Shown: piece after piece, positions 1-64,000 of the stretch
How the letters are laid out: each line of letters begins with the position of its first letter
Numbering within the stretch: the first letter of the stretch is position 1
NCBI RefSeq assembly: GCF_013414195.1
Contig: NZ_JAATTV010000001.1
Location: 62,001 to 126,000 of the forward strand
Source of the DNA: Psychrobacter sp. BI730
GTDB lineage: Bacteria > Pseudomonadota > Gammaproteobacteria > Pseudomonadales > Moraxellaceae
Direction: 5' to 3'
Length of the DNA stretch: 64,000 nt
The notes under the pieces: model-generated
The model's database searches: none
Seen by the model: only the letters and a program-made list of their open reading frames with translations
What the model was told of the DNA's origin: nothing
Translations under genes and position numbers: made by a program

Positions 1-52
1 CATGAGACATCTCATTGTTGGTGGCGGATGTGGCGGCGGCATTGGTACTCAT
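1..52 (-). CDS. 5' end of an unidentified protein, cut by the window edge
   Basis: Reading the minus strand, an ATG at 52-50 follows an AAGGG ribosome-binding site and opens a frame starting MSTNAAATSATNNEMSH that stays open to base 1. Only 17 residues are present, an Ala/Thr/Asn-rich start that resembles no family I can name. It would be divergent from the rubredoxin gene. The start is supported by the ribosome-binding site; the product is unknown. Confidence 0.5.
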   Translation of the reverse strand, partial: MSTNAAATSATNNEMSH

Positions 53-417
53 GATGACCCTTAGCTTATGTATTTAGATGGTTTAGTTAGTTTAGATAAG
101 ACAACAACTGGATGATATATCAGCGATAAATGCTAAGCATTACTGTGAATTTAGCGGCGATTATTATAGCATAATTGGTTTTTGTATGGCGGGCTGGCGT
201 CCAGTCTCGTTATTAAGCGCTAATAAGGTAACGTATGTGATTGACTTGATAAAAGAAAAGTCATCTCAATATACAAGTGTAAACTTAACTATGAAAATTG
301 CGGTTATATGCTAAACTACGTGCGTTTTTGCAGTCTAATATAATAGCTGTAATATTAAAAATGAGCGTTTATAGCACGCTGTAACTGTAATACTGGTAAT
401 GATCGATAGGACTATTT
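53..417. other. intergenic region between divergent genes
   Basis: About 365 bases without a convincing gene, AT-rich, lying between the divergent partial gene at 1-52 and the rubredoxin gene. It presumably holds promoters for both. One candidate promoter for the rubredoxin side is listed separately; I see no repeat or RNA structure. Confidence 0.5.
328..355 (+). promoter_or_regulatory. candidate sigma-70 promoter for rubredoxin
   Basis: TTGCAG at 328-333 and TAATAT at 350-355 are separated by 16 bases, about 60 bases upstream of the rubredoxin start. It was found by eye; the region is AT-rich, so chance matches are likely. Confidence 0.3.
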
Positions 418-582
418 ATGAAACGTTATGAATGTATTGTCTGCGGCTGGATATATGATGAGGCGCTTGGCTGCCCAGAAGAAGGTATCGCACCTGGTAC
501 TAAGTGGGAAGACATCCCTGATGACTGGACTTGCCCTGAGTGCGGTGTCGGCAAGCTTGATTTTGAGATGCTTGAGCTGTAG
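418..582 (+). CDS. rubA: rubredoxin
   Basis: A 54-residue electron-transfer protein that binds one iron through four cysteines. The pairs are visible as CIVCG near residues 6-10 and CPECG near residues 39-43, with the conserved WxxIPDDWxCP block between them. The length is normal for a one-iron rubredoxin. In gammaproteobacteria these proteins pass electrons from a rubredoxin reductase to alkane hydroxylases or to oxidative-stress enzymes; which partner is used here cannot be seen. The alpha/beta hydrolase gene starts 27 bases downstream, so the two are probably co-transcribed. No reductase gene is adjacent. Confidence 0.95.
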
Positions 583-609
583 TAGATGACCCTCTAATTA
601 GGACACTTC

Positions 610-1659
610 ATGACAAAATCAAATGACATCAATAGTGCCAAATTGCCTGAAACGCTAGATAACAATCTAGAAGATCATCTGAATAACTACCCTACTCCTG
701 AGTGGCGCAAATTTGGGGAGCATCAATGGCGCGACTCTGACTTGAGTAAGCACCTTCGTCAAGCAATGATTGACATCGGTGATGGTATTGAGTTGTGTGT
801 CGAAGCTGGCGGTAACCCCAACAATCCGCCGCTGCTGATGATCATGGGGCTAGGCTCACAAATGATATTTTGGCCAGACAATTTTATTAAGCGCTTTATC
901 GATGCTGGTTTTTTTGTGATTCGTTTTGATAATCGTGATATCGGCTTGTCTTCTAAAGTACAGATAGAAGGCTTGCCGCGTATTAGCCAGCTCAAAATGA
1001 TGGTTCGTCTACAGACAGGGCTGTCTAACAAAAGCACACAGGTTGCTTATAACTTGACGGATATGGCTGAAGACACCGCACGTTTGATTAAAGCACTCAA
1101 GCTTGGTAAGACACACCTGCTTGGGGCTTCGATGGGCGGTATGATTGCACAAATCGTGGCGGCACGTTATCCAAGCTTAGTGCAGCGAATGGCGCTTATG
1201 TTTACCACGACCAATCGTGCGTTTTTAAAGCCGCCAAAGCCCAAACAGCTATACACCCTTATCAATCGTCCAGAGAGCCACTCTGAGCGTGATATCGTGC
1301 GTCATAGTGTTTGGTTTATGAAGACCGTTGGTACACCAGGTCATGTGAATGTGCGTATGGTCCGTGAAATCGCCAAGATTCGCTATCAGCGCAATTTTCA
1401 CCCGCTTGGTACAGTACAGCAGCTCAATGCTATCTTAGCATCAGGCTCTATCAGTCGGTTTAGTAAGCAAGTCAAAGCACCGACGATTGTATTACATGGT
1501 AGCGCTGATGGACTCCTGCCTGCCTCACAGGGCCGAGTCGTTGCCAAGACCATTCCTAATGCTACGTTCCATCTCATCGAAGGCATGGCACACGATATTC
1601 CAGAGTATTATCAGCCTTATATGGTTGACTTAATCAGTAATCATTTATCGAGCAACTAG
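610..1659 (+). CDS. alpha/beta hydrolase (esterase-like)
   Basis: A 349-residue alpha/beta-fold hydrolase. The nucleophile elbow GASMGG lies near residue 173, a candidate acid in HGSADGLLP near 297, and the catalytic histidine in GMAHDIP near 327. The early PPLLMIMGLGSQ segment is the oxyanion-hole strand. The N-terminal 60 residues are polar, with no signal peptide, so it is probably cytoplasmic. A ribosome-binding AGGA precedes the ATG. The rubredoxin gene lies just upstream, similar to rubredoxin-esterase neighbourhoods in Acinetobacter. The substrate is not predictable; a carboxylester or lipid ester is plausible. Confidence 0.85.
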   Translation: MTKSNDINSAKLPETLDNNLEDHLNNYPTPEWRKFGEHQWRDSDLSKHLRQAMIDIGDGIELCVEAGGNPNNPPLLMIMGLGSQMIFWPDNFIKRFIDAGFFVIRFDNRDIGLSSKVQIEGLPRISQLKMMVRLQTGLSNKSTQVAYNLTDMAEDTARLIKALKLGKTHLLGASMGGMIAQIVAARYPSLVQRMALMFTTTNRAFLKPPKPKQLYTLINRPESHSERDIVRHSVWFMKTVGTPGHVNVRMVREIAKIRYQRNFHPLGTVQQLNAILASGSISRFSKQVKAPTIVLHGSADGLLPASQGRVVAKTIPNATFHLIEGMAHDIPEYYQPYMVDLISNHLSSN

Positions 1660-1680
1660 CTTTAAAAACATCAATGTCAA

Positions 1681-1732
1681 AAAAAAGAGTGTAAAACCTA
1701 TCGAAAACTCATAGGTTTTACACTCTTTTTTA
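1681..1732. terminator. bidirectional rho-independent terminator
   Basis: A perfect 18-bp stem (AAAGAGTGTAAAACCTAT paired with its complement) with A-run and T-run on the two sides. It lies between convergent genes ending at 1659 (plus) and 1759 (minus) and can serve both. Confidence 0.9.
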
Positions 1733-1758
1733 TTGCCTGTTTAATCTTGGTAATTGCA

Positions 1759-2781
1759 TCAATCACAAGCAACGCCAGCGCCTTCCTTATCAATACACAT
1801 TTTATTCCCATTCTTTAGGTTGCCAATCCACGCCTTACCACCTATAAATACGAAGGATGGTTTGCCCTGATAGCTATCGTTAGCGTTCACACCATTATTA
1901 GCAAAGCGAAAAGGAATCACCAGCTCACCGCCTAAATTGACAAAGCCCCACTCTTCACCGATACGCACGCCAGCATATTCCTCAGAAAACGGACGCACTT
2001 CATCAAATGAATACGTAATCATCGTGACATTATTGTCATCGACGAAACCCCATTTACCATCTTGCTGACGCGATTGAAGTGTCGTAAAACGCGTTGGTAC
2101 AGACTCTAATGCTGCGCTAGGTTTTTCGTTAGAAGAAGTAGATTTATTCACTGCCTGAGTGTCGTTCTGGGCATTTGGATCATTCGCTGCATTACCGTTT
2201 CTATCCACCCAACTTGTTGCACGGCCTTTGCGTACACGCGCCACCCCATTACGATAATTATCAATATCATCAATCGCTGCAGAAAATGAGACAACGGTAC
2301 TATTGGCTGTGTTAATCACACCATAGTTACCCTCTTTTTTTACCACGATACGCCCATCCGATACAGGCCGCGCCCATCCTTGACTCTCTGTCAATATATC
2401 GTACATGGCAGGCACGACTTCGCGGCCCTGCATATTGAGATAACCGACGCGACTGTTGCGCAGTACAGGCAACAGTCCACCTGACAGTTTATCGGCATCG
2501 ACTTTTTGATAACGTGACAAATCCACGACTCGTTTGCCTTTTTTATCAATTAACGCTACCGGCGCACCAAAGTCTTTGATCGCCAAAAAGTAACTGCTAC
2601 TGGCTGTGCAGGAGACGTTTTTGTAATAACTTTTTGGGATTTTACAACTGGCGGCATGTGCGCTAGGTATCAAAAACCATGCGCTAGATAGCATCGTCAC
2701 GACAAAACTGTATTGCGATATTTTTGGTAGCAAGCCAGACAATGTATGTGGCTGTTTTTTTGATAGCAATCGTTGAAGCAT
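1759..2781 (-). CDS. exported WG-repeat protein
   Basis: A protein of about 340 residues built of WG-type beta repeats. Recognisable units include VGYLNMQGREVVP, KWGFVDDNN, EWGFVNLGGELVIPF and related degenerate units. The N-terminus has a charged start, a hydrophobic stretch and an AHA-A signal-peptidase site around residue 42, so it is probably secreted or periplasmic. I chose the ATG at 2781: the longer frame from 2841 adds 20 residues and has no ribosome-binding site. Several cysteines (after the signal and at the extreme C-terminus, CID...VACD) could form disulfides. WG-repeat proteins have no general function; binding to surface or ligand molecules is a guess. Confidence 0.8.
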   Translation of the reverse strand: MLQRLLSKKQPHTLSGLLPKISQYSFVVTMLSSAWFLIPSAHAASCKIPKSYYKNVSCTASSSYFLAIKDFGAPVALIDKKGKRVVDLSRYQKVDADKLSGGLLPVLRNSRVGYLNMQGREVVPAMYDILTESQGWARPVSDGRIVVKKEGNYGVINTANSTVVSFSAAIDDIDNYRNGVARVRKGRATSWVDRNGNAANDPNAQNDTQAVNKSTSSNEKPSAALESVPTRFTTLQSRQQDGKWGFVDDNNVTMITYSFDEVRPFSEEYAGVRIGEEWGFVNLGGELVIPFRFANNGVNANDSYQGKPSFVFIGGKAWIGNLKNGNKMCIDKEGAGVACD

Positions 2782-2841
2782 AAATAAACCTAGACAAATA
2801 ATATAGATTGTTTGGTATAACAAATCAGACGTTAAGTACAT

Positions 2842-3247
2842 TATATCGTCAATCTACTATACATGTGTTGCATCGTTAATGTCGCTTAAAGTGTTACACA
2901 CATATTCTCCGTACAGAAATATCACTTGCATACATTATGCTCTTTCATACTCCTACGAATCGTCGCCCTGATACAAATATTTTGATATAAATACTATTAC
3001 CCAATTATCATAAGCCTATTGTGAAAAACGTAACTATATCAGATACTTTGGTCATTTATTTGCGTCTAACGTGCCCAATAATTTTCCTTACAGCGATAGC
3101 ATCTGCATTCAGCATAATAAATTGTGGTTTTGCCATTTCATTTTGCGTTTAAAACCACGACAATATGGCTCTATGTCAACATAAGTTCTGACATGATGCA
3201 ATGATAATAAGAGTGCTGTTATTCAAATACTGTTATAAGGATAAATT
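2842..3247. other. intergenic region, divergent promoters expected
   Basis: About 400 AT-rich bases between the divergent WG-repeat gene and the EamA transporter gene. I see no open frame, tRNA, hairpin or repeat. Promoters for both genes must lie here, but none is distinct enough to call. Confidence 0.5.
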
Positions 3248-4180
3248 ATGGCTATTGCTTCAACGCGATCTGCACCTATTGGCTTAGTCATTGGTTGTAT
3301 CATTTTTGGATTGGGCAGCTTAATTGTCGCTCACGTCGATATTGGTGGTTGGGCCATGTCGTTTTGGCGATTGGCTGTTTCTGGTATTGTATTTGCGGTA
3401 TTGGCTAAAATAATGGGCCAACGAATGCCCAAATCAAGACGGGCCATTTTTTATGCGCTACTATCAGGGGCGTTTTTAGGATTAGATTTGGCGCTGTGGC
3501 ATGAGAGTATTTATGCGGTTGGGCCTGGTATTTCGACGCTGCTTAATAGTCTGCAAATATTTTTCTTGGCTGCGATTGGGTTTTTGTATTTTAATGAGCG
3601 TCAGTCTATCGTGCAGCTTATTAGTTTGTTTTTAGCCATGACAGGCGTGGCGATGATAGGTAGTCCTGAATTTGCACATAACACCGCTGCGACTTGGGGC
3701 TTTGTCACTGGTATTGTGTCAGGTGCCATGTTAGCGGCTTCGATGACCTTTATCCGCAAAACGCATGACACTGAACCGACGCCTATATTTATGCTCATGC
3801 AGCTAATCAGTATCGGCGGCGTCTTAGCCATGATTATACCGATGTTTGTATTTGATACAGGTAATATCCTGCCCAATACATGGTCTGAGATTGGCTGGGT
3901 GCTTATCTATGGTACGGTGATGCAGTGCTTGGCATGGGGGTTGATTGCCTACTCTATTCCTAAGCTATCTCTAGCACTGACTGGACTGCTATTGTTGACT
4001 GAACCTGTTGCAGCCCTTGTCATTGACTATAGTTGGCTAGACAAGCCGATTAACACTTTACAGTGGAGTGGCGCATTACTAACGATGTTTGCTATTTACT
4101 TAGGCTCATTGAAACCAAAGCCACGCGCCCTTCGCCGCTATCGATTTTTTTCGAGATTTTATAAGCGAGATTATAAATAG
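3248..4180 (+). CDS. EamA/DMT-family transporter
   Basis: A 310-residue inner-membrane protein with about ten hydrophobic segments arranged as two EamA repeats (roughly residues 10-145 and 155-295), typical of drug/metabolite transporters that export amino acids, metabolites or drugs. The basic C-terminal tail (RALRRYRFFSRFYKRDYK) is expected on the cytoplasmic side. AAGGA 7 bases before the ATG supports the start. It is monocistronic: a strong terminator follows, and the next gene points the other way. The substrate cannot be read from the sequence. Confidence 0.88.
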   Translation: MAIASTRSAPIGLVIGCIIFGLGSLIVAHVDIGGWAMSFWRLAVSGIVFAVLAKIMGQRMPKSRRAIFYALLSGAFLGLDLALWHESIYAVGPGISTLLNSLQIFFLAAIGFLYFNERQSIVQLISLFLAMTGVAMIGSPEFAHNTAATWGFVTGIVSGAMLAASMTFIRKTHDTEPTPIFMLMQLISIGGVLAMIIPMFVFDTGNILPNTWSEIGWVLIYGTVMQCLAWGLIAYSIPKLSLALTGLLLLTEPVAALVIDYSWLDKPINTLQWSGALLTMFAIYLGSLKPKPRALRRYRFFSRFYKRDYK

Positions 4181-4226
4181 TTCCAATACTGTTGTTCGCT
4201 ACTACTGCTGCTCAACATTGCCATAC

Positions 4227-4265
4227 AAAAAAGCGCCCATGCTATCGATAGCATGGGCGCTTTTT
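4227..4265. terminator. bidirectional rho-independent terminator
   Basis: A GC-rich perfect stem (AAGCGCCCATGCTA / TAGCATGGGCGCTT) around a TCGA loop, with A-run and T-run on both sides. It separates the EamA transporter gene from the convergent permease gene. Confidence 0.93.
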
Positions 4266-4331
4266 GTTAGATGAGATATGCTTTGATCGTCTTTATTTGA
4301 TAGGCGCCAACTTCAATCTCATCAGCATTAC

Positions 4332-5756
4332 TTATTTCGCTTCAGAGCTTTGGTTAAACAAGGCATTCAACACAATAGCGGCTAAAGTAGCAGTACCGAT
4401 ACCGCCTAAATCAAAGCCACCCAAATGCAAGCTAAAATTACCAGTACCCATAATGACCGTTACTGCTGCAATAATCAGATTGCTGTTTTTACTAAAATCA
4501 ATATGGCTATCGATCCAGATTTTTATCCCAGCAACCGTGATAAGGCCGAAGACAACAATAGAAGCACCGCCCAATAGAGCCGCTGGGATGGTCTGAATGA
4601 TCGCACCAAACTTTGGTGACAGTCCCAATATGATAGCAACCAAACCTGCTACGACAAATATCGTCGTGCTATACACTTTGGTAACCGCCATGACACCGAT
4701 GTTTTCAGCGTAAGTAGTAACACCTGTACCACCAAATCCTGCTGAAAAGGTCGTGGCCAAACCGTCCGCCAAAAATGCTCGGCCCATATAAGGCGTTACA
4801 CGAGCCTTGGTCATGCCCTCTACTGCCTTAAAGTGCCCTAGGTTCTCAGCCACCAAAATAAAGGCCACAGGTGCAATTAGGATAATAGCGCTCATCTCAA
4901 AGCGCGGCGTATGAATGCTTGGTAGTCCAAACCATGAAGCGGCGGCTACCGTACTAAAATCAATCGCAGTACCAAAGCCTAGAATATTGGTCATGACGAA
5001 ATAAGCAACGTACGACAGAACCAGACCGACGAGTAGCAACAGACGACGCAACATACCGCGAGTAAATACTGCAACACCACTAATGAGCAATACGGTCAAG
5101 GTAGCCATCCAAGCATCAAACTGATTGGCAGACACCCCTTGAATGGTCACTGGCGCCAAATTAAGACCGATAATCATGACAATCGCACCCGTCACAATAG
5201 GCGGCATCAAGCGCTCAATCCAACCTGTACCTGTCTTCATCACTAGCAGACCAATCAATGCGTAAATAATACCGCAGGCCATAATACCGCCTAGCGCAAC
5301 ATTCAAATTGGCATTAAACCCTGCGCCTGCATAAGCGGTCACCGCGATGACTGGACCAATAAAAGCAAAGCTTGATCCCAAGTAGCTCGGCATGCGCCCA
5401 CCGGTAATCATAAAGAACATTACCGTACAGATACCAGACATCAAGATAGCTAAGTTAGGATCAAACCCCATCAATAAAGGTGCAAGCACGGTTGCACCAA
5501 ACATCGCAAATGTATGCTGTATACCGAGCAATACGCTTTTTGACGGAGGTAAATAGTCGTTGATACCGACTGGATCACGATCCAAGTCGCCCTTATAAGG
5601 ACGCCATGTCGGAAACCAACGGCCATTTTCAAAATCTGGATTGTGCGGGTAATTGATAGCGGCTGAATCAATGCCTGCAGACTCCAAGGCATTTTGAGTC
5701 GATAGATCTTGAGCGCTATTGTCTGACGTTGATGAAGGGTCTTTTTGAGATGGCAT
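4332..5756 (-). CDS. NCS2 uracil/xanthine permease
   Basis: A 474-residue NCS2-family permease that imports uracil or related nucleobases with protons. The hallmark block HTFAMFGATVLAPLLMG starts near residue 82 and is followed by MPSYLGSSFAFIGPV, as in UraA and RutG. The two membrane glutamates that bind uracil in UraA are both present, in VAENLGHFK and in TYAENIGVMAV. The N-terminal 70 residues are a polar extension beyond the UraA length, with a WRPYKGDLDRDP segment. No pyrimidine genes adjoin it, so uracil, xanthine or another base remains open. Confidence 0.88.
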   Translation of the reverse strand: MPSQKDPSSTSDNSAQDLSTQNALESAGIDSAAINYPHNPDFENGRWFPTWRPYKGDLDRDPVGINDYLPPSKSVLLGIQHTFAMFGATVLAPLLMGFDPNLAILMSGICTVMFFMITGGRMPSYLGSSFAFIGPVIAVTAYAGAGFNANLNVALGGIMACGIIYALIGLLVMKTGTGWIERLMPPIVTGAIVMIIGLNLAPVTIQGVSANQFDAWMATLTVLLISGVAVFTRGMLRRLLLLVGLVLSYVAYFVMTNILGFGTAIDFSTVAAASWFGLPSIHTPRFEMSAIILIAPVAFILVAENLGHFKAVEGMTKARVTPYMGRAFLADGLATTFSAGFGGTGVTTYAENIGVMAVTKVYSTTIFVVAGLVAIILGLSPKFGAIIQTIPAALLGGASIVVFGLITVAGIKIWIDSHIDFSKNSNLIIAAVTVIMGTGNFSLHLGGFDLGGIGTATLAAIVLNALFNQSSEAK

Positions 5757-6278
5757 GCGCGCTTGTCCTATGTGAGCTAAGCTAAAGTAATAGGCTAGAA
5801 TAACTGATAAAATAAGTATATTAATAAATGGATATATTTCTAAGGGCTTGTATAAATAGCAAAACGTTAAGTCTTTCTATCTATAATATGTCATCCTAAT
5901 TCATTCATTTATGTTGTAATATGACAAACCAAAAGTATTATTTGGTATGATAGCCATATCTTGCTAGATGTATGAATACGGATATGTCTGACTGAAAAAT
6001 TTAGTCTTTTTTAATCCGTCTTATTTTACGATGATAACCAACTTACAGGATGTTACATAGTTGTTGACTGCGAGCATGATAACGGAGTTTCAAAATAAAT
6101 AAAAGTTATTATTCGATTGCCCTCAGTGCTCATTTACCTTATAACCTTCATAAATAGTGTCTCGCGCCCACCTATCAATGGTGACTAGGAGCGACGGCTG
6201 TCTATTATATTTTTCACAAAAGCGCCCAATGCCATAGATAAAATAGGCTAAAGCGCTTAAAATTTTTGGTGACTTATT
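5757..6278. other. intergenic region between divergent permease and sdaA
   Basis: About 520 AT-rich bases. It contains several TATAAT-like and TTGACA-like segments, but no open frame, no clear riboswitch and no repeat. A short AAAGCGC/GCGCTT inverted pair flanks 6220-6259 just before sdaA; its role, if any, is unknown. Confidence 0.45.
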
Positions 6279-7712
6279 ATGATCAGTGTTTTTGATTTAT
6301 TTAAAATCGGCATCGGCCCATCCAGTTCGCATACAGTCGGACCGATGGTCGCTGCAAACTTATTTTTGACCTCGCTAACTGAGCAGATGGAACTGACTGC
6401 GGTTAAGACCATTGAGATTGAGCTGTATGGTTCTTTGGCGGCGACTGGAAAAGGCCATGCAACAGATACGGCTATATTGTTAGGACTGCTTGGACATACG
6501 CCTAGCACGATAGACACACTCATGACCAGCAGCTACCTATCTCCTATCTTCTCTGACAAAATTCTCAATGTATCAGGCACGCATACGATTGCTTTTGATA
6601 CAGAGCAAGACATCTACTGGTATGACGATACTGTGCTACCTTATCACCCTAATGCATTGACGCTACGCGCTATCTCAACTGAAGGCGTTCGCTATCAGCA
6701 GACGTATTATTCAGTCGGTGGCGGTTTTGTCATTAATGAAGAAGATGCGACTAACCCAGACGAAGATCATGCCAGCCCGACCATCGATAGAGTTCCCTAC
6801 CCGTTCAATAACGCAGCAGAGCTACTAGAGCAATGTCGTGAGCATGACTTGAGCATCAGCGAATTGGTACTGGCAAACGAATGTCACTTCCATGCCAAAG
6901 AAGAAGTTTTTGCTTATCTAGATAGCATTTGGGAAGTGATGCAAGACTGTGTCAAGCAAGGCTGTGAAAATGGCGGTATCCTGCCGGGCGGATTAGATGT
7001 AAAGCGTCGTGCCCAAGATTTGCATACACAGCTGTGTGCTGAAAAAGACCAACCTATCACCAAGACTGATAAGTTAGCCGCTATGGACTGGGTCGATTTG
7101 TACGCGCTCGCCGTTAACGAAGAAAACGCAAATGGCGGCAAAGTAGTTACAGCGCCAACCAATGGCGCAGCAGGTATCATTCCTGCCGTACTGCACTACT
7201 ATCGTGATTTTTTGCCCAACTACAGCCAAGATGGCGTTCGTAAATTTTTGCTAAACGCCACTGCTATCGGTAGCCTTATCAAACAAAATGCTTCAATCTC
7301 TGGTGCTGAAGTCGGTTGCCAAGGTGAAGTTGGTTCTGCGTGTGCAATGGCAGGCTCCGCACTGGCAGAAATCATGAATGGCACGCCAGCTAAATGCCTA
7401 AATGCAGCTGAGATTGGTATTGAGCATAATCTAGGCCTTACTTGTGATCCTATTGGCGGACTGGTACAAGTGCCTTGTATCGAGCGTAATGCGATGGGTG
7501 CAGTTAAAGCAATCAATGCGGCGCGCCTAGCCTGTAGAGGTAATGGTCAACACTTTGTCTCTTTAGACAAAGCGATAGAGACGATGAAGCAAACAGGTGC
7601 TGATATGTCTGATAAATATAAAGAGACGGCACGAGGCGGTTTGGCAGTTTATGCTGATAATAGAATCCCTACGGCAACGCGCGGCGTCAGTGTCAATTAC
7701 AGTCAATGCTAA
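6279..7712 (+). CDS. sdaA: L-serine dehydratase (L-serine ammonia-lyase)
   Basis: This enzyme deaminates L-serine to pyruvate using a 4Fe-4S cluster as Lewis acid. The 477-residue chain has the N-terminal beta domain (FDLFKIGIGPSSSHTVGPM) fused to the alpha domain. The three cluster cysteines are Cys347, Cys389 and Cys400, in the family spacing C-x41-C-x10-C. TAPTNGAAGIIPA near residue 291 is also conserved. It is slightly longer than E. coli SdaA (454 residues), mainly through an acidic loop around residues 153-165. It is monocistronic with its own terminator. The start matches the family. Confidence 0.96.
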   Translation: MISVFDLFKIGIGPSSSHTVGPMVAANLFLTSLTEQMELTAVKTIEIELYGSLAATGKGHATDTAILLGLLGHTPSTIDTLMTSSYLSPIFSDKILNVSGTHTIAFDTEQDIYWYDDTVLPYHPNALTLRAISTEGVRYQQTYYSVGGGFVINEEDATNPDEDHASPTIDRVPYPFNNAAELLEQCREHDLSISELVLANECHFHAKEEVFAYLDSIWEVMQDCVKQGCENGGILPGGLDVKRRAQDLHTQLCAEKDQPITKTDKLAAMDWVDLYALAVNEENANGGKVVTAPTNGAAGIIPAVLHYYRDFLPNYSQDGVRKFLLNATAIGSLIKQNASISGAEVGCQGEVGSACAMAGSALAEIMNGTPAKCLNAAEIGIEHNLGLTCDPIGGLVQVPCIERNAMGAVKAINAARLACRGNGQHFVSLDKAIETMKQTGADMSDKYKETARGGLAVYADNRIPTATRGVSVNYSQC

Positions 7713-7752
7713 TTTGATTTCTCAGAACATCATTTACTAACAATAAACACGT

Positions 7753-7785
7753 AAAAAGGCCTCTAACAAATTAGAGGCCTTTTTG
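7753..7785. terminator. rho-independent terminator
   Basis: The stem AAAAAGGCCTCTA / TAGAGGCCTTTTT with a five-base loop sits between the convergent sdaA and DUF4377 lipoprotein genes; A-run and T-run allow use in both directions. Confidence 0.92.
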
Positions 7786-7826
7786 TCATGTATAACTGGT
7801 TTATCGTCTATGTATTGATATCAATA

Positions 7827-8225
7827 TTATTCAGCAGTTTTTGATACCACTTCATTTAGAATCCAAACTGGCTGTACGACATTTGAGCCTTCTGCGGTTA
7901 CTGCTTCTTGGCGTACATCTAGGACATAACGATAGTTCGGCTCATAGGTAAAGCCTTGAATATTACCGTTTAGCGTGGTGTAGTTTTTCTGATAAGTTTG
8001 ACGATACTGCAAGCACTGTGATTCGACCATGCTGCCATCAGTAGCAGTTAAGTCACATACTGCTTTACGCGGTGCAATTTCTACTTCAAAACTTGGGATG
8101 TTTACTACTTTTACATTCATAGGTTGTCCTTCAACAACCATCGTGCGCTCATCATCCATACTCATCGTAGAGCAACCAGACAGGGCAAAAGTTGTCATCA
8201 ATGCTGCAAGTGCTAATTTCTTCAT
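7827..8225 (-). CDS. DUF4377-type lipoprotein
   Basis: A 132-residue lipoprotein. The signal peptide MKKLALAALMTTFALSGC has a lipobox (LSGC) with Cys18 as the lipidation site. The mature part has two further cysteines and the pattern CLQYRQ...IQGFTYEPNYRYVLDVR...WILNEVVSK, which matches DUF4377, a small domain often found in HslJ/META-like heat-shock lipoproteins. GAGGA 7 bases before the ATG supports the start. With Ser after the Cys it is probably sorted to the outer membrane. Function is unknown. Confidence 0.8.
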   Translation of the reverse strand: MKKLALAALMTTFALSGCSTMSMDDERTMVVEGQPMNVKVVNIPSFEVEIAPRKAVCDLTATDGSMVESQCLQYRQTYQKNYTTLNGNIQGFTYEPNYRYVLDVRQEAVTAEGSNVVQPVWILNEVVSKTAE

Positions 8226-8573
8226 TATTCAATCCTCAGATAATTGTTATTGATTCTTTATTAATAGTTTAGTTACTGGCTTAACTACTAACTTATGGTT
8301 GCTTAGATAAAATTATTATTTTGAACACCTTATCTTGCTTTGCTACAAGCTAATAAGGTTGTTTGCTTTTTACTGAAACCAGTATAGGTCGCTAGTCGTC
8401 CTACCCTCTATGACTACTTTGTAAAGTAACGTCAGCTTTTGCAACTGATGTTAATGAAGCGTATTGAATAGCAGAGTTATTTGCTACTGAGCAGAAGTTT
8501 GACATTAAAAAGCCAAAACAAATATTGTTCTGGCTCTTATACAACTATGCAAATTCTGTTTCATGGAGAAGTA
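8226..8573. other. intergenic region
   Basis: About 350 bases upstream of the lipoprotein gene and downstream of argJ. Apart from the argJ terminator at 8506-8537 I see no open frame or structure. Confidence 0.5.
8506..8537 (-). terminator. argJ terminator
   Basis: On the minus strand an 8-bp stem GCCAGAAC/GTTTTGGC is followed by TTTTTA, about 35 bases after the argJ stop codon. Confidence 0.7.
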
Positions 8574-9797
8574 CTAGCTACGATAATCAGCGTTTATTTT
8601 GACGTAATCGTATGATAAATCGCAGGTATATACGGTATCACTGGCATCGCCACGTGCAAGGTCAACATGAATGGTAATCTCAGGTCGACTCATGACTGTT
8701 TTGCCCGCCTCTTCTGTATAGTCAGGTGCAACCCCACCATTTTGGCAAATCATTACCTCATCTAGATACACATCGACTTGCTCTGTATCTAGGTCTTCAA
8801 TACCAGCATAGCCCACTGCTGCTAATATGCGTCCCCAGTTAGCATCACTGGCAAAGAATGCCGTTTTTACTAAGGGTGAATGTGCGACTGCATAAGCCAC
8901 ATCGCAGCATTCTTGCGTGGTTTGACCACCAGTCACCTTGACCGTCATGAATTTAGTAGCGCCTTCGCCATCACGCACAATCAATTGTGCCAGACGAACA
9001 AACACATCAGCTAATGCATCAAGTACAGGCTGATAATGTGGATGCTCTGGACTATCAATCACCTCTGAGCTAGCAGCACCTGTTGCAATCAACACACAAC
9101 AATCATTGGTTGAGGTATCGCCATCGACAGTAATTCGGTTGAAAGACTGCTCATTGATAGCGCTTAGCATTTCTTGCAGTAAGTCAGCGGTGATATTGGC
9201 ATCTGTCGCCACATAGCCTAGCATGGTCGCCATATTTGGGCGTATCATTCCTGAGCCTTTAGACATACCAGTGACATGATAGCTAGTACCTGCTACATCA
9301 ATTTTTTGGCTGGCTAATTTAGGAATAGTATCTGTCGTGCGAATGCCATTAGCAGCGGCTAGCCAGCTATCAGACGCTAGATTAGCCAATGCATTATCCA
9401 AACCTGCGATGACGGCATCACTATTTAACGGCTCACCAATCACGCCAGTAGAGAATGGCAATATCGTATTGGTATCTACACCGGCCTTGTCAGCCAATGC
9501 TGTACAGATATCAATAGCGCGGCGCTTGCCATCAGCGCCCGTACCTGCATTTGCGTTACCCGTATTGGTGACTAAATAGCGCGGACTAACCTTAGCAAAG
9601 TGCTCACGCAATACTCGCACTGGCGCTGCACAAAAGGTGTTTTTAGTGGTTACAACCGCAGTAGTAGCTTTGTCAGATATTTCGATAACTACTAGATCAT
9701 CGCGGTCCTTATAACGGACACCTGCCGCTGTGGCACTGAGTTTAATACCATCGATAGGATAGATAACGTCAGGTACTGATACATTTCCAACAGCCAT
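8574..9797 (-). CDS. argJ: glutamate N-acetyltransferase / ornithine acetyltransferase
   Basis: ArgJ transfers the acetyl group from N-acetylornithine to glutamate in the cyclic arginine pathway. The self-cleavage site is visible: the new N-terminal nucleophile is Thr191 in PNMATMLGY, which splits the 407-residue precursor into alpha and beta chains. The GMSKGSGMIRPNM and NTGNANAGTG blocks are conserved. I start at the ATG at 9797, preceded by AAGGA at 7 bases; a longer frame reaches 9818 but starts with TTG and overlaps that ribosome-binding site. Whether it is bifunctional (acetyl-CoA-dependent) cannot be told from sequence. Confidence 0.95.
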   Translation of the reverse strand: MAVGNVSVPDVIYPIDGIKLSATAAGVRYKDRDDLVVIEISDKATTAVVTTKNTFCAAPVRVLREHFAKVSPRYLVTNTGNANAGTGADGKRRAIDICTALADKAGVDTNTILPFSTGVIGEPLNSDAVIAGLDNALANLASDSWLAAANGIRTTDTIPKLASQKIDVAGTSYHVTGMSKGSGMIRPNMATMLGYVATDANITADLLQEMLSAINEQSFNRITVDGDTSTNDCCVLIATGAASSEVIDSPEHPHYQPVLDALADVFVRLAQLIVRDGEGATKFMTVKVTGGQTTQECCDVAYAVAHSPLVKTAFFASDANWGRILAAVGYAGIEDLDTEQVDVYLDEVMICQNGGVAPDYTEEAGKTVMSRPEITIHVDLARGDASDTVYTCDLSYDYVKINADYRS

Positions 9798-9856
9798 AAT
9801 AAAATCCTTATTTCTCAATTTTTATCGTTATTTGTGTAATACGAAGTGATAAATAC

Positions 9857-9964
9857 TATAGTCAGTTTAAGCTTATTCAAATACAAGAAGCACTAGCTTC
9901 AGCTCTATAACTAATAAACTGAGTAAGCTGATTATCGTACCTAGTTTACATAAGATTGACTATA
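9857..9964. repeat. 108-bp terminal-inverted-repeat element, copy 1 (MITE-like)
   Basis: A 108-bp non-coding element between argJ and xthA. Its ends read TATAGTCAGTTTAAGC... and, inverted, TATAGTCAATCTTATG..., forming imperfect 28-bp terminal inverted repeats around a 52-bp core. A copy with the same 28+52+28 layout lies at 60299-60406. The outer TA at each end could be a TA target duplication, as made by IS630/Tc1-type transposases. It has no coding capacity. Identified by hand alignment. Confidence 0.65.
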
Positions 9965-9988
9965 TATAGGCATCACGGCATATAAGTA

Positions 9989-10813
9989 TTACGCTTTCTT
10001 TAAGTCAAATGCTGACCAAATCGGTGCATGATCAGACGGTTTTTCCATAGCACGTAGCTCATAACTGATACCAGCATCAATACATTTATCGATTAGATCC
10101 GAGGTACATAGGATATGATCAATACGTAACCCGCGCTTAGGTTCATCGTTGAAGCCGCGACTGCGATAATCAAACCAGCTGTATAACTCAGTGCTCTCTG
10201 GATAATGCAGACGGTAAGTATCTGTCAGCTCACGCGACATCAATGCCGAATACCATTCGCGCTCTTCTGGCAGAAATGAGGTTTTTCTATTTTTTAGCCA
10301 GCGTTTGGCATTGACTTCACCAATACCAATATCGATATCTTCTGGTGCGATATTCATATCACCCATGACGATAATCGAACGACCTTCCGCTTTTAGCGTA
10401 TCAATATAAGTCATCAAATTGGCATAATAAGCACGCTTCATAGGAAATTTAGTCGGGTGATCTTGGCTCTCTCCTTGCGGAAAGTAACCATTGAGCACAT
10501 CCACTTCACGACCTTCAAACTCATAACGTGCATGGATAAAGCGCTTTTGGGCTTCTTCATCTTCGCCAGGGAAACCTTTTTGTACGAATACAGGTGCAGC
10601 TTTGGATAATAGTGCAACGCCGTAATGCCCTTTTTGTCCAAAGTACTCGACGTGGTAGCCCAGTCCTTCGATATCGCTAAGCGGAAATTGATCATCATGA
10701 ACCTTGGTTTCTTGTAGGCCCATGATATCAGGATCGATTACCTCGCGCACCACCTCGAGCTGATGCTGACGTGCACGGATACCATTGATGTTAAAACTGA
10801 CAAAACGGGTCAT
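9989..10813 (-). CDS. xthA: exodeoxyribonuclease III
   Basis: A 274-residue AP endonuclease and 3'-5' exonuclease of the base-excision repair pathway. All ExoIII signatures are present: FNINGIRAR at the start, LQETKV near residue 35 (metal-binding Glu), GDMNIAP near 152 (catalytic Asp, Asn), and the final SDHAPIW with the catalytic Asp-His pair. The length matches E. coli XthA (268). It ends 24 bases from the repeat element, so the element now forms its 3' flank. Confidence 0.95.
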   Translation of the reverse strand: MTRFVSFNINGIRARQHQLEVVREVIDPDIMGLQETKVHDDQFPLSDIEGLGYHVEYFGQKGHYGVALLSKAAPVFVQKGFPGEDEEAQKRFIHARYEFEGREVDVLNGYFPQGESQDHPTKFPMKRAYYANLMTYIDTLKAEGRSIIVMGDMNIAPEDIDIGIGEVNAKRWLKNRKTSFLPEEREWYSALMSRELTDTYRLHYPESTELYSWFDYRSRGFNDEPKRGLRIDHILCTSDLIDKCIDAGISYELRAMEKPSDHAPIWSAFDLKKA

Positions 10814-11018
10814 AAACTGTCCTATACTGATTGGTTAGAATATAGCGCTCTATAAATGGGTGAAATATAAACGACTATGATAACAAATGTAAGCGGTTCT
10901 AGCGGTTGCATGGCCTGAAATCTTGAGCTAGAGTAACTCTATTATAAGCACTATCTATTATTGGTCTATCTGAAACACTTTTATTCAACAATACTTATTA
11001 AAAATATCGAGCATCACT

Positions 11019-11606
11019 ATGACAACAATGAAGCAAAAAAATACGACATCAGCCATGAATGATGACCCCAAACCATTATTTGCTAAAGATTATAACGTCT
11101 ATATTAACCATACTGATGCTGGCGGTATAGTCTATCACGCCAATCATTTGGTGTTTTTTGAAAACTGCCGACGCGACTGGTTTACTGAGCTTGGCTTAAA
11201 TGGGTATTTTTTGCAGACTGACAGTGGTGAAGTACAGCATTTTGTCGTGAGTCGGGCGGACTTGCAATACAAAAGAGCCATTCTATTAGATGAGGTAATT
11301 AGCGTACGTATTGATAAAGTGGAGCTAAAACCTGCCAGCATCATATTTTATCAAAGTATCTATCGCAATCTACCAAATCATAGTACTAACGAAACAGATG
11401 ATAGCCAGCTACTAAGCAGTACCAAAATTGTCATTGCCTGCGTACAAAACCTCGTCAAACCAGAGCCAATGAGTAATGACGAGATAGGCAGCGATAAACC
11501 AGATACTTCAGCGACAACCCCACCAATGCGTCCTATTCGTGTACCAAAAAAACTGCGCGTTACGATCGAACAAGCTATCGCTGAGCAAGTAAATGGTCAG
11601 CAGTAG
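11019..11606 (+). CDS. hot-dog acyl-CoA thioesterase (YbgC/FadM-like)
   Basis: A 195-residue 4-hydroxybenzoyl-CoA-thioesterase-type protein that would hydrolyse acyl-CoA thioesters. The catalytic block YNVYINHTDAGGIVYHANH holds the Asp (HTDAGG) of the YbgC/FadM group. The usual length is about 135-150 residues; here an insert near residues 120-130 and a tail of about 45 residues rich in Asp, Thr and Pro lengthen it. Its 3' end overlaps the following ABC ATPase frame by 14 bases if the upstream start of that gene is used. Confidence 0.85.
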   Translation: MTTMKQKNTTSAMNDDPKPLFAKDYNVYINHTDAGGIVYHANHLVFFENCRRDWFTELGLNGYFLQTDSGEVQHFVVSRADLQYKRAILLDEVISVRIDKVELKPASIIFYQSIYRNLPNHSTNETDDSQLLSSTKIVIACVQNLVKPEPMSNDEIGSDKPDTSATTPPMRPIRVPKKLRVTIEQAIAEQVNGQQ

Positions 11607-12450
11607 AACTGCTATGAGCATAGATACGGGTAGAGTGTTGCTTGAATTTGATAACCTATGGGTACATAGCCAACGGACGATAAACGCTCAAAGCATTAAA
11701 AATAGCAAAGAAGCACTGAAAAAACCTTCTATGTCGTCTAGCATTTATCAAAAATGGACAAGCAAGCTAACCGCAAACACTCCACTGGATAAAGAGCCAT
11801 CAACTCATGATCGAACGCTAATAAGCGATGCGAGCGGTACGCTATTGTCAGGGCAAGTCACTGTTTTGACTGGAGCGTCTGGTAGCGGTAAATCAGTACT
11901 ATTGCGAATATTAGCAGGATTATTGCCAATGAGCGGTGGTACTGTTCGTTTGGATGATGGCACGTCAAGTAATGTTTATCACGATATTCATGAGACTTCA
12001 CCTGTACTGTGGCGCCAGCAAGTTGCCCTACTCGCTCAGCACCCACAGTTGCTAGACGGCAGTGTCCTTGAAAACTTACAAATGCCTTATCAATTGCATG
12101 CTCATCAATCGCAGAATTTTGATAGAGACTGGCATATTGCTCAGCTTGAACACTTAGATAGAAGTGCAGATTTTTTGCAACAAGACGCCAAGCATTTATC
12201 TGGTGGCGAGCGCCAACTGGTCAATACATTGCGTCTATTACAGTTCAATCCACAAGTTCTATTGCTAGATGAGCCAACTGCTGCTTTGGACATGGGCACT
12301 TCAGCACAGCTAGTCAACTTACTCATCAACTGGTTACACGTAGATGCGCAGCGCACACTCCTATGGGTAACTCACGACACAAAAGATATCATGCCTTTGG
12401 CAAATAGACATTGGCATATGCAAGCAGGTGTACTCACCGCAGACTCTTGA
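11593..12450 (+). CDS. fetA: FetA-like ABC transporter ATP-binding protein
   Basis: The ATPase of a two-gene ABC exporter; its partner permease gene follows 147 bases later. Motifs, numbered from the first ATG: Walker A GASGSGKS 94-101, Q-loop near 149, signature LSGGE 202-206, Walker B LLLDEP 223-228, H-loop WVTHD near 257. In E. coli FetA(YbbL)-FetB exports iron and aids peroxide resistance. Between the first strand (LLEFDNLWV) and Walker A there is an insert of about 50 polar residues absent from usual ABC ATPases. The start is uncertain: 11593 or the ATG at 11614; neither has a strong ribosome-binding site. Confidence 0.85.
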   Translation: MVSSRTAMSIDTGRVLLEFDNLWVHSQRTINAQSIKNSKEALKKPSMSSSIYQKWTSKLTANTPLDKEPSTHDRTLISDASGTLLSGQVTVLTGASGSGKSVLLRILAGLLPMSGGTVRLDDGTSSNVYHDIHETSPVLWRQQVALLAQHPQLLDGSVLENLQMPYQLHAHQSQNFDRDWHIAQLEHLDRSADFLQQDAKHLSGGERQLVNTLRLLQFNPQVLLLDEPTAALDMGTSAQLVNLLINWLHVDAQRTLLWVTHDTKDIMPLANRHWHMQAGVLTADS

Positions 12451-12597
12451 CATCCTCTTGATTGGCAATATTTAATCAAATGAGTAAGTCTTCATGTAGC
12501 TGCTCGGACAATTTAGCACGTTAATAACTTCAACCCTCACCATATATTATTACCATAATTACTTCCTAAATAAGCTCATACGAGTGGTACGAATGAT

Positions 12598-13374
12598 ATG
12601 CAAATTTTTCTCACTTATAGTGATATTGCTCTTGCTAGCAGCCTAATTATCATTGTATTACTCATCTCTTGGCGCTTACGGTTAAGACTAAGCAAGACCC
12701 TTTTGATAGCGGCACTTCGTACGATTATACAGCTTAGCTTTATTGGGCTGATACTGGCGTGGATTTTTGCACGTGAACAATGGTATGAAGTACTACTTAT
12801 CTTAACGGTCATGACTCTAATTGCAGGAAGTGCCGCCAAAAATCGCGTTAAACGCAGCTATAAAGGGTTATTAACAGATACGTTATTGGCAGTCAGTATC
12901 TCAGCAATACTAGTAACGGCGATTGCGATTGTAGCGATTTTAAATGTGCAGCCTTGGTATACACCGCAATTCATTATTCCTATATTGGGTCTGATATTAG
13001 GGAACTCTCTGACTGCCATTTCGTTGACAAGCAATCAATTGATTGAATCCTTTCATGAGCAATCTGGACGTATCGAAATGATGCTCAGTCTATCTGCTAA
13101 GCCATTCGAAGCCGTCCATGAGCAGATAAAAGCAGCTATTACTAATGGCATGACCCCAACCCTGAACTCTATGCTAGTCGTCGGTATTGTTAGCTTGCCA
13201 GGCATGATGACGGGTCAAATCCTAGCAGGCGCCGATCCCACTCAAGCCGTACGCTATCAAATAGTCACTATGTTCCTGATATGTGTCAGCAGCACGCTTG
13301 GCTGCACCATCAGTGCATTACTTATTTATCGAAGATTCTTTAATAAAAAAGATCAATTTATTTTACCGCAATAA
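12598..13374 (+). CDS. fetB: FetB-like ABC exporter permease
   Basis: A 258-residue membrane protein of the UPF0014/FetB family, the same length as E. coli FetB (259). The diagnostic block VGIVSLPGMMTGQILAGADPTQAVRYQI near residues 196-230 closely matches the family, and about six to seven hydrophobic segments are visible. The preceding gene encodes the cognate ATPase. Role: export of iron or another metal from the cytoplasm (known for E. coli; transferred here by homology). The gap of 147 bases to the ATPase gene is larger than in a tight operon but shows no terminator. Confidence 0.9.
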   Translation: MQIFLTYSDIALASSLIIIVLLISWRLRLRLSKTLLIAALRTIIQLSFIGLILAWIFAREQWYEVLLILTVMTLIAGSAAKNRVKRSYKGLLTDTLLAVSISAILVTAIAIVAILNVQPWYTPQFIIPILGLILGNSLTAISLTSNQLIESFHEQSGRIEMMLSLSAKPFEAVHEQIKAAITNGMTPTLNSMLVVGIVSLPGMMTGQILAGADPTQAVRYQIVTMFLICVSSTLGCTISALLIYRRFFNKKDQFILPQ

Positions 13375-13835
13375 TTTTGGCATCTACATTCGTTTGTATT
13401 TTATCAACTCACCAATATTAGTTATTTAATCCTTCATTTATGAGATAAAAGAGCCAATATATTCTTATAAGTTAATATATGTACTGCTCAGTATCGCTTA
13501 CTGTTATTGTTTTAGACTAAATTCATGCTAATGTATTGCTCAAATGTATCGTTTTTTTGATACTTTATTGGTAAGCAGCAGATAAATAGTTTTAGAACGA
13601 GCATTGTTTTTTTTACTAAACATTTTATTTGTTTGTTCTATTTAATGCTTTATCTAAATACTCATTAAATAGAATGCTGTTATAGCAGCAAAAAGACTAG
13701 CTATTAATCAATAGACAGGGATGCTATTGAATATGGTATATACCACTTAAGTAAATGGTGGTTTGTACCATTGATAGATTGATAACTACCTTTTCAAAAT
13801 ACTTTAGCCTATATCAAATCGCAAGGATGCTAACT
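13375..13835. other. long AT-rich upstream region of the first fadD
   Basis: About 460 AT-rich bases. A stretch near 13527-13556 (GCTAATGTATTGCTCAAATG) is similar to 15852-15880 upstream of the second fadD, so part of the control region appears to have been duplicated with the gene. No credible gene; the in-frame extension of fadD back to 13755 lacks a ribosome-binding site. Confidence 0.5.
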
Positions 13836-15533
13836 ATGATATCGAACAAACCTTGGCTTTCTCAATATCCAGCCGGTGTGCCAAAAACCATTAATCCCGA
13901 TAGATATAGCAGCATCATGGAGCTGTACGAAGAATGCTTCGATCGTTTCCGTGGGCACCCAATGAGCATTTGTATGGGAGTGACTCATACCTATGGTGAT
14001 ATCGATAACGCTTCGATGGCAGTTGCTGCTTGGCTACAGAATCAAGGCTTGCCAAAAGGTAGTGTCGTCGCTCTCATGATGCCAAACGTTCCACAGTATC
14101 TGCCCACCATGATTGGAATACTACGTGCAGGCTACGTTTGTACCCCTGTTAACCCACTATATACTGGCCGAGAATTACGCCATCAGCTGAACGATTCTGG
14201 TGCTCAAGCAATTTTTGTGGTTGATAACTTTGCCCAAGCGCTTGAGCAAGTCATTGAAGAAACAGCTATCAAACGTGTCATCCTATCGAAGATGGGCGAT
14301 ATGATGGGATTAAAAGGTATTTTGGTCAATACGATTATTCGTCAGGTCAAACGCTTAGTACCCAAGTACAATCTCAATGACCCCAAGTACCACGTCACTA
14401 AGCTTCCTGAAGTATTGAAAAAAGGTAAAAACCTACCTTTTCAGCAACCAAAAATGTCTTTGGATCAAAAAGCATTTTTACAATATACAGGCGGTACCAC
14501 AGGTCTTTCGAAAGGCGCTATTTTGTCGCAGCGTAATATCGTAGCAGCAGCGATGCAATCCGAGGCATGGACTCGCCCTATCACATCAGAAATTAACGAA
14601 GTGTATATCAATATGGTGATGGCGCTGCCGCTGTATCATATATTCGCATTCATGCTTAGCCTACTTGGTATGCGTTCAGGCTATACCTTTATACTAGTCC
14701 CTAATCCACGCGATATTCCTGGATTTGTTAAAACCTTATCAAAACAACCGTTCCATATTTTCCCTGCGGTTAATACCCTCTTTAAAGGATTGCTCGATAA
14801 TCCTAACTTTAAAGATTTGGACTTTAGCTCTTTACGTATCTCACAAGCTGGTGGTATGGCGGCTACTGAGCAAACTGCGAATCGATGGTTAGAAGTGACG
14901 GGCTGCGCGATGATCGAAGGTTGGGGTATGACAGAAGGCGTTGCAGTTGGTACCGCCAACGTTATTACCAATCGTGAGTTTAACGGTACTATCGGTGTAC
15001 CAGCCCCTGGTGTCGATGTCATTATTATCGATGAAGACGGCAAGCATGTAGGTTTAAACGAAGGGGGCGAGCTATGTATTAAAGGCCCTAACGTAACCTC
15101 TGGATATCTAAATAGAGACAGTAGTGCTGACTTTACTAGTGATGGATACTTCCGCACTGGTGATATCGTCAGCATGGATGACAAAGGTTATATTAAACTG
15201 CTAGATCGCAAAAAAGACATGATCTTGGTTTCAGGCTTCAATGTATTTCCGAACGAAATCGAATCTGTGATGCTTGATTGTGATGGTATTCTTGACTGCG
15301 CGGTAATTGGCATTCCTGATAGTCATCAAGGTGAAGCGGTCAAAATATACGTAGTACCTGAAGACAATAACGTTACCAAAGAAGTGATTACAGACTTTGC
15401 GTTAGACAATCTAACGGGTTATAAGTGTCCACGCCACATCGAGTTTGTGAGCGACCTACCAAAAAGTAATGTCGGTAAAGTACTGCGTCAAAAATTGCGT
15501 GAAAAACACAATGCAGACTACCCTCAAGTATAA
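13836..15533 (+). CDS. fadD: long-chain fatty-acid--CoA ligase, copy 1
   Basis: An adenylate-forming enzyme that activates fatty acids to acyl-CoA for beta-oxidation. The P-loop YTGGTTGLSKG lies near residue 216, WGMTEG near 355, the FRTGDI hinge region near 433, and a final KSNVGKVLRQKLRE with the catalytic lysine. It is 565 residues, close to E. coli FadD (561). I start at the ATG at 13836 (AAGGA 8 bases upstream), which aligns exactly with copy 2; the longer frame to 13755 is not supported. The next gene encodes a strongly similar paralogue in tandem. Confidence 0.93.
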   Translation: MISNKPWLSQYPAGVPKTINPDRYSSIMELYEECFDRFRGHPMSICMGVTHTYGDIDNASMAVAAWLQNQGLPKGSVVALMMPNVPQYLPTMIGILRAGYVCTPVNPLYTGRELRHQLNDSGAQAIFVVDNFAQALEQVIEETAIKRVILSKMGDMMGLKGILVNTIIRQVKRLVPKYNLNDPKYHVTKLPEVLKKGKNLPFQQPKMSLDQKAFLQYTGGTTGLSKGAILSQRNIVAAAMQSEAWTRPITSEINEVYINMVMALPLYHIFAFMLSLLGMRSGYTFILVPNPRDIPGFVKTLSKQPFHIFPAVNTLFKGLLDNPNFKDLDFSSLRISQAGGMAATEQTANRWLEVTGCAMIEGWGMTEGVAVGTANVITNREFNGTIGVPAPGVDVIIIDEDGKHVGLNEGGELCIKGPNVTSGYLNRDSSADFTSDGYFRTGDIVSMDDKGYIKLLDRKKDMILVSGFNVFPNEIESVMLDCDGILDCAVIGIPDSHQGEAVKIYVVPEDNNVTKEVITDFALDNLTGYKCPRHIEFVSDLPKSNVGKVLRQKLREKHNADYPQV

Positions 15534-16173
15534 ATAGAGACAATTTTTAAAAAATTCTAAAAACATGAATTTATTTTTACTAAAGGCATCTTACAGTAAT
15601 TGTAAGATGCCCTTTTGTATATTTATTTTCTGTCATTCAACTATAAAATTTCTCTATTATAATTACTACAAATCTACTTTTATATCCAATTATATGACAT
15701 TTTTTGAATAAATTTCATGTTAATTACTTGATAAGAAAGTAAATTATTTGTCTAGGTATTTTCTGATTATTCAACATATATTATTTCATTTATCAAATTT
15801 AACTGTAAACTATCAAGTTCTTGTATAAGAATAACAGGCACGGTTGTAGTTATGTTAATGTATTGCCAAAATGTGTCACTATACTTTCTGTTATTTTGAT
15901 CTTATATAATTATGATTCATATCGATTGATTAGCAGCATTACTAGTAGCTATTTTCATTACCAAAACATTAATTGGTTTTTTAATCTGATGAGCTATTTA
16001 TGCTCTGTGATTAAATCAAACTTTATAAGGGCCCCGTATTTTAGCAGTATGTGAACATATAGGATAGCACTCGACAATTTCTTGCTAACGGAACAGCGAT
16101 TTAAATTGTTGACATGGATGTGACTACTTTTTTATAGAGCCTTAATTTATTTTAATATTTAAGGACGCTAATC
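15534..16173. other. 640-base spacer between tandem fadD genes
   Basis: Very AT-rich. It contains the terminator of the first fadD (15582-15616), then upstream sequence of the second copy, partly alike to the upstream of copy 1 around TTAATGTATTG near 15853. A 77-codon frame at 15821-16054 has no ribosome-binding site and a composition like non-coding DNA, so I do not count it as a gene. Confidence 0.5.
15582..15616 (+). terminator. terminator after fadD copy 1
   Basis: An 11-bp perfect stem GGCATCTTACA / TGTAAGATGCC with a five-base loop, followed by CTTTTG. It lies about 50 bases after the stop codon. Confidence 0.85.
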
Positions 16174-17874
16174 ATGACTGTAGATAAACCTTGGCTTGCT
16201 CAATATCCGGAAAACGTACCTAAGACGATTAATCCGGATCAGTATGAAAGCCTCATAGAGTTATATGAAGAGTGTTTTAACCGCTTTCGTATGCATCCGA
16301 TGACTATCTGTATGGGTGTTACGCATACTTATGGTGATGTTGATAACGCTTCACTGGCAGTCGCAGCATGGTTACAGGCTCAAGGTTTACCTAAAGGCAG
16401 CGTAGTAGCTCTTATGATGCCGAACGTTCCACAATACCTACCGACTATGATTGGTATTCTGCGTGCAGGTTACGTTTGTACACCTATCAATCCGCTATAT
16501 ACAGGCCGTGAGCTACGTCATCAATTGAACGACTCGGGCGCTCAGGTTATCTTTGTTGTTGACAACTTTGCCCAAGCGCTTGAGCAAGTTATTGAAGAGA
16601 CCAATATCAAACGTATCGTGCTATCGAAAATGGGCGATATGATGGGTCTGAAAGGTATTTTGGTCAATACGGTGATTCGTCAGGTTAAACGCTTGGTTCC
16701 AAAATACAACCTGAATGACCCTAAGTACAATGTCACTAAATTCCCTGAAGTATTAAAAAAGGGAAAAAACCTACCGATTCAAGCACCAAAAACCACCCTA
16801 CAACAAAAAGCGATTTTGCAATATACAGGTGGTACGACTGGGTTATCTAAAGGTGCTGTCCTAACACAACGTAATGTCGTTGCTGCTGCTATGCAATCAG
16901 AGGCATGGTATCGCCCTGTGACCTCAGGTATCAACGAAGTATACATCAATATGATTATGGCCTTACCGCTGTATCATATTTTTGCCTTTATGCTGAGTTT
17001 GCTAGGTATGCGTTCAGGTTATACCTTTATTCTAGTACCTAATCCGCGCGATATGCCAGGTTTTGTCAAAACCTTATCAAAACAACCGTTCCACATCTTC
17101 CCTGCTGTGAACACTCTATTTAAAGGTTTACTTGACCAGCCAAACTTTAAAGACTTGGACTTTAGCTCGTTACGTATCACTCAAGCTGGTGGTATGGCGG
17201 CAACTGAGCAAACCGCAGCACGTTGGTTAGAAGTGACTGGCTGCCCTATGGTTGAAGGTTGGGGTATGACTGAAGGCGTGGCTGGTGGTACTGCCAACGT
17301 TATCACTGACCGCAAGTTCAACGGTACTATTGGTATACCTGTACCGAGTGTCGATATTATCGTGGTTGACGAAAACGGTGAGCGTGTTGGCATGCATCAA
17401 GCAGGCGAGATGTGTATCAAAGGTCCAAACGTCATGTCAGGATACTTTAATAAAGACAATAGCAATGACTTTACTCGCGATGGCTACTTCCGCACTGGCG
17501 ATATCGTTAGCATGGATGAAAAAGGCTACTTTACTCTACTAGATCGCAAGAAAGACATGATCTTAGTTTCAGGCTTCAATGTATTTCCGAATGAGATCGA
17601 ATCTGTCATGCTTGATTGTGATGGTATTGTCGATTGTGCCGTAATTGGTATTCCTGATGAAAATCAAGGTGAAGCGGTTAAAATTTATATCGTACCTGCC
17701 GATAATAACGTCACTAAAGAAGTCATCAAAGAATTCGCACTTGAAAATTTGACTGGTTATAAATGTCCACGTCATATTGAGTTTGTCAGTGAACTACCAA
17801 AGAGTAATGTTGGTAAAGTACTACGTCAAAAGCTGCGTGAACAGCATATTTCAAATAATCCTCAAACGTTGTAA
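16174..17874 (+). CDS. fadD: long-chain fatty-acid--CoA ligase, copy 2
   Basis: A 566-residue acyl-CoA ligase that is collinear with copy 1 without gaps over almost all its length. The P-loop YTGGTTGLSKG is at residues 217-227. Differences concentrate in the first 20 residues, around the 200-210 linker, and in the C-terminal tail. AAGGA 8 bases before the ATG supports the start. It has its own upstream region and terminator, so the two copies can be regulated separately. Difference in chain-length preference is possible but cannot be read from the sequence. Confidence 0.93.
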   Translation: MTVDKPWLAQYPENVPKTINPDQYESLIELYEECFNRFRMHPMTICMGVTHTYGDVDNASLAVAAWLQAQGLPKGSVVALMMPNVPQYLPTMIGILRAGYVCTPINPLYTGRELRHQLNDSGAQVIFVVDNFAQALEQVIEETNIKRIVLSKMGDMMGLKGILVNTVIRQVKRLVPKYNLNDPKYNVTKFPEVLKKGKNLPIQAPKTTLQQKAILQYTGGTTGLSKGAVLTQRNVVAAAMQSEAWYRPVTSGINEVYINMIMALPLYHIFAFMLSLLGMRSGYTFILVPNPRDMPGFVKTLSKQPFHIFPAVNTLFKGLLDQPNFKDLDFSSLRITQAGGMAATEQTAARWLEVTGCPMVEGWGMTEGVAGGTANVITDRKFNGTIGIPVPSVDIIVVDENGERVGMHQAGEMCIKGPNVMSGYFNKDNSNDFTRDGYFRTGDIVSMDEKGYFTLLDRKKDMILVSGFNVFPNEIESVMLDCDGIVDCAVIGIPDENQGEAVKIYIVPADNNVTKEVIKEFALENLTGYKCPRHIEFVSELPKSNVGKVLRQKLREQHISNNPQTL

Positions 17875-17901
17875 TACTTGCCCTGCTATTTCAGAGCAAA
17901 T

Positions 17902-17940
17902 AGAAGAAGCCCACTACAATAATAGTGGGCTTCTTCTTTT
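17902..17940. terminator. bidirectional terminator
   Basis: A 15-bp perfect stem (AGAAGAAGCCCACTA / TAGTGGGCTTCTTCT) with a six-base loop and a T-run. It lies between the second fadD and the convergent SDR gene. Confidence 0.92.
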
Positions 17941-17963
17941 CTACCTTAGGAAAACCAATTTGA

Positions 17964-18833
17964 TTAGCTTAGTTTATTCATTACTTGTAATGGCAAGTGC
18001 TTCATCGCATGACTGACCATAGACCAAGGTAGGCTCGGCACACAGGCTTCATCTACGCCCGCTTCGATAGCCGCGACAATTGCTTTGGTACCAGTATCTG
18101 TATCAACTTCAAATGGTAATGGCTTAGAGCCTTCATTGATTTCAGTACGAATATAACCTGGGTAAATTGTAGAAACTTTAATAGGTAAATTGGTCAAAAG
18201 CATATCAGCACGAATGCCTTCTGCTAAGTGAGCCAAGCCAGCTTTACTTGCACCATAGGTCGTCAGATGCCTAGGTAATCCGCGCATGGCTGACATGCTA
18301 GATATGACTACCAAATGGCCGCTATTCTGAGCACGGAAGATATTCATAGCTGCTTCACACTGTGCCAGTGCGGCAACAAAATTGACATCAGCAGTGCGGC
18401 GATTGGTTTCAAAATGCCCTTTACCAATGCGGCGGCTATCACCAATACCAGCATTGACCACTACTCGCTCAATGCTGCCAAAGTCATCTGCAAAAGCATC
18501 AAACACTTGAAAAACCGTATCATAATCACTTACATCTAGTGCTTGGTATTCGACTCGGATATCAGGATACTTGTCTATTATCTCCGATTTTAGATGCTCT
18601 AAACGATCAGTGCGACGCGCACATATAGCCAAGTTGTAGCCAAGGCTAGCAAACAATCTTGCCATACCCTCGCCCAGACCTGAACTGGCACCTGTGATAA
18701 GCACCGTTTTACCTGTGCCTACTTGCTGCTTACTCAGGTCTTTTAGATAGCTTGTAGGTCGAACCGCGCCTACTATCTGGTTTTTGCTATGGCGCGCACT
18801 TTTAGCAACCAATTTTATTAATTTATTTTGCAT
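17964..18833 (-). CDS. SDR-family oxidoreductase
   Basis: A 289-residue short-chain dehydrogenase. The nucleotide-binding TGASSGLGEG lies near residue 46, the NAG motif (NAGIGDS) near 127, the catalytic Ser in VISSMSAM near 176 and Tyr-x3-Lys in YGASKAG near 193. A basic N-terminal tail precedes the Rossmann fold. ARRTDR after the second strand suggests NADP(H) preference (inference). It is the last gene of a minus-strand run with the histidine phosphatase and kinase genes. The AAAGGA ribosome-binding site is good. It probably acts on a hydroxyacyl or other lipid-derived substrate, judging by context only. Confidence 0.88.
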   Translation of the reverse strand: MQNKLIKLVAKSARHSKNQIVGAVRPTSYLKDLSKQQVGTGKTVLITGASSGLGEGMARLFASLGYNLAICARRTDRLEHLKSEIIDKYPDIRVEYQALDVSDYDTVFQVFDAFADDFGSIERVVVNAGIGDSRRIGKGHFETNRRTADVNFVAALAQCEAAMNIFRAQNSGHLVVISSMSAMRGLPRHLTTYGASKAGLAHLAEGIRADMLLTNLPIKVSTIYPGYIRTEINEGSKPLPFEVDTDTGTKAIVAAIEAGVDEACVPSLPWSMVSHAMKHLPLQVMNKLS

Positions 18834-18954
18834 GTACCGTCCTTTGTATATCGATATTACACAGAATCAAATCGGTATTTCTTAGTATAAGCGTCGATAA
18901 GGTTTATACTTTAAGCAGATATGACACTACATTATCCGCAAATCATGTGTAAAT

Positions 18955-19719
18955 TTACCGCCATGTCACAAACGGTTTACCATCAGAGAATAAATGACTG
19001 TATTCATTTAAAGACAACAAGCGAGAACTTTGATTTTTTAAAGTAATAGAGGTCACACCCGTATTAACCAAGCTTTTATTCAGCTGATAAGCGGTCTGAC
19101 TGCCTTGTCGCAATAACTGTGCAGTGATTGCAGCGATGACACCACCTGAAGTGAATACGAGCACGGTGCTGCCCTGATCTAAGCTCATACTTGCTACTTT
19201 TGTACGTACTTGTTCAAGGGCTTGCTGTGCACGATTATTAAACTGTGGCCAGCTTTCAATATAATCTTGGTCATTGTCACCAGCATGCCAGCGTTGCATC
19301 GCTTGATCAAATAGCTCAGCCAGTCGGGTAGCTGGCGATTCTGCTTTGGCGATTTCAGCTGAGATGTCAGATCGATTGCCCGATGCCGATGCTGACTTAA
19401 CGAACACGTCTTTATGATTAAATTCATCAAATTGCGGCAGAATATAACTATCAGGCTGATCAAAGTTAATTGCGGGCGCAACAGCTGTGCCATCGCTATT
19501 ATTGGCATGTACAGACGATTGGTAACGCTCCCAAAAATGACGTGCTGAGTCTTGCTGCCGAACCAACCTACCAGTAAATATGGCATCAATACGGCGCTGC
19601 GTAGCTGCATAGTGCTGACCTAACATTTGTGCCTGAACAGTGCCTAGTTCTGAGAGTTGATCATAGTTTTCTTGTCCAAAAGACGCTTGGCCATGACGTG
19701 CTAAAAGTATGGTTGTCAT
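18955..19719 (-). CDS. histidine phosphatase (phosphoglycerate-mutase-like)
   Basis: A 254-residue protein of the histidine phosphatase superfamily. The phosphorylated histidine is in LLARHGQASFG at residues 5-15, and a second conserved basic patch is in VFTSGGVIAA near 208. About 35-40 Asn/Ser/Asp-rich residues (near 73-120) interrupt the usual fold. The gene lies 48 bases after the kinase gene and 121 bases before the SDR gene on the same strand, so it is likely in the same transcript. It may remove phosphate from a metabolite of the neighbouring kinase; this is a context guess. Confidence 0.85.
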   Translation of the reverse strand: MTTILLARHGQASFGQENYDQLSELGTVQAQMLGQHYAATQRRIDAIFTGRLVRQQDSARHFWERYQSSVHANNSDGTAVAPAINFDQPDSYILPQFDEFNHKDVFVKSASASGNRSDISAEIAKAESPATRLAELFDQAMQRWHAGDNDQDYIESWPQFNNRAQQALEQVRTKVASMSLDQGSTVLVFTSGGVIAAITAQLLRQGSQTAYQLNKSLVNTGVTSITLKNQSSRLLSLNEYSHLFSDGKPFVTWR

Positions 19720-19767
19720 AAATTCTTACCTTTTATCATATTTGCTAAAGTACGGTTTGCTGAATGC

Positions 19768-21012
19768 TTACGCTTCAGGAGAGTCAGGTGCTTTTGCAAA
19801 ATAACCTTTTGGTAAAATACTTTTGACCACTTTTTGAGCAGGGCTTGGTAACTGCTCGATAGCAGCAGCATCTACGCCTATGTCTTCTAAATGCGGCTGC
19901 ACATGCGCATTGAATAAGGCTTCGCCTTCATATTGCGCAATCAGTTTCAAACATTTAGCATGCATGACATGTATAACGAGCCAAGCGTTTTTGAACGCTG
20001 GATTGGTGGTTTGCTTATGATAATAACGATAGTAGATTTGCTGAATAATGCCTGAGAGGCGGAACAATCCGAACACTTCATAAAAGGTCCAGTTATCTAT
20101 CTCTAAACCTGACTGTTTTAGATAATATTCAACCACTTCATCACGCGTCATCATGCCTTCTAAATGTGTTGGCTGACGACGGAACTGCTGCATGATGATA
20201 TTATCATCTTCTTCAATCCAGTAAGCCAACGCACTACCCAAGTCCATCAATGGATCACCAAGGGTTGCCATCTCCCAGTCGAGCACGCCAATAACTTTGG
20301 TCGGCTCATCTGCATCAAGTATGACATTGTCAAAGCGCCAATCATTATGAATGATACAAGTTTTGCTATCAGCAGGCGTGTGCTTAGCAAGCCATTGTCT
20401 AACCAGTGCAAAGCCCGGTACGTTTGGCGTCTTTGCTTTAACATAACGTTTATCCCAACCACTGATCTGGCGTTCACAGTAACCTTCACCGCGGCCCAAA
20501 TTGACCAAATCAGGATGCTCGGTATAGTCTATCTGGTGTAGCTCTACCAAAGCGTCTAATACATTGGTACAAAGCAGACGCGTTTGTTCTGGATTTAGAT
20601 CAATACCTTCTGGTAATTCTGCACGAGGGATAATACCTTCCATCCGCTCCATTACATAAAAGTCAGCGCCGATAACAGCTTCATCCGTACATAGTGCAAT
20701 CATCTCAGGTACATAAGGATAAGCATCTTTTAATGCTTTTTGAACGGTGTACTCACGCACCATGTCATGGGCAGATTTTGCTTTGGTACCTTTTGGTGGA
20801 CGACGTAATATGAGATCTTGGTTTTTATCTTCACCTTCATATTGTAGTCGATACGTCCAGTTTGATGCGCCGCCTGAGAACTGAGTGACTGTAGGCTCGC
20901 CTACCACGCCGACACCTTGACCACGAAGCCATGCGCTTACTGCTTTGGCATCAAGCTCTTCACCTTCGCGTACGGCACCGCCTTTGTCTAGTACTTTATT
21001 ATCAGTTGCCAT
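19768..21012 (-). CDS. APH-fold phosphotransferase (ACAD10/11-type kinase)
   Basis: A 414-residue aminoglycoside-phosphotransferase-fold kinase. The catalytic loop IIHNDWRFDNVILD and the metal-binding GVLDWEMATLGDP are intact near residues 220-255. This subgroup is not for antibiotics: it corresponds to the N-terminal domain of human ACAD10/11 and to LvaA of Pseudomonas putida, which phosphorylate 4-hydroxyacyl-CoA. The AAGGA ribosome-binding site is good. An acyl-CoA dehydrogenase of the matching type lies 241 bases upstream, across a terminator. Assignment to 4-hydroxyacyl-CoA is inference from family and context. Confidence 0.85.
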   Translation of the reverse strand: MATDNKVLDKGGAVREGEELDAKAVSAWLRGQGVGVVGEPTVTQFSGGASNWTYRLQYEGEDKNQDLILRRPPKGTKAKSAHDMVREYTVQKALKDAYPYVPEMIALCTDEAVIGADFYVMERMEGIIPRAELPEGIDLNPEQTRLLCTNVLDALVELHQIDYTEHPDLVNLGRGEGYCERQISGWDKRYVKAKTPNVPGFALVRQWLAKHTPADSKTCIIHNDWRFDNVILDADEPTKVIGVLDWEMATLGDPLMDLGSALAYWIEEDDNIIMQQFRRQPTHLEGMMTRDEVVEYYLKQSGLEIDNWTFYEVFGLFRLSGIIQQIYYRYYHKQTTNPAFKNAWLVIHVMHAKCLKLIAQYEGEALFNAHVQPHLEDIGVDAAAIEQLPSPAQKVVKSILPKGYFAKAPDSPEA

Positions 21013-21127
21013 GAGACATTCCTTATCATGTGGTCATTTATTTTTATAACAGATATGCGAGCCAGTTCTCAATTCAGTTTATCTCACTCTTCTCACTATT
21101 TTTGAAATGAGGACTCGCTCTAGTGAT

Positions 21128-21164
21128 GAAAAATTCACTACTAAGTCGTTAATAGTGAATTTTC
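21128..21164 (-). terminator. terminator after acyl-CoA dehydrogenase gene
   Basis: On the minus strand an 11-bp stem AAAATTCACTA / TAGTGAATTTT is followed by a short T-run. It implies that the dehydrogenase and the downstream kinase gene are at least partly separate transcripts. Confidence 0.65.
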
Positions 21165-21253
21165 AATTAGCATTTTGATTGGCTTATTCTTGATAGTTGC
21201 GTGAGCAAATCGAAACTAACTCACACAACCGTTTGTTAAGATTAAGCTTAAGA

Positions 21254-22522
21254 CTAAGCTTTGTCAGATTTAGCAGAACGACTAAAGCCCTGACGTTTTA
21301 ACTCTAATTTAGCAATCATGGTTTTATGTACTTCATCTGGACCATCTGCCAAACGTAGTACACGTGCTTGCGCGTAGAAATTCGGTAGCAAAGTATCTTG
21401 ACACACGCCCATACCACCATGAATCTGAATCGCCATATCGACGACTTCTTGTAGCACAGTTGGCGCCACTACTTTAATAGCAGAGATTTCCGTCAATGCG
21501 GCTTTGGTACCCTGAGCATCCATTTTTTGGGCGGCGTACAATGTGAGCAAGCGTGCTTGGTCGATTTTGATACGGGCTTCGCTGATACGCTCAAAGTTAC
21601 CACCTAATTGCAGTAACGGCTTACCAAAGGCAGTACGCGACATACCACGCTTGACCGCTAACTCAAGAGATTTTTCGGCAGCACCGATACAGCGCATGCA
21701 ATGATGAATACGGCCTGGCCCTAGACGACCCTGTGCAATCTCAAAACCTTTACCAGGTCCACCAATAAAATGGCTGACTGGCACACGCACATTCTCGAAG
21801 CTAATCTCACCATGGCCGTGCGGTGCATCATAATCACCAAACACTTTAAGCATACGTTTGATGTTCACACCTGGTGTGTTGACTGGCACAAGCACCATCG
21901 AATGCTGATGATGACGGTCTGCACTTTCATCCGCGGTATATGCCATCACAATCAGGACATCAACCGCTGGATCACCAAGACCAGATGACCACCACTTGCT
22001 ACCATTGATGACAATCTCATCACCATCTACTACGGCGGTTGCTTGCATATTGGTTGCATCACTTGACGCCACGTCAGGCTCAGTCATACAGAATACAGAG
22101 CGTGTCTTACCTTCTAGGATTGGGGTAAGCCACTTGTCTTGCTGCTCTTGAGTACCGTAACGCCACAACAGCTCCATATTACCGCTATCAGGGGCATTGC
22201 AGTTAAATACATGAGGTGCTAGCAAGCTACGACCAGTCAACTCTGCGATAGGCGCATAATCAGTGACTGACAGTCCTGCACCTAACGTATCATCTGGTAG
22301 GAATAAATTCCACAAGCCCTCTTCACGTGCTTGCTTGCGCAGGTTTTCGTAGGCTTCTGGCCACTCCCAGTTTTCCCAATTACCATCAGGGTTTTTCTTA
22401 TGACATTCTTCCCAGAATTGGGCTTCGATGGGTTCAATATGCGTCTCAATGAACGCTTTGACTTTGGCATGCATGGATTGACCATGTTCTGTTGCGGTAA
22501 ACATTAAATTGTCGTTAGACAT
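21254..22522 (-). CDS. ACAD11-type acyl-CoA dehydrogenase
   Basis: A 422-residue FAD-dependent acyl-CoA dehydrogenase. FAD/substrate-binding segments are CMTEPDVASSDATN near residue 145 and SKWWSSGLGDP near 175; the C-terminal domain has FGKPLLQLGG and ends with ARVLRLADGPDEVH, the pattern of the ACAD10/11 group rather than the short-chain group. In that group the enzyme works with an APH-fold kinase on 4-hydroxyacyl-CoA via a phosphorylated intermediate (known for LvaC and ACAD11). The matching kinase is the next gene. AAGGAAG precedes the ATG. Confidence 0.9.
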   Translation of the reverse strand: MSNDNLMFTATEHGQSMHAKVKAFIETHIEPIEAQFWEECHKKNPDGNWENWEWPEAYENLRKQAREEGLWNLFLPDDTLGAGLSVTDYAPIAELTGRSLLAPHVFNCNAPDSGNMELLWRYGTQEQQDKWLTPILEGKTRSVFCMTEPDVASSDATNMQATAVVDGDEIVINGSKWWSSGLGDPAVDVLIVMAYTADESADRHHQHSMVLVPVNTPGVNIKRMLKVFGDYDAPHGHGEISFENVRVPVSHFIGGPGKGFEIAQGRLGPGRIHHCMRCIGAAEKSLELAVKRGMSRTAFGKPLLQLGGNFERISEARIKIDQARLLTLYAAQKMDAQGTKAALTEISAIKVVAPTVLQEVVDMAIQIHGGMGVCQDTLLPNFYAQARVLRLADGPDEVHKTMIAKLELKRQGFSRSAKSDKA

Positions 22523-22652
22523 AAATGACTTCCTTTTCTTTATTGATTGTCTGAATCAAATGTTGATAAAAAGCTCTACTAGAGCTTTAGTGCACGCACG
22601 TATACTGTTTTCCGTGAGCTACATTTATAACACAGCAATTGTCAATAAACAG

Positions 22653-22685
22653 CAAAAAGGCGCGACCAGCTAGGCCACGCCTTTT
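22653..22685 (-). terminator. terminator after sohB-like gene
   Basis: A 13-bp stem with two G-U pairs (AAAAGGCGTGGCC / GGTCGCGCCTTTT on the minus strand) followed by a T-run, between the sohB-like gene and the dehydrogenase gene. Confidence 0.85.
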
Positions 22686-22762
22686 ACAAAATATAAACAA
22701 TGTATCCAAAAACTTCTGAGCACTAACATATCATTACTTAACTACCATAATGATAACTAACA

Positions 22763-23743
22763 TTATTTCAGAATGTTTAGACGACTATTCAAATCAAAAC
22801 GTGCAAGTGCATCAGGTAATTTATCTACAGCCATGCTCAGTGTCGCTTCTGCTGCTTGAGCCAATCCTAACTTTTCTGCTAACGTCGGCTTCTGACGTGA
22901 ATATAGTGCATACACTTCGTTGTCTTCCATACGCTCTAAAATATAGCTGTCTGAAGTCTGTAGACTATCAATCAGGTTAAGCTTTAATGCATCTTCGCCA
23001 TACCAATGCTCACCCGTAGCTACTTTGGCAACATCGAGTTCTGGACGATACGTGTTAACGAAATGCTTAAATAGCTCATGCGTCTGCTCTAGCTCTTCTT
23101 GGTATTTGGCACGGTCTTCGGCATCATTTTCACTAAATACAGTCACCGTACGTTTGTAGTCACCAGCGGTAAACATTTCATAATCGACGTCATGGTTTTT
23201 TAGCCATTTATGAAAGTTTGGCAGCTGCGACACAACACCGATTGAACCAATGATAGCGAATGGTGCGGCTATTACCTTGTCTGCTACACAAGCCATCATA
23301 TAGCCACCGCTCGCCGCCACTTTATCGACACAGACCGTCAATTTTAAGCCAGCATCCTTTAGGCGAACCAATTGCGCTGCGGCCAAACCATAACCATGTA
23401 CCAGACCGCCGCCTGATTCAAGACGGACGATAACTTCGTCACCTTTATTTGCGGTACTAATTAAAGTACTGATTTCTTCACGCAAATGTTTGACCGCAGT
23501 TGCTTTGATATCACCATCAAAATCGAGCACAAAAACTTGTGCTTTATCATCAGTATGTTTTTTCTTATTTTTAGTTTTTGCTTTCAATGCTTGCTTAGCT
23601 TTTTTGGCCATGACTTTTTTGAACTGTTTGAGGGCAGCTTTGCCTTGGGTGGCTTCCATCAAATCTTCACGGCGCTGCTTTTGAGCATCATTTAAGTGGC
23701 GTATTTTAAGCTCGACAGGGTTTTTAGGGGGATGAAATAGCAT
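22763..23743 (-). CDS. sohB: SohB-like S49 peptidase
   Basis: A 326-residue serine protease of the SppA/SohB (S49) family. The nucleophile is Ser145 in KVAASGGYMMA and the general base Lys197 in AGDYKRTVT. E. coli SohB is membrane-anchored by an N-terminal segment; here the N-terminus (MLFHPPKNPVEL...) is polar and strongly basic to residue 65, with no membrane segment. GAGGA 9 bases before the ATG supports this start, so the anchor is not simply missed. The protein may be cytoplasmic or bind membranes through its Lys-rich part. Confidence 0.88.
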   Translation of the reverse strand: MLFHPPKNPVELKIRHLNDAQKQRREDLMEATQGKAALKQFKKVMAKKAKQALKAKTKNKKKHTDDKAQVFVLDFDGDIKATAVKHLREEISTLISTANKGDEVIVRLESGGGLVHGYGLAAAQLVRLKDAGLKLTVCVDKVAASGGYMMACVADKVIAAPFAIIGSIGVVSQLPNFHKWLKNHDVDYEMFTAGDYKRTVTVFSENDAEDRAKYQEELEQTHELFKHFVNTYRPELDVAKVATGEHWYGEDALKLNLIDSLQTSDSYILERMEDNEVYALYSRQKPTLAEKLGLAQAAEATLSMAVDKLPDALARFDLNSRLNILK

Positions 23744-24102
23744 GGTTACAAATCCTCAAGTCAGTAAATATATTGATATGGCTGTTTTTATTAGCGTGCG
23801 GTTGATATGTGCACACTAAGCGGTGTTTTCAAGCATGATGACAATATTTAACCCAATATAAATATCACTGAATAAATACGTCAGATACTTGCAGACTCCC
23901 GTTCTTTGATTGAACTCAGCCGGTTGTATAACAAAGGCAGATTAGGCATAATATGCGTTTATATCAAATTTTCTGCAGCCAACGTGATGACCATATGTCT
24001 TAATCGCGTTGTTTGTGTGTTTTTTTTGCAAATAGCTTGAAACGCACAACAATGGCTGCATTATTGTACTTCGAATTGGGCTGATAACTGGATAACCATA
24101 TT
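23744..24102. other. intergenic region between divergent sohB and aspS
   Basis: About 360 AT-rich bases. They must hold the promoters of both genes; no open frame, repeat or RNA gene is seen. Confidence 0.5.
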
Positions 24103-25944
24103 ATGACGCAAAGCACTATGACGCATAGCGAATACCGAGACGAGTATTGCGGAGCCGTAACCGAGAGCTTGCTTGAGCAAACCATTAGTATCGTAGGCTG
24201 GGTACATCGTCGTCGCGATCACGGTGGCGTGATTTTCTTAGACATGCGTGACCGCGCTGGTATCTTACAGGTCGTGGTCGACCCTGATACCCCAGAAGCT
24301 TTTGCAGCAGCTGATGCTGTACGTCCTGAATACGTGCTAAAGATAACTGGCCGCGTACGTCGTCGTTATGAAGGTACTGAAAATAATAATATGACCAGTG
24401 GCCAGATTGAGCTATTGGGCAAAGAAATTGAAGTACTGGCTAAATCTGAAACGCCACCATTCCCATTGAATGACGAAAAAACGACTGTATCTGAAGACCT
24501 GCGTCTAAAGTATCGTTATCTTGATATGCGTCGTCCGCAAATGCAAGAGCGTATGGTATTCCGTGCCAAGGCAACGTCAGCGATTCGTCGTTATTTAGAC
24601 GATCATGGTTTCTTGGATGTTGAAACGCCTATCTTGACTCGTGCAACGCCTGAAGGTGCGCGTGATTATCTTGTACCATCACGTACCCGTCCAGGTAACT
24701 TCTTTGCCCTGCCGCAGTCACCACAGTTATTTAAGCAATTATTGATGGTGTCAGGTTTTGACCGTTATTATCAAATTGCTAAATGCTTCCGTGATGAAGA
24801 TTTACGTGCCGATCGTCAGCCTGAATTTACTCAGGTGGATATTGAGACTTCTTTCCTGAACGAAGAAGAAATCATGAACATCAACGAAGGTCTTATCAAG
24901 CATTTGTTTAAGACAATGATGGACGTTGAGTTCGAACAGTTCCCACGCATGACTTACGCTGAAGCAATGCGCGACTATGCATCAGACAAGCCTGACTTAC
25001 GTATTCCTCTAAAGTTGGTTGACGTTGCAGATTTGATGAAAGACGTTGACTTTAAGGTATTTGCCGGTCCTGCTAACGATCCTAAAGGTCGTGTGGCTGC
25101 CCTACGTATTCCTGGCGGCGCATCATTAAGCCGTAAGCAAATCGATGCTTATACCAAGTTTGTTGGTATTTATGGCGCACGCGGTTTGGCTTATATCAAG
25201 GTCAATGACGCTAGCAGTATCAACAATGGTGTGGATAAAGAGTCTGGCCTACAGTCTCCAATTATCAAAAACATGACTGATGACGTACTTGTGAGCTTGA
25301 TCGAGCGTACTGCTGCAGAAGATGGCGACATTATCTTCTTTGGTGCGGATAAAGCCAGTGTCGTGAATGATGCGATTGGTGCATTACGTCAAAAAATCGG
25401 TCTAGATCTTGAAATGACAACTTGTGAATGGGCCCCACTTTGGGTAACTGACTTCCCAATGTTTGAAGAGACTGACGATGGTCGCTGGACGTCGATGCAT
25501 CATCCGTTCACTAAGCCTAAAGGCTCAGTTGAAGAGTTGAAAAATAACCCAGAGTCTGCCCTTTCTATCGCTTATGACATGGTATTGAACGGTACTGAGA
25601 TTGGTGGTGGTAGCTTACGTATCAATACTTACGATATGCAGCAAGCTGTACTTGAAGCCTTGGGTATCGGTGAGCAAGAAGCTGAAGACAAATTTGGTTT
25701 CTTACTTGATGCCCTAAAATTCGGTGCACCACCGCATGGCGGCCTAGCATTTGGTTTGGATCGTTTGATTATGTTGATGGTAGGCGCAAGCTCTATCCGT
25801 GACGTTATCGCCTTCCCAAAAACCAAAACGGCTGATTGCCCACTGACCCAAGCACCTGCTGGCGTTGATAGCAAACAACTACGTGAGCTTGGTATCCGTG
25901 TGCGTGAAAAAGCACAGGCTGATACCAGCAAGCCTGCTGAATAA
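24103..25944 (+). CDS. aspS: aspartyl-tRNA synthetase, probably non-discriminating
   Basis: A 613-residue class II synthetase of bacterial type: anticodon-binding OB domain (residues 15-120), catalytic core with motif 2 ([17 protein letters not shown] near 227) and motif 3 ([13 protein letters not shown] near 546), and the GAD insert between them. The OB domain carries [11 protein letters not shown] with a histidine at the site that in Pseudomonas aeruginosa goes with charging both tRNA-Asp and tRNA-Asn; E. coli-type discriminating enzymes read GWVNRRRDLGS. It would then depend on GatCAB (inference). aspS forms the left border of the glycan locus. Confidence 0.96.
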
Positions 25945-26011
25945 ATCGTTTGATGATGCGCGGTTGCTGTCTACAGTGCTTGTTACGTGATTCATTACCA
26001 TGTGAGTGGTC

Positions 26012-27043
26012 ATGAATCCGTATCATATTTTCAAAGTCGTGCCATTGTCTGTACTGCAGATGCTGGCACGTTTTGCCGCTTGGGTTATCATTAAGATACC
26101 CAGTCTAAGTATCATGCGTACCATTCAGATCAATATGGCGCTGATTACTCATACACTGTCTGAGCAGCAAAAGCGTGCATTGACCAAAGACATTATTTAT
26201 CATCAATGTCTGACCAGTATTGAATCTATAAAAAGCTGGGCGATGCCACCTGAGTGGAGTATCGCTCAGATTCGTGATGTCCATAATAAAGACATTCTTT
26301 TAGAAGGTCTTGCCAATCCAAATGGCATGCTTGCTATCGTACCGCATCTCGGCACTTGGGAGATGATGAATGCTTGGCTCAACCAGTTTGGTGCGCCAAC
26401 TATTATGTATAAGCCAGTTGACGGCAAATTCGCTAATGAGTTTATCCTTCAAGGTCGAGCCCGACTCAACGCGACTTTAGTCCCTACTGATGGTAGCGGC
26501 GTCAAAGCCGTGTTTAAAACGCTCAAGCAAGGTGGTTTTAGTATTGTATTGCCCGACCACGTTCCAGAGCCATCAGGCGGTGTTGTTGTTCCGTTCTTTG
26601 GTATCAAAACATTGACCAGTACCCTTGCCTCAAAATTGGCGAGCAAGACCAAATGTGCGCTGGTTGGCTTATCTTGTATTCGCCGTACCGATGGACGCGG
26701 TTTTGATATTTACTGCTACAAACTCAACGATCCAGCCTTGTATGACCGTAATGCTGAAGTGGCAACTCATGCTCTCAATCAGGCCATGGAGCGTATGATT
26801 AAAGACAATTACAGTCATTATATGTGGGGCTATCGACGTTTTAAGCGTATACCAAACTTAGGCAACCCTTATAAAAAAGATAAAGAGACTTTAGCAGCCT
26901 TTATCCAATCTCACCATTCTAGCGTTTCTAGTCGTTCTGCTGGTGATATCAACGATAGCGTTCGAAATAACAACGTTAAAATCGACAATGTTAAAAACGA
27001 TAGTACTGTTAAAAGCTATAACACTAAGCTCGACAATCATTAG
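26012..27043 (+). CDS. LpxL/HtrB-type lysophospholipid/lipid A acyltransferase
   Basis: A 343-residue acyltransferase of the lipid A late-acyltransferase family. The catalytic H-x4-E is PHLGTWEMMN near residue 110; VLPDHVPEPSGGVVVPFFG and a YRRFKR segment near the end are also family features. It adds an acyl chain to lipid A or a lysophospholipid at the inner membrane. I start at the ATG at 26012 rather than the GTG at 26006. The last ~35 residues are a repetitive Asn/Lys/Asp/Val tail, unlike the family. It is the first gene of the aspS-ilvE glycan block, 67 bases after aspS. Confidence 0.88.
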   Translation: MNPYHIFKVVPLSVLQMLARFAAWVIIKIPSLSIMRTIQINMALITHTLSEQQKRALTKDIIYHQCLTSIESIKSWAMPPEWSIAQIRDVHNKDILLEGLANPNGMLAIVPHLGTWEMMNAWLNQFGAPTIMYKPVDGKFANEFILQGRARLNATLVPTDGSGVKAVFKTLKQGGFSIVLPDHVPEPSGGVVVPFFGIKTLTSTLASKLASKTKCALVGLSCIRRTDGRGFDIYCYKLNDPALYDRNAEVATHALNQAMERMIKDNYSHYMWGYRRFKRIPNLGNPYKKDKETLAAFIQSHHSSVSSRSAGDINDSVRNNNVKIDNVKNDSTVKSYNTKLDNH

Positions 27044-27192
27044 TCATCACCAACCTAGTGTTGCCTATTTATACATACCATCAGTTTAGACGTACCATCA
27101 GTCACAGCTATGCTAATATTGGCTGAACTCTATATTCTTTTACTTTTATTAGTCCTTCATTTATCTGACTATTATCTCAATACGAGTGCATT

Positions 27193-27993
27193 ATGACATC
27201 TGACGTAACTAAGACCTCATCTATAGACCCTCATCAAACCATCACAAATGCTGCTGAACAGCGTTATATCATCTGTATGAAATGGGGCGACAAATATGGT
27301 CCTGAATATGTCAATCGTCTCTACAACATGGTTAGTCGACATCTAACCTTGGATTTTAAAATGGTTTGCTTGACCGATGACAGCACAGGTATTGACCCTA
27401 CGATTGCCTGCTATCCGATACCTGACATGGATTTACCAGCAGGTCCTGAACGTGGTTGGAAAAAACTGACTACCTTTAAGCCTGAGCTGTATGATTTAAA
27501 AGGTGTGGCGCTATTTTTAGATATCGATATCGTCATTGTCGATAATATCGATGCGTTTTTCACTTACCAAGCAGAACATGAAGACAGCGTCGTCATCATT
27601 CGCGACTGGAAAAAACCTTGGCGCATGATTGGCAACAGCTCTGTCTATCGCTTTAATATTGGCATGAATACCTATCCTGATTTGCTGTCCAATTTTGAGC
27701 GAAACTTTGAAACCATTCGCACCCAAGTACGTCACGAGCAGGCCTATCTCTCTAACTATTTGCGTGAGCATCATCACCTAGAGTATTGGGATAAAACATG
27801 GTGTGTCAGCTTTAAGTATCAATGTATTGCGCCGATTCCTTTTAACTTTGTACGCACACCTACTCTGCCGGATGATGCAAAAATCGTTATCTTCCATGGT
27901 GAGATTAACCCGCCAGATGCAATTGCTGGCAGTGGCGGTAAATGGTATCGACATGTGAAGCCAAGCCCATGGTTAAAAGACCATTGGCAATAG
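27193..27993 (+). CDS. putative glycosyltransferase with DxD motif (left copy)
   Basis: A 266-residue soluble protein. It opens with YIICMKWGDKYGPEYVNRLYNMVSRH and continues with FKMVCLTDD, a layout typical of nucleotide-sugar transferases of the GT8-like or related GT-A fold; the metal-binding DxD is LDIDIVIVD near residue 116. A related protein with the same order of motifs (IICIKWGTKYGADYANKLYGMVSR; VDLDVIIVD) is encoded at 37923-38759 at the other end of the locus. GAG at 9 bases supports the ATG. Donor and acceptor are unknown; transfer to the LOS core is inferred from context. Confidence 0.75.
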   Translation: MTSDVTKTSSIDPHQTITNAAEQRYIICMKWGDKYGPEYVNRLYNMVSRHLTLDFKMVCLTDDSTGIDPTIACYPIPDMDLPAGPERGWKKLTTFKPELYDLKGVALFLDIDIVIVDNIDAFFTYQAEHEDSVVIIRDWKKPWRMIGNSSVYRFNIGMNTYPDLLSNFERNFETIRTQVRHEQAYLSNYLREHHHLEYWDKTWCVSFKYQCIAPIPFNFVRTPTLPDDAKIVIFHGEINPPDAIAGSGGKWYRHVKPSPWLKDHWQ

Positions 27994-28089
27994 ATGCTTA
28001 GCAATTAACCATATGTAGACAATTTATAATTAGCGTAAAGGCAGTGTATTAAGATATAAGATAGGTGAAATAAACGACTGGAAAATAGT

Positions 28090-28947
28090 ATGGCGCTATA
28101 TTTAAGATTACCTGCTACTGCTGGGTTCAACATTGATAATGAGCTCATCATTATCAATGCTTTTAATGCCAATGAACCTGAACAGAGCTTACATGGAAAA
28201 GACGTCAATATTATCGCCTCAGGGCCATCTATACAGCAGCTTCCGTTAGCAGAGCTACTAGATACGCCTACTATTTTTGTCAATGGCAGTATCAGCCTGA
28301 TTGGGCAGCATCAGTTTACCGATATTGCTGGTTACGTCATCAGTGATGCGCGCTTTATCAATCATCAGCCTGAGATTTTACAGCAGTACTATACGGGTCA
28401 ACCTCTATATGCAACATTAGCTGTCTTTGAAGCGATGGCCACCACGCACCCTGATATTATGCAAACGTACCATCGTGCCATGCGGGTGTTGTACCCAGTA
28501 GATAGGCCATGGGGAGTCAAGTCAAACAGGCTATCTTTTAATAAGCTTATCTTTAAGAAAAAATTACTCAATAAAAAAATACCCCTATCGTACTTTATCA
28601 ATAATCCAAACTTTATCATTGATAGCGATCATAAAGCGGCTGACATCGGTGTCTCTCTTAACATTACTCATGGATTTGTGGAAGCAGGCACCGTTGCTTA
28701 TGTCGCGGCGCAGTTGGCGTTTTCGCGTCAAGCAGCGAGTATTCATCTGTACGGTATTGATCTGCTTAACAGCAAGCAACCACGGTTTTATGAAAATAAA
28801 AATAATAGTGCGCCAAGTATGCTCAGCAAAGTCATGCACGAGCGCATTATCCCTTCGTTTAACTTACTCGGCAGAATCTATCAATCGCATGGTGTACCCG
28901 TCGTCAACCACTCTCCTATCTCTAAATCACTATTTGACACTTTCTAG
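28090..28947 (+). CDS. DUF115/MptE-like glycan-locus protein
   Basis: A 285-residue protein that I identify only loosely. An early IIASGPSIQQLP followed by PTIFVNGSI resembles the nucleotide-binding start of DUF115/Maf-type and sialyltransferase-like proteins. VISDARF, a middle basic stretch with KKKLLNKKIP, and HLYGIDLL near the end are further features. It has no signal peptide or membrane segment. It sits in the glycan locus, so a glycosyltransferase-like role in LOS or capsule assembly is plausible. Confidence in the family is low. Confidence 0.5.
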   Translation: MALYLRLPATAGFNIDNELIIINAFNANEPEQSLHGKDVNIIASGPSIQQLPLAELLDTPTIFVNGSISLIGQHQFTDIAGYVISDARFINHQPEILQQYYTGQPLYATLAVFEAMATTHPDIMQTYHRAMRVLYPVDRPWGVKSNRLSFNKLIFKKKLLNKKIPLSYFINNPNFIIDSDHKAADIGVSLNITHGFVEAGTVAYVAAQLAFSRQAASIHLYGIDLLNSKQPRFYENKNNSAPSMLSKVMHERIIPSFNLLGRIYQSHGVPVVNHSPISKSLFDTF

Positions 28948-29006
28948 TTGATGACTCGCAGTTAATAACCTCTACTTAATTGCGTTTAATTAAGAGCCAC
29001 TACAAG

Positions 29007-30173
29007 TTATAAACCCTCATTTTTCTCTGAATCTAAAACAGAACCAAACGCTAAGTACTGTCTTGCAATATGTTCAGGCAGTAACTGCTGGTTTAGCGGC
29101 ACGATATAATCTGTAAGGTTGTCTATGGCTTGATCGATGAGCATGGCCAAGCCATCAATATCACCTACCGCTATTAAGTTTTCTTTAGGTAATAGTTCTC
29201 TTGGACCAAAAGGACAATCCGTACTGATTACTGGTACGCCCAGTGCTTGCGCCTCTACGATGACATAGCCAAAGCCTTCAAACTTAGAGGTGAGTACCAT
29301 CAGTGCAGCTGATCTAATTAATGGATAAGGGTTGGTCTGGAAGCCTAAAAATTTAATACTATCGCTAATATTTAGTTGGACAGCCAACTGTTCAATCTCT
29401 GCTTCAAGCCTACCTTTACCTACTAGCACTAATGGCAGCTTTCGTTCTGTTTTAGCATACGCCTGTAGCAAGTCTCGATGACCTTTCATGTCATCAAATG
29501 AGGCGACATGTATAATGTACTCTTTATCTACTAATCCGAAATGTTCAAGATGGCTAGATGCTGCTGCTTTGGTCTTTATAGCAATAGCATCACAAGGATT
29601 GTAGATTGTTGTGGTTTTGGTAATATTTCCTATAATATCAATCAAATCTTGACGTGCACCTTTACTCACACAGCTACAAGGATGAGCGCCATAGACCATT
29701 TTCAAATGATTTATAGTCTGTACTGGCGACTCTAATAATTGGTTTTGGAACTGCTTAGATAGCGCCGTATGCAGTACATTTACGATGTTTGGCAACTGGC
29801 TATATGCCATAATCCAGTTTATTTTATAGATATTAGCCAGTATCAAATCTGGCTTCCCTATTTGGCTAAGCACGTAAGTGTCAATACGCTTAGCGACTGA
29901 TTCGTAGGCTTGTGCTTGCGTAGATTCTGGGTCGAGATTCTGCTCAGAAAACACCTCATCATATGGCACGATGTGATATTGCACACGAGCGTCTAGTAGC
30001 ATATCTTGCGTCGCTTCCAAACATAGAATATGAGTACGATAGCCCATATCTGCATAAGTGCTTGCCAACGTCGCAACCATACGCTCAGCACCGCGACCTT
30101 CAAGCGCTTTTAAAATAAATAGAATAATAGGTGGCATTGGTGTCTCAGCTTGGTTTTTTAACGGTATAGGCAT
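29007..30173 (-). CDS. GT4 glycosyltransferase
   Basis: A GT-B-fold retaining glycosyltransferase, 388 residues. LEGRGAERMVATLA is the N-terminal acceptor-side glycine loop; the C-terminal half has IIHVASFDDMKGH and LVGKGRLEAEIEQLA, then FEGFGYVIVEAQALGVPVISTDC with the two donor-binding glutamates (EGFGYVIVE). It is related to the two GT4 proteins at 34627-36887. The ATG at 30137, just before PPIILFILK, is an alternative start with a better-placed GAG; 30173 has none. It is encoded against its neighbours. It probably adds a sugar to the LOS core; the specificity is unknown. Confidence 0.85.
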   Translation of the reverse strand: MPIPLKNQAETPMPPIILFILKALEGRGAERMVATLASTYADMGYRTHILCLEATQDMLLDARVQYHIVPYDEVFSEQNLDPESTQAQAYESVAKRIDTYVLSQIGKPDLILANIYKINWIMAYSQLPNIVNVLHTALSKQFQNQLLESPVQTINHLKMVYGAHPCSCVSKGARQDLIDIIGNITKTTTIYNPCDAIAIKTKAAASSHLEHFGLVDKEYIIHVASFDDMKGHRDLLQAYAKTERKLPLVLVGKGRLEAEIEQLAVQLNISDSIKFLGFQTNPYPLIRSAALMVLTSKFEGFGYVIVEAQALGVPVISTDCPFGPRELLPKENLIAVGDIDGLAMLIDQAIDNLTDYIVPLNQQLLPEHIARQYLAFGSVLDSEKNEGL

Positions 30174-30432
30174 GATAGGTTAGCCAAATGAATGCAACTA
30201 TGGTCATAATTATTGCAGCGTTCTGACTTTATATGCTAGTCTCACCTACCGCTGGTACTCGGCATCTACTCAGTAAAGTACGAGCAGGATTTAACGGTAT
30301 CTCTATAAAAATTATAATGAGTCTAACTATCTAAATCGATTAAACCTTGTTAATAATCGCATCAGCAAATATCATAGCTGGTCTAATATAGCTACTAAAA
30401 TAGATGCATATCCGAAGAGAGCAGGATCAGTT

Positions 30433-31434
30433 ATGAAGCAGCCTAATGAAAACACATTAGACATCGTCATTGCTTGGGTAGATGGCGCAGACCCTATACT
30501 CAAACACAAGCGAGAACAGTATAAGCCAACTAAAGAAGTGGCATCTGACGCAATAACTGACACGCGTTTCGCTAGCGACGATGAGATATATTATAATATT
30601 GCTTCTATCATCAAATATGTGCCTTTTTGTCGTCATATATATGTCGTCACAGATCAACAAAAGCCAGCGTTCATCGATGAGTTTGCCAAGCAAGGTATTT
30701 GCTCAGCAGATAAAATACGCATTGTTGATCATAAGGACATATTTTTAGGTTATGAAGAATTTTTACCGACCTTCAACACTCGATCAATTGAGACGATGAT
30801 TTGGAATATCCAAGGATTGTCTGACTATTTTATCTATATGAACGATGATTTCTTTTTTAATCAACCAGTGACGATAGATGACTTTTTAGACAGTGAGAAG
30901 CTAATCATTCATGGTGAGTGGCGTAAAAGTGCTGCTTTGAATGCCAAGCTTAATTTTCGAAAATCACGCTTTAAATTGTTTGGCACATCGATACAGCCAA
31001 GGCATACTATCGCGCAAATGTTAAGTGCTAAAATACTGGGCATGAATCAGTTTTTTGAAATTCATCATTACCCTCATATTGTCGATAAAAACATCTTAAA
31101 GTCCCATTTGTTGAATCATCCGCAATTATTGACCGAGCAGATAAAATACAAATTCAGAGATGTCGCCCAAGTTAACCCTATAACACTGATGAATCATCTG
31201 AAAATTCAAAAAAGCGAAGCACACTTAAAGCCTAATACCTCTATCAACTATCTAAAAAATGAGAATAGCGTAGAGGACTTTATCATTGCTTTAGAAGATA
31301 AATCTATCAAGTACGGTTGTATCCAAAGCCTAGATCTTCTGGAACCAGATTTACACAACAAAATCAGCCAAGCTATGAAGCATAAATTTTTAGCGTATCT
31401 TCCCACTTCTGTGACGGGAACGTCAGTTAGCTGA
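30433..31434 (+). CDS. Stealth-family sugar-phosphate transferase
   Basis: A 333-residue Stealth protein. Conserved region 1 is DIVIAWVDGADP near residue 10; region 2 includes DDEIYYNIASIIKYVPFCRHIYVVTD, LPTFNTRSIE and YFIYMNDDFFF near residue 138; a later HYPHIVDKN matches region 3. Family members transfer hexose- or HexNAc-1-phosphate to glycans, as in capsule synthesis and in eukaryotic GlcNAc-phosphotransferase. So this enzyme may add a phosphodiester-linked sugar. AGGATCAGTTATG gives a good ribosome-binding site. It is followed 90 bases later by ugd on the same strand. Confidence 0.88.
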   Translation: MKQPNENTLDIVIAWVDGADPILKHKREQYKPTKEVASDAITDTRFASDDEIYYNIASIIKYVPFCRHIYVVTDQQKPAFIDEFAKQGICSADKIRIVDHKDIFLGYEEFLPTFNTRSIETMIWNIQGLSDYFIYMNDDFFFNQPVTIDDFLDSEKLIIHGEWRKSAALNAKLNFRKSRFKLFGTSIQPRHTIAQMLSAKILGMNQFFEIHHYPHIVDKNILKSHLLNHPQLLTEQIKYKFRDVAQVNPITLMNHLKIQKSEAHLKPNTSINYLKNENSVEDFIIALEDKSIKYGCIQSLDLLEPDLHNKISQAMKHKFLAYLPTSVTGTSVS

Positions 31435-31524
31435 GCTGACACGGTATCGTGATTTTTAGTCATATTTAGCATAAACCAATTTCGGATCAGATCCATCAAA
31501 GCATGAACATTAATTGGATATATT

Positions 31525-32691
31525 ATGAAAATAGCAGTAGTAGGTACAGGCTACGTAGGCCTATCAAATGCAATGCTATTGGCACAGCACAACGAAGTCG
31601 TCGCTGTCGACATTGTTCCTGAAAAAATCGACTTATTGAATACTCAGCAGTCCCCTATTGAAGATGAAGATATTGAGGATTTTTTATCAAATAAAAATCT
31701 CAACTTTTCTGCGACACTTGATGCGTCGGCAGCCTATAAAGGCGCTGATTTTATTATTGTGGCGACACCAACTGATTATGACGCCAAGACCAATTACTTC
31801 AATACATCAACGGTAGAAGCAGTGATTGAGCAAGTACTTTTGGTCAATCAACAAGCGACTATTATTATAAAGTCTACCGTACCAGTGGGATATACGGCGA
31901 GTATTAGAGAGCGTTATGCAACTGACCGTATTATCTTTTCACCCGAATTTCTGCGAGAAGGTAAAGCGCTGCATGACAACCTTTACCCTTCTCGAATCAT
32001 TGTAGGTGAACAGTCAGAACGGGCTCAATTATTCGCTAACTTACTCCTTGAAGGCGCGATCAAGAAGGACGTGCCGCTACTATTTGTAAAGCCCACTGAA
32101 GCTGAGGCAATTAAGCTATTTTCTAATACTTATTTAGCAATGCGCGTGGCCTATTTTAATGAGCTTGATACTTACGCTCAAACCTTTGGACTTGAAACCA
32201 AACAAATCATAGAGGGTATTGGCTTAGACCCTCGTATTGGCAATCATTATAATAACCCTTCATTTGGCTATGGCGGCTACTGTCTGCCCAAAGATACTAA
32301 GCAGTTATTAGCAAATTACGATGAAGTGCCAAGCAACCTGATAAAAGCCATTGTCGATTCTAATAGAACCCGCAAAGACTTTATTGCCGATAAAATCATC
32401 GAAAGACAGCCAAAAATCGTGGGAATACATCGCCTAGTAATGAAAAGTGGGTCAGATAACTTTAGAGCATCTGCCATACAAGGCATCATGAAACGTATCA
32501 AGGCAAAAGGTATCGAGGTTGTTGTCTACGAACCTGTGCTAAAAGAAGACAATTTCTTTAATTCGCGTGTGATTCAAGATTTAGAAACCTTTAAATCAGT
32601 GAGTGATGTCATTGTCGCAAACCGCCTATCTGACGATATAAAAGATGTCGCAGACAAAGTATTCACTCGCGATCTGTTTGGGAGCGACTAA
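31525..32691 (+). CDS. ugd: UDP-glucose 6-dehydrogenase
   Basis: Oxidises UDP-glucose to UDP-glucuronate with two NAD+. It is 388 residues, like the short E. coli Ugd. [12 protein letters not shown] at residues 5-16 is the Rossmann loop; the catalytic cysteine is Cys253 in [14 protein letters not shown]. The stop codon overlaps the ATG of the epimerase gene by one base (TAATG), so the two are translationally coupled and make UDP-glucuronate and then its epimer. GGA at 6 bases supports the start. Confidence 0.96.
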
Positions 32692-33704
32692 TGAAAATAC
32701 TGGTCACTGGTGCGGCAGGTTTTATTGGTTTTCATTTAATCAAGGCGATACTAGAAACAGATCTATCTGCTAGGGATTACTGTATCGTTGGTATCGACAA
32801 TATCAACGACTATTATGATACAGATCTAAAAGAAGCGCGTTTGAGAATATTAGGTGAGATATCAGATCCAGAAATTTTTACATTTATTAAGTTAGATCTG
32901 GCTGATCGTGAAGCCATATCTGAGCTTTTTGCAACCTATCAATTTGATACAGTTGTTAATTTAGGTGCCCAAGCAGGTGTGCGCTATTCTATCGAAAACC
33001 CTAACGCGTATATCGACTCAAATGTGGTTGGCTTTGTTAATATTCTAGAAGGCTGTCGTCACCACGATATTAAGCACTTAATCTACGCAAGCTCTAGCTC
33101 TGTTTATGGTATGAATATAAAGCAGCCATTTACCACTGCTGATTGTGTTGATTTTCCTATCAGCCTATATGCCGCTACCAAAAAATCCAACGAGCTTATG
33201 GCACATAGCTATAGTCATTTATATAATATACCTACGACAGGATTAAGGTTTTTCACCGTTTACGGTCCTTATGGTCGACCTGATATGGCGTACTTTTCTT
33301 TTACTAAGAAAATTCTGGCTGGCGAGCCAATTAATGTATTCAATAATGGTGTTATGCAGCGTGACTTTACGTATATTGATGATATCGTCAACGGCATTAT
33401 TCGTATAATTAATAAGGCCCCTTCGCCCCAGCATTCTACTATTACGACTGCAGCTGCCCCCTATAAGATTTACAACATTGGTAATAATCAGCCAGTCACT
33501 TTGCGCCGTTTTATTACTGCTATTGAAAACGCTTGTGGTAAAAAAGCGCAAGAAAACTTATTGCCTATGCAAGCAGGCGACGTACCGATTACTTACGCCG
33601 ATATAGATGAGTTGGTAGAGGACATTGGCTTTAAGCCTGAAACCAGTATCGAAGAAGGTATCAAACAATTTGTTGACTGGTATAAACAGTATTATTCAGT
33701 CTAA
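32691..33704 (+). CDS. NAD-dependent sugar epimerase, probably UDP-glucuronate 4-epimerase
   Basis: A 337-residue extended-SDR epimerase. TGAAGFIGFHL at residues 6-16 binds NAD; the catalytic triad is in SSSSVYG and YAATKKSNE (Tyr-x3-Lys), and FFTVYGPYGRPDMA is typical of UDP-glucuronate 4-epimerases. Directly coupled to ugd, it most likely makes UDP-galacturonate for the surface glycan. Substrate assignment is by family pattern and operon, not proven; UDP-GlcNAc/GalNAc epimerases are related but less likely here. Confidence 0.88.
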   Translation: MKILVTGAAGFIGFHLIKAILETDLSARDYCIVGIDNINDYYDTDLKEARLRILGEISDPEIFTFIKLDLADREAISELFATYQFDTVVNLGAQAGVRYSIENPNAYIDSNVVGFVNILEGCRHHDIKHLIYASSSSVYGMNIKQPFTTADCVDFPISLYAATKKSNELMAHSYSHLYNIPTTGLRFFTVYGPYGRPDMAYFSFTKKILAGEPINVFNNGVMQRDFTYIDDIVNGIIRIINKAPSPQHSTITTAAAPYKIYNIGNNQPVTLRRFITAIENACGKKAQENLLPMQAGDVPITYADIDELVEDIGFKPETSIEEGIKQFVDWYKQYYSV

Positions 33705-33787
33705 ACAAACAACAATGATCTCTAAGACTTATATTATAGAGATTACGGCGCTAATATCTTTATATATTTTTAGAGGATTTTGATAAT

Positions 33788-34555
33788 ATGGCTACACCTT
33801 CAAGTTGGCAGAGAAAATTGCTATTGATCTTTCGAAGCGAAAAAAGATTGAATGCAGGTAAGATTATCAAAACCTATGATGATAGAAGCTTTGATGAGAT
33901 GAAAGCAACAACCATTACTGAATCAATGTGTGATATTGAAGCGTTAACTGATGAGCGTAAAAGCACAGATTTAGAAAACCATTTGAATAACTTGAAATAC
34001 AAATCACTTGGTGAGTCTGAGCTCTGCTTTTATCACAACACGCTTATTATACTAATGCGCCGTAAGTACAAAATAGATAAAACATTCGCTGAATTTGAAA
34101 AGTTATGGGAGGCAGAGAGCGACTATTTATTGACACATCTGTCGTTGCGCTGGATTGTCTCTGCTTGCGATACGTTTATTGATCATTCAGACAATACTCA
34201 TAGAGCAGCTATCTTGATGAATGTGGTCACTTTAATGAATACTTTACGTACTTATGAGACCAAAAACTTTCTGCAGTTATCCACTAATGCTGAACCTATG
34301 CCGTTATTAGACGAAAAAACCGACATACTTTATGCCGGCGATTTGCCTCTATACGATGGACTTACTTATTTCCGTATTGGTACCGATGATAGCTTAAGAA
34401 ATATGCGTAAACGCTATAATAAATTTCAGAAAGTCGATAAATTGGCTACGACTATACTACTCGCTGTATTCGAAAAACTACAGAACAACCAAAGTGCTTT
34501 CGCTACTCTACGGCAATTGCATAGAGATGATTGGTCCAAATGGTGGTTAGATTAG
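33788..34555 (+). CDS. unrecognised protein of the glycan locus
   Basis: A 255-residue soluble, mainly helical protein that I do not recognise. It has no signal peptide or membrane segment. The N-terminal 50 residues are basic and then acidic (DDRSFDEMKA...), the middle is rich in Leu and aromatics (ESELCFYHNTLIILMRRKYK), and it ends DDWSKWWLD. GAGGA 8 bases before the ATG supports the start. It is 83 bases after the epimerase gene on the same strand, and a weak 7-bp hairpin without T-run lies between. It may be a partner of one of the transferases; there is no direct evidence. Confidence 0.65.
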   Translation: MATPSSWQRKLLLIFRSEKRLNAGKIIKTYDDRSFDEMKATTITESMCDIEALTDERKSTDLENHLNNLKYKSLGESELCFYHNTLIILMRRKYKIDKTFAEFEKLWEAESDYLLTHLSLRWIVSACDTFIDHSDNTHRAAILMNVVTLMNTLRTYETKNFLQLSTNAEPMPLLDEKTDILYAGDLPLYDGLTYFRIGTDDSLRNMRKRYNKFQKVDKLATTILLAVFEKLQNNQSAFATLRQLHRDDWSKWWLD

Positions 34556-34626
34556 GGCTATCTTTCTCATATTTTGACTCAAAACTACTGCTTTCGTTTT
34601 TTATCAATGCTGAGACTAAGAAACGC

Positions 34627-35745
34627 CTAATTATTGGTTGCCATAAACTCTATATATTGTTGAGCAATATTCGTTGGTAGCAGCTCATTATCGAATGCGG
34701 ACTCATACATACTAGCATCCACCATTGCTTCATCCATTTTTTCTGCTAAAGCGTCAACATCTCCTACAGGGACGAGGTTGTACGATGGTAGTAACTCACT
34801 TGGACCTGATGGGCAGTCTGTACTGATAACAGGGGTTTCTAATACAAGAGCTTCGGCAATCACTAAGGCAAAACCTTCCCAATCAGAGGTTAGCACTTTA
34901 AATTTAGCATGCTTTATATAAGGAAAAGGGTTCTCCTGAAAACCTAAAAATACTACTTTTTCTTCTAAGTTGAGTTCTACTACCAATTGCTCTATTTCGT
35001 CTTTCAGCTTTCCTTTACCTAGCAGTAATAGTGGCATAGACTGATCTGTTCGAGCATATGCTTTTAGCAGCACATCGTGACGTTTCGCTTCTTTAAAACT
35101 CCCCACATGAACAATATAATCTTGGTACTCAGGAGTAAATGCGTCACCTAGCTTTTGAATGTAATCTCTATCGACTGGATTGTGAATGGCAATCGTTGGC
35201 GTAATATTACCAAAGCTTTCAACAAAATCTTTTTCAGCGCCTTTACTGACACATATACAAGGATGCTTGGAGTAGATGTTAATCATCTTTGACTTTAGTG
35301 TGTCAGCAGCATTCGTATTATCGAATTTATATAACAAAGACACTGTGTTATGAATCACATAAAATATATTAGGTAGTTTGCTATTGCTTAAAATACTATC
35401 TGCACGATCTAGATTAGACAGTATCATATCAGGCTGACCAATGTTTTTTGAAATGTAACGATCGACTACGAACGCAAAAACTTTGTCACGACGTTCTAAT
35501 TTTGGTATCAGTTTATAACGCTTAAAATCAATAAAGTGGTAGTTTAGTTTTGGATTAAGCTCGTAATCTACACGGGGCTTAAACCGTAAAATATGTACTT
35601 CATAACCCAAATCATAGAATCCCTGTCCTAAAGTCAGAACAACACGTTCAGCGCCGCCACCTTGTAGACAGTTAATGACTAAGAGTACTTTATTTTTATT
35701 ATTTTTAACTTCTTTTTTTCTTGTTCTAATAACACTATTAATCAT
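34627..35745 (-). CDS. GT4 glycosyltransferase, tandem copy A
   Basis: A 372-residue GT-B glycosyltransferase. LQGGGAERVVLTLGQGFYDLGYEV is the start; the donor site is VHVGSFKEAKRHDV, LLLGKGKLKDEIEQL and DWEGFALVIAEALVLETPVISTDC. It is closely similar along its whole length to the next gene (35793-36887), so the two are a tandem duplication; it carries a more basic N-terminal extension (RTRKKEVKNNKNK). The ribosome-binding site is weak. Specificity is unknown. It is the last gene of the minus-strand half of the locus, convergent with the unrecognised gene. Confidence 0.87.
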   Translation of the reverse strand: MINSVIRTRKKEVKNNKNKVLLVINCLQGGGAERVVLTLGQGFYDLGYEVHILRFKPRVDYELNPKLNYHFIDFKRYKLIPKLERRDKVFAFVVDRYISKNIGQPDMILSNLDRADSILSNSKLPNIFYVIHNTVSLLYKFDNTNAADTLKSKMINIYSKHPCICVSKGAEKDFVESFGNITPTIAIHNPVDRDYIQKLGDAFTPEYQDYIVHVGSFKEAKRHDVLLKAYARTDQSMPLLLLGKGKLKDEIEQLVVELNLEEKVVFLGFQENPFPYIKHAKFKVLTSDWEGFALVIAEALVLETPVISTDCPSGPSELLPSYNLVPVGDVDALAEKMDEAMVDASMYESAFDNELLPTNIAQQYIEFMATNN

Positions 35746-35792
35746 TTTAAATTTTCTTAGAAATAGACATTGTGAGTATAAAATATTTGGAA

Positions 35793-36887
35793 CTATTTAT
35801 TCATAATATGGACTTGTTCAGCAAACTCTACGTATTTTTCTGCTATTTTGACTGGTAGCAGCGCTTCATCGAACGGCGCATGAAACGCTTGCGGGTTATT
35901 CATAGCTTGCTGCATTTTTTTGGCAATGGCATCAATATCGCCCATTGGCATCAAGTTACTTTCAGGCAGTAACTCACTTGGGCCTGACGGACAGTTGGTA
36001 CTGATAACGGGAGTACCTAGCACGAGAGCTTCGGCAATGACCAGAGCAAACCCTTCCCAGTCAGACGTCAATATCTTAAACTGCGCATTTTTGATGTAAG
36101 GAAAGGGATTATCACAAAATCCTAAAAATATTACTTTGTCTTCTAGGCTTAACTCTGTTACAAGTCGCTCTGTTTCACTTTTATGCTTCCCTTGACCTAA
36201 AAGTAGTAAAGGCATAGATTGATCTGTTTTTGCATAAGCATTTACCAATACATCATGACGCTTGGCATCTTTGAAACTACCGACATGGATAATATAGTTT
36301 TGGTAGTCAGGGACAAAAGCATCGGCTTGTTGTTGAATACTGTTTTTATCTATTGGATTATGAATGGCGGTGGTTGGCGTAATATGACCAAAGCTCTTAA
36401 TAAAATCTTTTTGAGCGCCTTCACTGACGCACACACAAGGATGCTTGGTATATATATCTATCATTCTTTGCTTTAACTGCTCAGCGTCGTGATTTTTATT
36501 AAACTTATAGAGTAGTGATACTGTGTTATGAATAATATAAGTGATATTAGGCAGTTTACTATTACTTAGAATACTATCGGCACGATCTAGATTAGATAAT
36601 ATGATGTCAGGCTGACCGATATGTTGTAAAACGTATTTATCAACAGCGCGCGCAAAAACTCTATCGCGTCTTTGTGCCCCTGGTATTAATTTGTAGGGCT
36701 TAAATTTTAAGACATGATAATTGAGATTTTGGCTTAAATCGTACTGTACCAGTGGCTTGAATCTTAGAATATGTACTTCATACCCTAATTCATAGAATCC
36801 TTGCCCCAATGTCAATACAACACGTTCCGCACCGCCGCCTTGTAAACAATTAATAACGAGTAACGCTATTTTTTTGTGCTGCTTCAT
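35793..36887 (-). CDS. GT4 glycosyltransferase, tandem copy B
   Basis: A 364-residue paralogue of copy A with the same motifs (LQGGGAERVVLTLG; VHVGSFKDAKRH; DWEGFALVIAEALVLGTPVIST). I start at the ATG at 36887, with AGG 9 bases upstream; the longer frame uses TTG at 36896 with no ribosome-binding site. Copies A and B lie 47 bases apart and could add two sugars in the same linkage, or have diverged in donor; both are guesses. Confidence 0.88.
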   Translation of the reverse strand: MKQHKKIALLVINCLQGGGAERVVLTLGQGFYELGYEVHILRFKPLVQYDLSQNLNYHVLKFKPYKLIPGAQRRDRVFARAVDKYVLQHIGQPDIILSNLDRADSILSNSKLPNITYIIHNTVSLLYKFNKNHDAEQLKQRMIDIYTKHPCVCVSEGAQKDFIKSFGHITPTTAIHNPIDKNSIQQQADAFVPDYQNYIIHVGSFKDAKRHDVLVNAYAKTDQSMPLLLLGQGKHKSETERLVTELSLEDKVIFLGFCDNPFPYIKNAQFKILTSDWEGFALVIAEALVLGTPVISTNCPSGPSELLPESNLMPMGDIDAIAKKMQQAMNNPQAFHAPFDEALLPVKIAEKYVEFAEQVHIMNK

Positions 36888-36951
36888 AAACGACAACCTA
36901 TGGAATAAATCTTTAGCTTTTTAAAAAGGCTTATCACTGCTTCATTAAAAA

Positions 36952-37818
36952 CTAGCGTTTAAATAGCTTTGAAAAAAATGACTTAGAAGCATGTGGACGA
37001 GTCACCTTATTACCTATATATCCTTGTTGTGATTTTTTTGGAAAACTACCAAATGGCTCAATTCGATAACTTTCTAAATCATATCCAGCAGTAAGCGCTT
37101 CATTATAGTAGGTATCGAAAAGATCGACCAAATCCTGTCTTGGATGTGGCAATACTTCACCGTCAAACCAATGCTCAATCCCTTCCTCATTCACTCTAGG
37201 TAAGGAGTACTTATGACTGAATTGCGTTCCCATATCGGAATAATGCAAAATTTTGATTTCTTCTATTGCTAAGTCTTCACCATCGATACAGTTATAGCTA
37301 TCTTGATAAGGCTCAATCAGTTGCGTATTTTTCTTAAACAAAGCCATCATCTCTTTGTGACTTTTGGGATCTTTTTTAAGTTTCTCGATAGGCAAAACCA
37401 CATTTTTTGCAGCATCACAATCCCACACACAGGTGCATAGACGAGTCATATCAGCATTTGCTTTAGCGGCTACTATAGACTGCCCTTGGATAGGATGCTG
37501 CCATAGCTTTGCTAGATCGTCTAAAATAACAACATCAGCGTCCATATAGATTGCACGTCCAGAATAATTGCAATACTCAGGAATCGCCCATCTAAAACCA
37601 GAAAAAGGCGTTGACCACTTAGTAGTATCCCAACCCTTACCAGTCTCAGGATTTGAATACCAGTAGCTATCCGGATCGCGCGATAACTGCATCCATACTA
37701 TTTCCACTGGCATACTAGTATGTTTATGAATACTATAATCTAGAACCATCATCTGCTCTAAATCACAGTTATTTGGGTCACAGCCAACAAAGACTCTGAT
37801 GGTATCATTTGTTTTCAT
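36952..37818 (-). CDS. GT8-like glycosyltransferase
   Basis: About 288 residues of a GT-A-type transferase. It has an early VFVGCDPNN, a mid-section with YSGRAIYMDADVVILDDL (metal-binding DxD in MDADV near 95) and a late LPHPRQDLVD. This order resembles bacterial GT8/LPS galactosyl- and glucosyltransferases. I prefer the ATG at 37818 (GGA 7 bases upstream) over 37830. It ends with a basic tail (HASKSFFSKLFKR) that could bind the membrane face. It is part of a minus-strand run of four transferase genes. Confidence 0.8.
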   Translation of the reverse strand: MKTNDTIRVFVGCDPNNCDLEQMMVLDYSIHKHTSMPVEIVWMQLSRDPDSYWYSNPETGKGWDTTKWSTPFSGFRWAIPEYCNYSGRAIYMDADVVILDDLAKLWQHPIQGQSIVAAKANADMTRLCTCVWDCDAAKNVVLPIEKLKKDPKSHKEMMALFKKNTQLIEPYQDSYNCIDGEDLAIEEIKILHYSDMGTQFSHKYSLPRVNEEGIEHWFDGEVLPHPRQDLVDLFDTYYNEALTAGYDLESYRIEPFGSFPKKSQQGYIGNKVTRPHASKSFFSKLFKR

Positions 37819-37922
37819 AATTCTATCCATTCACTGGGTCATGCTTTCTATCTTCACGAATATAAAGATAGAAAGCATCAATACTAACGTTTGCTAATAT
37901 GGTAATAACTATAAAGTTAAAT

Positions 37923-38759
37923 CTATTCTCTCCAATATTTCTCAACCCATCCTACTGGCAAGATAAAGTGACGCAAATGACGTAGCGGTCTTTTCAAATT
38001 TTTAGGCTCAGTCAATCTTTTTAGATGGTCTTTAGCATTATTGGCGGCGTTTTTATTGTATCTGCCTTCAATAGCGTGCGTAGGATACAAATCACCTGGG
38101 AAGATAACAATACGAGCGCCTTTAGGAATCTTCGGTTCTTTGATGTAGTTAAGCGGGAATGGTTGGCGACATTTACGTCTAAAGTGTGCGACCCAAGCTT
38201 TTGGAAACAGTTTTACACCACCTGGTGCATTACGGGTGACAAAACGCTGCTCAAAACGATATTCATCAGCGATACCTTGCGGGTCAGCTTTGAACTTCTC
38301 TTGGAGTGAAATAAGTGACCCTATCTGAAACCTAAAGCAAGACGTTTGCCCTAGGCGCTCTAATGGGTTACTCGGGTTATAAGATAAAATAACATCGTCT
38401 GGCTCGCCGTATTCAAAGAAAGGATCGAGGCTATCTACTATAATCACATCCAAATCTACAAATAATACTGTCCCTGTCAAATCACCTAACTTCTCACCCC
38501 ACAAACGAGACTTTGGCCACTTGCCAAGTGTGTTGGTTGGCATGGTGACATCTAATGGTGGCAATGCTTGACATTCGATTTCTGGACGTACATCGGTGGT
38601 ATCATCGGTAAAACAGACGAAGCGAAACGGTGGCGTGATATTGCGAGATACCATGCCATACAGTTTATTGGCGTAATCAGCCCCGTACTTTGTACCCCAT
38701 TTAATACAAATAATTTGTTTGATATTGTTATTATCTGCTGTACTAGAATCTATTGGCAT
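37923..38759 (-). CDS. putative glycosyltransferase with DxD motif (right copy)
   Basis: A 278-residue relative of the protein at 27193-27993. Shared motifs in the same order are IICIKWGTKYG, FRFVCFTDDT, the DxD block VDLDVIIVD, a central LGQTSCFRFQIG, and a late IVIFPGDLYPTHAI. It lacks a signal peptide; GAG 8 bases before the ATG supports the start. It is the outermost gene of the glycan block next to ilvE. Substrate is unknown. Confidence 0.75.
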   Translation of the reverse strand: MPIDSSTADNNNIKQIICIKWGTKYGADYANKLYGMVSRNITPPFRFVCFTDDTTDVRPEIECQALPPLDVTMPTNTLGKWPKSRLWGEKLGDLTGTVLFVDLDVIIVDSLDPFFEYGEPDDVILSYNPSNPLERLGQTSCFRFQIGSLISLQEKFKADPQGIADEYRFEQRFVTRNAPGGVKLFPKAWVAHFRRKCRQPFPLNYIKEPKIPKGARIVIFPGDLYPTHAIEGRYNKNAANNAKDHLKRLTEPKNLKRPLRHLRHFILPVGWVEKYWRE

Positions 38760-38808
38760 GGACTGCTCACTTTAATCTTAAGAATAAATATGATGGCTAT
38801 ATTAGCAT

Positions 38809-38843
38809 AAAAAAAAGACTGAACAATTATGTTCAGCCTTTTT
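38809..38843 (-). terminator. ilvE terminator
   Basis: On the minus strand a stem GGCTGAAC / GTTCAGTC (one G-U pair) with a six-base loop is followed by eight T, just after the ilvE stop codon. It isolates ilvE from the glycan genes downstream. Confidence 0.85.
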
Positions 38844-38865
38844 GGTCTTTAAACTAACGACTTTA

Positions 38866-39795
38866 TTAGTCAATAAAGCTTAACCAGTCCATATATTTCT
38901 CATTACGACCATGAACCACATCAAAGTATAGGGTCTGTAGTTTTTCAGTCAATGGTCCGCGACCACCATTACCGATGATGCGATCGTCATATTCACGAAT
39001 AGGCGTCACTTCAGCAGCAGTACCTGTCATAAAGATTTCGTCTGCTAAGTAGAACTCATCACGAGTGATACGGCGTTCAACGACTTTGATGTCTAGATCA
39101 GCCGCGAACTGAAGGATAGTACGACGAGTAATACCATCAAGTGCCCCACCCGCTAAATCTGGCGTATGTAGCACGCCATCCTTTACCAAGAATAAGTTTT
39201 CACCAGCGCCTTGACAAACATACCCTTGCGGATCCATCAAAATAGCTTCGTCATAGCCATTACGCGTCACTTCTTGGTTCGCCATGATAGACACAGGATA
39301 GTTACTGGAGGCTTTTGCCTTACACATAGTGACGTTTGGCATATGATGCGTAAATGAAGAGGTTTTTACACGGATACCATTTTTAATGCCTTCCTCACCA
39401 AGATAAGCACCCCAATGCCAAGCAGCAACCATTGCATTGATGCTGTTATCACGTGAAGACAGGCCAAGTTTTTCTGCACCTACCCAGATGAGCGGACGAA
39501 TATAAGCTTCTGCCAAGTTGTTCTGTTTAACCACATCTTTATGCGCTTGCTCTAGAGTCGCTGCATCGAACGGTACGTCCATTTGAAAGATTTTTGCAGA
39601 GCCTAACAAACGCTCGGTATGCTCTTTTAGACGAAAAATAGCCGTACGATTATCAGCAGTTTGATAAGCGCGCACGCCTTCAAACACAGCCATGCCATAA
39701 TGCAAGCTATGGGTAAGCACATGAACTTTAGCATCTGGCTGTTCGATCATTGTGCCATTCATCCAAAGCTTACCATCTTGTGTTGCCATATTCAT
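38866..39795 (-). CDS. ilvE: branched-chain amino-acid aminotransferase
   Basis: A PLP enzyme that makes Leu, Ile and Val from their 2-oxo acids, 309 residues (E. coli 309). The PLP lysine is Lys161 in CKAKASSNYP; LHYGMAVFEGVR at residues 31-42 and GAGENLF near 206 are conserved. AAGGA 7 bases before the ATG supports the start. In Acinetobacter this gene borders the outer-core locus, with glnE beyond it, exactly as seen here. Confidence 0.96.
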   Translation of the reverse strand: MNMATQDGKLWMNGTMIEQPDAKVHVLTHSLHYGMAVFEGVRAYQTADNRTAIFRLKEHTERLLGSAKIFQMDVPFDAATLEQAHKDVVKQNNLAEAYIRPLIWVGAEKLGLSSRDNSINAMVAAWHWGAYLGEEGIKNGIRVKTSSFTHHMPNVTMCKAKASSNYPVSIMANQEVTRNGYDEAILMDPQGYVCQGAGENLFLVKDGVLHTPDLAGGALDGITRRTILQFAADLDIKVVERRITRDEFYLADEIFMTGTAAEVTPIREYDDRIIGNGGRGPLTEKLQTLYFDVVHGRNEKYMDWLSFID

Positions 39796-40171
39796 TTTAT
39801 AATCCTTATGCTAGCACTGACGTCTAACTTTTTTTAGGTAGGTTTTATTTAACAGTAGTGATCAACATCGTATGATAACACCGCAGTGCCCATTTTTATT
39901 GCTTAAACAACAGCTTCATTATGACAAACGACTGACAGTATCATTATGATGTGTGACCGATTATATCACTGGCCGTCTTGGCAAATGAAATCTTTTGGTT
40001 TGGCACTATATGGTTTTTAATTATATCGTTCCTAGCTACCAACTCTATCCATAGTTTTCGTTCATAACTTTTATCGATAGCTTTTATTCATAGCTTCTAT
40101 TTATCGTAACGCATGACAGTTTAAGCGTCTCTTGGACTATCGGCAAGGCCTTAATCATACAAGTTTCGATA
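39796..40171. other. intergenic region between glnE and ilvE
   Basis: About 375 AT-rich bases. A stretch at 40057-40104 contains short direct repeats of ATAGCTTTTATTCATAGCTT type. No open frame and no strong hairpin; it presumably holds the ilvE promoter. Confidence 0.45.
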
Positions 40172-43036
40172 TTACTCGTCGTCTGTCTCCACACCCATAA
40201 GATGCTGCCATTGTGACTGTACTAACGCTCGCGTCTCCTGCCATAATGACTCATCAACGAGCAAAGATTGCTCCGATAGTGCCAATTGATGAGTAGCAGC
40301 ACGTATTCTTAGATAGGCATCGGTCAAATCCTGACAGACTTGGTCATCCCAAATACCAAGCAAGGCAACTTCTGCAAAAATTCGCACATTATCGCTCCAT
40401 TTGGTCAAACTCGGATATTCATGCGAGTAGGCCAATACGGCAAACTGTGCTAAGAACTCAATGTCTACAATACCGCCTGCATCTTGCTTAAGATGAAATT
40501 TGCCCGCTTCCTGCTGCCATTGGCTCGTGCCTAGATGCTTTTGCATTTTGATACGCATGCTAGTAACTTCACTACGTACTTGATCCAGTGTCCGTGGCAA
40601 CGACAAGACATCGCGGCGAATATCACAGAAGCGTGCAGTGACTCGTCTGTCTCCACAAATCGCACGAGCACGTACCAACGCTTGATGCTCCCATGACCAT
40701 GCTTTATCCATTTGATAGGTTTCAAACGCATGACAAGACACTACCATCATGCCAGCATTTCCTGAGGGTCGCAGACGCATATCAATCTCATAGGCACGGC
40801 CATCACGTGTTTGAGTATTGAGATAATTCATCAGTTTTTGTACAAGACGCGCGGCAAACTTCATACCACTGACTGATTTTTCACCAGTGGTCATGCCTTG
40901 CTCTTTTATCTTGTGTAAGAATACCAAGTCCAAATCTGAAGAATACGATAGCTCTAAGCCACCAAGCTTGCCATAACCGATAATTGCAAAGCCGCAGTCC
41001 GCTTCAGTGACTGGGTCGCCATCTTGGCCAATAGGATACCCATAACGATTAACAATCTCTGCAAAAGCGCGCTCTAATGCTGCTTCTAGTACGACTTCAG
41101 CGATATAAGTCAATGAATCCGATACTTTCATAATCGGGCGTTCAGCCAATACATCACTAGCAGCAACCGCCAACACCTGATTCTTTTTGAACAGACGTAG
41201 GACGCTTAACAGCTCTTCCTCATCGTTAGGCTCGACGCGTAGCAACTGTTGGCGCAAGATATCACGCAGCTCACGTTTATCTGGCAGATGGCGATAACGC
41301 TGCTGCAAAAATGTGTCTAATAATACAGGATACTGAGCCAACTCTTTTGCGATCCACGGGCTGGCAGATAGCATTGGAATCAGCTCAATCGTTGCATTGG
41401 GGTTTTCAGCAATCATGACCAAATAGATAGAACGGCGGCAAATCGCTTCAAGCAGTGAGATCAATCTCGGTAAAGCAGTATTGGCAAGTTGCTGCTGTTC
41501 TTGATGCGCTAACAACGCATGGACAATGACAGGATATGCGTCGTCTAAACGCTCTCTGGCTTCATCACTTAAATTAGCCACCATTTTTGATTGCCAAAAA
41601 TTCTGTAGTACCTCGCGATTTTCTTTTGTTAGCACTTCATTTAAACGGGCAATTTGCTCATCTAAGTGCTCTGGCTCTAGGCCGGTATCTTCGTTATCAG
41701 GTATTTGACGCTCAGTGACCATACGCTCAAACGGCACATTGACACTCTCGCGATGACGATTAAGCTGGTCTAATAAGGCATGCCAGTTTTCAAAATTCAG
41801 CGTCACTGCTAGATTATGCTGCCATTGCTCATCATGTGGTAAGCGCTGGGTCTGTTGGTCATTAATCGCTTGAATAGCATGCTCAAGCCGGCGTAAAAAC
41901 CGATACGCGGCTTGTAGCTGCTCGTAAGTTGAATGCTCCAAGTAGCCAAGCTCACACAATACTTGCATCGCTTGTAAGCAAGGTTTGATTTGCAGCTGTG
42001 GATGCCGGCCACCATAGATAAGCTGAAAGGCCTGTACGATAAACTCGATATCTCTAATACCACCCGCGCCAAGCTTGATATTGTCCAAGTCTTCACGCTG
42101 TGCAACTTGGTTTTGAATAAGAGACTTCATCTCTCTCAATGCTGAAAACGCACTGTAGTCCACGTAATAACGAAAGACAAACGGCTTAATCAGCGCTTGT
42201 ATTTCTTCATAAAATGGCTGGTCTATTTGTCCGACTACGCGCGCTTTTAACCAAGCAAAACGCTCCCATGCACGCCCATGCATCGTAAAGTATTTTTGCA
42301 ATGCAGACAGATGAATGGCCAAATCACTTCCATCACCCCATGGTCGCAGGCGCATATCTACTCGAAAGACAAAACCGTCAGCGGTCTTGTTATCAAGCAG
42401 TTTAATGATGCCTTGACCCAATCTGGTCATAAAGCGTTTGTTATCTATGCTACGTGTGCCTTTTGCCTTATTGCCATTGGTCTCGCCGCGTGCTTGATGC
42501 ACAAATATTAGGTCAATATCACTTGATAAATTCAGCTCTTGCGCACCAAGTTTACCCATGGCCATGATTGCCATATCATCGATTTGTATATTGCATTGTT
42601 CATTGATAAAGGTCGGCTCGCCATATTTAGCAACCAAGTGCTGATAGGTATAATCCTTAGCAAAAGAGATACAACCATCTGCAAATTCAGACAACTCATC
42701 GGTCAGCTGCTCTAGACTGATCGCTTGCAAGGCGTCTTGCCAAATCCAGCGCATCATTAGTAGCGTGCGCAAGTGACGCAGACCACTCATGACCTTGATT
42801 TCATCAGCAAGTTGATAGTTCTCATCTAGCGTATAATCTTGTATCAGATCATCGATTTGCTGACGGGTCAGCGTACTATTCAATGGATAGCTACGCAAAA
42901 ACGTCTGACATGAGACGGTCCGACTCTCCCAAATCTGATAAGCAAATTCGCTCGCTGTCTGCAGGACTTGCAGTTGTTCTACGGTAGGCTGATAATCTGT
43001 ACCATTGTTCACACGTGAGGGCATAGCAGGTAACAT
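40172..43036 (-). CDS. glnE: glutamine synthetase adenylyltransferase/adenylyl-removing enzyme
   Basis: A 954-residue bifunctional enzyme that adenylylates and de-adenylylates glutamine synthetase in response to PII. The two nucleotidyltransferase domains are visible: MGKLGAQELNLSSDIDLIF near residue 158 (removing domain) and GYGKLGGLELSYSSDLDLVF near 694 (adenylylating domain). Length agrees with E. coli GlnE (946). AAGGAG lies 11 bases before the ATG. It is monocistronic as far as can be seen. Confidence 0.96.
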   Translation of the reverse strand: MLPAMPSRVNNGTDYQPTVEQLQVLQTASEFAYQIWESRTVSCQTFLRSYPLNSTLTRQQIDDLIQDYTLDENYQLADEIKVMSGLRHLRTLLMMRWIWQDALQAISLEQLTDELSEFADGCISFAKDYTYQHLVAKYGEPTFINEQCNIQIDDMAIMAMGKLGAQELNLSSDIDLIFVHQARGETNGNKAKGTRSIDNKRFMTRLGQGIIKLLDNKTADGFVFRVDMRLRPWGDGSDLAIHLSALQKYFTMHGRAWERFAWLKARVVGQIDQPFYEEIQALIKPFVFRYYVDYSAFSALREMKSLIQNQVAQREDLDNIKLGAGGIRDIEFIVQAFQLIYGGRHPQLQIKPCLQAMQVLCELGYLEHSTYEQLQAAYRFLRRLEHAIQAINDQQTQRLPHDEQWQHNLAVTLNFENWHALLDQLNRHRESVNVPFERMVTERQIPDNEDTGLEPEHLDEQIARLNEVLTKENREVLQNFWQSKMVANLSDEARERLDDAYPVIVHALLAHQEQQQLANTALPRLISLLEAICRRSIYLVMIAENPNATIELIPMLSASPWIAKELAQYPVLLDTFLQQRYRHLPDKRELRDILRQQLLRVEPNDEEELLSVLRLFKKNQVLAVAASDVLAERPIMKVSDSLTYIAEVVLEAALERAFAEIVNRYGYPIGQDGDPVTEADCGFAIIGYGKLGGLELSYSSDLDLVFLHKIKEQGMTTGEKSVSGMKFAARLVQKLMNYLNTQTRDGRAYEIDMRLRPSGNAGMMVVSCHAFETYQMDKAWSWEHQALVRARAICGDRRVTARFCDIRRDVLSLPRTLDQVRSEVTSMRIKMQKHLGTSQWQQEAGKFHLKQDAGGIVDIEFLAQFAVLAYSHEYPSLTKWSDNVRIFAEVALLGIWDDQVCQDLTDAYLRIRAATHQLALSEQSLLVDESLWQETRALVQSQWQHLMGVETDDE

Positions 43037-43444
43037 AGTGACAAAAACTCCTTACATAGAATGGTAAGACTACGTGAACCTAGCTCATAAGTTTATTGTT
43101 TTTTCTTACGAGGCAGTCACAGCATCAGATAATAATACTCAGTGTGCCTACACTTGAGATAAAACCACGTTAAATAACAGTGACTCTATTTGGTTTGCGG
43201 CGCTTTATGTTAGCATAAACATCTTTGATAGAGACGACGCACCTCTCTTTTATGACATAACGATATTTGATGTGACAGTATGATCCGCTGTATGTCGCAT
43301 TATCAGTATAAACTCTGTTTTCTGTCACGCAAATTTGCACACAAGCACTATAATAATAACGACCAAATGACTTTATACAAAGCATTTATAGCAACTCGGC
43401 CATAATTTTTAAACTCTTATTTATAATATGTGATACCGCGCCTT
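43037..43444. other. intergenic region between divergent glnE and tusD
   Basis: About 400 AT-rich bases. A perfect palindrome GCAAATTTGC at 43329-43338 lies 10 bases upstream of a TATAAT (43349-43354). The 71-codon minus-strand frame at 43170-43385 has no ribosome-binding site and looks non-coding. Confidence 0.45.
43329..43354 (+). promoter_or_regulatory. candidate tusD promoter with palindrome
   Basis: TATAAT at 43349-43354, about 90 bases before tusD, is preceded by a 10-bp palindrome GCAAATTTGC. No good -35 box is seen, so the promoter would depend on an activator or be false. Low confidence. Confidence 0.25.
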
Positions 43445-43906
43445 ATGACGACCACTACCCCGTTACTACTGATTACTGCTGACCCTAGTCACCCATTGGC
43501 ACACTTGGCGTTACGCTATGCACGCGCTTACCTAAATGGCGCAGCGAATAGTGATGATATTGATCACACTGACACTAATAGCATAGGCAGCAGCGATAAT
43601 ACTACCTCTGAACAACCATTGCTCAATGTCTTCTTTTATGGCGACTCGGCTCATATAGCCAATCGATTGCGTTGGCAGTCAGCCGATCAATTAGACTTGA
43701 CCAAAGAATGGCAGTCTTTGGCTGAGCAGTATCAATTACCTCTGCCTGTCTGTGTCAGTACAGCCCTTAGCCGCGGCGTGAGTGATGTAGATAATAGCTC
43801 ACGTCATCAGCTTGACGGTGCCAATCTTGCGACAGGGTTTACGTTAGTGGGACTCAGTGAGCTTGCGATGATGATGCAGGATAGCTGTCGTTTGATACAG
43901 TTTTGA
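43445..43906 (+). CDS. tusD: sulfur relay protein TusD/DsrE
   Basis: About 153 residues. TusD accepts persulfide sulfur from TusA within the TusBCD hexamer, on the route to 2-thiolation of tRNA wobble uridine. The active cysteine is in LPVCVSTALSRGV; the end GFTLVGLSELAMMM...RLIQF matches the family. An insert of about 25-30 Asp/Ser/Thr-rich residues near residues 33-60 is not in E. coli TusD (128 residues). The start is the ATG at 43445 by homology; the frame also runs back to a GTG at 43430. tusC follows 67 bases later. Confidence 0.88.
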   Translation: MTTTTPLLLITADPSHPLAHLALRYARAYLNGAANSDDIDHTDTNSIGSSDNTTSEQPLLNVFFYGDSAHIANRLRWQSADQLDLTKEWQSLAEQYQLPLPVCVSTALSRGVSDVDNSSRHQLDGANLATGFTLVGLSELAMMMQDSCRLIQF

Positions 43907-43973
43907 TAGTGTGTCGTTTGATGGTTTGTCTATTGAGATCACTGGTAGCGGTAACTATTTTTAGGAATACATA

Positions 43974-44297
43974 ATGAGACTATTAATTCAGCTGCACACG
44001 CCCACTGAAGCAGCAAGCTACGAAGGTTGTGCGCTTGCGCTAACTTTAGCGACATTTGGTCATGAGGTGCAATTGTTCTTAGATGCGCCTGTCTTTGGCT
44101 TATTGATGCAATCTGACTCGCGGCTGCATGGCATGATTCAGTCACTTGAGCTTTACGATATGGCCGCAGCTTGGCTACCTGATGACGTCTTTAGTGGCTG
44201 GGTCACTGGTATGTTGCCGACTGATCTGGCATCACAGCTCACACTCGTGCCAGAGGTCATCAATTCGCACGACTTTGAGCAGATACTTACCTTTTAA
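43974..44297 (+). CDS. tusC: sulfur relay protein TusC/DsrF
   Basis: A 107-residue DsrE/F-fold protein. TusC is a structural subunit of TusBCD. Family features: ALTLATFGHEVQLFLDAPVFGLL, a mid LELYDM (as in LGLYDI of E. coli TusC) and the terminal FEQILTF. It lies between tusD and tusB on the same strand with short gaps. Confidence 0.88.
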   Translation: MRLLIQLHTPTEAASYEGCALALTLATFGHEVQLFLDAPVFGLLMQSDSRLHGMIQSLELYDMAAAWLPDDVFSGWVTGMLPTDLASQLTLVPEVINSHDFEQILTF

Positions 44298-44351
44298 ATC
44301 GCTATATAACTTAGATTTATAAAATAATAAAGCACGTAATCGGACACCTTT

Positions 44352-44681
44352 ATGGCAACTTTATATCAATTGCATAGCACGATGGCTACCCTTAGACGCA
44401 GTACTGAAGAGATGTCTCGCACTTGGCGCAAAGGCGATAGTATTGTGTTGCTCGGCAGCACTCCTGCTTTTATCGACTGGCTCAATGCTTATTTAAATGA
44501 TAGCGATATCGAGGATATTGCTGGTATTTACGCATTAGCAGATGACATCGCCCAGCTCACAACAAATACAACTGGCAAACTTAATTTAGAAACTAAGTTG
44601 ACTGCTATTTTAACCGACGCAGAATGGGTGAATCTGACTCAGAGCAGTCAGTTTGACAAAGTGGTGACGATTGCCTTATGA
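44352..44681 (+). CDS. tusB: sulfur relay protein TusB/DsrH
   Basis: A 109-residue DsrH-family subunit of TusBCD. It starts MATLYQLHSTMATLRR and ends FDKVVTIAL, as in the family. Its stop overlaps the tusE start (ATGA), so the two are translationally coupled. Sequence similarity within TusB is low in general, so context carries much of the call. Confidence 0.82.
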   Translation: MATLYQLHSTMATLRRSTEEMSRTWRKGDSIVLLGSTPAFIDWLNAYLNDSDIEDIAGIYALADDIAQLTTNTTGKLNLETKLTAILTDAEWVNLTQSSQFDKVVTIAL

Positions 44682-45034
44682 GTAATGACATGACCACTCA
44701 CAACGCTGCATTATCAGCGGCTGATATCGAATTAGATCAAGACGGCCATCTATGTGACCATACGATTTGGACGCCTGCTATCGCGCAGCAATTGGCAGAC
44801 ACGTTAGAGGTTAATCTGAGCGATGAGCATTTAGAAGTTTTGCAACAAGTGCGCGCGTTTTTTGACAAATTTAATCACGCGCCAGCAACCCGTCCATTAA
44901 TTAAATGGCTACAAAAGACTTTGCCAGAACTTGATATTAGCAATCAAAAGCTACAGCAATTGTTTAACACAGGTTTGGTCGCGCGTCATGTCAATCGCTT
45001 AGCAGGACTACCAAAACCACCAAATTGTTTATAA
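44678..45034 (+). CDS. tusE: sulfur relay protein TusE/DsrC
   Basis: A 118-residue DsrC-like protein. It accepts sulfur from TusBCD and hands it to MnmA. The mobile C-terminal arm with the active cysteine is seen as AGLPKPPNCL, the penultimate residue being Cys, matching AGLPKPVKCI of E. coli TusE. VLQQVRAFFDKFNHAPATRP is the helical core. Having tusE joined to tusDCB by an ATGA overlap is unlike E. coli, where tusE is elsewhere. Confidence 0.92.
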   Translation: MSNDMTTHNAALSAADIELDQDGHLCDHTIWTPAIAQQLADTLEVNLSDEHLEVLQQVRAFFDKFNHAPATRPLIKWLQKTLPELDISNQKLQQLFNTGLVARHVNRLAGLPKPPNCL

Positions 45035-45162
45035 GTGCTTTACAAGCGATAAGATACAATCGATGGCGCACTAGAAAATTATCATAGATTAATGAGCAGT
45101 GTATAACTTCTCATTGAATACGCAAATACTTTTAAATCTATAGCTATTGTTTAAACACATAG

Positions 45163-45723
45163 CTATTTTGGGTCATAGACTGTCAACGTCTCATAACCGA
45201 CACTACGACCCTCATCGCCTGTAAATCCTTGCTGTCGCCATATTTCGTACAAACAAATGGCTACGCTATTTGATAAGTTCAAACTGCGCGAGTCAGCTAG
45301 CATAGGCAGTCTTAGCCAGTTATCAGCACCGATATCTTCGCGTATATCATCTGCCAGACCTGCTGTCTCAGAACCAAAGACTAGCGCAATATTGGGCATA
45401 GCAGCCTTATCAGATGCGTCAGAGTCCGAGTTTTTACCAAAGTCATAATCGTAGAATGGTTTGCTCAGTTTGGTTGTCAATGCGGTAACGACATGGCAAT
45501 CGGCGGCTTTTAGAGCTTGCCTCGCAGCCGTCCAATCATCATGCACTTGCAAATGAGCATATTCATGATAATCAAGACCTGCACGGCGTAGCTTTTTATC
45601 ATCAAGCTCAAACCCTAACGGTCTGACTAGATGTAGCTGTGCCCCGCTATTGGCACACAGTCGAATAATATTGCCAGTATTGCTCGGCATTTTTGGTGCT
45701 ACTAGCACAATATGGATGGTCAT
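45163..45723 (-). CDS. trmL: tRNA (cytidine/uridine-34 2'-O)-methyltransferase
   Basis: A 186-residue SPOUT methyltransferase that methylates the 2'-O of the wobble base in tRNA-Leu. Key motifs: APKMPSNTGNIIRLC near the start, VFGSETAGLAD near residue 118, and the knot region RLPMLADSRSLNLSNSVAI. Somewhat longer than E. coli TrmL (157) through an insert near residues 95-110 (NSDSDASDK). It lies convergent to the tus genes; both act on wobble-position modification. Confidence 0.94.
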   Translation of the reverse strand: MTIHIVLVAPKMPSNTGNIIRLCANSGAQLHLVRPLGFELDDKKLRRAGLDYHEYAHLQVHDDWTAARQALKAADCHVVTALTTKLSKPFYDYDFGKNSDSDASDKAAMPNIALVFGSETAGLADDIREDIGADNWLRLPMLADSRSLNLSNSVAICLYEIWRQQGFTGDEGRSVGYETLTVYDPK

Positions 45724-45980
45724 TCTTACTCCACAAATATTCAGCGCTCTATTATTTAAATTTATGAGCGGTAGGTAATCGAAAGTTACAGTTTACTGCC
45801 AATAATTACATTTTGATACTGTGCAGCGTTTTTAACTTTCATTATGATGTCTGTAATGGATAACGCGATAGCATTTATGTATGACTGTCTCATCCAATAC
45901 CTCTTCAGTGAATCTTGAGCACGATGCTTAGCATCACTGTTGTTACTTATAACCACTCATTTATTTTTGGGAATACTATT

Positions 45981-46121
45981 ATGAAAAAAGTAATCATCGC
46001 ATCTTTAACTGCTATGTTCGTTTTAACTGGTTGCAACACGTTTAAAGGCCTTGGCCAAGACGTATCAAGCGCTGGAAATGCTGTAACTGGCGGCGCACAA
46101 GACGTACAAGATAAAATCTAA
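45981..46121 (+). CDS. entericidin-like small lipoprotein
   Basis: A 46-residue lipoprotein. The signal peptide MKKVIIASLTAMFVLTGC gives lipobox LTGC with Cys18 as the lipidated residue. The mature part NTFKGLGQDVSSAGNAVTGGAQDVQDKI has the amphipathic helix typical of entericidins A/B. The start at 45981 is preceded by GGGA; the longer frame upstream to 45915 is not needed. Entericidins act as toxin/antidote pairs or stationary-phase lysis factors in E. coli; only one is present here, so the function is open. Confidence 0.85.
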   Translation: MKKVIIASLTAMFVLTGCNTFKGLGQDVSSAGNAVTGGAQDVQDKI

Positions 46122-46143
46122 GGTCTGCTTTTTTTAGATTTTT

Positions 46144-46179
46144 AAAAAGGCTTATCATTCATTTGATAAGTCTTTTTTG
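46144..46179. terminator. terminator between lipoprotein and hemW
   Basis: The stem AAAAAGGCTTATCA / TGATAAGTCTTTTT (one G-U pair) with a short loop and T-run, 22 bases after the lipoprotein stop. It can serve convergent hemW as well. Confidence 0.85.
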
Positions 46180-46222
46180 TGTTCTTACTTCGCTGCTGTT
46201 AAACAATTACTCAAGCACGATT

Positions 46223-47557
46223 TTATAAAAACGCGCGTAATATCTGATTGAGATAACGCTGACCTAATACCGTCGGTTGCAACTGCGTATCACTATCTAC
46301 CAACAACCCTTGTTTGACCAGACTGTTTACTTGTTCAGCAATACTATCAATGGTTAATCCAGTTCTCTCTTCAAACAGTGACCAAGCGACGCCGCCATGT
46401 AAGCGCAGCGCGTTTAGCATAAACTCGCTCACTAACTCCTCTTGATCAATCGCTTGCCAGCCAACCATCTTTGGTGTGATTTGGCGTATGTCAGATTTCT
46501 CTGTGGCATCTGGATTTATTACTACATAATCTTTTGGCAAACGTGATTTGCTAAAGCGATAGATACCTGACGCTATTAAAAAGTCATCTTCCATTTTATG
46601 TTTTACGTCTGACGAGTTACTACCATTGCTATCGTTACGACCAATCGTTACTTTACCATGTGCCCCAGCGCCGATTGCTAAATAGTCGCCAAACTGCCAA
46701 TAGTTGATATTATGACGACATGGTTTATCTGACGCACCTGTCCATGCCGACACCTCATAATTACTATAGCCTAATTGCTGCAATAACGATTGCCCTGCTT
46801 GTTCGATATCTGCCAAATTGTCTTCATCGGGTAAAATAGGCTGGCTACGGTAAAACACGGTATTTGGCTCAATAGTCAGTTGATACCAAGAGATATGCGT
46901 TGCGCCAGCATCATGCGCCATTTGGATATCTTCTAGCGCTTCATTCATGGTTTGCTGCGGTAGACCGTGCATCAGGTCGACGTTGACCCGTACAAACCCA
47001 GCCGCTTTGGCAGCTCGAATTGCTGATAACGCTTGCACAGGATCGTGGATACGCCCAAGTACTTTAAGCTTATCAGCGGCAAAGCTCTGTACACCGATAG
47101 ACAGACGATTGATACCAACTTCTAAATACTGCGCGAATGGCGCATGCTCAAGCGTGCCCGGATTGGCCTCCATCGTGACTTCTATGTCTTCTGCAAATTC
47201 AAAACATGTACGTAACCCAGTAAACAATCGCTGATACTGAGAAATGGGTAGCAAAGACGGCGTACCACCACCGATAAATATCGAACCAATTTTTCGGCCC
47301 TGAGTTAAAGGTTGCTGCATCGCGGCATCTAACAGTAACGCATCGACATAATCTTCATACATGGATAGTTCGCTGTCCATCGGTAGCTCATGCGAATTAA
47401 AATCGCAATAAGGACACTTCTTCACACACCACGGGATGTGAATGTAAAGAGACAATGGAATGTCGGTCACGTCTACCGCGATAGTATCCGTCTTTGGTTC
47501 AGTAAGACTTAACGTATTCAGGTCGTTCGGCATGCTGTCTGTATTCACTTTGGGCAT
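46223..47557 (-). CDS. hemW: radical SAM heme chaperone
   Basis: HemW binds heme and inserts it into target proteins; formerly called an oxygen-independent coproporphyrinogen III oxidase-like protein. The cluster-binding CVKKCPYC motif (C-x3-C-x2-C) follows LYIHIPWC near residue 45. The start is probably the ATG at 47557 (or 47533); the frame back to 47599 begins with TTG. No good ribosome-binding site is visible in front of any, perhaps because of the IS insertion 50 bases upstream. An Asn/Ser/Asp-rich insert (GRNDSNGSNSSDVKHK) interrupts the C-terminal half. Length is above the family norm of 380-400. Confidence 0.88.
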   Translation of the reverse strand: MPKVNTDSMPNDLNTLSLTEPKTDTIAVDVTDIPLSLYIHIPWCVKKCPYCDFNSHELPMDSELSMYEDYVDALLLDAAMQQPLTQGRKIGSIFIGGGTPSLLPISQYQRLFTGLRTCFEFAEDIEVTMEANPGTLEHAPFAQYLEVGINRLSIGVQSFAADKLKVLGRIHDPVQALSAIRAAKAAGFVRVNVDLMHGLPQQTMNEALEDIQMAHDAGATHISWYQLTIEPNTVFYRSQPILPDEDNLADIEQAGQSLLQQLGYSNYEVSAWTGASDKPCRHNINYWQFGDYLAIGAGAHGKVTIGRNDSNGSNSSDVKHKMEDDFLIASGIYRFSKSRLPKDYVVINPDATEKSDIRQITPKMVGWQAIDQEELVSEFMLNALRLHGGVAWSLFEERTGLTIDSIAEQVNSLVKQGLLVDSDTQLQPTVLGQRYLNQILRAFL

Positions 47558-47606
47558 AAATAAACTTATTTTGTAGTGAGCAATAATGATCGATATCAAA
47601 AGTAAC

Positions 47607-47760
47607 GCTAGGTTGACATACTCCCACCACTTTCGCGAAGCTCAAGTGGGGGATTCTAAAAGCAGATGCTCTTAGGCGACTTTCTCACGAAGGTCGCTTG
47701 CTTTCTGTTTCAACGGGCGATTTTTACTGCATCCTCCCTCCACAGACAAAACGGCATGTC
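47607..47760 (-). ncRNA. candidate omega/reRNA at the tnpB 3' end
   Basis: In IS200/IS605 elements the guide RNA of TnpB comes from the 3' end of tnpB through the right-end hairpin, and its guide is the flanking DNA. Here the hairpin at 47623-47652 and the downstream TATGTCAACC motif on the minus strand fit that position. Position is inferred from the family; the RNA itself is not visible as a sequence signature. The guide would read into the hemW leader. Confidence 0.4.
47623..47652 (-). repeat. right-end hairpin of the IS200/IS605 element
   Basis: A nested stem: CCACTT / AAGTGG, extended by CCCAC / GTGGG and with the palindrome TTCGCGAA inside. It lies 20 bases after the tnpB stop. Such hairpins are recognised by TnpA as single-stranded DNA. 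Confidence 0.75.
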
Positions 47761-48979
47761 CTGCCGCTAATATGTTACGAGCCGCATTAAAATCAGCGTT
47801 CGCAACATACCTACATTTGACGCACTCAAATTTTGACTGAATTTGTCTGTTTTCCTTGGCAATATGCTGGCATTCAGAGCAGGTTTGGCTAGTGTATCGT
47901 GGGTTTACCTTAATCAGTAACCCACCGCGCCATTGCTGCTTGTACTTAAGCATATTGACCATCATGCCCCAGCCTTGATCTAGGATGGATTTATTCAATC
48001 CTGACTTGGCTTTGACATGACGACCTTTATTCTCCACCGTACCACTGGCTGATTTCGACATATTGGCGACTTTTAAATCTTCACAAGCGATCATGGCGTG
48101 GCTTTTGCTGATGCTGGTGGTGACTTTGTGCAAGTAGTCATGTCTGATATTGGCAATGTGGCTGTGGAGTTTTTGAATCTTGCGGTTTTGCTTTTTCCAG
48201 TTTTCACTGAATTTTACTTTTTTCGCCAATCCACGTTGCAGTTTGGCAAGTTTGAGTTGATTGGTTTTAAAGCTGTTTTTGGGTTTAATATATTCACCGT
48301 TTGAGGTGGTGAGTAGTTTACTGATGCCCACGTCCAAGCCAATAGCGCTTTTAGAGGGGTGACGAGGGTTCTCTGTCAGCTCGTGCTCTGTGCCAAACGA
48401 CACATACCAGCGACCTGATTTCTTGCTAATGGTGACATTTTTAATCGTGCCAATAATGTCTTGCGATTTTCTAAACTTCACCAAGCCCACGCCATTCGGT
48501 AGTTTTACTCGATTGCCCTTAACACGGCAGTATTTATCAAACTGAACTAACCGAATTGAGTCACGCCCATCGGATTTGCGCTTAAATTGTGGCATCAACG
48601 GGCGTAGCTGGATTTCTGTGCCATCAGCCAGTTTAAAAAACTTGGGTTTACGAGGTTTCTTTTTATTTTCTTCCAATCTGGCATGTACTTTAGGATTAAA
48701 GAAACGTGACCAAGCCGATGCAAGATCACGTACTTTTTGTTGTAAAGAGACAGCTTTTGAGCTGCTTTTTAAGAACTCGAAATCAGGATTGCTCTTTAGA
48801 TCCATGATTTTATTAACGAGGTTCGTGGCATTGATAAACTCATCTTTAGCAAACATCTCAAATGAGATCACTAGCATTTGATTCCAAACAAAACGTGCAG
48901 AGCCGACAAGATTATTTAGAACAATCTCCTGCTCTGCATTAGGCTCAAGCCTAAATTTATACGCTTTGTTGATTTTCAT
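47672..48979 (-). CDS. tnpB: TnpB, RNA-guided DNA endonuclease of IS605 type
   Basis: A 435-residue TnpB of the OrfB_IS605 family, related to Cas12. The RuvC residues are all present: Asp216 in GLDVGIS, Glu300 in ACEDLKV and Asp396 in NADFNAARNI. The zinc finger is C367-x2-C370...C386-x2-C389 (TCSECQH; CVKCRY). An N-terminal HTH-like domain (MKINKAYKFRLEPN) is normal. It is thus predicted to cut DNA with a guide RNA and to keep the element at its site. Length is in the family range. The start ATG at 48979 is divergent from tnpA, 74 bases away. Confidence 0.93.
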   Translation of the reverse strand: MKINKAYKFRLEPNAEQEIVLNNLVGSARFVWNQMLVISFEMFAKDEFINATNLVNKIMDLKSNPDFEFLKSSSKAVSLQQKVRDLASAWSRFFNPKVHARLEENKKKPRKPKFFKLADGTEIQLRPLMPQFKRKSDGRDSIRLVQFDKYCRVKGNRVKLPNGVGLVKFRKSQDIIGTIKNVTISKKSGRWYVSFGTEHELTENPRHPSKSAIGLDVGISKLLTTSNGEYIKPKNSFKTNQLKLAKLQRGLAKKVKFSENWKKQNRKIQKLHSHIANIRHDYLHKVTTSISKSHAMIACEDLKVANMSKSASGTVENKGRHVKAKSGLNKSILDQGWGMMVNMLKYKQQWRGGLLIKVNPRYTSQTCSECQHIAKENRQIQSKFECVKCRYVANADFNAARNILAAGHAVLSVEGGCSKNRPLKQKASDLREKVA

Positions 48980-49053
48980 AAATGCGTTCTTTATTAATGA
49001 GTGTGTGTTTGATATTATGCTTATAATACTAGCATTTAAGAGTTTTTATTACA

Positions 49054-49452
49054 ATGAGTGAGATATATAAAAACCGCCATGCTGCCTTTAATCTCCACGT
49101 TCATTTGGTTTTTATTACTAAGTACCGAAAAAAAGTTTTAGGTGAGCTGCATCATAAGTATTTCAGTGAGTGTGTCACTGAGGTATGCAAGAGCTTTGAT
49201 GCTGAATTAAAAGAATGTAACGGTGGAGCAGATCATATCCACATGCTTATCCAGTACCCGCCAACGGTGCAATTAAGCAAATTGGTTAATAACTTAAAGT
49301 CAGTCACAAGTAGACGAATGAGGGGTGATTTTATTGATTTAAGAGCAGCTTATTCCAAGCCTGTGCTTTGGTCACGCTCCTACTTTGCAAGCTCTTGTGG
49401 CGGTGCGCCACTAGATATTATTAAGCAATACATTCAGAACCAGCGAGGTTAG
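49054..49452 (+). CDS. tnpA: IS200/IS605 transposase TnpA
   Basis: A 132-residue Y1 HUH transposase. The HUH motif is His61-Ile-His63 in GGADHIHMLIQYPP; the catalytic tyrosine is Tyr126 in DIIKQYIQNQRG. These dimers excise and insert one DNA strand without target duplication. All key residues are intact, so it is predicted active. It is divergent from tnpB. Confidence 0.94.
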   Translation: MSEIYKNRHAAFNLHVHLVFITKYRKKVLGELHHKYFSECVTEVCKSFDAELKECNGGADHIHMLIQYPPTVQLSKLVNNLKSVTSRRMRGDFIDLRAAYSKPVLWSRSYFASSCGGAPLDIIKQYIQNQRG

Positions 49453-49471
49453 CCAGTGATGCGAAATTCAC

Positions 49472-49494
49472 CTCCACCCTAATGTCAGGTGGAG
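49472..49494. repeat. left-end hairpin of the IS200/IS605 element
   Basis: A 7-bp perfect stem CTCCACC / GGTGGAG with a nine-base loop, 19 bases after the tnpA stop codon. Confidence 0.75.
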
Positions 49495-49610
49495 TCCTCT
49501 TTGCTTTTTTAAGATAAACTATTCAAGACAAGTTTGAAAGTGAGTTAATAAAAACCTCGATAATTTTAAGAACGAATTGAAAAATAAATAAAAAATCGAA
49601 GGACAAATAT

Positions 49611-50090
49611 ATGGCGTATTGGTTAATGAAATCCAACCCTAAATTTTTTGGTATTGAAGATTTGCAACGCTTGGGCACCGACGGTTGGGACGGTGTCCGC
49701 AACTACCGTGCGCGTAACTTTATGCGTGATGATATGAAAGTTGGTGACAAAGTGTTCTTTTATCACTCTAGCGCCAAGCCGTCTGGAGTCGCTGGTATTA
49801 TGACAGTTACTACAGCAGGGTATCCTGATCCTACTCAATTTCACCCTGAGCATCGTCATTATGATCCTATTGCGACTGAAGATGCACCTCGCTGGTATAT
49901 GGTCGATCTCACCTTTGAGCAAGCTTTTACAGAGGTGTTACCACTATCAGAGCTAAAGTTTTTGCCAGCTTTGGAAGATTCCTTATTACTTAGGAAAGGA
50001 TGTCAGCAATTAACAGTGATTCCATTAGAGCCCAAACATTGGCAAGCGATTATGGATATGGCGGAGACACTTGAGTTGTTGCCGGAGTAA
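49611..50090 (+). CDS. EVE-domain protein
   Basis: A 159-residue protein that is a single EVE domain, a PUA-like fold that can bind modified bases in DNA or RNA. Signature features: MAYWLMKSNPKFFGIEDL, WDGVRNYRARNFMRDDMKVGDKVFFYHS and GVAGIMTV, followed by DLTFEQAF. Eukaryotic THYN1 is the homologue. AAGGA before the ATG supports the start. It follows the IS by about 100 bases and has its own terminator. EVE proteins often lie near restriction or defence genes; none is seen here. Confidence 0.9.
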   Translation: MAYWLMKSNPKFFGIEDLQRLGTDGWDGVRNYRARNFMRDDMKVGDKVFFYHSSAKPSGVAGIMTVTTAGYPDPTQFHPEHRHYDPIATEDAPRWYMVDLTFEQAFTEVLPLSELKFLPALEDSLLLRKGCQQLTVIPLEPKHWQAIMDMAETLELLPE

Positions 50091-50468
50091 ACTCATTGAA
50101 TTGGCTATTGGCTGTTATCCATTAACTATGAAATAGAGTACAAAAAACCTAAGATTAATACCTGTATAGCGGCGCTAAAGCGTTGACATCATAGTGTGGC
50201 TTCTTTACCATCTTACTATGTATATGACCTGTCAATCCACTACTTGGATCGACGGGTTATTTTTATTTTAGTGTCTTTATTTTTATTTTCATACTCTGCC
50301 TATCTACTTATGCAACATTATAAGCTTGCTCATATTATTTATCGGAGTATTATCGTCGGCACTACGCTCTCCTTGCTGCGTCAATCTTAATCGATTGATA
50401 GCAGTGTTTGTTTATTAATAATAACTACCTTAATAACAATTACCGCAAAGAATAAAAAGTTGCTTACC
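50091..50468. other. intergenic region between EVE gene and MATE gene
   Basis: About 380 bases with the EVE-gene terminator at 50227-50270 and otherwise AT-rich DNA without a recognisable gene. Confidence 0.5.
50227..50270 (+). terminator. probable terminator after EVE-domain gene
   Basis: A 13-bp stem ACCTGTCAATCCA / TGGATCGACGGGT with one mismatch and one G-U pair, followed by TTATTTTTATTTT. Confidence 0.65.
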
Positions 50469-51836
50469 ATGGTTTTTCCATTGTCTTTCAAAGATTTTAA
50501 AAGCTACAGCTTACGTTTAGGCGTACTCGCCCTCCCTATTTTGATTACTCAGTTTTGCCAAGCCGCACTTGGCGTGGTCGATGCCATCATGGCAGGTCAA
50601 GTATCGGCGCTTGATTTGGCTGCGGTAGCCGTTGGCTCTGGTATTTGGCTACCACTGTTTTTATTGGCCACAGGTGTGCTTATCGCAACCACGCCTCTAA
50701 TTGGTGAAGCAATTGGTCAAGACCAGCACGGCCAAGTACCGCATATCACGCAGCAGTCCTTATGGACCGCAGGTGTCATTGGCATTATTGGTTTTATCAT
50801 TGTTAATTTGGCTCCCAATGTTCTTGGCATTATGGGTGTCCCAGAAAACATTCAGCCGATAGCGACGCAATATTTACATGGCGTGTCCTTTGGTTTCCCA
50901 GCGCTCGCTGTATATGCCGTCCTGCGCAGTTATTGTGAGGCATTGGGTCGTCCTGAGCCTGTGACTGTCATTAGTATCATTGGCCTACTCGCAGATATTC
51001 CTTTGAACTATATTTTTATTCACGGGTTATTTGGCATGCCGGAAATGGGCGGTGCAGGCTGCGGCGTGGCGACAGCATTGGTATTATGGATAAATGTCCT
51101 ATTATTGGCGGCCTATACTAGCTTCACGAAACGTCGCGAATTTGTGAGCACGCGATTTTTTTATGGCTTCTCTAGCCCTAATCGTACGCAGATTAAAAAG
51201 CTGTTAAAACTTGGCATCCCTATTGGCATCTCTATTTTCTTTGAAGCCAGTTTATTTAGCTTAGGCGCACTCGTTATCAGTCCATTGGGTGAGCTGGCAA
51301 CCGCATCGCATCAAGTGGCGCTGTCAGTGACCTCACAGCTATTTATGATACCGATATCGGTCGCCATGGCGCTCACTATCATGGTCTCCAATCGATTTGG
51401 TCAAAAAAACCTATTAGCACTGCGCCAAGTGCAAGCTACTGGACTGGTATGGACGGTATTGATCGCTTTGACCTGTATGCTTGGGATATGGCTATTCAGA
51501 CCAGAACTGGCAGCAGCATTCACGGATAACCCAGAAGTTAGAGCCCAGTCTATGCATTTGCTTATCTTTGCACTTGCCTATCAATTATTTGATGGCTGGC
51601 AGGTTAACGTTGCTGGTATATTGCGCGGTATGCAAGATACCACTATACCGATGTGGGTAACGCTCTTCTGCTACTGGTTAGTGGCCCTACCACTTGGCGT
51701 CTATCTAGTGCGTTTCACTGACGTTGGCGCACAAGGATTTTGGATGGCGTTGATTACAGGTTTATTCTTATCATCTATTTTACTTACTTTGCGTCTACGC
51801 TATCAGCAAAAACGCTTAACTGTGCTATGGGGTTAA
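50469..51836 (+). CDS. MATE-family efflux transporter (NorM-like)
   Basis: A 455-residue membrane protein with about 12 hydrophobic segments in two MatE repeats. LALPILITQFCQAALGVVDAIMAGQVSALDLAAVAVG is the typical first repeat, and GIPIGISIFFEASLFSLGALVISPLG the second. MATE proteins export cationic drugs or metabolites with Na+ or H+. The frame extends to a TTG at 50460, but the ATG at 50469 is more likely. Ion coupling and substrate are unknown. Confidence 0.9.
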   Translation: MVFPLSFKDFKSYSLRLGVLALPILITQFCQAALGVVDAIMAGQVSALDLAAVAVGSGIWLPLFLLATGVLIATTPLIGEAIGQDQHGQVPHITQQSLWTAGVIGIIGFIIVNLAPNVLGIMGVPENIQPIATQYLHGVSFGFPALAVYAVLRSYCEALGRPEPVTVISIIGLLADIPLNYIFIHGLFGMPEMGGAGCGVATALVLWINVLLLAAYTSFTKRREFVSTRFFYGFSSPNRTQIKKLLKLGIPIGISIFFEASLFSLGALVISPLGELATASHQVALSVTSQLFMIPISVAMALTIMVSNRFGQKNLLALRQVQATGLVWTVLIALTCMLGIWLFRPELAAAFTDNPEVRAQSMHLLIFALAYQLFDGWQVNVAGILRGMQDTTIPMWVTLFCYWLVALPLGVYLVRFTDVGAQGFWMALITGLFLSSILLTLRLRYQQKRLTVLWG

Positions 51837-51980
51837 GCCAATTGCTTATGGATTGCATTTTATAATCATTGTCAGCGTCATTTGATCATACAGACTATGA
51901 AAAATCGTAGATATTTTCTTGCTAAAAAGATGGCTTACGTCAAAATATGTAAAAATTCTCAGTTAACAACTGTACATTGA

Positions 51981-52009
51981 TTGCTCATTGCCCTGAATCT
52001 AGGTATCAT
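51981..52009 (+). promoter_or_regulatory. candidate accB promoter
   Basis: TTGCTC at 51981-51986 and TATCAT at 52004-52009 with a 17-base spacer, about 68 bases before accB. Found by eye. Confidence 0.35.
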
Positions 52010-52076
52010 TAGCAATTAATTAGACAATATTTAGTTACACTATTTCTCGAATTTAGTACAAGGCCAGATAAAAACT

Positions 52077-52499
52077 ATGGATATTGAAAAAATACGCACC
52101 CTCATCGCCCTTATGGAAGAAAGTGAACTGGTTAATTTAGAAATCAGTTCTGACGACGAGCATATTAGCTTAACTCGTCACTATGACGCGCCTGCGCCAA
52201 CTATGATGGCTGCGAGCGCTGCTCCTGCTGCCGCTGTTGAAGGCAAACCTGCAGAAAAAGCGGGTAGCGTTGAGTCTTCACCAATGGTTGGTGTTTTCTA
52301 TTCAGCACCAAGCCCTAATGACCCACCATTTGTGAAAGTCGGTCAAAAGGTTCAGGCAGGTGATACTTTAGGTATTATCGAAGCCATGAAAATCATGAAC
52401 CCGCTTGAAGCGACTCAAAGTGGTATTGTTGACGAAATCTTGGTAGATAACTCTGAAGTCGTACAGTTCGGTCAACCTGTCATACGCTATAAAGCGTAA
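52077..52499 (+). CDS. accB: biotin carboxyl carrier protein of acetyl-CoA carboxylase
   Basis: A 140-residue BCCP. Biotin is attached to Lys105 in IEAMKIMNP; an Ala/Pro linker (residues 38-60) separates the N-terminal docking part from the biotinyl domain. The pair with accC on the same strand, 125 bases apart, is the standard acc operon. It carries CO2 for malonyl-CoA synthesis, the first step of fatty-acid synthesis. Confidence 0.97.
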   Translation: MDIEKIRTLIALMEESELVNLEISSDDEHISLTRHYDAPAPTMMAASAAPAAAVEGKPAEKAGSVESSPMVGVFYSAPSPNDPPFVKVGQKVQAGDTLGIIEAMKIMNPLEATQSGIVDEILVDNSEVVQFGQPVIRYKA

Positions 52500-52624
52500 C
52501 GATATTTGCCATACTTTATTTCATTATGGCTGACTTTTGGTATATATACCGCGTCAATGCTAAATAACATGATGCTATGTATCGAAACTCAGTCAATGAC
52601 TGACGCTTCGACAAGGATGAACCC

Positions 52625-53986
52625 ATGATAAAAAAATTGCTCATTGCCAACAGAGGTGAAATTGCCCTGCGCATCGTCCGCGCCTGTAAAGCGCTAGGTA
52701 TCGAAACGGTAGGTGTCTACTCTACTGCTGATGCCAACTTGATGCACTTGCGCTTTGTTGATGAGGCAATTTGTATTGGCAAGCCTAATGCTAACCAAAG
52801 CTACCTTGATATCAATACCATCTTAACTGCTGCTGAAATCACTGGTGCAGATGCTATCCATCCCGGTTACGGCTTTTTGTCTGAGAATGCTGAATTTGCT
52901 GAACAAGTAGAAGAAGCAGGATTGACCTTCGTTGGTCCTAATGCTGATCATATTCGCCTCATGGGCAACAAAGTTTCTGCCATCAACGCTATGAAAAAAG
53001 CTGGCGTACCAACTGTACCTGGTTCAGTTGGCGCTGTGACTCTGCATAATGCTGAAGAGCAAGCTCGCAATATCGGCTTTCCACTATTGATTAAAGCGGC
53101 CTCTGGCGGCGGTGGACGCGGTATGCGTGTGGTTGAACGCTTTGACGAATTGATTGGTCAAGTACAAGCTGCTAAACAAGAAGCTGAGCTTTGGTTCGGT
53201 GATGACACTGTCTATATGGAGCGCTATCTACAAAACCCGCGCCACGTAGAAGTACAGGTGTTAGGCGATGGTAATGGTAATGCTATCCATCTATATGACC
53301 GTGATTGCTCATTGCAGCGGCGCCATCAAAAAGTACTAGAAGAAGCACCTGCTCCAGACATCCCAGATGATGTACGTGAGCCAATCTTAAAAGCTTGCGT
53401 AAAAGCTTGCGAGCTTGTTAAGTATCGCGGTGCTGGTACGTTTGAATTCTTATTTGAAAATAACGAGTTTTTCTTTATTGAAATGAACACTCGTGTACAG
53501 GTTGAGCATCCAGTGACTGAGATGATTACTGGTATTGATGTTGTGGTCGAACAGCTTAAAATCGCAGCTGGTTACGGCCTGTCTTATCGTCAAAGTGAGA
53601 TTGAGATCCAAGGTCATGCGATCGAATGTCGTATCAATGCCGAAGATGCAGCGACTTTCGTACCTTGCCCGGGCACTATCAGCCAACTGTTCACACCAAG
53701 TGGTTCTGGTATTCGCTTTGACTCTCATCTATACCCTGGCTATGAGATACCGACCTATTACGATTCATTGATTGGTAAGCTTATATGTCACGGTCAAACT
53801 CGTCAGCAAGCTATTGCTAAGACAGTACATGCCCTTGATGAGCTGATTATCGAAGGTATCAAAACCAATATACCTTTGCATCGTGATGTGATTTTGGCGG
53901 ATGATAACTTTACTCGTGAAGCGCAAAATATTCACTATCTCGAAAGAGAGCTGCTGACTGCAAATAAAGCCAAAAAAGACTCGTAG
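52625..53986 (+). CDS. accC: biotin carboxylase subunit of acetyl-CoA carboxylase
   Basis: A 453-residue ATP-grasp enzyme that carboxylates the biotin of Acc[16 protein letters not shown] at the start; [14 protein letters not shown] (glycine-rich ATP loop) near residue 157; [14 protein letters not shown] near 288 with the catalytic residues. Length agrees with E. coli AccC (449). Downstream of accB, with a terminator following. Confidence 0.97.
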
Positions 53987-54052
53987 GCTAAAATACTTAT
54001 AGAGTTCGCTAAGTTTATTAAATTTAGTCGCGACTTTGATTAAAACAGACAT

Positions 54053-54084
54053 AAAAAAACCGCTATTAATATAGCGGTTTTTTT
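54053..54084. terminator. acc operon terminator
   Basis: The stem AAAAAAACCGCTATT / AATAGCGGTTTTTTT with T-run, about 65 bases after accC. It can also serve the convergent gene at 54136. Confidence 0.93.
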
Positions 54085-54135
54085 ATGTCATCAATAATCT
54101 GTCAATCATACGTAAAGTACAACGAGCATCTCTAA

Positions 54136-54771
54136 TTATGGTAACACTCTATTGAAGTTCATAAAGCATTCGTTACCATCAGGGTCAGCGCACCATTGCA
54201 TCTGATTGCCATCATGATTAATAAATGCAATCAACGCTTCATCAGTCTGGTCGATCTGATTGCCTGAGCAATCTACTTCATTATTATCATAAACAGTCTT
54301 GATTGCAATAACTGGCAGCCCTTCTTCACGATGGGTAACCAGATATCGGCCGTATGTCCACTCTTTGCCACTGACAGACCACATTTCATTATCCACACTA
54401 AAGTTATATAGCTCACGGCACTGGTTAGACTTACCAACTGACGCAAGTAAATTTTTACTAGTAGCTGGTTGAATGTTTAGAACCCGCTCTTCACTTTGAG
54501 TCAGTACGCCGCCGTCCATGCCCGTCATCACCTTAGGCTCTACACTGCTAGGCTTTTGCGCACTATCTGATGCCGACTGATTAGCTTCCGCTTCCTTAGT
54601 CATCATGGCGTGAGTAGAGTGAGAGCTACTGTCCAAGTCTATTTCCCACTGTCCGGCAATGGCTGGACTGATATGAGTAGTAATGGTCGGCTTGGTAATA
54701 GCCTCACCATTCGCAGGTATTGAGGCCAAAATAGATGCCAGCGTGAATGAAGCAAATGAGATAGGTTCCAT
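54136..54771 (-). CDS. putative exported or surface protein, unknown
   Basis: A 211-residue protein I do not recognise. The N-terminus (MEPISFASFTLASILASIPANGEA) is short and hydrophobic, suggesting a weak signal peptide ending near residue 24. A middle Ser/Ala/Glu-rich linker (near 50-85) leads to a C-terminal domain with four cysteines (QCREL, DCSGN, WCADPDGNECF), so periplasmic disulfides are likely. AAGG 6 bases before the ATG supports the start. The C-terminal part resembles small surface-adhesin-E-like or stress proteins only in layout. It stands alone between accC and leuA. Confidence 0.7.
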   Translation of the reverse strand: MEPISFASFTLASILASIPANGEAITKPTITTHISPAIAGQWEIDLDSSSHSTHAMMTKEAEANQSASDSAQKPSSVEPKVMTGMDGGVLTQSEERVLNIQPATSKNLLASVGKSNQCRELYNFSVDNEMWSVSGKEWTYGRYLVTHREEGLPVIAIKTVYDNNEVDCSGNQIDQTDEALIAFINHDGNQMQWCADPDGNECFMNFNRVLP

Positions 54772-54892
54772 AATTAACCTTTTAATTATAATATTTTAAT
54801 ATATACATTAGCGTAAGTCTTAGACACCAAAAACACAAGTAACATTATGCTATTGCTCATAAACCTGTAGTCGGAATTTCATAGGTATTTAT

Positions 54893-54948
54893 AGCAAAAA
54901 ATAACGCCATCGATTTACTTGCTAGAGACAAGGAGCGATGGCGTTATT
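54893..54948 (-). terminator. leuA terminator
   Basis: On the minus strand a 13-bp perfect stem AATAACGCCATCG / CGATGGCGTTATT, with a 23-base loop that can form an inner CTTG/CAAG stem, then TTTTTTGC. It lies about 40 bases after the leuA stop. Confidence 0.85.
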
Positions 54949-54988
54949 AGCATACAGAATTTTGCGTGATATCACTGACTATTTAACA

Positions 54989-56773
54989 CTAAGCAGCTTC
55001 TGTGTTTAGCGCTTGAGCAAAAGCTGATAATGCCCCTTTTAGCATGGCTGATACCGTACTGCTACAAGTACCGATACCTGAATATACCTCGCCATCGACA
55101 TTTAACTGAATATAAGCAGCAGCGTTGGCATTAGTTTTGTTATCACTATTGGTATCATCATCGATACCATTACCACTGTTATGATGCGGGTTAATCGCAT
55201 GCTCTGCATAGTTAATAATATGTAGTGATTTGCCCGTATGCTGCGCAAGTCCGTCAATAAACGATGATAATGGGCCGTTACCCGTGCCATCAATATCGAT
55301 GATATCGCTATTCATCTGCACCTGACCACTAAAGTAAACAGCACCGCCTTTATTATTGACACTATAATCTAGTAGTTCAAACTTGCCCTGCTGCAAGTAA
55401 GTATCTTCAAAGGTCTGCAATATTTCATCATTCTGCAGCTCGCGTGCCGCTGCTTCAGCTTGCTTTTGTACCACACGGCTAAAGTCAATCTGCATCCAAC
55501 GTGGCAAGTTAAAGCCGTAGTTACGCTGTAAGATATATGCGACGCCGCCTTTGCCCGACTGGCTATTGATACGTACCACGTCTTGGTAGCTACGCCCAAT
55601 ATGCGCAGGATCGATGGGTAGATAAGCCACGTCCCAGACGTTGTCTGTTTCGCTCTGATTGCTTTCATTGTAGTCGAGAGATTTCTTGATAGCATCTTGA
55701 TGTGAGCCACTAAATGCCGTGAAGACCAACTCGCCCACATAAGGATGACGTGGGTGCAATGGTAGATTATTGCATTCGCTCACAACCTGTACGATTTCAC
55801 TCATATTGCTAAAATCAAGCTCAGGATCGATACCTTGGCTAAATAAGTTCATGGCCATGACCATGATATCCATGTTACCCGTACGCTCACCGTTACCAAG
55901 CAATGTGCCTTCGATACGATCTGCGCCCGCAAGTACGCCCAATTCAGCTGCTGCTACCGCACAACCACGGTCATTATGGGTATGCAAGCTCACAATCACA
56001 TGCTCACGCTGGGCTAGATTGCGGCAGAAGTACTCTACTTGATCAGCAAAGACATTGGGCATAGAGGCTTCAACGGTTGCTGGCAAGTTAAAAATAACTT
56101 CCTGACCCTGCTGTGGTTGCCACACGTCACACACAGCATCGCAAACCTCTACGGCATATTCAGTTTCTGTCTGGCTAAAGCTCTCTGGCGAGTACTGAAA
56201 TACCCAATCTGTCTCAGGATACTTTGCTGCATACTCTTGTAATAGCTTGGCGCCTGCAATAGCAATTTCTTTGATTTCGGCTTTATCTTTGCCATAGACT
56301 TTTTCACGTTGTACACGGCTGGTTGAGTTATAGACATGGACAACCGCACGTTTAGCACCTTTTAATGATTCAAAAGTACGGGCAATCAAATGCTCGCGCG
56401 CTTGTACCAATACTTGTAACGTCACATCTTCAGGTACGTGGTTTTCTTCGATAAGCTTACGCGCAAAGTCAAACTCTACCTGCGCCGCTGACGGAAAACC
56501 AATCTCAATCTCTTTAAAACCAACATCTACTAAAGTCTTAAAGAAGCGCATTTTTTGTTCAATGGTCATCGGATCAATCAGTGCTTGGTTACCATCACGC
56601 AGATCCACACTTGCCCATATCGGTGACTTCTCAATTGTTTTGCTTGGCCAAGTACGATCTGGCAGCGATGGCGCAAATGCAAATGGACGGTATTTACGGA
56701 AGTCAAAAGCGGCACTTTTTGGTGTGATCTTTGCAGTCCCTGTGGCTGCGGTGTGCGTGGCTTGGTCAGACAT
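54989..56773 (-). CDS. leuA: 2-isopropylmalate synthase, long form
   Basis: Condenses acetyl-CoA with 2-oxoisovalerate, the first step of leucine synthesis. About 594 residues, the long LeuA form that starts with a RYRPF...LPDRTWP segment; WASVDLRDGNQALIDP is the metal and substrate site, and SLHTHNDRG holds the His-x-His of the metal site. The C-terminal allosteric domain ends ALSAFAQALNT. I start at the ATG at 56773 (AAGGA 6 bases upstream) rather than the TTG at 56779. Residues about 540-560 of the allosteric domain contain an Asn/Asp-rich insert (HNSGNGIDDDTNSDNKTN). Divergent from the Lrp-type regulator gene. Confidence 0.95.
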   Translation of the reverse strand: MSDQATHTAATGTAKITPKSAAFDFRKYRPFAFAPSLPDRTWPSKTIEKSPIWASVDLRDGNQALIDPMTIEQKMRFFKTLVDVGFKEIEIGFPSAAQVEFDFARKLIEENHVPEDVTLQVLVQAREHLIARTFESLKGAKRAVVHVYNSTSRVQREKVYGKDKAEIKEIAIAGAKLLQEYAAKYPETDWVFQYSPESFSQTETEYAVEVCDAVCDVWQPQQGQEVIFNLPATVEASMPNVFADQVEYFCRNLAQREHVIVSLHTHNDRGCAVAAAELGVLAGADRIEGTLLGNGERTGNMDIMVMAMNLFSQGIDPELDFSNMSEIVQVVSECNNLPLHPRHPYVGELVFTAFSGSHQDAIKKSLDYNESNQSETDNVWDVAYLPIDPAHIGRSYQDVVRINSQSGKGGVAYILQRNYGFNLPRWMQIDFSRVVQKQAEAAARELQNDEILQTFEDTYLQQGKFELLDYSVNNKGGAVYFSGQVQMNSDIIDIDGTGNGPLSSFIDGLAQHTGKSLHIINYAEHAINPHHNSGNGIDDDTNSDNKTNANAAAYIQLNVDGEVYSGIGTCSSTVSAMLKGALSAFAQALNTEAA

Positions 56774-56959
56774 AATCAATCCTTAGATGATATGGTTATT
56801 TATATATTTAGCTAGGCGATTAGCTGTTGATTAGATCAGTATTTATCATACGAGATAACTAGTGTTCATACCATAATAATATCAAAGTTTAGCAGAGAGA
56901 AACCTGCTTTCTTTTACTTTATTTTCTGTTATTTTAGTGGAAAAACACAATTTAGACAT

Positions 56960-56965
56960 TATAAT
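56960..56965 (+). promoter_or_regulatory. candidate -10 box for the Lrp/AsnC regulator gene
   Basis: A consensus TATAAT lies 29 bases before the ATG of the regulator gene. The -35 region is poor, so it is a weak candidate; the regulator itself may act here. Confidence 0.3.
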
Positions 56966-56994
56966 CGAATAAATCCACTATTAAGGCTTAAGAA

Positions 56995-57483
56995 ATGCCA
57001 GACAATTATATTGATAGTACAAGAACTGCAGATATAGACGAGATAGATAGACAGTTACTACACTTATTGCAAACGCAGGCACGCATGAGTATTACTGAAC
57101 TCGCTGAACGCGTCAACCTGTCTGCCACCCCTTGCGCACGTCGTATCAAACGCTTAGAAGATGCGAACATAATCACTGGCTACCACACCAAAACCGATGC
57201 ACAAAAACTTGGCTATCCGCTAGCCGTGTTTATCGCTATTAGTATGGATCAACATACAGCAGAACGTTTTGAGCAGTTTGAACGCAAAGTTCAGAGCTTT
57301 GAGGAAGTCATCAGTTGTAGTATTGTCACAGGACGCACCGAAGACTATCTGATTAAGGTCAGGGTACGTGATATGACACATTACGAAGAGTTTTTATTGC
57401 ATCGCCTCAATCGTATCGAAGGCGTGGCCCAAGTTCATACCAGTTTTGAACTACGAGAAGTATTTAGCCGTAGCGTGGTTTAG
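56995..57483 (+). CDS. Lrp/AsnC-family transcriptional regulator
   Basis: A 162-residue regulator with an N-terminal HTH (SITELAERVNLSATPCARRIKRLED near residue 35) and a C-terminal AsnC ligand domain (VISCSIVTGRTEDYLIKV). The family senses amino acids. It is divergent from leuA over a 215-base gap, so it may control leuA and itself; this is a context inference. Its last four bases overlap the convergent MFS gene. The AsnC-domain Gly-Arg-Thr-Asp turn is intact. Confidence 0.92.
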   Translation: MPDNYIDSTRTADIDEIDRQLLHLLQTQARMSITELAERVNLSATPCARRIKRLEDANIITGYHTKTDAQKLGYPLAVFIAISMDQHTAERFEQFERKVQSFEEVISCSIVTGRTEDYLIKVRVRDMTHYEEFLLHRLNRIEGVAQVHTSFELREVFSRSVV

Positions 57484-58745
57484 ACGATCTTAGCTGTCTT
57501 TGGCGACTGTCGACGAAACCATACCAATAGTACAAATCCGATCATTAATCCGATAGCAGCAACAAGCAACCCTGCATTGAAATTGCCATCTTTCCCTGCC
57601 AGTGCCACTGTCACCAAAGGTCCCAAAAACTGCCCCAATGCATAAGCCAACGTTGCCAAAGCAATCAGTAAATTAGAATAGGCAGGATTGATGTTTTTAA
57701 ACAGCGTCAGTGTCATCGATACCATACCGACGAAGGTCAATCCCAAAATCGCAGCATTGCCATATAATCCAAATGCACCATCAAACCATATCGGCAAGCA
57801 CATCCCAAATGCTTGCAATACCGTCAGCCCCATTAAGGTTTTTATCTCACCGATACGTTTGGCAAGCGCGCCCCATAGGGGGTTTGACAACATCGCAAAA
57901 ATACCAACGACCAACCAAATCATGAGTCCAGCATACGTCTGTGTTGTTAGACGTTGTGCTGCCATAACGGGTAAAAAAGTTGCTGAGCTGATATAACCAA
58001 ACCCTGCCAGTACGTAGCTGATAAAAAGTAAAGCAAGCGCTTTATGATGTCCAGAAATTGCTTCGTATAAGGAGCGTTTAAAGTTTAAATAGGTTTGGTG
58101 CACTGACACGTGTTGTTTGGCATCAATCTGCTGTGAATCAACAGCTTGTGCTTGTCTTGGCTTTGTCGCATACAGTAGCCACACAAGCGGCAAACTAGTG
58201 AAACCTGCGACTAGCCAAATTACATCGAAGTGATAGCCTAATTTTAATAGCCACCATGTCACGATGGCAGAAGCGCTAATGCCAACGCCAATACCTGCAT
58301 AATGGACTGCTGACAATACAGAACGGCGCTCAGGGCTAAGATTTTGAATAACAAAAGATGAGCTCAATATCATTGCCACACCACTTGCAATGCCTGCAAT
58401 TAAGCGAATGATATACCATAGCGTGAGCGACATATTTGGTATGACGAGTAACATCGTGGTGGCAACACTGATAATTGCCCACAGCGTCATCGCTTGCCAC
58501 GTTGAGCGCTGAGGCACAAACATAGCAATAAGCGCACCGATAAAGTAGCCGATATAATTGATTGATGCCAGCCAGCCTGCAATCGTCGTTGATAGCGACA
58601 ATTGCACCATAATATCAGGTAAGGTGGCGGTAAAAAGAAAGCGACCATAACCCATAACGACTGCCATGCAGTACATACCGATACAGGCAATGGCAGCTTC
58701 GTTGGTAATCGTCGGGACCATACGGCTTTTAAAAGCAGTCATCAT
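57480..58745 (-). CDS. YbfB/YjiJ-type MFS transporter
   Basis: A 12-segment membrane protein of about 421 residues. MYCMAVVMGYGRFLFTATLPDIM near the start is typical of the YbfB/YjiJ MFS group; the middle loop (residues 195-220) is polar. The frame begins with TTG at 58778; the ATG at 58745 or 58742 is more likely. Its 3' end overlaps the convergent regulator gene by four bases. Substrate unknown; linkage to an Lrp-type regulator is compatible with amino-acid export. Confidence 0.82.
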   Translation of the reverse strand: MMTAFKSRMVPTITNEAAIACIGMYCMAVVMGYGRFLFTATLPDIMVQLSLSTTIAGWLASINYIGYFIGALIAMFVPQRSTWQAMTLWAIISVATTMLLVIPNMSLTLWYIIRLIAGIASGVAMILSSSFVIQNLSPERRSVLSAVHYAGIGVGISASAIVTWWLLKLGYHFDVIWLVAGFTSLPLVWLLYATKPRQAQAVDSQQIDAKQHVSVHQTYLNFKRSLYEAISGHHKALALLFISYVLAGFGYISSATFLPVMAAQRLTTQTYAGLMIWLVVGIFAMLSNPLWGALAKRIGEIKTLMGLTVLQAFGMCLPIWFDGAFGLYGNAAILGLTFVGMVSMTLTLFKNINPAYSNLLIALATLAYALGQFLGPLVTVALAGKDGNFNAGLLVAAIGLMIGFVLLVWFRRQSPKTAKIV

Positions 58746-58873
58746 GACAGAGCCATTTTTGCGGCAATTAGCACACAATCCTTTGTGTTAGACAGTCAAA
58801 AGCAGTAATAAATAAACGCAGAAATAGAGAAGTTATTAGATATAGTAGGCCAGCATAAAGTTATTAGCGAAAA

Positions 58874-60217
58874 CTATAATACGTCTAACGTTGGCGTCTC
58901 TACCGTATCTTGTCCTAGCATTTGTACCCGCTGATCGCTAAACATATCCATATCTGGAGCTAGCGTACGCATAAACCGATCAAAATACAACATCTGTTTG
59001 GTCAATAGAGCGAAGTCTCGTGGGAAATGGATGCCATGACGTTTGCCAACCTCAACAATCTCAAGCATCATTTTATTAAGCTCATCGGCTTGTTCTTTAC
59101 TATTGAAAGGTACACCGCTGGTAAAGGTTTTATCTTCTGCCATGATGGTTGTCATCATGCGTTGCAAGTCATTCCCTAATGCAGCCACATCGACTTTATT
59201 GCCACCATGTGTCATTTCCATATCAATCATATGGCGAGCCATGGCTTGATAGTCACTGTCTTGCATGGCTTGCATCATGCCCATACATGCACGCCAGCTC
59301 TCAGCTTTGAGCTTACCGACAATACCAAAATCCAAGAACCCAATACGGCCATCGGTCAATAGCATTAGATTACCAGCGTGTAGATCAGCATGGAAACTAT
59401 TGCATAACATGAGACTGGCAAACCATGTGTTTAGAGTGTCTGCCATAACTTGGGCAGGATCTGCACAGTACTGACGCATGAGTGACTCATCGACCATAGA
59501 GACGCCATATAGACGGCTCATCGTTAGTACACGCTTGGTAGTCAGCTCTTCATAGACAGTTGGTGCCACGACACGAGTATTACCTGATACCGCTAAAAAC
59601 TGCTGAAAATCGCGAATATTCTGTGCTTCGGCGATAAAGTCAGTCTCGGCAAGCATACGCAAACGAATCTCGTCAATAATCGGCGCAATGCTCGCAAATT
59701 TCATCGATGGCATTAGTATTTCAAGTAGCTTAGTTACGCCATGCAATACACCCAAGTCAGTCTGCATGATGGTCTCGACGCCAGGCTTTTGTACCTTTAG
59801 CACCACCTCATCGCCATTGTGCAGACGAGCTGCATGCACTTGAGCGATAGAAGCTGATGCCAATGGCTCTGAGTCAATATGAGCAAACGTATCATCAAGC
59901 GTCATACCATCAATCGCCAGATCCTCTCTTAGCACTTGCTCGATATAAGCATAAGACAATGGCGTGGTTTGATCCAAACAACTCTGGAATGCCTTGACAT
60001 AATCACGTGGAAACAGCGACGGTGTACTGGCGATAAACTGACCGATTTTGATATAAGTCGTACCTAACTGCTCAAAGGTTTCTTTGAGTAGCATCGCGTC
60101 AGGTTTCTCACCTTTTGCCACTCTTAGCGCAGACAGACCTGCCACACTCGCTGTTTGGCGAACACGATTAACGACATTAAAAGTATGCTTTAATAAATGC
60201 GGACGATGAATTTTCAT
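58874..60217 (-). CDS. ABC1/UbiB-family kinase-like protein
   Basis: About 447 residues of the AarF/ADCK/UbiB atypical kinase family. The KxGQ motif is KIGQFIASTPSLFPRDY near residue 55; ASASIAQVHAA (Ala-rich nucleotide loop) near 110 and HADLHAGNLMLL with LDFGIVGKL for the catalytic and metal sites near 260-280. Such proteins support ubiquinone synthesis or lipid handling. It lacks the C-terminal transmembrane pair typical of UbiB, so it is more like other ABC1 members. The ATG at 60217 is preferred; 60226 is TTG. Confidence 0.88.
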   Translation of the reverse strand: MKIHRPHLLKHTFNVVNRVRQTASVAGLSALRVAKGEKPDAMLLKETFEQLGTTYIKIGQFIASTPSLFPRDYVKAFQSCLDQTTPLSYAYIEQVLREDLAIDGMTLDDTFAHIDSEPLASASIAQVHAARLHNGDEVVLKVQKPGVETIMQTDLGVLHGVTKLLEILMPSMKFASIAPIIDEIRLRMLAETDFIAEAQNIRDFQQFLAVSGNTRVVAPTVYEELTTKRVLTMSRLYGVSMVDESLMRQYCADPAQVMADTLNTWFASLMLCNSFHADLHAGNLMLLTDGRIGFLDFGIVGKLKAESWRACMGMMQAMQDSDYQAMARHMIDMEMTHGGNKVDVAALGNDLQRMMTTIMAEDKTFTSGVPFNSKEQADELNKMMLEIVEVGKRHGIHFPRDFALLTKQMLYFDRFMRTLAPDMDMFSDQRVQMLGQDTVETPTLDVL

Positions 60218-60298
60218 AAAAAACAACTATGGTAATAAGAAGGATGTTTGAAGATAGGCAATACAATATAAAAATGCGTTAAAATCAGATTACTCAGT

Positions 60299-60406
60299 TA
60301 TAGCCGGTTCAATATAATTTGGATACAAGGCAGGCGAGTGAAAGTACTACAAATCGTAGACTAAGCAAGCCTGACACCGTATCCAATTTATAGAGGATTG
60401 ACTATA
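60299..60406. repeat. 108-bp terminal-inverted-repeat element, copy 2 (MITE-like)
   Basis: The ends read TATAGCCGGTTCAATATAA... and, inverted, TATAGTCAATCCTCTATAA..., 28-bp imperfect inverted repeats that both run into TTGGATAC. The core is 52 bp with an inner CAGGC / GCCTG pair. Length and layout equal those of copy 1 at 9857-9964, and about half of the core bases match in place. It overlaps the last 19 bases of moeB. TA at each end could be the target duplication. Confidence 0.7.
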
Positions 60407-61197
60407 GGACTGCTACAGACAGGACACTGCGGATCTTTTCGATAGCCCATTAGCCGCTGCTGCATCTGACTACCATCCCATATGAGCAGCTTGTTTGTCA
60501 GTAGATTTTTGGTTAATCCTAAATATTGCAGTGCAGCATTGGCTTGCAAATTGCCCATGATGGCAGTGGTACTGGCCAGCACACCAGAGTTGGCACACGT
60601 ACGTTCGTCAGCGGCTTCATCAGGTACTACTGAGCCGAACACGCAGTGATAACAACCAGTATCGAGCTGAGGTTCGAACAGTGCTAGCTGTCCTTGCATC
60701 GCAATCGCTGAGGCGGATAATAGTGGGATTTGGTAGCGTACACTAATGCGATTAATAATATCGCGCGTGGCAAAGTTATCCGTACAGTCTAAGAGTAAGT
60801 CAGGCTTGCCGGCTGCTATATCGAGCAATTCATAAGCGTTGTCTTCATCTAATCGTGCGACTGTGCCGCGAGCCTTTATCAAAGGATTGATGCGCGCTAA
60901 CATGTGCGCTGCAGTCAGTGCTTTAGACTGACCAACATCTTCTGGCAAAAACAGCGTCTGCCGTTGTAAGTTGCTTGCTTCAATCTCGTCATCATCAATC
61001 AGATGGACATAACCCACCCCTGCACGTACCAATGTCTCAGACGCAGGGCAACCTAGCCCGCCTGCCCCTATTATGACCACACGTGCTATCTTTAGTCGCA
61101 GCTGAGCATCCATATCCCAACCGTCTAATAAAACTTGTCGAGCATAACGCAGCAGCTCATCATCCGATAGATGTACCATCTCTTCTACCATATTCAT
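60388..61197 (-). CDS. moeB: MoeB/ThiF-family adenylyltransferase
   Basis: A 269-residue E1-like enzyme that adenylates the C-terminal glycine of a small sulfur carrier such as MoaD or ThiS. The nucleotide loop is IIGAGGLGCP near residue 42; CTDNFATR near 142; zinc ligands in CYHCVF and CPVC near the end; Cys in DERTCANSGV. It belongs to either the molybdopterin (MoeB) or thiamine (ThiF) pathway; length and pattern favour MoeB. AGG 6 bases before the ATG supports the start. The final residues IVNPL and the stop lie inside the repeat element, so the native C-terminus seems replaced. Confidence 0.88.
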   Translation of the reverse strand: MNMVEEMVHLSDDELLRYARQVLLDGWDMDAQLRLKIARVVIIGAGGLGCPASETLVRAGVGYVHLIDDDEIEASNLQRQTLFLPEDVGQSKALTAAHMLARINPLIKARGTVARLDEDNAYELLDIAAGKPDLLLDCTDNFATRDIINRISVRYQIPLLSASAIAMQGQLALFEPQLDTGCYHCVFGSVVPDEAADERTCANSGVLASTTAIMGNLQANAALQYLGLTKNLLTNKLLIWDGSQMQQRLMGYRKDPQCPVCSSPIVNPL

Positions 61198-61238
61198 CTA
61201 CAACCTATAATCAAAGAAATCTACTACCAAAAAACCAT

Positions 61239-62111
61239 CTACTGGACTTGCCCTAGCGTGACGCGATCATTACCACCGTAATCTTTTACGGTATGTACTG
61301 ACTCAAACCCATCGTCTAGAAACAGCTGCCGAACCGCATCCCCTTGATCATAGCCATGTTCAATAGCCAATAATCCACCTGTACAGAGATAGGTTGTTGC
61401 TTGCTGAACGATATGCTCGATATCAGCTAGACCTTGATTGGGCGCACTCAAGGCACTAATCGGTTCAGCTGTTAGGCCTGCCAAATGCTCATCTGTCTCG
61501 TCAATATAAGGAGGGTTGGAGACGATGATATCAAACTGATGCTCATCATTAGTAGGTAGCGCTTGATACCAACTGCTTTGGATAAATTCAACATTGGCAA
61601 CATTATTGCTCACGGCATTGTGCTGAGCAACTTCAAGCGCCTCTGACGATAAATCGACTGCCACGACTTGCCAGTTAGCGTGCTTTAACTCATAGGCAAG
61701 ACTGATAGCGATACAACCTGACCCTGTCCCCAAGTCTAGTAATCGTTTACTACTAAGTTGCGCTGGCTGAGCGTTTATCCAGTTCAATACCTGCTCGACC
61801 AGTACTTCGGTATCAGGCCTAGGAATCAAAGTATGCTCGTTTACCCTAAAGTTAAGCGACCAAAACTCCTGCTGTCCGGTTAGATACGCAAGCGGTATAC
61901 CTTGCTGCATTTTCACCACGCCGTCATTGAACCGTGCGACTTCACTATCACTTAGCTGATAATCTTCATCAGTCATCAACGCTATCGCAGGCTTATCAAT
62001 GACATGCACCAACCAGTCAGTGAACCAAAATGACGGCTGCTGATTATCTGACTCACCATTCGTCAGTTGTCCAATTTGCTGCTTGATTTGACGAATGGTT
62101 GATACGGTCAT
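61239..62111 (-). CDS. prmC: peptide chain release factor N5-glutamine methyltransferase
   Basis: A 290-residue methyltransferase that modifies the GGQ glutamine of release factors. The SAM-binding loop LLDLGTGSGCIAISLA lies near residue 124 and the catalytic NPPY at 199-202. AAGAG precedes the ATG. It is between moeB and ampG on the same strand with gaps of 41 and 50 bases, suggesting one transcript. Confidence 0.95.
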   Translation of the reverse strand: MTVSTIRQIKQQIGQLTNGESDNQQPSFWFTDWLVHVIDKPAIALMTDEDYQLSDSEVARFNDGVVKMQQGIPLAYLTGQQEFWSLNFRVNEHTLIPRPDTEVLVEQVLNWINAQPAQLSSKRLLDLGTGSGCIAISLAYELKHANWQVVAVDLSSEALEVAQHNAVSNNVANVEFIQSSWYQALPTNDEHQFDIIVSNPPYIDETDEHLAGLTAEPISALSAPNQGLADIEHIVQQATTYLCTGGLLAIEHGYDQGDAVRQLFLDDGFESVHTVKDYGGNDRVTLGQVQ

Positions 62112-62161
62112 AGATAGCTCTTAAAAAACAATGAATGGATAAAGGTAAAATGCTGCTGAGC

Positions 62162-64000
62162 CTACTCTGATGCGCGTGGTGGCTCTTTGGTATCGGTCAG
62201 GTTATGATTGGTTTTACTCAGCTTGTCACCTATCCCGTTACCACCGCTGCCATCATTATTATCATCGCCATAAATATCATCGTTATCACCAATGACAATA
62301 TGTCTATCAACAAAGTAAATCAGTGCCAAAATTGGAATACCGATAGCAAATGTAAAGATAAAGAAAAACGGATAACCCATATTATCGACGATAGCACCAG
62401 AATAACCACCCATCACTTTTGGTATCAGGGTCATCAATGAGGAAAAAATCGCATACTGTACAGCAGTAAAGCGAATCGATGTCAGTGCTGATAAGAAAGC
62501 GATAAATACAGCGCTTGCAAGGCCCGCAGCCAAGTTATCAAATATCACTGCCATATACATAATCGGCAGGCTGCCTGGGTTGTACGTCAATACCACAAAC
62601 AACAGGTTGGTCGCACACGCCAAAATCGCGCCAATCATCATGGCATGCATAATACGGAAACGCTGAGCCAAAATCCCGCCCAAGAAGCCACCTGCAATTG
62701 CCATAATTACACCGACCAGTTTTACGGCATTGGCGATATCTGTTTTGCTAAAGCCCATGTCTTGATAAAAGACGTTGGAGATCACGCCTGCGACGATATC
62801 TGAGATACGGTATAGACCAATCAAGGCTAAGAGTAGCAGTGCTTTTTTGCCGTAACGTCGGAAAAAATCTAAGACAGGCTCGATCCATGTTGCCATGGCC
62901 ACTTCTTTTTTTACCAGTCCTACTTGTACCAGGGCATAACCTGCTGCCATCGCCGCGCCTAGGCTTACTAATAAGTGCAAGGTTTCTACAAAGAAACTAG
63001 AAAAAGCGCCTTCGAACTCGGGTAAGACTTGCCCCATCAATATGTAAGCAGCGATAAAGGCAATCACTGAAAATACAAACAACGCTACCAGTCTGACGTA
63101 ATCTTCACGAGTTTCAGCGACCAACGGGGCTTTGTTAATGATTTTTGGTTGGTTAATAATAAAGTACAGCAATAACAATGGCGCACACGCGACCAATGCT
63201 AAAAAGTAAAATTTAATCGCTGGCATTACCATTAGTGGTATCAAGGCCACTGTGCTATCAAATACTGTATTGATCAAAATATTAATCAGGTAAATAACAC
63301 CAAACAGTAGGCCTGGGATAAGCAGTAACGCTGAATAAATCAGGAATACTTTTAAGTTACCTTTCTGCTTTTTACTTTGCAGGGTCTCAGCGGTTGGCTC
63401 ATAACTAGCAAACGTCGTTAATACCCCTAACGTCATGACTCCTGCCATGATGTAATAGGTATTGCGCCACGCTTCATAACTATAAAACGTCTCATTTGAG
63501 CCGAAATAATCAGCCAAATATAACGCGCCTGCCCCTGCGACAATCATACCGATACGGTAGCCTGACACATAGATAGAGGACAAGATAGACTGCATAGACG
63601 GCGGCGCAAGCTCAATACGGTACGCATCAATCACGATATCTTGCGTCGCAGAAGAGAACCCAAGCAGCACGGCCGCGCCTGCCATATAAACCAAGACATC
63701 TTCGCTAACAGGATTTACCCTTGCCATCAAAAAGATTGCCAGCACGATAAGCAGCTGTGATACCACCATCCAACTACGACGACGCCCTAGCCACTTGGTC
63801 AAAAACGGTACAGGGAGCGCATCAATCAATGGCGCCCAAATAAACTTGAACGAATACCCCAGTGCTGCCCAGCTGAACATAGTAACGACACTACGATCAA
63901 TGCCTGCTTCTCTCAGCCATAGCGACAGACTTGAGAAAATCAGCAGAATAGGTATACCCGCTGAGAACCCCAAAAACAGCATAATAATGACACGAGGATC
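62162..64000 (-). CDS. ampG: AmpG-type muropeptide permease, 5' end beyond the window
   Basis: At least 612 residues of an MFS transporter of the AmpG family, which imports anhydro-muropeptides for cell-wall recycling. The frame stays open to the window edge (RVII then MLFLGFSAGIPILLIFSSLSLWL), so the true start lies beyond. The first part (SFKFIWAPLIDALPVPFLTKWLGRRRSW) matches AmpG; the protein is longer than E. coli AmpG (491) through central loops and a C-terminal tail rich in Asp, Gly and Asn (near residues 555-580). Confidence 0.85.
   Translation of the reverse strand, partial: DPRVIIMLFLGFSAGIPILLIFSSLSLWLREAGIDRSVVTMFSWAALGYSFKFIWAPLIDALPVPFLTKWLGRRRSWMVVSQLLIVLAIFLMARVNPVSEDVLVYMAGAAVLLGFSSATQDIVIDAYRIELAPPSMQSILSSIYVSGYRIGMIVAGAGALYLADYFGSNETFYSYEAWRNTYYIMAGVMTLGVLTTFASYEPTAETLQSKKQKGNLKVFLIYSALLLIPGLLFGVIYLINILINTVFDSTVALIPLMVMPAIKFYFLALVACAPLLLLYFIINQPKIINKAPLVAETREDYVRLVALFVFSVIAFIAAYILMGQVLPEFEGAFSSFFVETLHLLVSLGAAMAAGYALVQVGLVKKEVAMATWIEPVLDFFRRYGKKALLLLALIGLYRISDIVAGVISNVFYQDMGFSKTDIANAVKLVGVIMAIAGGFLGGILAQRFRIMHAMMIGAILACATNLLFVVLTYNPGSLPIMYMAVIFDNLAAGLASAVFIAFLSALTSIRFTAVQYAIFSSLMTLIPKVMGGYSGAIVDNMGYPFFFIFTFAIGIPILALIYFVDRHIVIGDNDDIYGDDNNDGSGGNGIGDKLSKTNHNLTDTKEPPRASE

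Follow-up and report, generated by a model that had tools for sequence, protein, structure and literature searches.

What is made by the genes that lie between aspS and ilvE in Psychrobacter sp. BI730? In Acinetobacter baumannii, the outer-core (OC) locus for lipooligosaccharide (LOS) has these same two borders, facing each other (PMC3628348 and PMC4172580, in the text available to us), and is 8.8-9.4 kb long as tabulated in PMC3628348. A sequence-only reading of the window, by which we mean the whole stretch of 64,000 nucleotides that was analysed, had proposed an equivalent variable locus here. We conclude that the aspS–ilvE interval is very probably the variable locus in which Psychrobacter encodes LOS core biosynthesis, at a position that corresponds to the outer-core locus in Acinetobacter. 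Its position, its variability, its conserved edges, the exchange of blocks within it and its gene families can all be seen in the genomes compared below. Among the titles and abstract openings listed from the open-licence literature, we found no described Psychrobacter core locus.

The borders are aspS (24103..25944, plus strand), encoding aspartyl-tRNA synthetase (PF00152, E=3e-125), and ilvE (38866..39795, minus strand; TIGR01122, E=7e-123), both matched in 105/105 genomes of the genus; glnE (40172-43036, minus strand) lies beyond ilvE. Between the borders, the open reading frame list gives 12 long genes in four strand blocks (three plus, one minus, four plus and four minus), and the order of aspS, 12 mixed-strand genes, ilvE and glnE in the sequence-only reading agrees with that list in coordinates and strands. 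Pfam and NCBIfam families in the interval comprise Lip_A_acyltrans, three GT4 glycosyltransferases, Stealth CR2 (with a weak CR1), a UDP-glucose dehydrogenase, an NAD-dependent epimerase and a GT8 protein, and the proteins starting at 27193, 33788 and 37923 had no family in either collection at E<=0.001. The ugd gene (31525) and the epimerase gene (32691) had gone unnamed in the earlier gene list. As that list also had it, the family search of the window's interval turned up neither Wzx nor Wzy nor an initiating transferase; it found no polysaccharide deacetylase there either.

It could be argued that the interval makes the repeat unit of a capsule, O-antigen or exopolysaccharide rather than an LOS core, with the export genes located elsewhere. 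Genes such as ugd, uge and rml are common in capsule loci, and other contigs of the window's genome carry initiating-transferase domains (PF02397, on C33 and C37) and a Wzy_C protein (PF04932, on C33). RmlC lies on C14, as does a second over-cutoff copy of the ugd domain. Together with the C33 and C37 matches, these genes point to the probable synthesis of further polysaccharides, in which some of the interval genes could take part. Owing to the second copy, we also rejected the idea that ugd is dedicated to LOS in this genome. However, with Wzx, Wzy and the initiating transferase all missing from the window's interval, we rejected the interval as a capsule locus, and we judge a repeat-unit product quite unlikely in view of this and of three further observations given below.

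The variable nature of the interval was assessed in a sample of 105 genus genomes. The two border genes share a contig in 86 of them and face each other in 85 of those 86; they are on different contigs in 19 genomes, and 2.25 Mb separates them in one (G001). Gene content was analysed in 84 intervals, a set that leaves aside the 19 split-contig genomes, G001 and one genome with a 32.7 kb gap (G056), and in which three intervals (L074, L083 and L101) are trimmed by less than 600 bases each, within the border genes. The 84 intervals span 4.9-17.8 kb (median 11.5 kb), and all 84 have a GC content below that of their own aspS plus ilvE. This, with the facing borders in 85 of 86 genomes, marks the arrangement as more than a chance one. 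An interval identical in all relatives, which the sequence-only reading had said would count against it, was not what we saw: there are 61 gene orders among the 84 intervals, and we therefore rejected a locus fixed in the genus. Indeed, the facing borders, the diversity of gene orders and the match to the LOS of P. arcticus described below all support the proposal of an equivalent variable locus. Among 162 genome pairs in which aspS is at least 98% and ilvE at least 97% identical, counted with no account of kinship, the cluster content is identical in 36, and less than half of it is shared in 89. The middle is swapped in blocks that join close to gene ends, at about 31328, 33695, 37924 and 38864.

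Interval genes were called with a simple longest-ORF script (90 amino acids or more) and grouped in single-linkage clusters at 35% identity, a procedure that misses small or broken genes and merges paralogues (gtA1 with gtA2, and the three GT4 genes). The family search beyond the window covered 25 proteins, namely 20 representatives of the larger clusters, four genes of L060 and one of L083, and the 62 single-member clusters fell mostly outside it. The only clusters with four or more predicted membrane segments across the 84 intervals were PMT_2, GtrA-like and one Acyl_transf_3/AlgX-like, which argues against a repeat-unit product; in the other 83 intervals this was a screen for many-spanning proteins, so few-spanning initiating transferases escape it.

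The edge next to aspS is nearly constant. ACY (26006..27043, plus strand; PF03279, E=1e-34), an LpxL-type late acyltransferase predicted from its family to acylate lipid A, adjoins aspS, is one of two such genes found in the window's genome, and has its cluster in 83/84 Psychrobacter intervals. That the constant edge gene is a lipid A type acyltransferase is a further point against a capsule, O-antigen or exopolysaccharide product. The second edge gene, gtA1 (27193..27993, plus strand), encodes a glycosyltransferase with a DxD motif and a GT8-like predicted fold, for which the fold search gave glycogenin and LgtC (best E=4e-9, TM about 0.55), and we suggest it as a candidate for adding the first hexose to Kdo. 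The gtA cluster, in which gtA1 is merged with gtA2, also occurs in 83/84 intervals; gtA2 itself (37923..38759, minus strand) is a gtA1 paralogue at the other end of the interval, with 36% identity (alignment A2). Next to gtA1, the gene at 28090..28947 (plus strand) has no Pfam family and encodes a WaaZ-like protein, homologous to the KdoIII transferase WaaZ over residues 37-261 (TIGR04437, E=5e-20), yet its 72 bits stand against a curated cut-off of 200. With a score so far below the equivalog cut-off, the name WaaZ was rejected and the WaaZ reaction cannot be assumed; the protein, whose cluster is found in 49/84 intervals and for which a sequence search of the PDB gave nothing useful, is a candidate for the attachment of a branch sugar (a third Kdo, for instance).

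The middle of the window's interval begins with GT4a (29007..30173, minus strand; PF00534, E=3e-28), followed by STE (30433..31434, plus strand), a relative of the Stealth-type sugar-1-phosphate transferases with a cluster in 43/84 intervals. Full members of the Stealth family have four conserved regions. CR2 is present in STE (PF11380, E=1.6e-29; 102.7 bits against a cut-off of 39.4), CR1 is weak (PF17101, E=1.6e-5; 24.9 bits, below the cut-off of 27.2), and neither CR3 nor CR4 was matched at E<=0.001. STE is thus best described, from its domains, as a Stealth-CR2 relative, and complete four-region membership is not supported by the domain search; its sequence relatives in the PDB are GNPT alpha, of the GlcNAc-1-phosphotransferases, and CpsY. 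Downstream lie ugd (31525..32691, plus strand), a UDP-glucose 6-dehydrogenase gene (NF011631, E=9e-203, 673.5 bits against a cut-off of 757; TIGR03026 above its cut-off), and uge (32691..33704, plus strand; PF01370, E=1e-54), whose product is an NAD-dependent epimerase with 5u4q as its best solved relative over the full length (E=2.8e-134). It is predicted to convert UDP-GlcA to UDP-GalA, the assignment of UDP-GlcA being our own deduction. W8 (33788..34555, plus strand) is an orphan all-helical protein present in 41/84 intervals; its named relatives, among 120 matches listed, are all from Psychrobacter, and against the PDB neither a profile search (E<=1) nor a fold search (E<=0.001; best E=1.1) gave a match. 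The remaining genes are GT4b (34627..35745, minus strand; PF00534, E=9e-27), GT4c (35793..36896, minus strand; PF00534, E=3e-26) and a GT8-family glycosyltransferase gene (36952..37830, minus strand; PF01501, E=5e-7) whose cluster occurs in 37/84 intervals.

The way these genes keep company bears on the idea that the interval is a neutral hot spot, where unrelated glycosyltransferase genes gather with no common product. High turnover and low GC speak for it, and STE and W8 show no association among the intervals (p=0.2, kinship not corrected). Co-occurrence is otherwise non-random: the uge cluster, found in 35 intervals, is accompanied by STE in 35/35 (Fisher p=3e-16, kinship not corrected), W8 occurs with GT8 in 34 of its 41 intervals, and STE, ugd and uge stand together in 12/12 Acinetobacter loci, which were fetched through STE. 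We give a neutral hot spot next to no credence.

The best link between the interval and LOS comes from P. arcticus 273-4, whose locus genes match its published LOS. Its interval reads ACY, gtA1, Lgt3-like, GT25, an unassigned gene, a weak GT4-like gene, rmlB, rmlD, rmlA and rmlC, with the rml names taken from the Pfam families of cluster representatives, and the sole RmlC found in the genome is the one inside the interval. The available text of PMC4515632 describes an LOS core with L-rhamnose (Rha), a 3,4,6-tri-beta-Glc-alpha-Glc-Kdo unit, beta-Gal and MurNAc, and the sugars it lists include no uronic acid besides the lactyl group of muramic acid. A single RmlC in the interval and rhamnose in the LOS core are difficult to square with a capsule, O-antigen or exopolysaccharide product. 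The Lgt3-like protein has 65% identity to a protein named Lgt3 from Moraxella macacae, and Lgt3 is described in the accessible part of PMC12373483 as an enzyme adding beta1-3, 1-4 and 1-6 Glc; the tri-beta-glucosyl unit of the P. arcticus core is one made by Lgt3. Full-length Lgt3-like genes occur in 4/105 genomes, in all four within the aspS–ilvE interval, and no Lgt3-like match at E<=1e-40 was found in 100/105 genus genomes. In the P. arcticus interval, one gene is without a family and a second has only a sub-cutoff GT4 match, so the count of residues against genes is not proof; in the literature searched, as far as its available text goes, we found no gene assignment for this LOS. The P. 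arcticus match rests on a different gene set from that of the window. A search at E<=1e-10 found no gene for a two-domain GT2 protein like Lgt3 in the window's genome, although P. arcticus has one, which means that the window's strain either has another inner core or assembles it with other enzymes.

A mixed locus would be another way to read these data: the aspS-proximal genes alone would serve LOS, and the swapped middle would decorate lipid-linked sugars, proteins or some other acceptor. A PMT_2 gene is present in 15/84 intervals, mostly with GtrB-like, GtrA-like and YdjC genes, and such a set would be expected to act on the periplasmic side; moreover, W8 gave no glycosyltransferase match. 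However, the middle genes of P. arcticus (Lgt3-like, GT25 and rml) correspond to LOS residues, and every deletion made in the equivalently placed locus of A. baumannii ATCC 17978 altered the LOS band pattern (PMC10936431, from the part of the paper available). A division of this kind therefore seems highly unlikely to us, and the reading of the whole interval as an LOS core locus is to be preferred.

That reading invites comparison with Acinetobacter. As far as the text of PMC3628348 and PMC4172580 was available, the A. baumannii OC locus (OCL1 and later types) is comparable in size to the Psychrobacter intervals, consists, like the window's, mostly of glycosyltransferase and nucleotide-sugar genes with no repeat-unit processing, and differs between strains by block replacement, as in Psychrobacter. 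In contrast, its constant part is described as lying beside ilvE, whereas in Psychrobacter it lies beside aspS (ACY and gtA1). Stealth, ugd, uge, the WaaZ-like protein and W8 further set the window's interval apart from the A. baumannii OC locus as those papers describe it. The sequence-only reading had held that the gene set differs from the Acinetobacter types, and this stands for the A. baumannii types of PMC4172580, the main text of which contains neither 'stealth' nor 'ugd' (0 occurrences each). It does not extend to the Acinetobacter Stealth loci we fetched, which share the set: in 12/12, Stealth, ugd, uge, gtA1 and the acyltransferase are together beside ilvE, with aspS visible on the far side in 8/12 and STE, ugd and uge arranged differently from the window's.

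The aspS edge reaches into other genera of the family. Among genomes of other genera, gtA1 was matched in 48, and loci were fetched from 20 of these (12/21 from g10, 6/6 from g7, 1/1 from g16, 1/19 from g15 and 0/1 from g13), where Moraxella-type (g10 and g7) and Acinetobacter-type (g15) are group names we inferred. The order aspS-ACY-gtA1 is seen in 17/20 of these loci and is kept in 17/18 Moraxella-type ones, where ilvE lies outside the fetched stretch in 14/18; of all the fetched loci, 7/20 show an Lgt3-like gene. Since Moraxella-type genera keep the acyltransferase and gtA1, the aspS side appears older than the genus. The constant edge is not family-wide, because gtA1 was found in only 89/149 family genomes and 6/16 genera. 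The aspS-ACY-gtA1 order is thus common to Moraxella-type loci, and the likeness to the Moraxella lgt LOS genes extends to P. arcticus, which has a heptose-free tri-glucosyl unit in common with the LOS of M. catarrhalis (PMC4515632 and PMC6332130, in the parts available), but not to the window's genome, which lacks the Lgt3-like gene.

We infer that the window's strain builds its LOS from the interval, and the reaction suggested for each gene has the same standing. At the constant edge, ACY would complete lipid A, and the first step of the core on Kdo would fall to gtA1. Precursors in the window's type would come from ugd (UDP-GlcA) and uge (UDP-GalA). A branch would be put on by the WaaZ-like protein and a sugar-1-phosphate by Stealth, and the chain would grow through the GT4, GT8 and gtA2 enzymes. 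Once complete, the LOS would be exported as LPS generally is, the locus itself providing no Wzx, Wzy or initiating transferase. More tentatively, it is possible that in Psychrobacter and many Acinetobacter species the LOS core receives a sugar-1-phosphate, either galacturonic-acid-1-phosphate or a related one, from the Stealth enzyme, with ugd and uge as its suppliers.

Our results provide a candidate LOS core locus for the entire genus Psychrobacter and, for P. arcticus 273-4, a concrete map from genes to the LOS structure in the literature. They also yield guesses that can be tested: that gtA1 starts a heptose-free core, that Stealth modifies the core and that W8 is a new LOS protein. If true, a Stealth enzyme would act in the stepwise assembly of an LOS core and not in capsule polymerisation, and a core locus of this kind would have an aspS-side start common to Psychrobacter and the Moraxella-type genera.

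The strongest evidence for a lipooligosaccharide (LOS) role of the aspS-ilvE interval comes from a strain other than that of the window, P. arcticus 273-4. Its interval runs ACY (an LpxL-type acyltransferase), gtA1, a two-domain GT2, a GT25, an unassigned protein, one with a weak GT4-like match, rmlB, rmlD, rmlA and rmlC, the four rml genes being named from Pfam matches of cluster representatives. The single RmlC found in this genome is inside the interval. In the LOS core published for P. arcticus 273-4, the chain alpha-MurNAc-(1-3)-alpha-L-Rha-(1-3)-beta-Gal-(1-4)-beta-Glc-(1-4) is attached to an alpha-Glc; this glucose carries further beta-Glc residues, at O-3 and at O-6, and is itself joined to Kdo O-5. 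Two Kdo residues are listed for this LOS, and hexuronic acid is not among its listed sugars (PMC4515632). WaaZ-like, STE (Stealth-type), ugd and uge (NAD-dependent epimerase) genes are all absent from the P. arcticus interval. Across 531 aligned columns, the two-domain GT2 shares 65% identity with a Moraxella macacae protein named Lgt3, an enzyme described as adding beta1-3, beta1-4 and beta1-6 glucoses (PMC12373483), and the branched glucose unit of the P. arcticus core is also present in the M. catarrhalis core (PMC6332130). Assigning three linkages to Lgt3 and one to each of gtA1, GT25 and the two other proteins would let five enzymes account for the seven non-Kdo residues, which is a count and not a proof. 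Of 105 genus genomes, 4 carry a full-length Lgt3-like gene, each time within the aspS-ilvE interval; genome G079 has a fifth match, which is partial (43%, 254 residues) and on a contig other than that of the interval.

A genome search found no Lgt3-like gene in the window's genome, and its core must therefore differ from that of P. arcticus. No published LOS structure was found for the strain, and further polysaccharide genes lie on contigs C14, C33 and C37. The window (G000:C11:62001-126000, from a genome of 3.26 Mb) has Psychrobacter as its closest named relatives, and proteins of P. nivimaris LAMA 639 are 86-100% identical in each gene compared. The twelve genes that the sequence-only reading had placed between aspS (24103-25944, + strand) and ilvE (38866-39795, - strand) are indeed present: with labels assigned in this analysis, they run ACY, gtA1, WaaZ-like, GT4a, STE, ugd, uge, W8, GT4b, GT4c, GT8 and gtA2. 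Their GC content is 39.3%, versus 42.8% for the rest of the window excluding the aspS-ilvE stretch. Elsewhere in the window, adjacent and near-alike long ORFs at 13755-15533 and 16174-17874 are apparently tandem acyl-CoA synthetase genes, judged by eye from translations.

Two Lip_A_acyltrans genes were found in the window's genome; one of them is ACY, which would complete lipid A. As the near-constant transferase of the intervals, gtA1, with a DxD motif and a GT8-like predicted fold, is the best candidate for transferring the first sugar onto Kdo. The uge product matches 5u4q over its full length and its gene is seen solely together with STE (35 of 35 intervals), which suggests that this core type uses UDP-GalA as a substrate. 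Relatives of STE include GlcNAc-1-phosphotransferase and CpsY, the conserved regions matched being only CR2 and, weakly, CR1. W8 (33788-34555) is an orphan family with 161 relatives at E<=0.001; among the 120 of these listed, those carrying names are Psychrobacter. Its predicted structure is all-helical (mean pLDDT 78), and neither the fold, at E<=0.001, nor a profile search gave a match in the PDB. W8 is also near gtA1 in three genomes (L158, L160, L162) of the Moraxella-type genus group g7, at 44-51% identity.

A locus of this kind is already known from A. baumannii (PMC3628348, PMC4172580, PMC10936431); a literature search of titles and abstract openings found no Psychrobacter version, P. 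arcticus LOS link or Stealth-ugd-uge core type. Relatives of gtA1 (E<=1e-20) occur in 89 of 149 family genomes and only 6 of 16 genera, so the gene is not family-wide. Of the 48 genomes from other genera with a gtA1 match, 20 were inspected, and the order aspS-ACY-gtA1 was seen in 17 loci: all 12 of g10, a second Moraxella-type group, and five of six of g7. The sixth g7 locus is rearranged, and in the g16 and g15 (Acinetobacter-type) loci aspS was not visible in the fetched stretch. Three of the five g7 loci so ordered have ilvE on the far side; in g10 it is not within the fetched stretch. An Lgt3-like gene is visible in 7 of the 20 loci; four of these belong to g10, with the gene immediately after gtA1.

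Relatives of STE (E<=1e-40) occur in 43 of 119 genomes of g15, the presumed Acinetobacter group. In 12 Acinetobacter loci picked for carrying STE (58-63% identity), that gene is grouped with ugd, uge, gtA1 and ACY next to ilvE. On the far side, aspS is present in eight; in two the stretch stops just beyond ACY, and in two (L034, L037) aspS was not found within the next 4-5 kb. Since ugd and uge are placed differently relative to STE in these STE-selected loci than in Psychrobacter, the co-occurrence of the three genes appears to be more than a common operon. A locus labelled Acinetobacter baumannii ACIN00150 (L039, NZ_JADVOP010000011.1) has an ilvE-aspS interval of the Stealth/ugd/uge type; its species label may need checking, as each species is represented by a single genome in the collection.

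The proposal that the locus is variable held across the genus. Both borders were detected in 105 of 105 genomes, split over different contigs in 19 and on one contig in 86, facing each other in 85. The gap is 4.9-17.8 kb in 84 genomes, the window included, and 32.7 kb in one, G056; in G001, the sole one-contig genome with the borders far apart (2.25 Mb), gtA1 is still near aspS. The 84 compact intervals have 5-19 genes each; they show 61 different gene orders and fall into 55 sets by gene content, the window's order being found in nine, itself counted. Nearly all have the ACY and the gtA cluster (83 of 84 in each case), followed by WaaZ-like (49), STE (43), ugd (42), W8 (41), GT8 (37) and uge (35). 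Among 162 genome pairs with near-identical borders, content is identical in 36 and less than half common in 89, and all 84 intervals are lower in GC than their own border genes. DNA alignment with four relatives shows that content changes by block exchange. Two of the relatives align with the window as far as 31328 and a third as far as 33695, all three resuming from 38864, and the fourth matches to 33695 and again from 37924, with just two short 69% matches between.

The 32.7 kb interval of G056 (L140/L141, G056:C1:29316-64726) contains two ORFs akin to transposase-like ORFs from another interval and a long series of unassigned ORFs that, judged by eye, resembles a phage tail module (including ORFs of 1225 and 2221 aa), sitting among rml, YrbL, GT25, STE and gtA genes. 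An alternative module on the ilvE side, PMT_2, GtrB-like GT2, GtrA-like and YdjC, was seen in 15 of the 84 compact intervals (e.g. L110, L068, L111) and is complete in most of them. Its gene content suggests that the core may be modified on the periplasmic side in some Psychrobacter strains.
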